A stretch of 35,624 nucleotides of DNA from the IMG/VR virus record IMGVR_UViG_3300025108_000180, positions 1-35,624 of that record; one strand, 5' to 3'. The notes below the pieces were generated by a model. It was not told where the DNA came from, did not search any database, and saw only the letters and a list, made by a program, of their open reading frames with translations. The position numbers and the translations under genes were made by a program. Below are positions 1 through 35,624 of this stretch, piece after piece. Numbering within the stretch: position 1 is the first letter of the stretch; every line of letters begins with the position of its first letter. This DNA comes from a virus.

Positions 1-2
1 TA

Positions 3-146
3 ATATCTCCCGGAGAAGAAGCAACCAAAGCAGGTCTAAACGAGGGTGATTTAATTTACTACGATAGACACGCTGGTCACACAATAGAAATAGAAGGTGA
101 TCCGTATCAAGTTATAAAAATGCAAGACATAGTTGTAGTTTTATGA
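3..146 (+). CDS. GroES-type co-chaperonin, C-terminal part only (cut by left edge)
   Basis: The 47 visible codons end at the TGA at 144-146; the start lies left of the window. The visible part has the typical end of Cpn10/GroES: SPGEEATKAGLNEGDLIYY, then a turn, IEIEGDPY, and a final K-x-x-DIVVVL strand, which matches the GxKVGDKVLF ... EYLVMREDDILAII pattern of bacterial GroES. GroES caps the GroEL chamber in the cytoplasm. Phage versions such as T4 gp31 replace host GroES so that the large capsid protein folds, and a capsid gene lies downstream here. The stop overlaps the next start (ATGA), so it is probably in the same operon. The mobile loop that binds GroEL is outside the window and cannot be judged. 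Seen: sequence pattern. Inferred: capsid-folding role. Confidence 0.85.
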   Translation: MSPGEEATKAGLNEGDLIYYDRHAGHTIEIEGDPYQVIKMQDIVVVL

Positions 147-583
147 GAATAGATGCTAGTGATGTTAAAAAATTAGGGTTATTAAAACACTACAGAATCA
201 TACGAAAATGGGCATGTAGAAATAATGACTTAAATGACGCTGATCTAGAGTTATTGATTTATTTAGATTGCTTAGACATGTTTACTAAACAAGACTTTAA
301 AACAGGTACGTTTTCATACAGTTGGAATAATAGAAGATGGAATAAGTTATTGAAAGAAGACTGGATCTCTGTTTGGCGAAAAAGAAATAGAACTACTCAA
401 AAGTATCATATATATAAAGTATCATTTAAAGGCAAGCAACTTATAAATAGAATTTATAGGATCATGCTAGGTCAAGATGATATACCTACGAGTAGTAGAA
501 ACAGAATAATGAAAGGAGATACTTATACAGATAAAGTATTAAGTGTATCTATAAAAAACGTCAACAATGATAAAACAAGATGA
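143..583 (+). CDS. Winged-helix (MarR-like) DNA-binding protein, putative
   Basis: A 146-residue protein overlapping the preceding stop by four bases. Residues about 15-45 look like a long first helix (HYRIIRKWACRNN) and a second helix (DADLELLIYLDCL). Residues 62-80 (WNNRRWNKLLKEDWISVW) could be the recognition helix, and 81-97 (RKRNRTTQKYHIYKVSF) a basic beta-wing, followed by a helix GKQLINRIYRIMLG. This order is that of MarR/winged-helix proteins that read a DNA groove and often act as dimeric regulators. The tail after about residue 115 is polar and probably disordered. The role is unknown: a regulator of the late operon is possible, but similar proteins sit among virion genes of marine phages and I cannot exclude a structural role. 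The family call rests on pattern only. Confidence 0.5.
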   Translation: MRIDASDVKKLGLLKHYRIIRKWACRNNDLNDADLELLIYLDCLDMFTKQDFKTGTFSYSWNNRRWNKLLKEDWISVWRKRNRTTQKYHIYKVSFKGKQLINRIYRIMLGQDDIPTSSRNRIMKGDTYTDKVLSVSIKNVNNDKTR

Positions 584-836
584 AAACTTATTGGGTCAAC
601 CGATATTACAAAATCCAGGAGTACCTGTACCTTCAAATGAAATGGGTAATGCTAAACCTGTATTTAATCCAAATCAAGCTGCAAACGCTCAGTATGTATT
701 TGGTACACCAGATCAAAGAGCTAAGAGTATGCCTCAAAGAGAAATAACACCTTTATATTTTGAAGATCAAAATGGGGATGGTGAAATTACTAGAGCCGAC
801 GTTATAAAAGCTAGAGTTGAAGGATATAAAAAATAA
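567..836 (+). CDS. Small protein with one EF-hand/dockerin-type calcium loop
   Basis: 89 residues; its start lies 17 bases inside the end of the previous gene, in another frame. Residues 1-55 are rich in Pro, Asn and Gln (PNQAANAQYVFGTPDQRA) and look unstructured. Residues 67-78 (DQNGDGEITRAD) fit a calcium-binding loop, with D67, N69, D71, a backbone ligand at E73 and D78 at position 12, followed by a short helix VIKARVEG. Asp rather than Glu at position 12 is more like dockerin repeats than calmodulin-type EF hands. Only one loop is present, whereas dockerins have two. A calcium-stabilised virion or surface contact would fit, but function is not known. The start at 567 is the only early ATG in frame that keeps the low-complexity N-terminus. 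Confidence 0.55.
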   Translation: MIKQDENLLGQPILQNPGVPVPSNEMGNAKPVFNPNQAANAQYVFGTPDQRAKSMPQREITPLYFEDQNGDGEITRADVIKARVEGYKK

Positions 837-852
837 ACTTAAAAATAAAGAT

Positions 853-1029
853 ATGGATAACATTAATAAAAAAGCATCAGGACAAAACGCTATATGGGAC
901 GGTCCATTAGATTTAGACGCGTTACCAAAAGGTTATGGATCTAGTTCAGGTTGCAAAGGAATGGAAATTTCAAAAGCACATTGTGGGTGTAGCTCTTTAA
1001 AAGGACCTATTACTCAACGAGTTAAATAG
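853..1029 (+). CDS. Small Cys/Gly-containing protein, unknown
   Basis: 58 residues starting MDNINKKASGQNAIWDG and ending at a TAG. I chose the ATG at 853, because it follows the previous stop by 16 bases behind an A-rich stretch; the in-frame ATG at 817 would overlap the previous gene and add only 12 Lys/Asn-rich residues. Residues about 28-48 carry KGYGSSSGCKGMEI and HCGCSS, with three cysteines and a histidine, possibly a small metal-binding knuckle. The KGYGS word recurs in the small protein at 1593-1757. No known family recognised. It belongs to the run of tiny genes that precede the holin. Confidence 0.5.
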   Translation: MDNINKKASGQNAIWDGPLDLDALPKGYGSSSGCKGMEISKAHCGCSSLKGPITQRVK

Positions 1030-1036
1030 TATATTT

Positions 1037-1183
1037 ATGCTAGCCCAGGATATAAAATTATACGCAATAAATCTCGCTACAATGGCAGTAACTATGACTA
1101 GTATAGAAATATATTTAAAAATATTATTATTATTAGTGACAATAGGTTACACGCTATCTAAGTGGGTAAAATTAAAATCGTAG
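1037..1183 (+). CDS. Single-span membrane peptide, possible holin
   Basis: A 48-residue gene fits exactly between neighbours (7 bases after one stop, 3 before the next start). It begins MLAQDIKLYAINLATMAVTM, has a hydrophobic segment of about 15-20 residues around YLKILLLLVTIGYTL, and ends with a short basic tail SKWVKLKS. A small one- or two-helix membrane protein with a charged tail, in a late phage operon that also carries a 3TM-type holin and a cell-wall peptidase, is a reasonable holin or antiholin candidate. The first amphipathic segment (residues 5-20) could be a second, shorter membrane helix. No family assignment is possible from sequence alone; the case is topology and context. Confidence 0.55.
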   Translation: MLAQDIKLYAINLATMAVTMTSIEIYLKILLLLVTIGYTLSKWVKLKS

Positions 1184-1186
1184 GAT

Positions 1187-1576
1187 ATGGCATTTACACA
1201 ACCATCAAGCCCTTTTTTAAAGAAGAAGAAAAAAAGCGCTGCTAGAACAGAAAGAAAAGAGTTTCGTGAAGAAAGGCGTGCTAATAGAAAAGCTGAAAAA
1301 GGAAAAGCACCTTCTAGAAAGAAATCTAAAGGATATTACAACAAAGCAAACAAGACTGGTACAGGAGCAGCTGCGGGTGGCGGTATGTCTGAAAAGGGGG
1401 TTAAAAAATACAAAAGAGATAATCCTGGTAGTAAATTGCAAACAGCTGTAACAACACCTCCATCTAAATTAAAGAAAGGAAGTAAAGCTGCTAAAAGAAG
1501 AAAATCATTCTGTGCTAGATCAAAAGGCTGGACTTCTGAAAGAGGAAGAGCTGCTAGAAGAAGATGGAATTGTTAA
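1187..1576 (+). CDS. Lys/Arg-rich basic protein with SPFLKK motif
   Basis: 129 residues, extremely basic. The N-terminal half (residues 12-60) is Lys/Arg/Glu-rich and probably helical or disordered; a glycine run (GAAAGGGM) links to a conserved-looking C-terminal module, MSEKGVKKYKRDNPGSKLQT with TTPPSKLKKGSKAAKRRKSF and CARSKGW following, ending in RRRWNC. I recall this C-terminal module from small proteins of marine phages and large algal viruses, where it has no known function. Residues 8-13 carry S-P-F-L-K-K, part of the motif shared by small basic proteins at both ends of the late operon. A DNA-condensing or internal virion role is an inference from charge only. Start is three bases after the previous stop. 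Confidence 0.7.
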   Translation: MAFTQPSSPFLKKKKKSAARTERKEFREERRANRKAEKGKAPSRKKSKGYYNKANKTGTGAAAGGGMSEKGVKKYKRDNPGSKLQTAVTTPPSKLKKGSKAAKRRKSFCARSKGWTSERGRAARRRWNC

Positions 1577-1592
1577 TAATAAATATATAAAA

Positions 1593-1757
1593 ATGAAAAA
1601 TTACAACAAGCAAGAAAAGAAAAACTTAATTAAAGACAATCCTATTGCAGAAAAAGGATCCGCTATTAAAAACCTTAACAAAGGATATGGGTCTCAATTA
1701 GGTAAATCTCCATTAGCTATGAAAGGTTCTTGGATGTCTAAGCACTGTAAAAAGTAA
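1593..1757 (+). CDS. Small basic protein with SPLAMK motif
   Basis: 54 residues. The ATG at 1593 follows the previous stop (1576) behind an A/T-rich run and gives MKNYNKQEKKNLIKDNPIAE. A longer in-frame version from 1512 would lie inside the preceding gene and add an implausible Leu/Glu-rich stretch, so I rejected it. The end is KGYGSQLGKSPLAMKGSWMS followed by KHCKK. It shares KGYGS with the gene at 853-1029 and S-P-L-x-x-K (residues 39-44) with other small basic proteins here. Unknown function; possibly a minor virion protein. Confidence 0.6.
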   Translation: MKNYNKQEKKNLIKDNPIAEKGSAIKNLNKGYGSQLGKSPLAMKGSWMSKHCKK

Positions 1758-1761
1758 GTTA

Positions 1762-2070
1762 ATGGCTTTTAAATTACAAAATCCTCCATACGCTATAGAT
1801 AACACACCTATTTATAGCGTAAATATGGAAGACGGAGTTTTAGGAAAAGCTAATAATAATGGTACTATTATTGTAAACGACAATTTATCCCCGACTAAAT
1901 TAAACAGTGTTATAAAACACGAAATGGTGCATATATGCCAAATGAAGCGTGGCGATTTAGATTACGACGATAATAATGTGTATTGGAAAGGTAAAAAATA
2001 TTCAAGAGCTCAAATGAAAGAAGGAGCTAAAAACTTACCTTGGGAAGCTGAGGCATATAAAAATTCATAA
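1762..2070 (+). CDS. Minimal zinc metallopeptidase-like protein (HEMVH)
   Basis: 102 residues with a clear zincin signature: IKHEMVHICQ puts H53 and H57 as zinc ligands and E54 as the catalytic base on one helix. A third ligand is probably a glutamate in NLPWEAEAY (E94 or E96), as in the gluzincin arrangement. Residues 30-48 (GTIIVNDNLSPTKLNSV) form the usual beta-edge and helix start before the motif. No signal peptide is visible. Such one-domain zincins occur in many marine phages, with unknown substrates; prohead protein processing or cleavage of a host protein are both possible. It starts four bases after the preceding stop, within the cluster of small late genes. The motif is certain; activity and substrate are not. 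Confidence 0.75.
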   Translation: MAFKLQNPPYAIDNTPIYSVNMEDGVLGKANNNGTIIVNDNLSPTKLNSVIKHEMVHICQMKRGDLDYDDNNVYWKGKKYSRAQMKEGAKNLPWEAEAYKNS

Positions 2071-2082
2071 ACAAACTAAAAA

Positions 2083-2574
2083 ATGGCAAAATTAAAAAAC
2101 GAATCAAAACCACCTTTTTACAAGACAGGGCCTATATACCTAACTAGTGATGATCCCACTGGACCTAGTAATCCTAAAGCAACTAAATCTAGTAAAAAAC
2201 CTAGCTTACCAGGCTACCAGCCTCTTGGTGATGCCGATAAAATGAAAGGTAATAGTGTTGAAGCAGAAGCGTTTAATACCATTAACGCTAAGGCTCAAAA
2301 AAAGATAAAAGCAGAGCATAAGCAACGTGATTTAGATACTAGATCTGTAAAAATAGGAGATAAGTTCGGAGTAGGCCATAAGGTTGTTGCTATAAATCCA
2401 GAAACAGGTGCTGTTCTTAGTAGAAAAGGAAATAGATCTACGGTTTATAAAACCTCTAGAAGAGACGCACAAAGATACTCACGATCGATAGGTAGAGGAT
2501 ATACAGCTCCAATTAACCCACAAAAAATAAAATACGACTACGATAGCGCTGGTAATATTTTTGAAAGAAAGTAA
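2083..2574 (+). CDS. Unknown basic protein, possible minor virion protein
   Basis: 163 residues, basic, with a Pro/Lys/Ser-rich first half (residues 1-50, including KPPFYKTGPIYL) that is likely disordered, a charged helical middle (about 55-85), and a more ordered C-terminal part, VKIGDKFGVGHKVVAINPET with GAVLSRKGNRSTVYKTS. That part looks like a small beta-barrel core followed by an Arg/Tyr-rich tail. KPPFYK near the N-terminus resembles the SPFxxK motif of neighbouring small proteins with Ser replaced. No family recognised. Its stop overlaps the holin start by one base (TAATG), so the two are probably translationally coupled. Confidence 0.6.
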   Translation: MAKLKNESKPPFYKTGPIYLTSDDPTGPSNPKATKSSKKPSLPGYQPLGDADKMKGNSVEAEAFNTINAKAQKKIKAEHKQRDLDTRSVKIGDKFGVGHKVVAINPETGAVLSRKGNRSTVYKTSRRDAQRYSRSIGRGYTAPINPQKIKYDYDSAGNIFERK

Positions 2575-2981
2575 TGAAGAAAATATTAGAATTTTTCAGT
2601 ACTAAGGTCTTTAAGCAAGTTGGCGATGTGGTTGACAACCTATTTACCAGCGAAGAAGAAAGATTGAATGCTAGGAATGAAATATTCAAAGTACTACAAG
2701 ATGCTCAACTAGAGCTGCAGAAAATGCAGACTGAGATTATTGTAGCAGAAGCTAAAGGTAATTGGCTGCAAAGAAGCTGGAGACCTATACTAATGCTTTC
2801 GTTTGGTTTTATAATAATATATACAAAATTCATATCACAGTTATCTGTACATTTAGTAACACCTACATTAGAGCCTCAATTCTGGCAATTGCTAGAAATA
2901 GGTATTGGAGGTTATGTAATAGGTAGAAGTGGTGAAAAAATTGTGGACAAATTAGGGCCACTATTCAATAAAAATAAATAA
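2574..2981 (+). CDS. 3TM-type holin (GTA holin family-like)
   Basis: 135 residues. Residues 25-60 are a charged coiled-coil (SEEERLNARNEIFKVLQDAQ onward), then comes the signature WLQRSWRPILMLSFGF, a membrane helix at about 71-92, and a second hydrophobic stretch at about 104-119 with GGYVIGRSGEKIVDKL. This is the layout of the gene-transfer-agent holin family (Holin_3TM), with the W-x-x-R-x-W-R-P motif before the first helix and G-x-Y-x-x-G-R-S-x-E-K after the last. Holins form timed lesions in the inner membrane that let the endolysin out. The M15 peptidase at 33070-33429 is the likely partner, though about 30 kb away. Start overlaps the previous stop (TAATG). Confidence 0.8.
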   Translation: MKKILEFFSTKVFKQVGDVVDNLFTSEEERLNARNEIFKVLQDAQLELQKMQTEIIVAEAKGNWLQRSWRPILMLSFGFIIIYTKFISQLSVHLVTPTLEPQFWQLLEIGIGGYVIGRSGEKIVDKLGPLFNKNK

Positions 2982-2991
2982 AAAATAAAAA

Positions 2992-3237
2992 ATGGGACAA
3001 TACGCAAATCAACCAGATTTCGCCACCTCAGCAGAAACTGTAATAGTTGGTACAACAAATGTAGAGAGCAGTGCGCTTTATATTGGAACAGGTGGTGACA
3101 TAGAAGTAGTTCTTGTAGGTAGCTCATCTTCAGTGGTGTTTAAAAACATACCTAATGGATCTTTTTTACCTGTTATAGTAAGCTCTATCATATCAGGAGC
3201 TAACACTACTGTATCGGATATTATAGCTGTAAAATAA
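2992..3237 (+). CDS. Small beta-rich virion protein, putative
   Basis: 81 residues, hydrophobic/beta-rich, with almost no charged side chains in the core: [36 protein letters not shown] and a [10 protein letters not shown] end. The pattern ([11 protein letters not shown]-x-P-x-G-S-F-L-P-V, then a terminal D-I-I-A) matches small proteins I recall from many marine phages next to tail or decoration genes, whose role is unproven. It lies 10 bases after the holin and immediately before the repeat-containing surface protein. A small trimerising or decoration protein is the best guess. Confidence 0.65.
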
Positions 3238-3238
3238 T

Positions 3239-4228
3239 ATGGGGCTTAGTCTAGGTATAGGTATAGGCGTTAGCGCATCTAATGCTGCTACAGCGGCTAA
3301 TAGGATTGCTGGTAAATCAGCTAGCTATTATTATACAAGTAGTAATGGTAATACTGGTATTGGTGAAAGCAATCTGGAACTTAATAACGAAGGTTTACCT
3401 ATTTTAAATAATAGCAATATTAGACAGGCTATTTTAGATTACGAAAATGGACTACTTGAAGATGTAGAGCTATGGGACGTGAGTAATGTAACTAATATGT
3501 ATAGGTTGTTTTTTCAAACTAATTTTAATTCAGATATTAGTAATTGGGATGTAAGTAATGTTACTGATATGGGGGAAATGTTCTATAGGGCAGTGTATTT
3601 TAATCAAGATATAAGTTCTTGGGATGTTAGTAGTGTGATTATTATGAATTCTATGTTTAGAACAGCTTATTCTTTTAATCAAGATATAAGTAGTTGGGAT
3701 GTGAGTAATGTAACTAGTATGTATCAGATGTTTAAAACAGCACGAGCTTTTAATCAAGATATTAGTTCTTGGGATGTTAGTAGCGTGACTAATATGGGTG
3801 ATATGTTTATGTCTGCGAACACTTTCAATCAAGATATTGGTTCTTGGGATGTGAGTAGTGTGATTTATATGTATGAGATGTTTGCTTATGCCAGTAATTT
3901 CAATCAAGATATTAATTCTTGGAATTTGAGTAATGTGACTACGACGAGAGGTATGTTTAACGGAGCTTTTTCTTTTAATCAAGATATTAGTTCTTGGGAT
4001 GTAAGTAATGTTACAGATACGGAAAATATGTTTTCATACGCAACATCTTTTAATCAAGATATTAGTTCTTGGGATGTTAGTAGTGTAACTCGTATGAATG
4101 AAATGTTTTTATACGCAACTTCTTTTAATCAAGATTTAAGTTCTTGGGATGTGAGTAATGTGACTACTAGATTTATTGATTTTAGTTCTAATGCAACTTC
4201 TTGGACTTTGCCTAAACCAAATTTTTGA
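3239..4228 (+). CDS. BspA-like repeat protein (DUF285-type), possible host-recognition or surface protein
   Basis: 329 residues. After a Gly/Ala/Ser-rich N-terminus ([20 protein letters not shown]) and a linker with [13 protein letters not shown]79 opens nine 24-25-residue repeats of the form W-D-V-S-N/S-V-x-x-M-x-x-M-F-x-x-A-x-x-F-N-Q-D-I-S-S, with a degenerate tenth ending the protein. This is the DUF285/BspA-type leucine-rich-like repeat, known from surface proteins of Bacteroidota and other bacteria, protists and some giant viruses, where it mediates binding. There is no classical signal peptide or anchor, so the phage probably displays it, for instance as a tail adhesin, rather than exporting it. 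The start is at the second base after the preceding stop. The DNA repeats are near-identical, so copy number may vary. Alternative: a moron altering the host surface. Confidence 0.8.
3473..4144 (+). repeat. Tandem 75-bp repeats encoding BspA-type units
   Basis: Nine consecutive units (first 72 bp, the rest 75 bp) each begin at the TGG of the W-D-V-S motif. Stretches such as caagatattagttcttggga recur almost unchanged from unit to unit. A tenth degenerate unit continues to the stop codon. Confidence 0.9.
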
Positions 4229-4255
4229 TATTAAAAATAAATAATATATTCAAAG

Positions 4256-4393
4256 ATGAATAGAATAAAAAACATATTAATTAATCTTGTGTGTAGGTTT
4301 TTAAAATTAATATTTTCAATTAATAAAAAAACAATAAAAGAACAAAGTTATTATAGTGGCTCTGGTATAGGATTAAATAATTTGAATCAATGA
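4256..4393 (+). CDS. 45-residue hypothetical peptide
   Basis: A short open frame from ATG 4256 to TGA 4391-4393, overlapping the start of the next gene (ATGA), which favours a real coupled gene. The first half is hydrophobic and basic (MNRIKNILINLVCRFLKLIF), possibly a membrane-associated helix; the second half is polar, ending YYSGSGIGLNNLNQ. It fills the only sizeable gap between the repeat protein and the glycosyltransferase-like gene. No family recognised, and coding status is uncertain. Confidence 0.4.
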   Translation: MNRIKNILINLVCRFLKLIFSINKKTIKEQSYYSGSGIGLNNLNQ

Positions 4394-5178
4394 ACAAAGT
4401 AGTTTATAGTCAATGGTCAAAGCCAATGAATGATAAATTTGTTGGATTTAACTCTAAGCAATCATTTGCAAATTGCGCTGAGTTATCTGTTTTAAATAGC
4501 AAAAAATGGTTTGATAAAGTAGAACTTGTTACAGATAAAGAAGGTTATAAATTTTTAATTGAAGAGTTAAATTTGCCATTTACAGACGTTAAGGTTGAGC
4601 TTGATTGTTTAAATAACATACCAAAAGAGAATTGGTCAATAGGAAAGTTATACGCTTGTAAAATTCAAGATGAACCTTTTATGCACCAGGATTTTGATGT
4701 TATTTGGTTTAAAAAACCACCAATTAAATTATTAAATGCCCCAGCTTGTTTTCAGAGTATAGAATCAGATGGAAATTTCAATGGATTTTATAGACCATTA
4801 ATGGATGATGCAAAAATAAATAATTATAAATTAAATAAATATTGTGATTTAGATAAATTAAGGGCGTATAACTGTGGTATAATATGTTTTAATGATTTAT
4901 CTATATTAGATAAATGGTACAATTTAGCGATAGATTACATCAAAAAAAATAAATGCCACGGACATTTAAAACCTATATTTTTTGAACAATTTTTAATATA
5001 TAATTTATGTAAATATTATAATTTTAAAGTTGAAACTATTTCATCGCAAGATTGGATTAGTGATGAAGATGCTGCGAAATATGGTTATACACATTTAATA
5101 TCTACATCAAAAAGAGAAGAACATATTGAAAAGCTAGTAGAAAATAAATTAAAAAAACACAAACTTTATTTTGCATAA
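4390..5178 (+). CDS. Glycosyltransferase-like protein (accessory gene)
   Basis: 262 residues. The N-terminus SQWSKPMN with AELSVLNSKKWFDKVELVTD matches the start of a nucleotide-sugar-binding Rossmann-like fold, and MHQDFDVIWFKKPP (D101-F-D103) has the position and form of the DxD motif that holds the metal and sugar nucleotide in GT-A enzymes. The later YNCGIICFNDLSILDKWYNL resembles the acceptor-side region of small glycosyltransferase-like families of Bacteroidota. It could modify the phage's own surface protein (the adjacent BspA-like protein), or host surface glycans to block rival phages. It is AT-rich even for this window and stands in an accessory patch between virion clusters, so horizontal gain is likely. 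No substrate can be named. Confidence 0.55.
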   Translation: MNKVVYSQWSKPMNDKFVGFNSKQSFANCAELSVLNSKKWFDKVELVTDKEGYKFLIEELNLPFTDVKVELDCLNNIPKENWSIGKLYACKIQDEPFMHQDFDVIWFKKPPIKLLNAPACFQSIESDGNFNGFYRPLMDDAKINNYKLNKYCDLDKLRAYNCGIICFNDLSILDKWYNLAIDYIKKNKCHGHLKPIFFEQFLIYNLCKYYNFKVETISSQDWISDEDAAKYGYTHLISTSKREEHIEKLVENKLKKHKLYFA

Positions 5179-5207
5179 TATAAATAAAAAAAATAAAATG
5201 TAAAATA

Positions 5208-5221
5208 ACCTAAGCGTAGGT
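5208..5221 (+). other. Small hairpin in 74-bp intergenic gap
   Basis: ACCTA-AGCG-TAGGT forms a perfect 5-bp stem with a tetraloop in the gap 5179-5252. The remainder of the gap is a run of A/T. It might be an attenuator, processing site or weak terminator before the packaging block; no T-run follows, so I call it only a hairpin. Confidence 0.3.
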
Positions 5222-5252
5222 GATTATATAGGTATAAATTAAATTAAATAAA

Positions 5253-5510
5253 ATGGGAAAATTAACAAACGAACAATTAAAGTCTATTAAAGACGCAACA
5301 GGAAAAATGAATTCTATACTTACAGAGGTAGGATTTTTAGAGGCAAGAAAAGCAGAATACCTAGCAGCACATTTTGAAGCTGCAAAAGAATTAGACGGTA
5401 TCAAAGCTTCAATCAGAAAAGAATATGGTGACATTACTGTAAACTTGGTTGATGGTACTTATGAACAGGCTAAGCAAGTAGAAACAAAAACTCTTGAAAT
5501 AGCAGAATAA
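5253..5510 (+). CDS. Small coiled-coil phage protein, unknown
   Basis: 85 residues, charged and mostly helical: LTNEQLKSIKDATGKMNSIL, then EARKAEYLAAHFEAAKELDG with a coiled-coil spacing, and a C-terminal turn KEYGDITVNLVDGTY. The helix-helix-K-x-Y-G-x-x-x-x-N-L-x-D-G-T-Y arrangement recurs in small proteins near terminase genes of marine phages; no function has been established that I know of. It follows an A/T-rich leader and overlaps the next gene by one base (TAATG). Confidence 0.7.
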   Translation: MGKLTNEQLKSIKDATGKMNSILTEVGFLEARKAEYLAAHFEAAKELDGIKASIRKEYGDITVNLVDGTYEQAKQVETKTLEIAE

Positions 5511-5737
5511 TGAGCTCTGTTGTAAGAAAAATAAGTATAGGTTCTGACTATAAGAATGACGCTATGCACTATTCAGTAGGGCAAGGCGTTTATGGTGGGC
5601 ATACTATAGATTGCATATTACACGATACGCAATCTAATTCTTACAGTATTTACATAAAGAAAGGAAATGAGGTGATGCCATGGAAGAAGTTTAACTCTAA
5701 CATGGCAATATCCGTTGAGTATGATTTAGAATATTAA
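5510..5737 (+). CDS. Small conserved-type phage protein, unknown
   Basis: 75 residues starting at the ATG inside TAATG. It has alternating beta-strand patterns, KISIGSDYKNDAMHYSVGQG, then YSIYIKKGNEVMPWKKFN and a final SVEYDLEY. The combination of G-x-D-Y-K-N-A-M-H-Y and W-K-x-F-N-x-x-M-x-I-S-V-E-Y is one I associate with the pre-terminase region of Bacteroidota and marine phages. No catalytic motif or membrane segment is visible. Confidence 0.65.
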   Translation: MSSVVRKISIGSDYKNDAMHYSVGQGVYGGHTIDCILHDTQSNSYSIYIKKGNEVMPWKKFNSNMAISVEYDLEY

Positions 5738-6343
5738 ATGAGAAGTCTATACGATTTTATTGTCAAGCCTATTGGCGATAGATACGATAACAAAATAAAG
5801 CTAGGCAACGTTACATTAATACTAAATACTAAAATTGAAGACTTTAAGTCTGTAAACAATTTAGCTATAGTAGTTGAAACGCCAAAAGCTTTTAAAACAA
5901 GTATAAAAAAAGGAGACATCATAATAATACATCATAATGTATTTAGAGTTTTTTATGATATCCGAGGTAATAAGAAGAGAAGTAGATCTCATTTTAAAGA
6001 TGACTTACACTTTTGTTCAGCAGATCAAATATATTTGTATAAAAATACAGGGGATTGGAAATCATTTGGAGACAGATGTTTTGTAATGCCTTTAAAAAAC
6101 AAGGACACTTTAAGATCACAAAAAGAACAAGAACTTATTGGTATATTAAAAATAGGTAATAGTTCTTTAAAAGCGCTTAATATCAATCCAGGAGACACGG
6201 TAGGGTTTACGCCTGGTCGTGAATGGGATTTTATAATAGATGATCAAAGAGTTTATTGTATGAAATCTAATGATATTGTAATTAAGTATGAACACAAAAG
6301 ATACCAAGAAGAGTATAATCCTAGCTGGGCAAAAAGCAGTTAA
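5738..6343 (+). CDS. Protein with two GroES-like domains, putative
   Basis: 201 residues directly abutting the previous stop. Two stretches each look like the end of a Cpn10 fold: residues 55-102 (SIKKGDIIIIHHNVFRVFYD, later DQIYLYK) and residues 147-185 (LNINPGDTVGFTPGREWDFI, then DDQRVYCMKSNDIVIKY). The second lines up with the GroES fragment at the left edge: GLNEGDLIYY versus NINPGDTVGF, IEIEGDPYQV versus FIIDDQRVYC, IKMQDIVVVL versus MKSNDIVIKY. A double-barrel GroES-like protein may act as a co-chaperonin cap subunit or a chaperone for a virion protein, but the fold could also be reused as a structural part. The C-terminal tail YNPSWAKSS is probably flexible. The fold call is by eye. 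Confidence 0.5.
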   Translation: MRSLYDFIVKPIGDRYDNKIKLGNVTLILNTKIEDFKSVNNLAIVVETPKAFKTSIKKGDIIIIHHNVFRVFYDIRGNKKRSRSHFKDDLHFCSADQIYLYKNTGDWKSFGDRCFVMPLKNKDTLRSQKEQELIGILKIGNSSLKALNINPGDTVGFTPGREWDFIIDDQRVYCMKSNDIVIKYEHKRYQEEYNPSWAKSS

Positions 6344-6563
6344 GGAGTTAATTAAAGTGGCAGAAGAAAAGATCGTTGACTCAGAAGATGATTTATCAGC
6401 TGACAGACTTAAAAATGCTGCCGCAACTAAAAAATTAGCTATATTCGATGCTTTTGAAATACTTGCTAGAATAGAAGAGGAAGATGAAAGATTAAATGAA
6501 AACCCAAAAGAAGCTAAGGAAGAAAAAGCTTTTAGGGGTTTTGCAGAAGGAAGATCTAGATAA
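6288..6563 (+). CDS. Small terminase subunit candidate
   Basis: 91 residues, nearly all helical and strongly acidic in the second half: GQKAVKELIKVAEEKI, DRLKNAAATKKLAIFDAFEI and LARIEEEDERLNENP. It lies immediately before, and overlaps by one base (TAATG), the large terminase gene. It starts 56 bases inside the preceding gene. The position fits the DNA-recognition (small) subunit of the packaging motor, which sets the genome cutting point, but no clear helix-turn-helix is visible, so the evidence is mainly synteny. Alternative: a small accessory packaging protein. Confidence 0.55.
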   Translation: MNTKDTKKSIILAGQKAVKELIKVAEEKIVDSEDDLSADRLKNAAATKKLAIFDAFEILARIEEEDERLNENPKEAKEEKAFRGFAEGRSR

Positions 6564-8773
6564 TGTACGAACAAACCTTAGTAGCAGTATTAAAAGACTA
6601 TATTAAACCTAAGATATTAAAAAGGTTAAACAGGTATAAGAAATGGGAGTACGGCTATAACGAAGAACATGATGTAGTTGTAATTAGTAGAACTGGACAG
6701 ATAGGAGAGATTTACGAAATACAAGGAGTAAAAATAGCATTGCCAAAAAAAGATGATGTTGTTAAATTTGAAGGAGACAAGTGGAAACACATGGGATACC
6801 CAAAAGAGCTTTCAAAAATAAAATCGGTATTTGATTGGGATGAATACCCTTCACAATTTAAAGAAAAGTGGTATGACTATATTGATACAGAATTTAAAAG
6901 GCGTGAAGAAGGTTTTTGGTTTTTTAATAAAGACAAGCCTTCTTATATTACTGGTACTCACTACATGTACTTGCAGTGGTCCAAGATTGATGTTGGGGCA
7001 GCAGACTTTAGGGAATCAAACAGATTATTCTTTATATTCTGGGAAGCTTGTAAATCAGATGTTCGTTGTTACGGAATGTGCTATCTTAAGAACAGACGGT
7101 CAGGGTTTTCTTTCATGGCCTCAGGCGAAACGGTTAATCAAGCTACAATATCAACAGACTCCAGATTCGGCATTTTATCAAAGTCTGGTCCAGATGCAAA
7201 GAAGATGTTCACAGATAAAGTTGTACCCATCTCGGTTAATTACCCGTTCTTCTTCAAACCAATCCAGGACGGTATGGATAGGCCAAAAACAGAACTCGCC
7301 TATAGAGTCCCGGCGTCCAAATTTACGAGAAAAAAGCTTGATACGAACGAAAAGATCCAAGAGATTACCGGTCTCGATACCACGATCGACTGGAAGAACA
7401 CCGGGGACAACTCGTACGACGGTGAAAAATTAAAACTATTAGTTCACGATGAAAGTGGTAAATGGGAAAGACCTACAAACATATTAAATAACTGGAGGGT
7501 TACAAAAACCTGTTTGAGATTAGGTTCAAAAATTATAGGTAAGTGTATGATGGGTTCAACATCAAATGCTTTAGATAAGGGTGGTGAGAACTTTAAAAAA
7601 CTATATTATGACTCCGACGCAACAAAAAGAAATGCAAATGGACAGACTCGTTCGGGACTCTATAGCTTGTTCATTCCTATGGAATGGAACTACGAAGGCT
7701 ACATTGATTCTTATGGATTTCCTGTATTTGAAACGCCAAAAAAACCAGCTGAAGGACCTGACGGATCGCCTATAAAGCAAGGTGTAATTGAATACTGGAA
7801 CAATGAAGTTGAAGGATTAAAAGGAGATCAAGATGGTTTAAACGAATACTACCGTCAGTTTCCAAGAACAGAGCAACACGCTTTTAGAGATGAAGCAAAG
7901 CAATCTCTGTTTAACTTAACAAAGATATACGAACAAATAGATTATAACGAAGACCTTAGGAATACATCGATAATAACCACTGGAAGTTTTATGTGGGAAA
8001 ACGGTGTTAAAGATACTAAGGTTATATTTGTGCCAAACAAAAACGGTAGATTTAACATTAGTTGGGTACCACCTGTACAAATGCAAAATAGAGTTATAGT
8101 AAAAGGTAATACAAAATATCCAGGTAACGAACACTGTGGTGCTTTTGGGTGTGACAGTTATGATATATCAGGTACAGTTGATAAGAGAGGTTCTAATGGA
8201 GCCTTACACGGTTTAACTAAGTTTAGCATGGAGGATGTTCCGCCTAACAGATTCTTTTTAGAATATATAGCTAGGCCTCAAACTGCTGAGATATTTTTTG
8301 AAGATGTATTAATGGCTTGCATATTTTATGGTATGCCAATACTTGCGGAAAACAATAAACCTAGATTACTGTATCATTTTAAAAGAAGAGGTTATAGAGG
8401 CTTTTCAATGAACAGACCTGATAAAAGATTAAACAAATTATCTATAACTGAAAAAGAAATTGGTGGTATACCAAACTCCAGTGAAGATATAAAACAAGCA
8501 CACGCAGCAGCTATAGAATCATATATAGAAACTTGTGTTGGGCGAACGGAAGCCGGTTATGGTGATATGTACTTTCAAAGAACATTAGAAGACTGGGGTA
8601 AATTCAATATAAACAATAGAACAAAGCATGATGCTTCTATAAGTTCTGGTTTAGCGATAATGGCTTGTAACAAAAACTTATATGCACCGGTTAGCCCAGT
8701 GCAAAAAAAGGTTTACGATTTAGGAATTAAAAGATATGACAATAGAGGTTCTACGTCTAAAATATTAAGATAA
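6563..8773 (+). CDS. terL: Terminase large subunit (packaging ATPase/nuclease)
   Basis: 736 residues. The ATPase half has YLKNRRSGFSFMASGET (about 173-190) as a Walker A variant with the adenine/phosphate Arg-Ser-Gly-Phe-Ser, and KLKLLVHDESGKW (about 288-300) as Walker B with catalytic Glu. FFNKDKPSYITGTHYMYLQW upstream is the usual lead-in. The C-terminal half is an RNase H-like nuclease: HCGAFGCDSYDISG (about 522-536) holds the first acidic residues and TKHDASISSGLAIMA places a late metal ligand at D690. The enzyme docks on the portal, drives DNA into the prohead with ATP and cuts concatemers. The length is near the upper range for the family. Codon and base usage changes sharply at about 7260-7425, between Walker A and B, see findings. 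The portal gene begins right after its stop. Confidence 0.93.
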   Translation: MYEQTLVAVLKDYIKPKILKRLNRYKKWEYGYNEEHDVVVISRTGQIGEIYEIQGVKIALPKKDDVVKFEGDKWKHMGYPKELSKIKSVFDWDEYPSQFKEKWYDYIDTEFKRREEGFWFFNKDKPSYITGTHYMYLQWSKIDVGAADFRESNRLFFIFWEACKSDVRCYGMCYLKNRRSGFSFMASGETVNQATISTDSRFGILSKSGPDAKKMFTDKVVPISVNYPFFFKPIQDGMDRPKTELAYRVPASKFTRKKLDTNEKIQEITGLDTTIDWKNTGDNSYDGEKLKLLVHDESGKWERPTNILNNWRVTKTCLRLGSKIIGKCMMGSTSNALDKGGENFKKLYYDSDATKRNANGQTRSGLYSLFIPMEWNYEGYIDSYGFPVFETPKKPAEGPDGSPIKQGVIEYWNNEVEGLKGDQDGLNEYYRQFPRTEQHAFRDEAKQSLFNLTKIYEQIDYNEDLRNTSIITTGSFMWENGVKDTKVIFVPNKNGRFNISWVPPVQMQNRVIVKGNTKYPGNEHCGAFGCDSYDISGTVDKRGSNGALHGLTKFSMEDVPPNRFFLEYIARPQTAEIFFEDVLMACIFYGMPILAENNKPRLLYHFKRRGYRGFSMNRPDKRLNKLSITEKEIGGIPNSSEDIKQAHAAAIESYIETCVGRTEAGYGDMYFQRTLEDWGKFNINNRTKHDASISSGLAIMACNKNLYAPVSPVQKKVYDLGIKRYDNRGSTSKILR

Positions 8774-11182
8774 ATGAAAATACAAACAAATACCGATAGT
8801 TCTTTTCCTAACCAGGTTGTTAGCGACGAAGTAAAAGCTAGTTATGATTACGGTTTACAAGTCTCTAGAGCTATTGAACAGGAATGGTTCAACCAAGGAA
8901 GGAGTAACGGTAATAGATATTTAAATAATTGGAATAGCTTTCATTCATTACGGTTATATGCAAGAGGGGAGCAATCAATACAAAAGTATAAAGACGAGTT
9001 GTCTATAAATGGTGATTTATCTTATCTTAATTTAGATTGGAAACCTATACCGGTTATATCAAAGTTTGTTGATATTGTTGTAAACGGAATGTCAAACAAG
9101 TCATATGATATAAATGCGTTTGCTCAAGATCCCTTTTCTGTAAAAAGCAGGACTGATTATGCGGCAGCCGTGGAGCAGGATATGAATACAAGACCTATGC
9201 TTGAAAACATTCAGCAAGAATTAGGTATGAATATGGCTCTTACGGGAAACTTAGATCAATTACCTGAAGATAAAGAAGAGTTAGATGTACACTTACAGAT
9301 GACTGCTAAACAAAATGTTGAAATCGCTGAAGAAGAAGTTATAAACAATGTCTTAGAGTTTAACAAATATAACCAAATAAAAAAACGTTTAGCTCACGAT
9401 TTAACAACTATAGGTATTGGGGCTGTTAAAACATCATTTAACAAATCAGAAGGAATTGTTACTGATTATGTTGATCCTGCTAATATGATTTATTCATACA
9501 CAGAGGATCCAAACTTTGAAGATGTATATTATGTAGGCGAGGTGAAATCTATATCTTTATCAGAACTTAAAAAACAATTTCCATCAATATCACCAACTGA
9601 GTTAGAAAAAATACAAGATATGCCGGGTAATTCCCAGTATGTAACTAATTGGGGTAATTACGATGCTAATACTATTCAAGTTTTATACTTTGAATACAAA
9701 ACATATTCAGACCAAGTATTTAAAATAAAGAAAACAGATCAAGGATTAGAAAAGACGTTAGAAAAACCTGACACATTTAATCCTCCAGCTAATGATAACT
9801 TTGAAAGAATATCTAGAACAATAGAAGTTTTATATACTGGTGCAAAAGTGTTAGGTACAAATATTATGTTAGAATGGAAGCTAGCAGAAAATATGACAAG
9901 ACCTACGGCCGATACTACAAAAGTAATGATGAATTATTGTATATCCGCGCCTAGAATGTATAAAGGACGTATAGAGTCTATAGTTAGTAAGATTACTAGC
10001 TTTGCTGATATGATTCAAATAACACACCTTAAACTACAACAAGTAATGTCTAGAATAGTACCAGATGGTGTATTCTTAGATATGGATGGTTTAGCGGAAG
10101 TTGACTTAGGCAACGGTACAACATACAATCCAGCTGAAGCATTGAACATGTACTTTCAAACAGGTTCTGTTGTAGGTAGATCACTTACTCAAGACGGTGA
10201 ATTAAATAGAGGTAAAGTGCCTGTACAGGAATTATCATCTTCAAGCGGTCAAGCAAAAATACAAAGTTTAATAGGTACATACCAGTATTATCTACAAATG
10301 ATAAGAGATGTAACCGGGTTAAATGAAGCAAGAGATGGTAGCGCACCTAGTAAAGATTCTTTAGTAGGGTTACAAAAAATGGCAGCTAACGCTTCTAATA
10401 TTGCAACCAAGCACGTATTAGATTCTTTGTTATACTTAACAGTCAGAACGTGCGAAAATATAAGTTTAAAAGTAGCTGACGTTATAGAAAATCCTTTAAC
10501 GGAGAATGCTTTAACAAACGCTATCAGCACATTCAATACTAAAACTCTTGAGGAGCTAATGAATTTGCAACTGCATGACTTTGGTATTTATTTAGAATTA
10601 GAACCAGAAGAGGAGGAAAAAGCTTTGTTAGAACAAAACATACAAGTAGCTCTACAAACACAATCAATTGCTCTTTCTGACGCAATTGATATTAGGCAAA
10701 TAAAAAATATAAAGTTAGCTAATCAATTTTTGAAGCTTAGGCAAAAACAAAAAATAAAAAGAGAACAAAAACAACAACAAGCTAATATTCAAGCACAAGC
10801 ACAAGCAAATGCTCAAGCGTCTGAAAAAGCCGCAATGGCAGAAGTGCAAAAACAACAAGCACTTACTCAAGAGAAAGTAAGTATAGAACAAGCCAAGTCA
10901 CAGTTTGAAATACAAAGAATGCAAACTGAAGCTCAAATAAAAAGAGAGTTAATGGCTGAAGAGTTTAATTTCAATATGCAGTTAGCTCAAATAAGAGCAA
11001 ATGCGGATGGTGCTAAAGAAAAAGAAATTGAAGATAGAAAAGATAAAAGAATAAAAATGCAGGGATCTCAACAGTCCGAGTTAATACAGCAAAGACAAAC
11101 AGAGGGATTACCTAAAAACTTTGAATCATCAGGAAATGATGTGTTAGGTGGATTCGGAATAGAAGAGTTCGGTCCTAGCTAA
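8774..11182 (+). CDS. Portal protein
   Basis: 802 residues, directly abutting terL (TAAATG), the standard place. The N-terminal part holds RLYARGEQSIQKYKDELSI and YLNLDWKPIPVISKFVDIVV, the clamp/stem lead-in typical of podovirus and crAss-type portals; the centre (about 205-530) is mixed alpha/beta; about 480-520 (SSSSGQAKIQSLIGTYQYYL onward) precedes the long helix. The C-terminal 630-740 is a Gln/Ala-rich coiled coil (ANIQAQAQANAQASEKAAMA), perhaps the barrel or crown that reaches into the head. Twelve copies form the channel at one capsid vertex, through which terminase pumps DNA and to which the connector rings attach. Assignment rests on size, position and sequence pattern. Confidence 0.88.
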   Translation: MKIQTNTDSSFPNQVVSDEVKASYDYGLQVSRAIEQEWFNQGRSNGNRYLNNWNSFHSLRLYARGEQSIQKYKDELSINGDLSYLNLDWKPIPVISKFVDIVVNGMSNKSYDINAFAQDPFSVKSRTDYAAAVEQDMNTRPMLENIQQELGMNMALTGNLDQLPEDKEELDVHLQMTAKQNVEIAEEEVINNVLEFNKYNQIKKRLAHDLTTIGIGAVKTSFNKSEGIVTDYVDPANMIYSYTEDPNFEDVYYVGEVKSISLSELKKQFPSISPTELEKIQDMPGNSQYVTNWGNYDANTIQVLYFEYKTYSDQVFKIKKTDQGLEKTLEKPDTFNPPANDNFERISRTIEVLYTGAKVLGTNIMLEWKLAENMTRPTADTTKVMMNYCISAPRMYKGRIESIVSKITSFADMIQITHLKLQQVMSRIVPDGVFLDMDGLAEVDLGNGTTYNPAEALNMYFQTGSVVGRSLTQDGELNRGKVPVQELSSSSGQAKIQSLIGTYQYYLQMIRDVTGLNEARDGSAPSKDSLVGLQKMAANASNIATKHVLDSLLYLTVRTCENISLKVADVIENPLTENALTNAISTFNTKTLEELMNLQLHDFGIYLELEPEEEEKALLEQNIQVALQTQSIALSDAIDIRQIKNIKLANQFLKLRQKQKIKREQKQQQANIQAQAQANAQASEKAAMAEVQKQQALTQEKVSIEQAKSQFEIQRMQTEAQIKRELMAEEFNFNMQLAQIRANADGAKEKEIEDRKDKRIKMQGSQQSELIQQRQTEGLPKNFESSGNDVLGGFGIEEFGPS

Positions 11183-11187
11183 TAAAC

Positions 11188-11212
11188 AATTATTTAATTA
11201 TATTATATTATG
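11188..11212 (+). promoter_or_regulatory. 25-nt leader, copy 1, ending in the scaffold start codon
   Basis: A/T-only sequence except for the final G of the ATG, identical base for base to 13902-13926. It runs from AATTATTTAATTATATTA to the ATG. It contains no Shine-Dalgarno sequence, so it may be a translation initiation signal, a promoter, or both. Confidence 0.6.
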
Positions 11213-12325
11213 TCAGAAGTAAAACAAGAAGGGGATTTTAAAATCAAATCCAAGAAAACAAGTCCTAAAAATTTAGGCAATCAATCTAGCGAGCCTATAA
11301 AGGTTAACATAGACGAAGTGAAAGAACCAGTAGCTGAAGAAGCTGCTAAGGTAGTAATACCAGATGTCAAAGAAGAGCCTGTTGTAGTCGTTAGCGATAC
11401 ACAGAACGATACTGCACAAGATGGTATTATAGAAATTGTAGAAGAAGAAACTGCTCAAGAGCCTGAAAAAGTTATTGAACAACAAATTCAGCCAGCAGCT
11501 GAACAAAGAGTGTTACCAGAAAACATAGAAAAACTTGTTACTTTTATGGAAGACACAGGTGGAACAGTAGAAGATTACGTTAGATTAAATGCAGACTACT
11601 CAAGTGTTGATGATAAAACACTATTAAAAGAATATTATAAACAAACAAAACCTTATCTAGAATCAGATGACGTTAGCCTACTATTAGAAGACTACGATTA
11701 CGACGAGGACTTAGATGAGGAAAGAGATATACGCAAAAAGAAAATTGCGTTTAAAGAAGAAGTTGGAAAAGCTAAAAGCTTTTTGGAAAAAACCAAGAGT
11801 AAATATTACGACGAAATCAAGTTGAGACCCGGCGTTACTCAGGAACAACAAAAAGCAACAGATTTTTTCAATCGATATCAAGAAGATCAGAAGATAGCTG
11901 AGCAACAGCATTCGGACTTTAAATCAAAAACAAATGATTACTTTACTAATGACTTCAAAGGTTTTGACTTCAATGTGGGTGAAAAAAAGTTTAGATACGG
12001 TTTACAAGATCCTAATAAAGTTGCAGAAAACCAATCAAGTATTAACAATTTCGTAGGAAAGTTTCTTGACGATAGCGGTAATATAAAAGACACGAAAGGT
12101 TATCACAAAGCTATTTACATTGCTTCAAATGCCGACAAGATTATTAATCATTTTTATGAACAAGGAAGAACAGATGCTACTAAAGAAATAGTTAGTAGTT
12201 CTAAAAATCCTAGCGCAGAGCCAAGGCAAACTAGCTCAAGTGAGTTTGTAAATGGAATAAAAATTAAGTCAGTAAGCGGTCCTGATTCTTCTAAAATTAG
12301 AATAAAAACAAAAAAATTTAACTAA
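11210..12325 (+). CDS. Putative scaffold / capsid assembly protein
   Basis: 371 residues between portal and major capsid genes, the usual scaffold position. The first 110 residues are highly acidic and Val/Glu/Pro-rich (KVVIPDVKEEPVVVVSDTQN), with little order; a helical charged core follows (DEERDIRKKKIAFKEEVGKA); about 245-310 has an ordered region, FNVGEKKFRYGLQDPNKVAE and NFVGKFLDDSGNIKDTKGYH; and the end is short and basic (KIRIKTKKFN), as expected for a capsid-binding tail. Scaffold proteins shape the prohead and leave or are cleaved before packaging. No protease motif is seen in it; the nearest phage protease candidate is the HEMVH protein at 1762-2070. Its leader is shared with the gene at 13924. 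Confidence 0.75.
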   Translation: MSEVKQEGDFKIKSKKTSPKNLGNQSSEPIKVNIDEVKEPVAEEAAKVVIPDVKEEPVVVVSDTQNDTAQDGIIEIVEEETAQEPEKVIEQQIQPAAEQRVLPENIEKLVTFMEDTGGTVEDYVRLNADYSSVDDKTLLKEYYKQTKPYLESDDVSLLLEDYDYDEDLDEERDIRKKKIAFKEEVGKAKSFLEKTKSKYYDEIKLRPGVTQEQQKATDFFNRYQEDQKIAEQQHSDFKSKTNDYFTNDFKGFDFNVGEKKFRYGLQDPNKVAENQSSINNFVGKFLDDSGNIKDTKGYHKAIYIASNADKIINHFYEQGRTDATKEIVSSSKNPSAEPRQTSSSEFVNGIKIKSVSGPDSSKIRIKTKKFN

Positions 12326-12339
12326 AAAAAATTAAAATT

Positions 12340-13785
12340 ATGGCTTTAGACCCACAGTTTGGAAGCTTAGTTCCAACACAGAAAAAACAATTACTAGAAG
12401 GTAATTATTTAAACTTTACAGGAGACGCTGCAGGAGGCGATCCAGTAAACAACTTTGCACAACAGTACTTACCAGAAATCTATGAAGCTGAAGTAGAGCG
12501 TTATGGAAACAGAACCTTAGGTGGTTTCTTAAGAATGGTAGGAGCTGAAATGCCAATGACTTCTGATCAAATAATTTGGTCTGAACAAAATAGATTACAC
12601 ATTTCTTATGATAATGTAGATGCGACAGGTGTAGATACTTTAGACATCAATATAGGAGCAGGTGTTGAAAATGTAGTATCACCAGGTTCAACAATTGTAG
12701 TGACTAACGGAGCTACTGGAGCTGAATTAAAGTGTTACGTTACAGCATCTGGAGCATCACTTGGTACTCCAACAGGTATATTGACTGTAAAACCATACAC
12801 TCAAGCTAACTTAGGATTTACCGATCCAGGTGATATCGATTTTGTAACTGGTTCGCCAACACTTAAGATTTTCGTATATGGATCTGAGTATGCAAAAGGA
12901 ACTGGAGATGAAAACAGAATTTCTGTTGAGCCTTCTTTCACTCAATACTCTAACTCTCCTATTATCATTAAGGACAAGTATGCAATCAATGGATCTGACA
13001 CTGCTCAGATTGGATGGGTTGAAGTAGCTACTGAGTCTGGTCAAGGTGGTTTCTTATGGTACTTGAAAGCTGAATCTGAAACAAGATTACGTTTTGAGGA
13101 CTACTTAGAAATGGCTATGGTAGAAGGTGAATTAAAATCGACTACTTCTACTTTAAATGATAAAGTTAAAGGTACTGAAGGTCTTTTCGCGGCTATTAAA
13201 GAGCGTGGAAATGTACTAGATGGATTTGAAGCCGCTAGTGGATTAGCTGACTTTGATGCAATACTTGCAAACCTAGACACACAAGGAGCTATTGAAGAAA
13301 ACATGTTATTCTTGAATAGACAAACTTCTTTAGACTTTGACGATATGTTAGCTGGAGTTGGTGCTGGTTCAGTATATGCTGGTGGTAGTTCTTTTGGTGT
13401 ATTTGAAAACTCTGAAGAAATGGCATTAAATTTAGGTTTCTCTGGATTCAGAAGAGGTTCTTATGACTTCTACAAAACTGACTGGAAATACTTAAACGAT
13501 GCTTCTACTCGTGGAGGTGCTGGAACAAGCGCTATTGACGGTGTATTAGTACCTGCTGGAACTTCTACAGTTTACGATCAAATATTAGGAACTAACATCA
13601 GAAGACCTTTCTTACACGTAAGATATAGAGCTTCTCAAGCTGATGATAGAAGAATGAAAAACTGGATCACTGGATCTGTAGGTGGCGCTGCTACTTCTGA
13701 TTTAGATGCGATGGAGATTCACTTCTTATCTGAAAGATGTTTAGTAACTCAAGCTGCTAATAACTTCGTGTTATTCACAAGCTAG
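12340..13785 (+). CDS. Major capsid protein
   Basis: 481 residues in the scaffold-to-connector gap. The beginning (ALDPQFGSLVPTQKKQLLEG and VNNFAQQYLPEIYEAEVERY) is of the type found in podovirus and crAss-like capsid proteins, and the protein has few Lys-rich low-complexity parts and many Gly/Ser/Thr beta stretches consistent with an HK97 fold. Residues about 85-185 (GVENVVSPGSTIVVTNGATG onward) look like an inserted beta domain, perhaps on the capsid surface. Codon choice shifts towards GGA, TCT, AAC and TTC, as in highly expressed genes. The gene has a simple A/T leader, and a hairpin follows it, which suggests it may be uncoupled from downstream genes to give more capsid protein. Confidence 0.88.
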   Translation: MALDPQFGSLVPTQKKQLLEGNYLNFTGDAAGGDPVNNFAQQYLPEIYEAEVERYGNRTLGGFLRMVGAEMPMTSDQIIWSEQNRLHISYDNVDATGVDTLDINIGAGVENVVSPGSTIVVTNGATGAELKCYVTASGASLGTPTGILTVKPYTQANLGFTDPGDIDFVTGSPTLKIFVYGSEYAKGTGDENRISVEPSFTQYSNSPIIIKDKYAINGSDTAQIGWVEVATESGQGGFLWYLKAESETRLRFEDYLEMAMVEGELKSTTSTLNDKVKGTEGLFAAIKERGNVLDGFEAASGLADFDAILANLDTQGAIEENMLFLNRQTSLDFDDMLAGVGAGSVYAGGSSFGVFENSEEMALNLGFSGFRRGSYDFYKTDWKYLNDASTRGGAGTSAIDGVLVPAGTSTVYDQILGTNIRRPFLHVRYRASQADDRRMKNWITGSVGGAATSDLDAMEIHFLSERCLVTQAANNFVLFTS

Positions 13786-13808
13786 TAGCAATCAATTTTA
13801 TGTAGTAG

Positions 13809-13835
13809 TTACCCTTGTTGAACTGACAGGGGTAA
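13809..13835 (+). terminator. Hairpin after the major capsid gene (weak terminator or attenuator)
   Basis: TTACCCTTGT (13809-13818) pairs with ACAGGGGTAA (13826-13835), ten base pairs with one G-T wobble and the loop TGAACTG. It begins about 23 bases past the stop. No strong T-run follows, so partial termination or mRNA end protection is more likely than a full stop. Confidence 0.6.
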
Positions 13836-13849
13836 TTATTACTCTTATA

Positions 13850-13891
13850 TGACAATAGCCTACTACTATTATATATAGCTAGCTAATGTCA
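13850..13891 (+). other. Second inverted repeat downstream of the capsid gene
   Basis: TGACAATAGC (13850-13859) and GCTAATGTCA (13882-13891) are inverted with a single mismatch, separated by 22 bases that include the palindrome-like TATATATAGCTA. It may be a processing hairpin or a protein-binding site just before the repeated 25-nt leader. Confidence 0.4.
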
Positions 13892-13901
13892 TCATTTTAA
13901 A

Positions 13902-13926
13902 AATTATTTAATTATATTATATTATG
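13902..13926 (+). promoter_or_regulatory. 25-nt leader, copy 2, ending in the start codon at 13924
   Basis: Identical to 11188-11212. Because the hairpins at 13809-13891 precede it, this copy could serve as a fresh promoter/ribosome-loading site for the genes after the capsid gene. Confidence 0.6.
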
Positions 13927-14784
13927 GCAGCAAATGCAAAAAAGCCTACAGTTAAAAAACCTGTAGCAAAAAAAGAAAAAGTACAAGAGCAAGAAATAGT
14001 GCAAGAGCAAGAAATAATTACTGCTCCAAAAGAACAAGAACCAACTAAACCAAGTTGGGAAATTAAAGACAGAATGTATTTCGTAAAAGGGCAATCACCT
14101 TTAACATACACTATATCCGCTAGACACAGCAGAAAGAACCCTTTATTATATTTTGATGAAGAAAAAGGGATGCAAAGAGAACTTAGATACGCGACAAATC
14201 AAAACTCTCCTTTTGCAGACGAACAAAAAGGACAATCAACACTAGGACATATTATGTTCAAAGATGGTGCTTTGTTTGTTAAAAAAGAACAACAAAATCT
14301 ACAAAAATTACTATCTTTATATCATCCGCTATTAAACAAAAAGTATTATGAACATAATCCGGTAGCTATAGCACATGATGAATTAGAAGATTTAAATGTT
14401 CAAGTAGATGCAATGATCGCAGCTAGAACAATGGACATTGATGACGCTGAAGCAATACTTCGTGTAGAACTAGGATCCAAGGTTTCAAGCATGACAACTA
14501 AAGAACTAAAAAGAGATTTAATGTTATTTGCTAAAAAATCTCCAGATTTATTTATGGATTTAGCAAGTGATGATAATGTTCAATTAAGAAACATAGCTAT
14601 AAAAGCTTCTGAAATGGGTATTATTAAATTGTCACAAGATCAAAGAACATTTACCTGGGGATCAAACGGTAGAAAATTAATGACTGTACCTTTTGATGAA
14701 AATCCTTACTCTGCAATGGCAGCTTACTTTAAAACCGACGAAGGTGTAGAAGTTTATAGGTCAGTAGAGAAAAACTTAGAATAA
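13924..14784 (+). CDS. Head-associated protein, unknown
   Basis: 286 residues directly downstream of the capsid gene. Residues 1-40 are a Lys/Glu/Gln/Pro low-complexity tail with the internal duplication VQEQEIVQEQEI (18-bp DNA repeat). The rest is ordered and helical: MYFVKGQSPLTYTISARHSR, RELRYATNQNSPFADEQKGQ, QKLLSLYHPLLNKKYYEHNP, DDAEAILRVELGSKVSSMTT. The position fits a head-completion, head-vertex or decoration protein. I associate this kind of protein with the same place in crAss-like and marine podovirus genomes, but no function is established that I know of. The highly charged N-terminus could be flexible and contact DNA or scaffold. Confidence 0.65.
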   Translation: MAANAKKPTVKKPVAKKEKVQEQEIVQEQEIITAPKEQEPTKPSWEIKDRMYFVKGQSPLTYTISARHSRKNPLLYFDEEKGMQRELRYATNQNSPFADEQKGQSTLGHIMFKDGALFVKKEQQNLQKLLSLYHPLLNKKYYEHNPVAIAHDELEDLNVQVDAMIAARTMDIDDAEAILRVELGSKVSSMTTKELKRDLMLFAKKSPDLFMDLASDDNVQLRNIAIKASEMGIIKLSQDQRTFTWGSNGRKLMTVPFDENPYSAMAAYFKTDEGVEVYRSVEKNLE

Positions 14785-14802
14785 CATGTAATATTAATAT
14801 TA

Positions 14803-14825
14803 GCTGGTCACTTTCCGTGGCTGGC
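14803..14825 (+). terminator. Hairpin in 66-bp gap before the ring protein (possible weak terminator)
   Basis: GCTGGTCAC (14803-14811), loop TTTCC, and GTGGCTGGC (14817-14825) form nine pairs including three G-T wobbles. It stands out as GC-rich in an A/T-rich gap. No T-run follows, so mRNA processing or attenuation is equally possible. Confidence 0.45.
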
Positions 14826-14850
14826 TGGTATTATAATAAAAAAATAAATA

Positions 14851-15546
14851 ATGGCTATAAATGTAGATTTAGTTTATAAAACTGTCTTATTAATACTTAA
14901 CCAACAACAAAGAGGTTATATAACTCCAGACGAGTTTAATAAAGTAGGTAATCAAGTTCAGCAAGGTATATTTGAAAAATATATGAGTGACTTGAATCAA
15001 CAATTACGTATACCGGAAAATGATAACGAGTATGCTAATAGAGTTAAAAACCTAGAAGAAAAACTAGATATATTTAAAACAATAGCTACACCTACTTTTT
15101 CAGTAGATCACTTCACAACTGCTTCATTGCCGAACTTTTATAGGCTAGGTACCGTTATATACAACGACACTATTGAAGCTCAAATGGTAGAAAGAAGCGA
15201 ATGGTACAAAATAAAGAAAGCACCATTACTTGCACCAACCAAAAAACAACCTGTATTTTTATACGAAGACACTAAGATAAGTGTATATCCAACAAGTATA
15301 ACATCTGATGTTCAAGTATCTTACTTGAAACAACCTACAATGATAAACTGGGGATATTCAGTTGGTAGCTTAGGGCAATATCTATATGATCCTAGTTCTT
15401 CTGTAAACTTTGAATTGCATCCATCCGAACAAGTTGATGTTGTTATGGGTATATTATTATACTCAGGAGTCATAATACAAGACCCTACTATAATACAAGT
15501 TGCATCTCAAAAAATACAACAAGAAGACATAAACGAAAAATCTTAA
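14851..15546 (+). CDS. Connector / ring protein (head-to-tail), putative
   Basis: 231 residues. The beginning VDLVYKTVLLILNQQQRGYI followed by TPDEFNKVGNQVQQGIFEKY is a recognisable start of a small structural protein placed after the capsid block in crAss-like and related marine phages, where virion structures show stacked ring proteins between portal and tail. Helices dominate residues 1-80; a beta part follows (DTKISVYPTSITSDVQVSYL). It follows an A/T leader without Shine-Dalgarno sequence. The next gene starts seven bases after its stop, so both ring proteins are probably made together. Confidence 0.7.
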   Translation: MAINVDLVYKTVLLILNQQQRGYITPDEFNKVGNQVQQGIFEKYMSDLNQQLRIPENDNEYANRVKNLEEKLDIFKTIATPTFSVDHFTTASLPNFYRLGTVIYNDTIEAQMVERSEWYKIKKAPLLAPTKKQPVFLYEDTKISVYPTSITSDVQVSYLKQPTMINWGYSVGSLGQYLYDPSSSVNFELHPSEQVDVVMGILLYSGVIIQDPTIIQVASQKIQQEDINEKS

Positions 15547-15552
15547 TAATAC

Positions 15553-16755
15553 ATGGGCTTAATTACAGAAAATAATCAGCAATATTACGCAGGTGTACAA
15601 AAGTTTTTATCTGCAGCTGGGACAGATCAAGCCTTCACAACTACATTTGATACTGAACTAGTATTAGGTAGTTATGATCCTATTCAGCCAAACTACGCTT
15701 TAAACAACTTTAAGTTATACACTTCAAATGTAGGTGATTTAACATATACAGAATACACTTCATCTTATTCTGTATCGGGTAACACAATAACAATTGACGA
15801 TAACTTAGCTGCTAACACAAGCGTGGTTGTTCAATTAAAAAAATTAAGCGGCGGTGAATACGGAAACAGGGATGCTTATGGTAACACTGTTGAAGAAAAC
15901 TATGGTAGCTACGGTTATACATCTTTAGAAGACATAATAAATAACTTTCAAATAGCTTATGTCGGAACAGGTAAGCTAATACCTAGCTGCAAGAGAACAG
16001 ATATAATATTTCACGCAAAACGTGGAATGCAAGAATTTAGCTATGATACACTAAAAAGTATTAAATCACAAGAACTAAATATACCTCCTGGGTTAAGTCT
16101 TGCGTTACCGCAGGATTACGTAAACTATACAGCAGTATCTTGCATAGATAAATTAGGCGTTAAAAGACCTATATATCCAGCTAACAATCTAACTACAAAT
16201 CCTTTTGAAAACCCTGTACAGGATTTTAGAGGATCACCAATTCAAGATAACTTTGGAGACAATATAGAAGGTACCTCGATAACAGAAGGAAGGTGGAAAT
16301 CAGCTAACGATACTTTAATAAATCAAAACAATGAAGACAATTTGTATAATAAAGGATATGATAGTTGGGGATGGGATGAACAGCTTTTAGGTCAAAACTA
16401 CGGATTAGACCCTCAATACGCTCAAGTAAACGGATGGTTTACTATAAATAGCAGAGAAGGTAAAATGTCTTTTTCAAGTAATTTAGCCGGCGCACTTATA
16501 GTTTTAGAGTATATATCCGACGGATTAGCTTATGATATGGACACGCGAGTTCCTAAGTTAGCAGAAGAGGCTCTATATGCTCATATAAGCCACGCTATCG
16601 TAGCTTCTAGAATAAACCAACCTGAATATATAGTTAGAAGATTAAAGCAAGAGAGAAGCGCTAAATTAAGAAACGCTAAATTAAGATTATCAAATATAAA
16701 ACTTGATGAAATAATTCAAGTAATGAGAGGTAAATCTAAATGGTTAAAACATTAA
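15553..16755 (+). CDS. Second connector / tail structural protein, putative
   Basis: 400 residues. The N-terminal 95 residues (QQYYAGVQKFLSAAGTDQAF, then NNFKLYTSNVGDLTYTEYTS) form a Gly/Thr/Ser-rich beta domain of the tail-tip or fibre-attachment type. The rest has DIINNFQIAYVGTGKLIPSC and RTDIIFHAKRGMQEFSYDTL, then PPGLSLALPQDYVNYTAVSC, and ends with a conserved-looking helical module, VLEYISDGLAYDMDTRVPKL, then AEEALYAHISHAIVASRINQ. This last module is common in podovirus tail-tubular or ring proteins that plug the connector. The basic C-terminus may contact DNA or neighbours. Placement between the first ring protein and the tail stabilisation protein supports a head-tail joining role. Confidence 0.7.
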   Translation: MGLITENNQQYYAGVQKFLSAAGTDQAFTTTFDTELVLGSYDPIQPNYALNNFKLYTSNVGDLTYTEYTSSYSVSGNTITIDDNLAANTSVVVQLKKLSGGEYGNRDAYGNTVEENYGSYGYTSLEDIINNFQIAYVGTGKLIPSCKRTDIIFHAKRGMQEFSYDTLKSIKSQELNIPPGLSLALPQDYVNYTAVSCIDKLGVKRPIYPANNLTTNPFENPVQDFRGSPIQDNFGDNIEGTSITEGRWKSANDTLINQNNEDNLYNKGYDSWGWDEQLLGQNYGLDPQYAQVNGWFTINSREGKMSFSSNLAGALIVLEYISDGLAYDMDTRVPKLAEEALYAHISHAIVASRINQPEYIVRRLKQERSAKLRNAKLRLSNIKLDEIIQVMRGKSKWLKH

Positions 16756-16760
16756 ATTAA

Positions 16761-19700
16761 ATGGCTGAAATTAAAAATACATTTCTTAAGGGCAAGATGA
16801 ATCAAGATCTTGACTCTCGTATATTACCTAACGGTGAATATAGAGAAGCTATTAACCTGTGTTTAAGCAGGTCTGAAGGCTCTACCGTTGGTGAATTTGA
16901 GAATATTTTAGGTAATAAATTAATATCACAAACAGAAAGTTCAGCTATTATAATAGGTTTTTATGTAGACGAATCTAACAATAGAATATTTATTTTCGCA
17001 ACTGATCACAATGATGCAAGCGGTGCGTACAATAACTCCTCAAATAATTATATATACGAATTATCTTTATCTGGTAATTATATTAGAGAGACGCTAGTAA
17101 CCGGAGCTTTTTTAAATTTTAATCAGTCATTTCCAATAATTGGCGTCAACTTAGTAGAAGATCTTTTATTTTTTACGGATAACTTAAATCAGCCTCGTAA
17201 AATAAATATAGTATTGGCTAAAAATGCTAATCATTATACAAATGAAGATCAAATATCTGTAGCTAAGTATGCTCCTTGTGAGCCTATTATAACTATAGAT
17301 AGAGTTGTTGTTACATCGACAGTGACAACACCAGTACCATCTGACACCATAACCGTAAGTGATTCAACAGATATAAAGCCAGGTGATGCAGTGTTTCCAT
17401 TGCAAGCAATAACGGTACCTAGTGGATGGGACAATAGAGTTTATGTTATAGCAGTAGATCCTGGAGGTGTTGCTAATACGATAATTTTATCAAGACCAGT
17501 GACCGTTAGCATTGGTGAAGAATTGTCTATAACAAGATCAACAGCGACTAATAAGACAAACGAATACGATTCAGGCGGTACTAGAGTGCAAAGTTTTACT
17601 ACAACAGGTACCGGAGCTACCACTGTTTATAACGTAAATCTACCAGCTACCGAAGGAGAGGCAGATATAATACCTAAATTAGGCGATTTAGTTTTGATAA
17701 CTGATGTAGCAGGAAGCACTAATTATCTTCCAGATAATACTTCTATAGTAAAGGCAACATCAGCGAATACTTTTGTAGGTGATACCTTGGGGTGGGAGAT
17801 TACATTATCTAATGCACCTATAAATTTACCAATACCACCATCTGCTTTTATTAAGATAGGGGTTAATAAAGACTACGATCCCCTGTGGTCTCAACAAGAT
17901 TCTAACTCTAAATTTTTAGAAGATAAATTTGTTAGGTTTAGTTATAGATTTAAATTTGAAGATAATGAGCATTCACTAATGGCTCCTTTCACGCAGCCTA
18001 TATTTATACCTAAACAATTTAGTAAATTTGGAGGAGGAGAAAAGTCTTTAACTTCAGACATGAACAATGCTTATAAGTCTACTATAATTGCATGGTTTGA
18101 AAACAATGTTCAAAATATACTATTAAAAATACCACTTCCTTACAGTACACTACAGCAGAATATAGATAATCTTTTAATAAAAGATATAGATATACTTTAT
18201 AAAGAATCTGACGCTTTAGCTGTAAAAGTTTTGAATACTATAGATATAATAAACTTACCTAATAAATCAACTACTTTAGAATATATAGACTGGTTTGACC
18301 CTGTTCATGGAGACAATGATACTTATTATTATCCTTACAACTATGCTTCTAGTAAACCATATAAAACACTACCTAATGACGATGTTACTAGAGTATATGA
18401 TAAAGTACCTATAAAAGCACTATCTCAAGAAATTATAGGTAATAGAGTTGTGTATGGAAATTATATAGATAAGCATTCAAGCCCACCTAGTATACCATAC
18501 GCTGCTATAGTAAAAGATAGAGATGCGTACAGTACTAATACTGTAGAATATCCGGCTCATACCTTAAAGCAAAACAGAACTTATCAAGTAGGTTTTATAT
18601 TGGTTGATAGATACGGTAGGCAATCAAACGTTATATTATCTTCTTTTGACTACAATGAGAATAAAGAGGGTGGGTCAACTGTATATGCACCATACAAAAC
18701 GTATGCTCAACAAGAAAATAATTCTAAAGTTATAGATTGGTTAGGTGATGCTTTAAGTATTACACTAGATACCGCTATAGGTACTGAAAATACAGGAGGG
18801 CAACCCGGTGTATACAACGGCGATGCTAGCGATGAAAATTATAATCCCTTAGGTTGGTATTCATATAAAATAGTTGTTAAACAGCAAGAGCAAGAATACT
18901 ACAACGTATACTTACCAGGTTTTGTAAACGGTTATCCTATACTCAATTCAACTGAAAAAGATATAACATCCTTTTCTGTATTGCTTAGCGACAATATAAA
19001 TAAAGTGCCTAGAGATTTAAACGAAGTAGGACCTAACGATAGAGAATTCAGTAGTAGTGAATCCCTTTTTATAAGAGTAAATAATCCGGCTATAAATACA
19101 AATCTAAATCCAAACAACAGGCCTTATGGATCTCCTCAAAAATTTACACCTTGGAATAAACAATATTATCCAGGTTTATTAAGACAAAGAGTAACTACTA
19201 TATCTACAGTTAGAGATTTAGAAATTTCGGCTATTCCTTTTGTCCCAAGTGCACTTGAAGGAGAATACGGTGCAGTCGATACTATTACTGTAAACAATTC
19301 TGGTGGTAGTGGTTCCACTTCAACTACTGCATTTGTTGGTAGTATTCCATGGGGAGATGCTCCTAAATTACAGCCATTATACGATTCGGATTCTAATCCT
19401 TTTATATTACAAATAAGTACTGTTCAAAACGGAAAAACACCAAAATTTGACATAAGAGATGGTAATCCTGGCCCGGTAGGTGCTTACACAACGGATAGAG
19501 ATAGAACATCACCTGCAGGGTCTATAATAAGTATGCAACCATTTTTATCTATAGCAGAAACAAAGCCATTTGAGTCTGTTTTAGAGTTGTTTTACGAAAC
19601 ATCGCTTCAGGGCAAAGTTAATGTTTTGAATGAAATAATAAATAGTCAATACGCAGGAATTATAGGTATTGATGGAGATACCTTAGCTTTTTTTCCAGAA

Positions 19701-20960
19701 AGTATTCCTCCACAAAATCAAATAGGCGGCAATATAATATGGAAAGATGGGTCTGGAAATCCTATACAATTAAATGCTTTGTTTACTTCGCCGCCTGCTA
19801 TATTATCAGCTTATAGAGCTAGTGATGTTGGTCAAAATAACAATATAGCTAATCAATTTCAATTAGTCTGGTCAAATATATCTGCTCAGTACCAATTAAA
19901 AACAGCAGCCGGAGTATATTTCTGGTACAGTGAAAGCTCGGCTAGTAATCCTTCGAATGATGTATATTATTTTACCTTTCAAACAGTATATGAACCAAAT
20001 CCTGGAGAAGTATACACTGATAATACAACATATACCGCAACGCTTACTAATATTCAACCCTCTTTCACTTTACCTGCAAGTAGCCCTCTTGCTTTAACAG
20101 GTATAACTGAAGGAACTACTGATATTTACAACTTTGAAGCTGAAAACGGAAGCAATAACGGTGGAGGTAATGAAGAAAGTCAGTTAATTTTTGAATTAGA
20201 CTCTAGCAACTCTCAAGCCATATTAAATGGATTTAGTATAAGCTCTTCAGGTGCTTTAACGGCAAACTCAGGTACTTTGGTTAACGAGGATGCGTATAGC
20301 ATAACTGTTAAAGTTACAGACGCTAATGGGTTTGGGTTATCGAATACATGTGTAATTGAATTTACTGTTGGTATAGATCCAGTTCCGGAAACTATATGTG
20401 AGGGAAGACAAACGATTTTAGGCAATAGTACTATTGAATGTGGTGAAAATATAGAATATCAATTTTTAGATTTTGGAGGTAGCCAGCAAGTTAGTGGTAC
20501 TTACGCAGGAACACCGTTTAATACAGTATATCCCCCTACGGAAATATATAATGCTAGATTCCAATCTACTTCTACCCCGAAAACAACAGGCGCTTTAACG
20601 CAAGGCAAGATGTATATAAAGCCTCACTTACAAAGAGAAATTACTTTAACTGCTGATATATATGTTGATTATTTAGTTCAATACAGGGCAACTAGTAGCT
20701 CTTCTTGGGGTACTGCTCAGTTGGCAAATGGTAATACTTTTGGTTCTCCTCTTGGCTACGAGAGAATATCAATTGACAATACTGGTCTTCCTTTTAGGGA
20801 ACAGGAATGGGAATTTGATACGCCTGGTGAATATAGGGTAATTACAGGTAAAATGACCGGAACTGATTGTGTTAGTGGTTCTCCTACCGCTGGTCTTTTT
20901 TGGATTGATTTTGGCGACGCTGTATATTTGCAAGGTCCAGGTAGCAGCTGTGGACCGTAA
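16761..20960 (+). CDS. Large tail stabilisation protein (P22 gp10-like) with C-terminal cadherin-like domain
   Basis: 1399 residues. The start FLKGKMNQDLDSRILPNGEY, then NLCLSRSEGSTVGEFENILG, is the signature of P22 gp10-type tail stabilisation / hub proteins of podoviruses and crAss-like phages, which follow the rings and close the DNA channel. Most of residues 1-1090 is Gly/Asn/Thr/Pro-rich beta structure with FIFATDHNDASGAYNNSSNN-type propeller repeats. Around 1100-1210 lies a cadherin/Ig-like module, GITEGTTDIYNFEAENGSNN to AYSITVKVTDANGFGLSNTC, and the last 190 residues form another beta domain ending GPGSSCGP. The C-terminal modules probably face outwards and touch the host surface. Length is well above gp10 (about 470 residues), so it looks like an enlarged or fused version. 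Confidence 0.75.
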   Translation: MAEIKNTFLKGKMNQDLDSRILPNGEYREAINLCLSRSEGSTVGEFENILGNKLISQTESSAIIIGFYVDESNNRIFIFATDHNDASGAYNNSSNNYIYELSLSGNYIRETLVTGAFLNFNQSFPIIGVNLVEDLLFFTDNLNQPRKINIVLAKNANHYTNEDQISVAKYAPCEPIITIDRVVVTSTVTTPVPSDTITVSDSTDIKPGDAVFPLQAITVPSGWDNRVYVIAVDPGGVANTIILSRPVTVSIGEELSITRSTATNKTNEYDSGGTRVQSFTTTGTGATTVYNVNLPATEGEADIIPKLGDLVLITDVAGSTNYLPDNTSIVKATSANTFVGDTLGWEITLSNAPINLPIPPSAFIKIGVNKDYDPLWSQQDSNSKFLEDKFVRFSYRFKFEDNEHSLMAPFTQPIFIPKQFSKFGGGEKSLTSDMNNAYKSTIIAWFENNVQNILLKIPLPYSTLQQNIDNLLIKDIDILYKESDALAVKVLNTIDIINLPNKSTTLEYIDWFDPVHGDNDTYYYPYNYASSKPYKTLPNDDVTRVYDKVPIKALSQEIIGNRVVYGNYIDKHSSPPSIPYAAIVKDRDAYSTNTVEYPAHTLKQNRTYQVGFILVDRYGRQSNVILSSFDYNENKEGGSTVYAPYKTYAQQENNSKVIDWLGDALSITLDTAIGTENTGGQPGVYNGDASDENYNPLGWYSYKIVVKQQEQEYYNVYLPGFVNGYPILNSTEKDITSFSVLLSDNINKVPRDLNEVGPNDREFSSSESLFIRVNNPAINTNLNPNNRPYGSPQKFTPWNKQYYPGLLRQRVTTISTVRDLEISAIPFVPSALEGEYGAVDTITVNNSGGSGSTSTTAFVGSIPWGDAPKLQPLYDSDSNPFILQISTVQNGKTPKFDIRDGNPGPVGAYTTDRDRTSPAGSIISMQPFLSIAETKPFESVLELFYETSLQGKVNVLNEIINSQYAGIIGIDGDTLAFFPESIPPQNQIGGNIIWKDGSGNPIQLNALFTSPPAILSAYRASDVGQNNNIANQFQLVWSNISAQYQLKTAAGVYFWYSESSASNPSNDVYYFTFQTVYEPNPGEVYTDNTTYTATLTNIQPSFTLPASSPLALTGITEGTTDIYNFEAENGSNNGGGNEESQLIFELDSSNSQAILNGFSISSSGALTANSGTLVNEDAYSITVKVTDANGFGLSNTCVIEFTVGIDPVPETICEGRQTILGNSTIECGENIEYQFLDFGGSQQVSGTYAGTPFNTVYPPTEIYNARFQSTSTPKTTGALTQGKMYIKPHLQREITLTADIYVDYLVQYRATSSSSWGTAQLANGNTFGSPLGYERISIDNTGLPFREQEWEFDTPGEYRVITGKMTGTDCVSGSPTAGLFWIDFGDAVYLQGPGSSCGP

Positions 20961-20990
20961 TAAAATTAAAAAACAAGTAATAAATATAAT

Positions 20991-22409
20991 ATGTCTATAA
21001 CACTTGAAGTACCTTACTTTAACGCTTATGCGGTTAAAAAGATATCAGATGTACCTTATGAAGATTTGGTAGATCCGTCTATTACATCATTGTCGTGGGA
21101 TGCTCCTCAAGTAGCAGATGTAGATCAAGATTGGTATATTGAGGAATCTAGAATTAGAGGAGGCTACAACAATACATCTACCGACTACGGAGTCAAGGCT
21201 TATCTAGTTGAGGACAATGACGATCAATCAAGACTTTCGAATTCATTAATATATTCAGGTGTATTAAATTCAAGAACAGGTATAAATAGAACTAATGAGT
21301 TTAGCGTTGCTGAAGAAATAACTAGAAGCGTAGACCCTATCAATGGTAGTATACAAAAGCTTTATGCTGAAGATACTAACTTAATTATATTCCAAGAAAG
21401 AAAAGTAAATAGAGCTTTAATAGATAAAGACGCTATATACTCTGCTGAAGGTGGTGCGATAACAACATCTGCTAAATTAGTTATAGGGCAAATAATAGCT
21501 TATGCAGGTGAATTTGGTATATCTACAAACCCTGAGTCTTTTGCTGTCTATGGTTATCAAAAGTATTTTGTTGACAGAAATAGGAACGCTGTACTTAGAT
21601 TATCTATGAATGGAATAACCGAAATATCAAACTATGGCATGGTTGATTTTTTTAGAGATCAATCTAGTTTGGTTTCATCAACAGGTAATATAATAGGTGG
21701 TTATGATATATACAATAAAAGCTACACGGTATCTTTACAGCAATCAAATGGAGACTATAAAACATTGTCATTCAGTGAAAATATAAATGGATGGAGTAGC
21801 TTTTATACATATAAGCCTAGTTTTATGTTTGGTTCTCAAGGAGAGTTTTATACAACTAATTTAGATTCTGTATATAAGCACTACTCATTAACTGATAATA
21901 GTAATAACCCTATACCAAGGGGTCAATTCTATGGAGTAAATAATGATGCTTTTATAAAGTTTGTTTTAAATCCAGAGCCTACCTCTATGAAGACTTTCAA
22001 AACAATTAATTACGAAGGTAGTAATGGTTGGGAAGTTATATCTTTAGTTTCTGATGAAACTGGAGCTGATGAATTAAACGGTAACTGGATCAACAATATT
22101 AATCAAGCAACAGTAGATGTTACAGATCCACCAACTCCTAACGCTTATACTAAAATATATAGCTACGACGAAGGTGCTTATTTAGATGGTAATGTTCAAT
22201 ACAGAGCGGGGTTTGACAGAAAACAAAATAGATATGTAGCATCAATACCAAACAATTCACCTACCCCTATAGCTGGTCAAGTAATAATGGGACCTAGTAG
22301 TACAGGTATAAAAGCTTACTATGCTACAGTAACTATGAAAACTGACACAACTACCGATCCAGGTGGATTAAAAGAACTATTTGCAGTAGGGTCAATTTAC
22401 GGAAGATAA
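20991..22409 (+). CDS. Tail stabilisation / tail hub protein, second P22 gp10-like component
   Basis: 472 residues. WYIEESRIRGGYNNTSTDYG, then IYSGVLNSRTGINRTNEFSV, SIQKLYAEDTNLIIFQERKV and FGISTNPESFAVYGYQKYFV match the tail stabilisation / hub proteins of marine podoviruses, rich in beta-propeller-like strands. It follows the larger protein at 16761 by 30 bases, with an A/T leader. The two genes may be split parts of one ancestral long protein, or two paralogous blades that sit next to each other in the tail. The Gly/Asn-rich end (GPSSTGIKAYYATVTMKTDT) is typical for a tail knob. Confidence 0.7.
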   Translation: MSITLEVPYFNAYAVKKISDVPYEDLVDPSITSLSWDAPQVADVDQDWYIEESRIRGGYNNTSTDYGVKAYLVEDNDDQSRLSNSLIYSGVLNSRTGINRTNEFSVAEEITRSVDPINGSIQKLYAEDTNLIIFQERKVNRALIDKDAIYSAEGGAITTSAKLVIGQIIAYAGEFGISTNPESFAVYGYQKYFVDRNRNAVLRLSMNGITEISNYGMVDFFRDQSSLVSSTGNIIGGYDIYNKSYTVSLQQSNGDYKTLSFSENINGWSSFYTYKPSFMFGSQGEFYTTNLDSVYKHYSLTDNSNNPIPRGQFYGVNNDAFIKFVLNPEPTSMKTFKTINYEGSNGWEVISLVSDETGADELNGNWINNINQATVDVTDPPTPNAYTKIYSYDEGAYLDGNVQYRAGFDRKQNRYVASIPNNSPTPIAGQVIMGPSSTGIKAYYATVTMKTDTTTDPGGLKELFAVGSIYGR

Positions 22410-22423
22410 TAAAACAAAACAAT

Positions 22424-23284
22424 ATGATAGAATTTTTAGAAATATTTTTCTTTGGGCAAGGAAATGTTAAAATGGCGGACTTCGGTTTATCCGCAGGTGT
22501 TGCTATTGGCGGCGCTGTACTTAATGTTGTAGGTGGTATTTTTGGAGCTGGTGCAGCAAAAAAAAGAGAGCGAGCAGCAAGAAGAGAAAAAGCTAGGCTG
22601 CAAAGAAGATTAGGTTATTTAGAAAATAACAGGCAAGACATAATTAACCCTGCAAGTGGGGCTACAAATTTAAGTGGGTTAGCTCAAGATCTAAGCGGTC
22701 AATTAACTAATAATCTAGCTAATTTAGGAGTAGCTACAAAGGCTGCTGAAATACAGATAGAGCAAGCTGATATATCACTTGCTAATACGCTGGATACCAT
22801 AAGGGCTACAGGAGCAGGTGCCGGTGGAGCAACTGCTTTAGCTCAGGCAGCGTTGCAAAGTAAAAAAGGCGTAGCAGCTAATATAGAACAACAAGAAGCT
22901 CAAAATGAAAGATTAAGAGCGCAAGGCGAACAACAATTACAGCAACAAAAGCTAGCTGAACAACAAAGAGTGCAAGGTATACAAATTAGAGAAGGTGGTA
23001 GAATACAAGGTATGGAAATGCAAGGTAGACAATTTGCTTTTCAAACTCAAGAAAATAGAGAAATGCAACAGCTAGATAGGGTTTCTGCTCAACTAGCAGG
23101 GGCTCAAGCTAGAGAGATGCAAGCGCAATCAGATAGAACAGGTGCTCTTACAGGTGCAATTGGAGGTTTAACGTCTATTGTCGGAGCAGGGCTTTCTTCT
23201 GGTGCTTTTAGCGGCTCAGGCGCTACTAGCGCAAATGGGAAAACGTTTATAGATTTTTCTAACTTAGGCACAGGTTCAAATTAA
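22424..23284 (+). CDS. Internal virion protein with N-terminal glycine-rich membrane segment
   Basis: 286 residues. Residues 21-45 (GLSAGVAIGGAVLNVVGGIF and GAGAA) form a Gly/Ala zipper able to insert in membranes, followed by a basic stretch (KKRERAARREKARLQRRLGY) and a long Gln/Ala/Glu-rich coiled coil (about 90-230). A second hydrophobic Gly-rich run (GALTGAIGGLTSIVGAGLSS) lies near the C-terminus. This is the pattern of the small ejected protein of T7-like phages (gp14), which forms a channel in the outer membrane during infection. M17 is an alternative start (ATG at 22472, MADFGLSAGVA...), which would look more typical; I kept 22424 because its leader is the better A-rich one. Confidence 0.7.
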   Translation: MIEFLEIFFFGQGNVKMADFGLSAGVAIGGAVLNVVGGIFGAGAAKKRERAARREKARLQRRLGYLENNRQDIINPASGATNLSGLAQDLSGQLTNNLANLGVATKAAEIQIEQADISLANTLDTIRATGAGAGGATALAQAALQSKKGVAANIEQQEAQNERLRAQGEQQLQQQKLAEQQRVQGIQIREGGRIQGMEMQGRQFAFQTQENREMQQLDRVSAQLAGAQAREMQAQSDRTGALTGAIGGLTSIVGAGLSSGAFSGSGATSANGKTFIDFSNLGTGSN

Positions 23285-23295
23285 AAAATTAAAAC

Positions 23296-24855
23296 ATGAG
23301 TTATAGAAATCCACAACAAATCGTAGACACACAGTCAGGACAGCATATTCAAAATATGCTTAAACAAGTTACAGGAGCGGCTACAGGGGCTATAAAGACA
23401 ATTCAAGCTAAGTACAGGCAGCGTGAAAAAGAAAATATAGCTGAGCAACAACAAATAATTAAAGGTGTTGCTAAAGTGGCTAACAGCGCTAACGCTGCAG
23501 ATATTCTTAACAGTGGTACCGATTGGGCACCTGCTATAAGAGAAGGAGTTGCTAGATACCAAGAATTATTTACAAAATCAATTAAAGATCCCTTAAAGTT
23601 TTCTATTCAAGACGCTCAAGAAATGTCATCGTTAGCTTTAATGGGTACTCAAATAAAACAACAAGCAGTTGAAGATCAAGCAATTTTTGAAGAATACAAC
23701 AGCGCTTTTCAAGCTGGCGTTGGTCAGTACGATGGGCTAGACAAGTTTGCTGACCCTAAAATTTTTAAAAGAATTAATATAGCAGGTAGAGTTGGCGCTA
23801 CTCCTGGTAAATCTATAGGTTCATTTGATTGGAATCCTAAAACAGGTGGTTTAAAGACTATTGTAACTTCATATAACGAATTTGATGAGGTTGTTGGTAC
23901 TAACGCTAATAATACTTCAGAGCTCCCTATAATAGTAAACCCTACTAAAAATATGGAGGAGATAGAAATAGCTATCAAGAAAAAAAATGAAGACTACTTT
24001 AAAAATCAAAAAACTGTAAGTGAGTATAACAAAGAAACTGGGATAACAACTAAATCACAATACACTAATATGGATCAGTTAATTGCTGATGTTAGAGCTC
24101 AATCTGATGCTTATATAGAAGGATTAAGCGCTCAGGATGCAATTAGATTAAGTAATAATAAGATGCTTGGTTACATGGAGCAGATTAAAATTCCAGGAGG
24201 AATTTGGGGAATTAGTGGAGAAGTAGGTAATATTATAGATCCAGAAAAAGCTACATGGGATTTAGATAAAAACGGTAATGTAAGCGACCCTCAACTTGAG
24301 AGAATTAAAATAGCTTATGCTAAAAAATTAATTGATGACAGAGGCTTAGGTAAAGATCCTAAAATACTTGACAAAGTAAGAGATAAGCCAACCCCAACTA
24401 AAAAACTAACAGCAGCACAGATAAAGTATAATGATCAATTTGAAATGGCAGATACTGCTATGACTGATATGAGTGAATTAATGAAAACTCCACTAAAAGA
24501 AATAGGAAACAGAAAGTTTACCATGGATGAACAAGGAGCTTTTGTGGATGTAATTAATAGATATCGGAAAGAAGCAGAAGGAAAAGTGAAAGCAATGCAG
24601 CAACTGAAAGCTGACTACATTTTAGAAGATGGTGAGGCTGCATGGAATGAGAATTATGGTAATCTAGATTTAAATACTGTGGGATATGTAAAAAAATCAG
24701 GAAAAACATTAGAAATCATACCTCTAAACATTGGAACGTATGACCAAAAAATAGAAACGTTTGTGGATCTTATATACCCTGGTTTAGAGAAAACTAAAAG
24801 AGACAAGATGAAAAAAGGTCTAAAAGGTAATGAAGTTAACCAGGATTATAACTAA
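23296..24855 (+). CDS. Internal (ejected) virion protein, putative
   Basis: 519 residues, mostly helical, without a membrane segment: QQIVDTQSGQHIQNMLKQVT, then KTIQAKYRQREKENIAEQQQ, later SIQDAQEMSSLALMGTQIKQ and RKEAEGKVKAMQQLKADYIL. Its size and place between the small channel-type protein and the giant protein correspond to the middle ejected protein (T7 gp15-like position; cargo protein in crAss-like virions). It probably assembles in the head above the portal and is injected into the cell envelope. No enzyme motif is seen. The assignment is by synteny and composition. Confidence 0.65.
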   Translation: MSYRNPQQIVDTQSGQHIQNMLKQVTGAATGAIKTIQAKYRQREKENIAEQQQIIKGVAKVANSANAADILNSGTDWAPAIREGVARYQELFTKSIKDPLKFSIQDAQEMSSLALMGTQIKQQAVEDQAIFEEYNSAFQAGVGQYDGLDKFADPKIFKRINIAGRVGATPGKSIGSFDWNPKTGGLKTIVTSYNEFDEVVGTNANNTSELPIIVNPTKNMEEIEIAIKKKNEDYFKNQKTVSEYNKETGITTKSQYTNMDQLIADVRAQSDAYIEGLSAQDAIRLSNNKMLGYMEQIKIPGGIWGISGEVGNIIDPEKATWDLDKNGNVSDPQLERIKIAYAKKLIDDRGLGKDPKILDKVRDKPTPTKKLTAAQIKYNDQFEMADTAMTDMSELMKTPLKEIGNRKFTMDEQGAFVDVINRYRKEAEGKVKAMQQLKADYILEDGEAAWNENYGNLDLNTVGYVKKSGKTLEIIPLNIGTYDQKIETFVDLIYPGLEKTKRDKMKKGLKGNEVNQDYN

Positions 24856-24871
24856 TAAAATTAAATAAAAT

Positions 24872-27800
24872 ATGCCAGTAAAAAGATATGAAGTTGACGG
24901 TAATCCTTATGATGTATCTGATGCTAAAGAACAAGAGTTTTTAAATAAATTTAGTAATGCTGTTTTGATAGGTGTTTTAGATGAAGAGGGTTCGGTTGTA
25001 GAGCAGGAAAAGAAAGACGAAGTGCAGGATTTTCCAACAAGCACTCCAGCGGATGCGGATGTAGTGCAGCAACCAATGACAGCATCACAAGCAGGTTTTA
25101 CGGAATCACCTTCGGTAGATACTCCTTCGGAATCACTAGATCCTAAGCCTAAAAGCAAAAAATTAATTGAGCTAGAACAAAAATTAGAAAAAGCAAAGAC
25201 TTTTAGGACAACAATGAAAGGTCAAATAATTGCAGACCTAAATGATGAAATTGAAATTGAAAAAAATTTAGCTACACCTGAGGGTAAACAAATAGCTAAT
25301 GACTTTAATTCTTCTGTTGATGCTATCTTTAATACAAACATTCCTTACCAACTAGAGGAAGGGGTAGTTTTTAAAGATCCTATTGAAGGACAAAGCATGA
25401 CGGAGTTAAATAAAAATCCTGAATGGAGAAATGCTTTAACAGATAAAATTACAGATAGTTATTATAGACTAAATCCTAGTCAGCCTGCTCCTGCAGAAAG
25501 CACCATAAATACTATTGTGAACGCAAGAATAGATACTGAACTACAAAAAGAAAAACAGAAAATAGACGCAGCAAGAAGCAATGTAATTCAAGACCTGCGT
25601 GATAATAAAAGATACACAGCTACAGTAGAGTTAGGTGTAAAAGACTACTCAGAGAGTCTTTCACCCCAACAAAAAAACATAGCTGATATGAATTCTCGTG
25701 CAAAAAAGCTAAGAGATATAAAAAATAACGGTACTACTTTAGAAGCCGCTAAAGCCTCAGAGGAGCTAAATAAATTATCTAAGGAGGCTGGTGATGCTTT
25801 AAAAGATTATAATAAAAACTTTCAATACTGGGTTGACCCTGCTACGGGTGACAACATGTCTTTGTCTCAAAAAGAAAAAGATATGCTTACTAATCAGTCA
25901 CAGCCAAAAAGTTTAAAAAAAGAAATAGACGCTAAAACTGATCAATACAAAAAATCAACTGCTACTCAACTTGAGGAAGCTTTTGTTTTAAATGTATTAG
26001 AAACACAAGACAATGCTAAAAGAAAAAATCGTATTGTAAAATTAAAATCATCATTTTTTCCATTAATAAATATTTTATCAGGTAAAGGATATAAACCTAA
26101 TGAAGACGGTGTTTATGAGGTAAAATTTCAAGATTTATTACCTTTAAGAAATATAACAGACATAGACAAAGAATTAAGTAAAGCAACCACTTTGGGATCA
26201 AAAGAGACAACTCTTGGACAAGGCGGTATGAAAGATATGCTTGATGATTTATATAAAGATAATATAAGATTAAATATAAACAAAGAAGCTCTAACAAATG
26301 CATTCATATTAAATATAGATCCAGCTAGTATGAAAAGCTCGGGTATAGGAAAAGTTGGGGATAAAATAGGTGAATTTGCAGGAGCATTAAGTACAGCTGT
26401 TATAGGGGAAGATCTAACTAAAAGTATAGGTACAACTCGAAGAATGGAGTTGGATGCGTTAGAGGAGCTACAAACAGATTACGGTATAGATATGTCTAAA
26501 TCCCAACGGGAGAATTACAGAAGATCGTTATCTACTCAAGTAGCAGAGGGCTTAGGGGGATTTGTTCCTGAAATTGTTAAGTTTGCAGCGTTAAATGCTG
26601 TTACAGGGGGTACTTTATCTGCTACTAAATTTGGAGCTAAAATGGCTAAGTGGCTTAAGCGTACTAAAAACTTTACCCCTACTAGGCAGCAACAAACTCA
26701 AAGTTTTATTTATCATGCTCTTTTAGAAGAAGCTAAATTTAAAGCGGTAACAGGCGGCGAGTCACAAACAGGTGGTGGTGTTGGTTTTTTTGCAGGTGGT
26801 CAATTAGCAAATAAACTATTAAGCAAGTTTAAATTCAGTGGAAAATCTCAAGTTCTTGAGCCGGTTTTTCAAAAAATGATTGCTCCAGGTGTTGGGGGTA
26901 TGGTTGGTAGTAATGCAGCTTTAATTACAGAAGAAGCGTATAAATCTTTAACAAGTAATGTGGATTGGAAAAAATTCATGCACGAAACCTACGGTAACGT
27001 TTATTATGATAAGATAACAGGAGCTTTACTATCTGAAGAAGAAATAGAAAAAAGAAAGAAAAGCGGTGATGCAGGTACAATGGAAGATCACAGTAAAGGT
27101 TTTGAAAAGTTAATTATAGACCTTTCTATGTTTGCTGCTCCGGGTGCTACAAAATTAAGATCAATAGATTTTATGAGTGTTGCTAAAAAAAGAGCAAACT
27201 TTTCAGACGCTGTTAGATTATTAGATGAAACAAACGCGGATGGTGAATTTAAATTAAAAGGTAAAGAAAGAACTCAAAAGGAAAACTACGCTTTAGAATT
27301 AGAAAGTAGTTTATTAAGAGCTGATAATTCGTTTTATAAAAAAGATGTAGGTAAATTAACTGAAGAAATAAATAATGCTAGATCTAAAATTAATGAAGGT
27401 AATATTTCAAATAGAGAAAAAAGAATTTTAGAAAAAGAAATTATTGTTGCTGAGTCAAAGATTGAAATGACCAAAGCTGGCATTAAAAAATCTTTTAATA
27501 ATATAAAAAAATCAGGCGTTTTTCAATCTAAAGGTAAAACACCTGTATTAAAAATAATAAGAAACGAAAAAGAACCTAATGCTCTAGATGGTGATAAGGC
27601 TCGATATTTTCCTGAATCAAACGAATTCCAAGTTGATTTATCAAAATATAAGCCAGGTGTTTTTACTCAAGAAGTGGGGCATGCTTTAATGGATTTAGCT
27701 TTTAAAAACAATGAAAGCGCTGCAAAGAAATTTAAAGAAAGCATTGAAACAACAGTAAATAAAGCTTTAGAAGGAGAACGATTTGGCGAGTTGGGAGATA

Positions 27801-30800
27801 TGACTTTTCAAGAAATTATTAATGAAAAGTATTCAGATAAAAAACAAAGACCTGAAGAGTATGTAATGAATATTGCAGAATTTTTACAAAATCCTAAATT
27901 TAAAGATTTACTTTTAAGTAAAGGTTTATTAACTGGAATAAACAGAACAGTTAAAGAAACTGCAGGTAAATTTGGTATTGATCTATCTTCTAAAAAACCT
28001 TTAGAGCTTGGTGAAAAAAATATAAACAGAGCAAGCGATCTTTTAGAATTTTTATATGATCTTGGTAATATAGAAAAAGGTGGTAAAAATATTTCTAAAC
28101 AATTTGAAAGATTTTCTAATGTAGAAATTGATGGTAAAAAATTGATAGATTTAGAAACAGGTATTGAAATTAAAACCGAAGCAGAAAGACTTAAAGATTT
28201 TTCTTCTAAAGAACTAGAAAGTGATAATAAAGATATATTTAGCAAGGTAAATAAAGCTTATAAAGAAGGTATTGAAAACAATCAAAACATAGAAACAACT
28301 GGTGTAATGATTGGTTTTGAATATAGACCTATTGTCTTAAAAAAAATAAGAAGATATATAGATAAAAATAATCTACAAGTAGCCAGTGATGTACCTGAGT
28401 TACTTGCGGACGCTGTAATTATGGACAAAAACGGTGTTCCTGGAATAGTAAGAAGTTACTCTGACGGTCAGAAAGTTATTAAATATATTAAAGAAAACAA
28501 TCCAAGCAAACAAGAAATTCAAGATTTTGCTAAAGAAAACGGTATACGTGAAATAAGAAGCCAAGAAGGAGCATCTAGATTAGATAAACTTGAAGCAATG
28601 GCTAAAGGAACTAAACCGGAAGCTACCTTAACATCAATGATCACCGGTGACGTAGACAAACGTATATTAGGTATTATGCAAAAACCTGAATATGCACAAG
28701 AATTTGGAGCAGTTAGGTTTGGTGGATTGGAAGAAAACAAACAAGAACAAATAATAAAAAAATCCGACAGCGGAGAAGGTAGCACAGCTTTTTTAGACCT
28801 AGCTAAAAATGATAGAGTTTCAAGAAAAACCGCTATAGCGGTATCTAGATTACCTGAAGATATAAATAAAAAAGCAACCGATATAGCTGAAAAAACATTA
28901 TTGCAAAAATTTCCTAAGCTAGGTGCTAGAACTTTAGGTAAAGTTAAACTTAAGTCAGGAGAAGAAGTTACTTATGCCTTGTTTAGAAATACTGCAGATG
29001 TAAACATAGGAGGCGAAACTTTTAACATTAAAGCTAGAGGTTTTAAAGATATAAATGATTACTTAACTAGTAAAGGTTTAGCTGCTGAAGGTAAGCCTAG
29101 TAAACTTAAAAACTTTAATCAATTCCAACAAGAAGCTTTTAAAGTAAGTTTATTCAACGAAATAGAAAAAGTAGCTGGTAAACTTAAAGGAGGAGGTAAA
29201 GTGCCGACACCTGAGTATAACATGTTTTTAGACAATACGTTTAAATTATACAAAAATTATATAAGTCAGTCTAGTATAAATAAAAGATTTAATATATTTT
29301 CAGAACCATTAATAGATCCTAAAACAGGTAAACAAGTTAGAGAGTCTTCTGATCAAGGTAATCCTGTATTTAAGAAAAAAAATATAACACCTGCGGAATG
29401 GAAAAAATATTTTGGAGGAGATGGCACAGGTACTGAAAGATTAGATGGTAAAAGAAGATCTCTTATAGAAACTATATCTATGGAAATAGGTAAAGATGCT
29501 ATAATGGAAAAATTAGAATCTGATACGTTTAAAAAAATCGTACAAGAAAGACAAACCGAATTAGGTAATGAAGTAGGTGAAAACTTTATATCAAAAATTT
29601 CCGTTGAACTAGACAGGTTACCCTCAGGCGAAATGTCTAAATCTTTTTCTTCCGTAGATCTATTTAATAGAGTTAAAAAAATACCTAGGTTAGCTATTAA
29701 AAATGAAAATGAATTTAGAACTTTAATTAACCAGTATAACAGAGGTGAATTAGATAAAGATATTACAATACTCATTAAAGAAAAGGCTACAGAATCTTTT
29801 ATTAATACAACTAAAGCTAGAGAATTAATAGCTGAAAATGTTAAACAAGCTATTGGACAAGGATTTTTAAAATCTGAAACAGATATTAATATAAGGTATA
29901 ACGAAAAATTAGGACACAATAATAAGTTACATAAAGAGTTTAGAGACGAAGCTAAATCAACATTAGAATTAATACCTAGAGAAGTTTTAGAATTGCAAAA
30001 AACATTTTCAGGCGAAAGAGGTTATATTATTGCTGAGACTTTTGGATATGATGGAGGTATGGGGAAATCTACACAGCAATTTATAAAAGATTTTGATAAC
30101 ATTTTAGGAAGCAAGGCTGATAATTCTATATGGAAACCTGTTTTTAACTTAATAAAAAAGAATAAACAAAAGTTTTTTGCAGAAATTTCTGGAGGTTCTA
30201 ATAAAACAGGAGTGGGACAAGCTAAGCTAATTATTAAAAATAATGAATTATCTAATTCTGAAAAAATGAAGGGAATAGATAATATATACGAGGAAAGCTT
30301 AAAAGACTCAAATGAACTAAATACTGTTTATCACAACGCTATTATAAAAAGTTTATATAAAAGTTTAAACACTAAGTATGAAGGTAATCTTTCTGAAAGG
30401 ATAAAAGCTGTAGAAAGGTTATCGCCTATGATAGCTCAAAATAAAAGATTTGGATTTAGACTTGCGTCTCCGTTTACTATATTTGAATTAAATCCAAAAG
30501 GTGGTTTTTCTAATGAGCATTTAAAAGAATCGGTGAAATATAAATCAGACTTAATAAATCTACTAAAAAAGGAAAATATAGATATTGATAGCGAATTAAA
30601 AAGAATAAACACAGGGTATGAAAGCGCTCTTGTGGACAATACTTCTAGAACAGCAGCTGACAGAGCTTTGGGTAGTGTTTTTTCTCCAGAAATGAAATCT
30701 TATTTAAAACTTATTGGGCCTGATGCTTTAGTATTTACTGCTCCGGAGATAGCTAATAAACTAAATAATTTTTATCATGCTCCCTCTAAAAAATTGTTAG

Positions 30801-33073
30801 GCGATTATATAGTTGAAAAATTTATCAAAGAAGCTACTTTACCTAATAAAACAAATTTAAATTTATTAAAAAATAGAGGAATCAACATTAAAAATATTAA
30901 AACAAATATAGGTGCTTTAATTGAAATGGATAAGATTGATGTTAGTCAAGCTGCGTTTTCTTCAAAAGATTTAAATTCTAGCAGCCTTAGTAAAACCTTT
31001 AATAAAATAATAGAAGGTAAGACTGGTATAAAAGCTGATGATGTGTATAGCAAAAGTAGAGGTATCAAATCTGGTAAAGGTAAAGGTAGACTAGACATAA
31101 TACCACCGTCTGCTGAAGACTTTGTAGGATTACTTTATAAGACTTTAGGTAAAGGAAAAACAGGAGATGCTCAAATGGCTTGGTACAAGAAAAATTTAAT
31201 TGATCCTTTTGCTAGAGGTGATGAGGCTATTACTAATGAAAGAAACGCTTTGATGCGAGACTTCAAGCAAGTTAAAAAAGAAATTGTAGAAAGCATTGGA
31301 GGAACAGATTGGAAAGGTGTATCACCTTTAACTAAAAAGCTAAAGGCTACTATAGGTGATCAAGTCTACACAGGTGAAGATGCTGTTAGAATGTACATAT
31401 GGAAAAAGCAGGGTATGGAAATACCTAATATAGATAAAGCTGAAGTAGATGCAGCGGTGGCTGAAGTTGCTAAAGATCCTATGCTTGTAGATTTTGCAAA
31501 CAAAATTAGAACAATAAATAGAGGTAGACCATATACAGCTCCGGAAAATCAATGGGTTGGCGGTAATATTGCTACAGACTTTCTAGCAGGTGTAAACACT
31601 GAAGGTAGAGCAAAGCATTTAGAAGAGTGGCAAGCTAATGTAGATGCAATATTTTCTAAAGAAAATATGAATAAGTTAGAGGGAGCTTTTGGTACAAATT
31701 ACAGAAAGGCTATGGAGAATATGCTGAAAAGAATGAAAACTGGTAAAAATAGAGATGTTCCTAAAGATAAACTAAGTGGTAGAGTTACTGATTGGATTAA
31801 TAATTCCACTGGAGCTATTATGTTCTTTAACCAAAGATCAGCAGTGCTTCAGTTAATGTCAGCTACTAACTTTGTTAACATGTCAGATAATAATATATTT
31901 AAAGCGGGTATAGCGTTTGCAAATCAACCTCAATATTGGAAAGACTTTAAAATGTTATTTAATTCCGAATATCTTAAAAACAGGAGAGGAGGTCTTGAGT
32001 TTAACGTTACTGAATCTGAAATTGCAGACATAGCTAAGCAAGGCGGTGTTAGTGGTGTAATTTCTAAGATACTAAAAGTAGGATTTACGCCAACGCAGAT
32101 AGCAGATAGTTTTGCTATTGCCGCAGGTGGATCTACTTTCTTTAGGAATAGATATAAAACCTATTTGAAAGAAACTAATGCTGAAGGCGAAAAGGTTTAT
32201 ACTGAAAAAGAAGCAAAAGAGAAAGCATTTTTAGATTTCAAAGAAACAGCTGAAGAGTCACAACAATCAAGCAGACCAGATAAAATTAGTCAACAGCAAG
32301 CTAGTGACTTAGGTAGACTTATATTATCTTTCGCAAACACTCCTAGTCAGTACTCTAGAATAATTAAAAAAGCTACATTAGATCTTAAAGATGGTAGAGG
32401 AGATGCTAAAAGCCATATATCTAAAATAGCTTACTATTCATTCTTAACAAATTTAGTTTTTAACGGTATGCAAAAAGCTTTATTCGCTGAAGCAATGGGA
32501 GATGACGACGAAGAACCACGTACTGCCGCTGAAAGGAAAGCAAAAGAAAAAAGACAATCTAAATATATAGATGTAGCTAATGGTATGATAAGTTCATACT
32601 TAAGAGGTACCGGTGTTAGAGGTAATGTCTTGAGTACACTTAAGGATATGGGTCTTGAAATATACAAACAGCAAGGTAAAACTGTTCAAGATTACGACAG
32701 GGTTGCAGATGCTGCGTTAGGGTTTTCACCACCTATAAGATATAAATATATACAAATGAAAAGTGCTGGGCGAAAGTTTACATTTCCAGGCAGTAGAGAA
32801 GAAGCAAAAGAAAAGTTTTTAGATATAGACAGCCCTGCTTTAATGGCAACTGCTCAGTATACATCAGCGCTTACAAACATTCCTCTTGACAGAGCTCTTA
32901 AAAAAATAAATAATATAGTATTAGCTACTAACAGTGAACTTGAAGAAATTCAAAGGATAGGATTAATATTAGGGTGGTCTACATATGATTTAAATATACC
33001 TAAAAAAGGTCGTGCTAAAAGTAAAAAATCAAAGTATACAAAATCAAAGTATACAAAATCAAAATATAAATGA
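24872..33073 (+). CDS. Giant internal virion protein (2733 residues) with degenerate zincin motif
   Basis: The start RYEVDGNPYDVSDAKEQEFL, with NKFSNA following, recurs in giant proteins of marine phages. The N-terminal 300 residues are acidic and helical; 545-690 has Gly/Ala-rich, possibly membrane-active stretches (EIVKFAALNAVTGGTLSATK, GGGVGFFAGGQLANKLL, VGGMVGSNAALITEEAY). Residues 930-939 read VFTQEVGHAL: a HEXXH motif in which the first His is replaced (Q933, E934, H937). A long Lys/Glu-rich helical centre follows. Near the C-terminus, RSAVLQLMSATNFVNMSDNN and SKILKVGFTPTQIADSFAIA belong to a module I recall from many giant phage proteins. The protein ends in SKYTKSKYTKSKYK. It likely fills the head core and is ejected with the DNA (T7 gp16-like role). 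I found no transglycosylase motif and no DFDGD polymerase motif. It may be a polyvalent protein, i.e. several effector domains delivered into the host. Confidence 0.75.
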   Translation: MPVKRYEVDGNPYDVSDAKEQEFLNKFSNAVLIGVLDEEGSVVEQEKKDEVQDFPTSTPADADVVQQPMTASQAGFTESPSVDTPSESLDPKPKSKKLIELEQKLEKAKTFRTTMKGQIIADLNDEIEIEKNLATPEGKQIANDFNSSVDAIFNTNIPYQLEEGVVFKDPIEGQSMTELNKNPEWRNALTDKITDSYYRLNPSQPAPAESTINTIVNARIDTELQKEKQKIDAARSNVIQDLRDNKRYTATVELGVKDYSESLSPQQKNIADMNSRAKKLRDIKNNGTTLEAAKASEELNKLSKEAGDALKDYNKNFQYWVDPATGDNMSLSQKEKDMLTNQSQPKSLKKEIDAKTDQYKKSTATQLEEAFVLNVLETQDNAKRKNRIVKLKSSFFPLINILSGKGYKPNEDGVYEVKFQDLLPLRNITDIDKELSKATTLGSKETTLGQGGMKDMLDDLYKDNIRLNINKEALTNAFILNIDPASMKSSGIGKVGDKIGEFAGALSTAVIGEDLTKSIGTTRRMELDALEELQTDYGIDMSKSQRENYRRSLSTQVAEGLGGFVPEIVKFAALNAVTGGTLSATKFGAKMAKWLKRTKNFTPTRQQQTQSFIYHALLEEAKFKAVTGGESQTGGGVGFFAGGQLANKLLSKFKFSGKSQVLEPVFQKMIAPGVGGMVGSNAALITEEAYKSLTSNVDWKKFMHETYGNVYYDKITGALLSEEEIEKRKKSGDAGTMEDHSKGFEKLIIDLSMFAAPGATKLRSIDFMSVAKKRANFSDAVRLLDETNADGEFKLKGKERTQKENYALELESSLLRADNSFYKKDVGKLTEEINNARSKINEGNISNREKRILEKEIIVAESKIEMTKAGIKKSFNNIKKSGVFQSKGKTPVLKIIRNEKEPNALDGDKARYFPESNEFQVDLSKYKPGVFTQEVGHALMDLAFKNNESAAKKFKESIETTVNKALEGERFGELGDMTFQEIINEKYSDKKQRPEEYVMNIAEFLQNPKFKDLLLSKGLLTGINRTVKETAGKFGIDLSSKKPLELGEKNINRASDLLEFLYDLGNIEKGGKNISKQFERFSNVEIDGKKLIDLETGIEIKTEAERLKDFSSKELESDNKDIFSKVNKAYKEGIENNQNIETTGVMIGFEYRPIVLKKIRRYIDKNNLQVASDVPELLADAVIMDKNGVPGIVRSYSDGQKVIKYIKENNPSKQEIQDFAKENGIREIRSQEGASRLDKLEAMAKGTKPEATLTSMITGDVDKRILGIMQKPEYAQEFGAVRFGGLEENKQEQIIKKSDSGEGSTAFLDLAKNDRVSRKTAIAVSRLPEDINKKATDIAEKTLLQKFPKLGARTLGKVKLKSGEEVTYALFRNTADVNIGGETFNIKARGFKDINDYLTSKGLAAEGKPSKLKNFNQFQQEAFKVSLFNEIEKVAGKLKGGGKVPTPEYNMFLDNTFKLYKNYISQSSINKRFNIFSEPLIDPKTGKQVRESSDQGNPVFKKKNITPAEWKKYFGGDGTGTERLDGKRRSLIETISMEIGKDAIMEKLESDTFKKIVQERQTELGNEVGENFISKISVELDRLPSGEMSKSFSSVDLFNRVKKIPRLAIKNENEFRTLINQYNRGELDKDITILIKEKATESFINTTKARELIAENVKQAIGQGFLKSETDINIRYNEKLGHNNKLHKEFRDEAKSTLELIPREVLELQKTFSGERGYIIAETFGYDGGMGKSTQQFIKDFDNILGSKADNSIWKPVFNLIKKNKQKFFAEISGGSNKTGVGQAKLIIKNNELSNSEKMKGIDNIYEESLKDSNELNTVYHNAIIKSLYKSLNTKYEGNLSERIKAVERLSPMIAQNKRFGFRLASPFTIFELNPKGGFSNEHLKESVKYKSDLINLLKKENIDIDSELKRINTGYESALVDNTSRTAADRALGSVFSPEMKSYLKLIGPDALVFTAPEIANKLNNFYHAPSKKLLGDYIVEKFIKEATLPNKTNLNLLKNRGINIKNIKTNIGALIEMDKIDVSQAAFSSKDLNSSSLSKTFNKIIEGKTGIKADDVYSKSRGIKSGKGKGRLDIIPPSAEDFVGLLYKTLGKGKTGDAQMAWYKKNLIDPFARGDEAITNERNALMRDFKQVKKEIVESIGGTDWKGVSPLTKKLKATIGDQVYTGEDAVRMYIWKKQGMEIPNIDKAEVDAAVAEVAKDPMLVDFANKIRTINRGRPYTAPENQWVGGNIATDFLAGVNTEGRAKHLEEWQANVDAIFSKENMNKLEGAFGTNYRKAMENMLKRMKTGKNRDVPKDKLSGRVTDWINNSTGAIMFFNQRSAVLQLMSATNFVNMSDNNIFKAGIAFANQPQYWKDFKMLFNSEYLKNRRGGLEFNVTESEIADIAKQGGVSGVISKILKVGFTPTQIADSFAIAAGGSTFFRNRYKTYLKETNAEGEKVYTEKEAKEKAFLDFKETAEESQQSSRPDKISQQQASDLGRLILSFANTPSQYSRIIKKATLDLKDGRGDAKSHISKIAYYSFLTNLVFNGMQKALFAEAMGDDDEEPRTAAERKAKEKRQSKYIDVANGMISSYLRGTGVRGNVLSTLKDMGLEIYKQQGKTVQDYDRVADAALGFSPPIRYKYIQMKSAGRKFTFPGSREEAKEKFLDIDSPALMATAQYTSALTNIPLDRALKKINNIVLATNSELEEIQRIGLILGWSTYDLNIPKKGRAKSKKSKYTKSKYTKSKYK
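33026..33070 (+). repeat. Three 15-bp tandem units encoding the Lys/Tyr tail
   Basis: AAATCAAAGTATACA occurs twice in a row (33026-33040, 33041-33055), then a third unit with three changes. They encode the KSKYT repeats at the very end of the giant protein, so copy number may vary between strains. Confidence 0.85.
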
Positions 33074-33429
33074 AATTAAAATACTTTACATACGAAGAGT
33101 TTGATTCACCAGATGTTCAAGGTAGTGGCCAGTTAATGAACGAAGAGTTGCTTAGCATGCTTGATGTTGTTAGAAAAAAATACGGAAAATCTATTGTTAT
33201 TAATTCAGGTTACAGAACTGTAAGGCACAATGCTAAAGTTGGTGGGACACCTGCTTCATCACACACAAAAGGTTTAGCGGTTGATATTGCATGTAATAAT
33301 TCTACTGACAGATTTTTATTAGCAGGTATATTGAAAGAAGTTGGATTTAAAAGAATTGGTATTGCTAAGACTTTTATTCACGCTGATATAGACAAAGACA
33401 AAGCACAAAACGTATTATGGACTTATTAA
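33070..33429 (+). CDS. Peptidase M15-type cell-wall peptidase (endolysin)
   Basis: 119 residues with the complete zinc-peptidase pattern of the M15A / D-Ala-D-Ala carboxypeptidase-like family: SGYRT (46-50), SSHTKGLAVDIAC with H65, G68 and D72, and TFIHADID with H104 and D106. Zinc ligands are H65, D72 and H104. The enzyme hydrolyses a D-amino-acid peptide bond in peptidoglycan, opening the wall for release, or for DNA entry if carried in the virion. No signal peptide is present, so it needs a holin, and two candidates lie at the left end of the window. It overlaps the giant gene (ATGA) and has the compact single-domain size usual in phages. The start is the only ATG that fits the full N-terminal KYFTYEEFDSPD. 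Confidence 0.9.
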   Translation: MKLKYFTYEEFDSPDVQGSGQLMNEELLSMLDVVRKKYGKSIVINSGYRTVRHNAKVGGTPASSHTKGLAVDIACNNSTDRFLLAGILKEVGFKRIGIAKTFIHADIDKDKAQNVLWTY

Positions 33430-33439
33430 TAATAAAATT

Positions 33440-33577
33440 ATGAAATTAACAAAAGGATCACCATTTCAATTAAAAGACGCATGCTACCATAAGGTAAAGA
33501 AGCAATACAAAGTATTTCCTTCAGCGTATGCAAGTGGAGCAATAGCTAAGTGTAGAAAAAATAAAGGTAAAAAATAA
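33440..33577 (+). CDS. 45-residue basic protein with SPFQLK motif
   Basis: Starts MKLTKGSPFQLKDACYHKVK and ends KCRKNKGKK, overlapping the next gene by one base (TAATG). The middle (QYKVFPSAYASGAIAKCR) with K-D-A-C-Y-H-K-V-K is a pattern I recall from very small proteins of marine phages and large DNA viruses, with no known role. Two cysteines and one histidine could bind a metal ion or form a disulfide. It carries S-P-F-x-x-K at residues 7-12. Basic charge suggests nucleic acid or virion contact, unproven. Confidence 0.7.
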   Translation: MKLTKGSPFQLKDACYHKVKKQYKVFPSAYASGAIAKCRKNKGKK

Positions 33578-33846
33578 TGAGACAGTCACCGTTGTTTGTT
33601 AGAAAAACAAAAGAAGGTGCAAGCCTTAAACGTTGGTTTAAAGAAAAATGGACTGACGAAAAAGGTAACCCTTGTGGATCTACTAAAAATAAAAACACTA
33701 AAAAGTGTAGACCTAGTAAAAGAATTAACAATAAAACTGTTAAGACTTGGAGTGAAATGTCTTCAGCTGAAAAGAAAAAAGCCATAGCTGAAAAGAAAAG
33801 AGTTGGGATGGGCAATAGAGCATCCAATATAAAAAGAAATAAATAG
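33577..33846 (+). CDS. 89-residue basic protein with SPLFVRK motif
   Basis: Residues 1-10 are MRQSPLFVRK; then KRWFKEKWTDEKGNPCGSTK, NKNTKKCRPSKRINNKTVKT, WSEMSSAEKKKAIAEKKRVG. The K-W-x-D-x-x-G-x-P-C-G ... K-C-R-P-S-K-R ... W-x-E-M-S pattern is one I recall from small basic proteins of cyanophages, algal viruses and other marine viruses, where no function is assigned. The two cysteines may form a disulfide or bind metal. It sits between two other small basic genes in the terminal part of the late operon, directly coupled to the preceding one. Confidence 0.75.
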   Translation: MRQSPLFVRKTKEGASLKRWFKEKWTDEKGNPCGSTKNKNTKKCRPSKRINNKTVKTWSEMSSAEKKKAIAEKKRVGMGNRASNIKRNK

Positions 33847-33853
33847 GAGTAAA
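33841..33853 (+). promoter_or_regulatory. AAATAGGAGTAAA element, copy 1
   Basis: Includes AGGAG, the only clear Shine-Dalgarno-like word near a start here, ending 16 bases before the ATG at 33866. It overlaps the previous stop (TAG). An exact copy is at 34237-34249. Confidence 0.5.
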
Positions 33854-33865
33854 AAAATAAACATT

Positions 33866-34231
33866 ATGAATAAATTTTCAAGCCCATTTATGGCAAAAAG
33901 CCCGTTATATAGAAGAGATATTAGTAAAAAAGAACAAAGACTTACTGATAAAAAAGAAAAATTAAAACAAAAAGAATATAAAGCGGAAGATAAAGCTTTT
34001 GATACGGGAAAAGAAAAATATGAAAAGAAACAAGATCGTATAGAAAAAAGAAAACTAAAAACAGAACAAAAACTTTCTAACGAAAAAAGAAAACAAAGTA
34101 GAAAAAATTTTGGTTTAGATAAGGATCCACATAAAAAAGACATAAAAAAATCTCAAAAACAAGAAGTAAAAGATTTAAAAACAAAACAAAAAAGACAATC
34201 TAACCAAAGAAAAAAAAGGCTAAAAACATAA
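33866..34231 (+). CDS. Lys/Glu-rich coiled-coil protein with SPFMAK-SPLYRR motif pair
   Basis: 121 residues. The N-terminus MNKFSSPFMAKSPLYRRDIS holds two adjacent copies of S-P-[F/L]-x-x-[K/R] (residues 6-11 and 12-17). The rest is a nearly continuous Lys/Glu/Gln/Arg helix (KKEQRLTDKKEKLKQKEYKA to KRQSNQRKKRLKT), likely a single long coiled coil with strong positive charge. It is the last gene of the late operon before the terminator. No family is recognised; a DNA-binding or head-internal protein is possible by composition only. Low-complexity antisense frames in this gene are not genes. Confidence 0.65.
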   Translation: MNKFSSPFMAKSPLYRRDISKKEQRLTDKKEKLKQKEYKAEDKAFDTGKEKYEKKQDRIEKRKLKTEQKLSNEKRKQSRKNFGLDKDPHKKDIKKSQKQEVKDLKTKQKRQSNQRKKRLKT

Positions 34232-34236
34232 GAAAT

Positions 34237-34249
34237 AAATAGGAGTAAA
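34237..34249 (+). repeat. AAATAGGAGTAAA element, copy 2, without a following ATG
   Basis: Exact copy of 33841-33853, just past the last + strand stop. It is followed by ATT rather than ATG, and no good frame continues beyond the terminator. It may be the remains of a start region whose gene has been lost, or an RNA/protein-binding site. The gap 34232-34320 otherwise contains only the terminator. Confidence 0.45.
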
Positions 34250-34286
34250 GATTATCAGGCGTACCATACCTGCAATTCCTGTAAAA

Positions 34287-34315
34287 AAAAGGGGTCTCAC
34301 AACGAGGCCCCTTTT
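34287..34315. terminator. Bidirectional rho-independent terminator
   Basis: AAAA-GGGGTCTC (34287-34298), loop ACAAC, GAGGCCCC-TTTT (34304-34315): eight pairs with one G-T wobble, extended by four A-T pairs. On the + strand it has a T tail; on the - strand the run of A preceding it reads as a T tail, so it ends both the late operon and the convergent nrdA operon. Confidence 0.9.
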
Positions 34316-34320
34316 GTTAT

Positions 34321-35622
34321 TTACCCATCACAAGCTAAACAATCTTCACTCATTGCTTGATCAGCTATATCTCCACGTAAAACAGATTCTGTTCTAGTGT
34401 AATATACGGTTTTAACACCTTTCTTCCAAGCTTCATAATGAACTTTGTTCAACCATTTAGGCGTAGCTTCAGACGGAAAAGCTAAATTTAAACTAACTGA
34501 CTGATCTATATATTGCTGTCTTATACCAGCTTGATTAACTAATTCCAGTTGGTTAATTTCCTTAAAAGTTCTAAACACCTCCTTAACAGGAATGCTATGA
34601 CCCATAGTAATATCATCCAAAGCATCGATATCTTGTACGCTACCTCCGTCAGCCAATATTTTATTCCATGTTTCATTTGTATTTAGTTTATGTTTCTTTA
34701 ATAGTTTAACTAACGTCGGGTTTTTCCTAATGAAAGTCCCCTTTGCACTTTGCTCTGTAAAAACATTCGCAGCCCACGGCTCAATACCAGGAGACACATT
34801 GCCGCTAAGCTTGCTATTAGAAACGGTAGGAGCAATAGCACGCAAATGAGTATTACGCATACCGGTGCCAACACACCATAAAGGCTCTCCGTAAATTTCC
34901 GCAAGATCTCTCGAGGCTCTTTCACTTTCGATCTTAATTTGCGAAAATATTTTCCTAGTCTCAAACTGAGCAAGTAGACCTTCAAAAGGAATACCCTTTT
35001 CTTGGAGATACGTGTGCCATCCAAGTACACCCAACCCGAGTGCTCGTCCTTTTTGAGCAGAACGAATGGCATTTTCAAAACCTCTAAGTCCTTTTGCTCT
35101 TTGAATAAATTCCTCCATGACCCCATCAAGAAACCAAGTAGCGTCGTATATAAGGTTAGTGTCTTTCCATTCTTCATATTTTGCTAAATTTAATGATGAT
35201 AAACAGCAAACAAAGCTGTGGTTTTCATCTGTGTGTAATGTTATTTCTGAACATATGTTAGTCATATGTACTTTTAATCCGTTTTCTTTATATGCTTCTG
35301 GATTTGCTTTGTTAACATTTCCTTTAAACATAATATACGGCTCTCCAGTTGCTTTTCGTTTTCTAAGCAGCTTACTCCATTTAGATCTTGCTTCGCTATC
35401 TCCTTGTTCAAGCTTTCGCATAAACTTATCACCAATAATTGCGCACTGATGTAGATTAAGCGATTGTCTGTTAACATCTCCTTTAGGTTCCCTGATCTCA
35501 AGCCACTCCTTGAAGTCATCATGTTCAATGTTGATATTAACTGAGGCAGCTCCGCGACGGACACTCCCTTGATTAGTTGCAAGAATTGTTGAGTCATATA
35601 TCTTGCAGAAAGGTACGACTCC
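34321..35622 (-). CDS. nrdA: Class I ribonucleotide reductase large (alpha) chain, C-terminal part (cut by right edge)
   Basis: The visible 433 residues run from the window edge to the TAA at 34321. The visible N-terminal end reads PFCKIYDSTILATNQGSVRR, then AASVNINIEHDDFKEWLEIR, typical alpha-chain core. The frame is open all the way, so the ATG at 35421 is internal, not a start. TNICSEI carries the thiyl-radical Cys (residue 124 of the fragment) and the catalytic Glu; FVCCLSSLNL carries the partner Cys (139). TVYYTRTES (Y407, Y408) is the radical-transfer tyrosine pair, and the end CLACDG (C428, C431) is the redox relay. The enzyme makes deoxynucleotides from ribonucleotides with a beta chain (NrdB), expected to the right or encoded by the host. 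It is convergent to the late operon and ends at the shared terminator. Base composition is patchy, see findings. Confidence 0.93.
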   Translation of the reverse strand, partial: GVVPFCKIYDSTILATNQGSVRRGAASVNINIEHDDFKEWLEIREPKGDVNRQSLNLHQCAIIGDKFMRKLEQGDSEARSKWSKLLRKRKATGEPYIMFKGNVNKANPEAYKENGLKVHMTNICSEITLHTDENHSFVCCLSSLNLAKYEEWKDTNLIYDATWFLDGVMEEFIQRAKGLRGFENAIRSAQKGRALGLGVLGWHTYLQEKGIPFEGLLAQFETRKIFSQIKIESERASRDLAEIYGEPLWCVGTGMRNTHLRAIAPTVSNSKLSGNVSPGIEPWAANVFTEQSAKGTFIRKNPTLVKLLKKHKLNTNETWNKILADGGSVQDIDALDDITMGHSIPVKEVFRTFKEINQLELVNQAGIRQQYIDQSVSLNLAFPSEATPKWLNKVHYEAWKKGVKTVYYTRTESVLRGDIADQAMSEDCLACDG

Positions 35623-35624
35623 GT

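Follow-up and report, generated by a model that had tools for sequence, protein, structure and literature searches.

A DUF285 repeat protein behind a spike-base homologue: a probable head-spike fibre in a crAss-like phage fragment

What place, and what job, might a DUF285 repeat protein have in a phage? Proteins of the DUF285/TIGR02167/PARCEL kind are described, in the available text of PMC2996958, as membrane or lipoprotein surface proteins of bacteria and protists. The DNA studied here, called the window, is one whole virus record of 35,624 bases and, judged by its sequence matches, is a fragment of a crAss-like phage. Family matches in PHROG were obtained for TerL, for the portal and capsid genes and for those of the ring type, and the first 169 residues of a 1399-aa ORF match the crassvirus muzzle (crAss_MUZ, E 3.2e-13). 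Relatives of the capsid were found in 85 phage records, of phages of Flavobacterium, Cellulophaga and Maribacter and one further phage; some of these Cellulophaga phages are classed in Crassvirales. By sequence matches, relatives of muzzle, TerL, portal and capsid stand in order, as in members of that group. The features at issue are as follows.

2973..5236, no strand assigned: stretch holding the base, fibre and DUF6734 genes, absent at this place in contig L113, which aligns at window 2565-2972 and 5237-12619
2992..3237, plus strand: 81-aa homologue of a head-spike base protein, predicted six-strand jelly-roll-like fold (profile, AlphaFold2, Foldseek, VIA-align)
3235..3241, plus strand: TAATATG junction, in which the base-gene stop codon and the fibre-gene start are separated by a single nucleotide (read directly)
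3239..4228, plus strand: DUF285 repeat protein of 329 aa, predicted head-spike fibre (PF03382, E 7e-106; TIGR02167, E 8.3e-51)
3242..3271, plus strand: predicted anchor peptide, residues 2-11, hydrophobic at 3, 5, 7, 9 and 11
3272..3451, plus strand: linker and N-cap region, residues 12-71, common by tblastn to L028 only among the compared loci
3452..4198, plus strand: DUF285 array, an offset first unit and then, starting at 3524, nine more that each measure exactly 75 bp (repeat alignment)
4390..5178, plus strand: DUF6734 protein of 262 aa (PF20508, E 1.5e-44)

A preliminary description of this DNA had reported a DUF285-type repeat frame with nine units at 3239-4228, and the family searches bore this out. 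The protein scored 348.9 bits against PF03382 (curated cut-off 25) and 169.1 bits against TIGR02167 (cut-off 30), the latter in nine stretches; ten units were counted in all, nine of them at an exact spacing of 25 aa (75 bp) and preceded by the first, offset unit. Tandem Repeats Finder placed a 75-bp array at 3523-4166, with 8.6 copies and 72% matches. An AlphaFold2 model of the whole protein reached a mean pLDDT of 81.5 and a pTM of 0.79, with residues 1-42 and 316-329 below 50; the region of the anchor peptide is poorly determined in it. VIA-align gave SHOC2 as the best row (Z 16.2, rmsd 3.6, 243 aligned). Since 287 of the 336 rows reached Z 8, this alignment speaks to a repeat solenoid and to no function; in a plain Foldseek search the best row for the model had E 0.28, so that none came up to E 0.001. 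The array is predicted from the model to form an LRR-like solenoid.

Nine 25-aa units above curated cut-offs are what the window protein has in common with the described DUF285/TIGR02167/PARCEL proteins; it differs from them in standing behind a spike base. The dyad symmetry in coding DNA that marks PARCEL elements was sought by counting inverted seeds against shuffles, a procedure other than the MEME procedure of Roske et al. 2010, and no excess of inverted repeats was observed: seeds of 7, 8, 9 and 10 bp numbered 6, 2, 0 and 0, against shuffle means of 9.9, 2.6, 1.3 and 0.3. Palindromic DNA in the array was rejected on these counts, and the gene is therefore filed as DUF285/TIGR02167 and not as PARCEL at the DNA level. 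A long antisense frame is reported for many PARCELs; in the window gene the opposite strand holds an open frame of 167 codons (shuffle mean 108.6), a length reached by 4.2% of 500 synonymous shuffles.

The gene immediately upstream gives the locus its meaning. A single-sequence search of the PDB with its 81-aa product returned 8cjz_h, named 'Spike Base Protein', at E 0.047, and a profile built from 26 homologues matched the same chain, from the Carin1 capsid, at E 5.2e-6; the match of this profile to Rcc01079 of the gene transfer agent RcGTA was at E 1.1. The AlphaFold2 model (pLDDT 87.7) was then compared with solved structures. The top two of 993 Foldseek rows in the PDB were 8cjz_h (TMq 0.77, E 1.9e-3) and 6tb9_A1 from the RcGTA capsid (TMq 0.69, E 3.2e-3), both with probability 1.00, and none of the PDB rows reached E 0.001. 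VIA-align ranked the same two proteins first, 8cjz_h at Z 10.2 (rmsd 2.8, 79 aligned, 25% identity) and the RcGTA base at Z 10.0 (rmsd 3.1, 77 aligned); the third row, the turret protein of the archaeal virus STIV, stood at Z 5.1. In BFVD, nine unannotated phage proteins matched the model at E 0.001 or better, and proteins of Dinoroseobacter phage R5C and gut phage cr112_1 matched at weaker E values. The TAATATG junction recurs in the cultured Flavobacterium phage elemo 6-3D, between the base gene gp41 and gp40, and in ctfjg026, between the base homologue and the next ORF. No match to the base was found in the record of Maribacter phage Panino.

The N-terminus of the DUF285 protein has hydrophobic residues at alternate positions (L3, L5, I7, I9 and V11), with S, G, G and G between them. 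According to the available text of PMC7296036, the RcGTA head spike consists of a base pentamer seated on capsid pentamers with a single fibre plugged into it, and residues 2-10 of that fibre, I-A-L-G-L-G-L-G-L, take the shape of a five-point star, held by hydrophobic pockets that number five; base and fibre are the products of rcc01079 and rcc01080 (PMC7296036, and PMC8601537 as far as its text is available). We expressed the pattern as a register, in which at least four of positions 3, 5, 7, 9 and 11 are hydrophobic while positions 4, 6, 8 and 10 are not, and looked for it in slot proteins, meaning ATG ORFs of at least 30 aa that start within 5 nt of a base gene; such an ORF was present at 68 of 89 base loci. 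The register was found at 26 of these 68 loci. Counted by unique proteins, it occurs in 23 of 57 slot proteins and in 20 of 4201 control ORFs, and counted by distinct 11-mers in 18 of 29 and 18 of 3277; because the rule was drawn up after examples had been seen and the sequences are related, the Fisher value for these counts is not a true probability. An earlier, stricter pattern gave 12/57 against 2/3297, and a loose one 17/57 against 54/3297. Elemo gp40, which lies outside the compared set, also carries the register directly behind its base.

Several counts weigh against reading the slot as a spike site. The register is missing from 34 of the 57 unique slot proteins; a single family, starting MNW and failing the register, occupies 25 of the 68 loci; 21 of the 89 base loci have no ORF of 30 aa starting within 5 nt of the base; and in ctfjg026 the register is lacking from the 48-aa ORF that follows the base. 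A PDB sequence search with the first 25 residues of the window fibre returned no match up to E 10. At 18 loci an ORF of 44-51 aa lies between the base and a large fibre, and only four of these ORFs (L037-L039 and L149) have the register. ORFs of 44-50 aa that adjoin the base directly and are followed by a large fibre occur in L033-L039, L067-L069, L071, L073, L077-L079 and L149; they may possibly be spike plugs without a body.

The locus thus combines a jelly-roll base related to Rcc01079 and 8cjz_h, an adjoining fibre gene and an alternating N-terminus, and we consider the DUF285 protein a probable head-spike fibre of the capsid, with its LRR-like DUF285 domain as the binding part. The computed steps behind this reading are the homology and fold of the base, the gene order, the register, the LRR-like solenoid and the swapping in the slot; to these we add, as inferred steps, presence in the virion, vertex position, a five-to-one stoichiometry and a binding target. 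By analogy with RcGTA, the 81-aa protein would form a base pentamer on the five-fold vertices of the capsid. The first eleven residues of the fibre would thread into five equivalent pockets of that pentamer by way of positions 3, 5, 7, 9 and 11, and each spike would carry one fibre. In the solenoid, the conserved half of each unit might hold the fold while the variable half forms the binding face, whose target would probably be a host surface or capsule polysaccharide. In the available text of PMC10218006 a tagged RcGTA fibre binds capsulated cells better. The spike proposed here could aid attachment of the phage to its host. The preliminary description had suggested a part in surface recognition. 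The position of the gene, 1 nt behind a spike-base homologue, and its RcGTA-type register support that suggestion, and do so along a line more specific than the one first put forward.

The parallel with the RcGTA head spike (Rcc01079 base, Rcc01080 fibre; PDB 6tb9/6tba/6tsu/6tui, and described in the text available to us) covers base fold (the Z 10.0 above), base-then-fibre gene order and an N-terminus of alternating hydrophobic residues and glycine. The differences are that the register begins at residue 3 in the window protein and at residue 2 in RcGTA, that the outer part of the window protein is a DUF285 solenoid, that RcGTA is an alphaproteobacterial siphovirus-like agent whereas the window comes from a crAss-like phage, and that the two bases are joined in sequence only at E 1.1. 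By profile and by Z the Carin1 spike base (PDB 8cjz chain h) is the closest solved relative of the 81-aa protein; neither a sequence of the Carin1 fibre nor a paper on it was among the literature matches listed. Within the crassviruses, the available text of PMC10172136 describes gp21 and gp29 of PhiCrAss001 as head fibres, and these likewise decorate the capsid through short N-terminal segments. They differ in being bound to hexon pockets, as a trimer and a dimer, with no base protein. The crassvirus head fibres known so far sit on hexons and not on vertices (PMC10172136, same portion), which counts against a head spike here. With their BACON tandem repeats, crAss-like phages offer a further case in which repeats of a bacterial surface domain have been taken up as an array at the C-terminus (PMC6949934, available text); these domains are Ig-like and belong to gut phages, where they lie close to the tail genes, whereas the DUF285 units lie behind a spike base.

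The jelly-roll could instead be a tail adaptor, and the DUF285 protein a receptor-binding protein mounted on the tail. PHROG 12296 (E 0.0021) and a RefSeq record do label homologues of the base 'tail fiber protein', Peptidase_S74 fibres lie nearby in relatives, and DUF285 units are found at the ends of proteins in muzzle position. However, the base has only two solved relatives, both well above all other rows, and both are capsid head-spike bases; the register, moreover, is that of the RcGTA fibre and is unlike known trimeric tail-fibre docking. We regard a place on the tail as improbable.

A place outside the virion seems very improbable. The infected cell would then make the protein and export or display it, a block to superinfection being one possible use, in the manner of the surface lipoproteins by which DUF285 is defined in mycoplasmas. 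DUF285 is indeed best known from cellular surface proteins: cellular genomes yielded 83 stretches matching the window protein, and the best 80 of these, with up to 61% identity, came mainly from Bacteroidetes; the runner-up among NCBIfam matches, under its cut-off, is a lipoprotein family. Yet none of the best 80 of the 83 includes residues 1-10, the earliest starting at residue 11. The window protein also has no obvious export signal as judged by hydropathy only, its first 12 residues having no net charge and its most hydrophobic 19-residue stretch reaching 1.14, and its gene abuts that of a virion-protein homologue.

That the adaptive variable is the copy number of a recently expanded, fast-changing array, as the preliminary description had it, is scarcely credible: the inter-unit codon identity of 0.73 (expected 0.48) and the ten units in the window against five in L028 favour it, whereas the units are 55-83% identical, the array runs without a gap through two near-identical contigs, and units are far more alike at other loci. 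The repeats had been called near-identical at the DNA level. Over 75 bp their pairwise identity averages 70%, so that near-identity does not hold; within a unit, the leading 42 bp, coding for the conserved 14-residue half, average 86% and the last 33 bp 51%. At residues shared between units, codons agree in 342 of 466 cases, above the 0.48 +/- 0.035 expected from the codon usage of the phage, and the units therefore share ancestry. Across 84 loci having a minimum of five units, some near-duplicate contigs among them, the window ranked 12th in mean identity, 32nd in best pair and 6th in codon identity; pairs at least 95% identical were found in five other loci of the 84. Contigs L112 and L005 align to the window at 99.94% (7 mismatches in 12,183 bp) and 99.98% (1 in 6,151 bp), gapless across the array. 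With these two and the five units of the distant relative L028, the array appears stable over short spans and different in length over long ones. Near-identical repeats and recent expansion were rejected on unit identity, on L112 and L005, and on the other arrays; a change of length between strains is likewise unsupported. Near-identical units do occur in cellular DUF285 arrays, with a mean of 82% in L199 and a best pair of 100% in L229, and recent expansion is better illustrated by these than by the window array.

If not by copy number, how would such a spike adapt? Under the head-spike reading, the phage would adapt to its host chiefly by exchanging all of the fibre that follows the anchor. 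The distance from the base to the next conserved gene varies from 50 to 5,535 bp among relatives (79 of 145 loci show both genes), and the slot is occupied by nothing, by short proteins, by a 175-aa family, by large fibres or by DUF285 proteins. In a Pfam scan of ten proteins, which included one (L016) from outside the slot and left three with no family, the large slot fibres carried Peptidase_S74 in L039 and L068 and Laminin_G_3 in L036. Six unique slot proteins have DUF285, five with the register and one (L103) failing it. A PKD match is present in L099, L103 and L111, above the cut-off in L103 only, and L131 has a marginal PKD_4 match (E 0.0089). Relatives differ most in the entire portion of the fibre that comes after its N-terminus. 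A tblastn search with residues 1-75 against all compared loci recovered only the window copies and L028, at 49%. In L113, whose TerL is 98% identical to that of the window, the stretch 2973..5236 is absent at this place; the contig begins inside a fibre gene, and another DUF285 gene lies directly behind a Peptidase_S74 fibre.

A third setting is found in L016, L019 and L020, where proteins of 2.3 kilo-residues in muzzle position (from 2505 or 2523 to 9347) end in about 14 DUF285 units. The muzzle domain matches of L016 and L020, at 25.1 and 21.7 bits, are under the Pfam cut-off of 27, so the assignment leans partly on gene position, and L019 was assigned only by its N-terminus. These proteins are, from sequence and position, possible muzzle-mounted adhesins.

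DUF285, which had earlier been called uncommon in phages, occurs in 114 of 50,697 phage records at E 1e-5 and in 10 of 44 related viral records, a hand-chosen set with many fragments. A recognisable base accompanies it in only 2 of 27 viral records with DUF285 genes, so phage DUF285 proteins are mostly not spike fibres. That phages carry DUF285 as such is already known: ORF 200 and ORF 287 of the jumbo phage vB_VhaM_pir03 were reported in 2020, the former 19 kb long, and the available part of that report assigns it no function and proposes no head spike (PMC7765460). The two DUF285 proteins that the accessible text of PMC7507832 places in virions of the algal giant virus AaV are a precedent for DUF285 as a virion component. 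One annotated case was set aside. Elemo gp34 (NC_055853.1; L192 11231-11704), entered as 'DUF285 domain-containing protein', has no visible repeats and no Pfam family at E 0.01, so elemo was not counted as a DUF285 phage; on this sequence the label is likely a misannotation.

A wider proposal can be framed, though only tentatively and at somewhat short of even chances. DUF285 might be a plug-in adhesion module of crAss-like flavophages, used at three sites on the virion: at the vertices by way of a five-point star peptide (the window, L028, L099, L103, L111 and L131), next to S74 tail fibres, which it follows in L113, and at the muzzle (L016, L019 and L020). The vertex spike would then be an exchangeable receptor slot with a constant base and a short anchor, widespread and unannotated in marine phages. 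Neither a DUF285 head spike nor a crAss-like head spike was among the literature matches listed, in which subscription journals are thinly covered. If the head-spike reading holds, repeats that go by the name 'Mycoplasma protein of unknown function' would gain a concrete place and job in the phage particle, many unannotated phage proteins that start like MGLGIGIGIG could be read as vertex-spike anchors, and the RcGTA-type head spike would extend to crAss-like phages of marine Bacteroidetes. The capsid, besides the tail, would be a place where host attachment evolves through the swapping of modules. Phage elemo, with base gp41 and register-bearing gp40, offers a cultured representative.

Downstream of the fibre, the DUF6734 gene had been described as glycosyltransferase-like and as a possible partner of the fibre. 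Both assignments are putative. The only family matched by the protein is PF20508, which is of the DUF type, and the sole PDB sequence match of the protein up to E 1 was a hydroxylase (E 0.028). Among the compared loci the gene is present only in the window copies and in L028, beside the same type of fibre, so that the pair of fibre and DUF6734 genes recurs there; the L028 copy is 72.5% identical, against 49% for the fibre N-terminus, and the neighbour is thus the better conserved of the two.

Further observations concern the rest of the window and its relatives. A 2733-aa ORF at 24872-33073 occupies the place of the crassvirus cargo protein and has no NCBIfam match at E 0.01. On the minus strand at 34321-35421 a ribonucleotide reductase alpha subunit is represented by its C-terminal portion, the frame continuing to the end of the window. 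GroEL-like genes lie close to the fibre region in L113, L123 and L180 (read as L279, L280 and L281), and elemo and ctfjg026 carry annotated GroEL and GroES.
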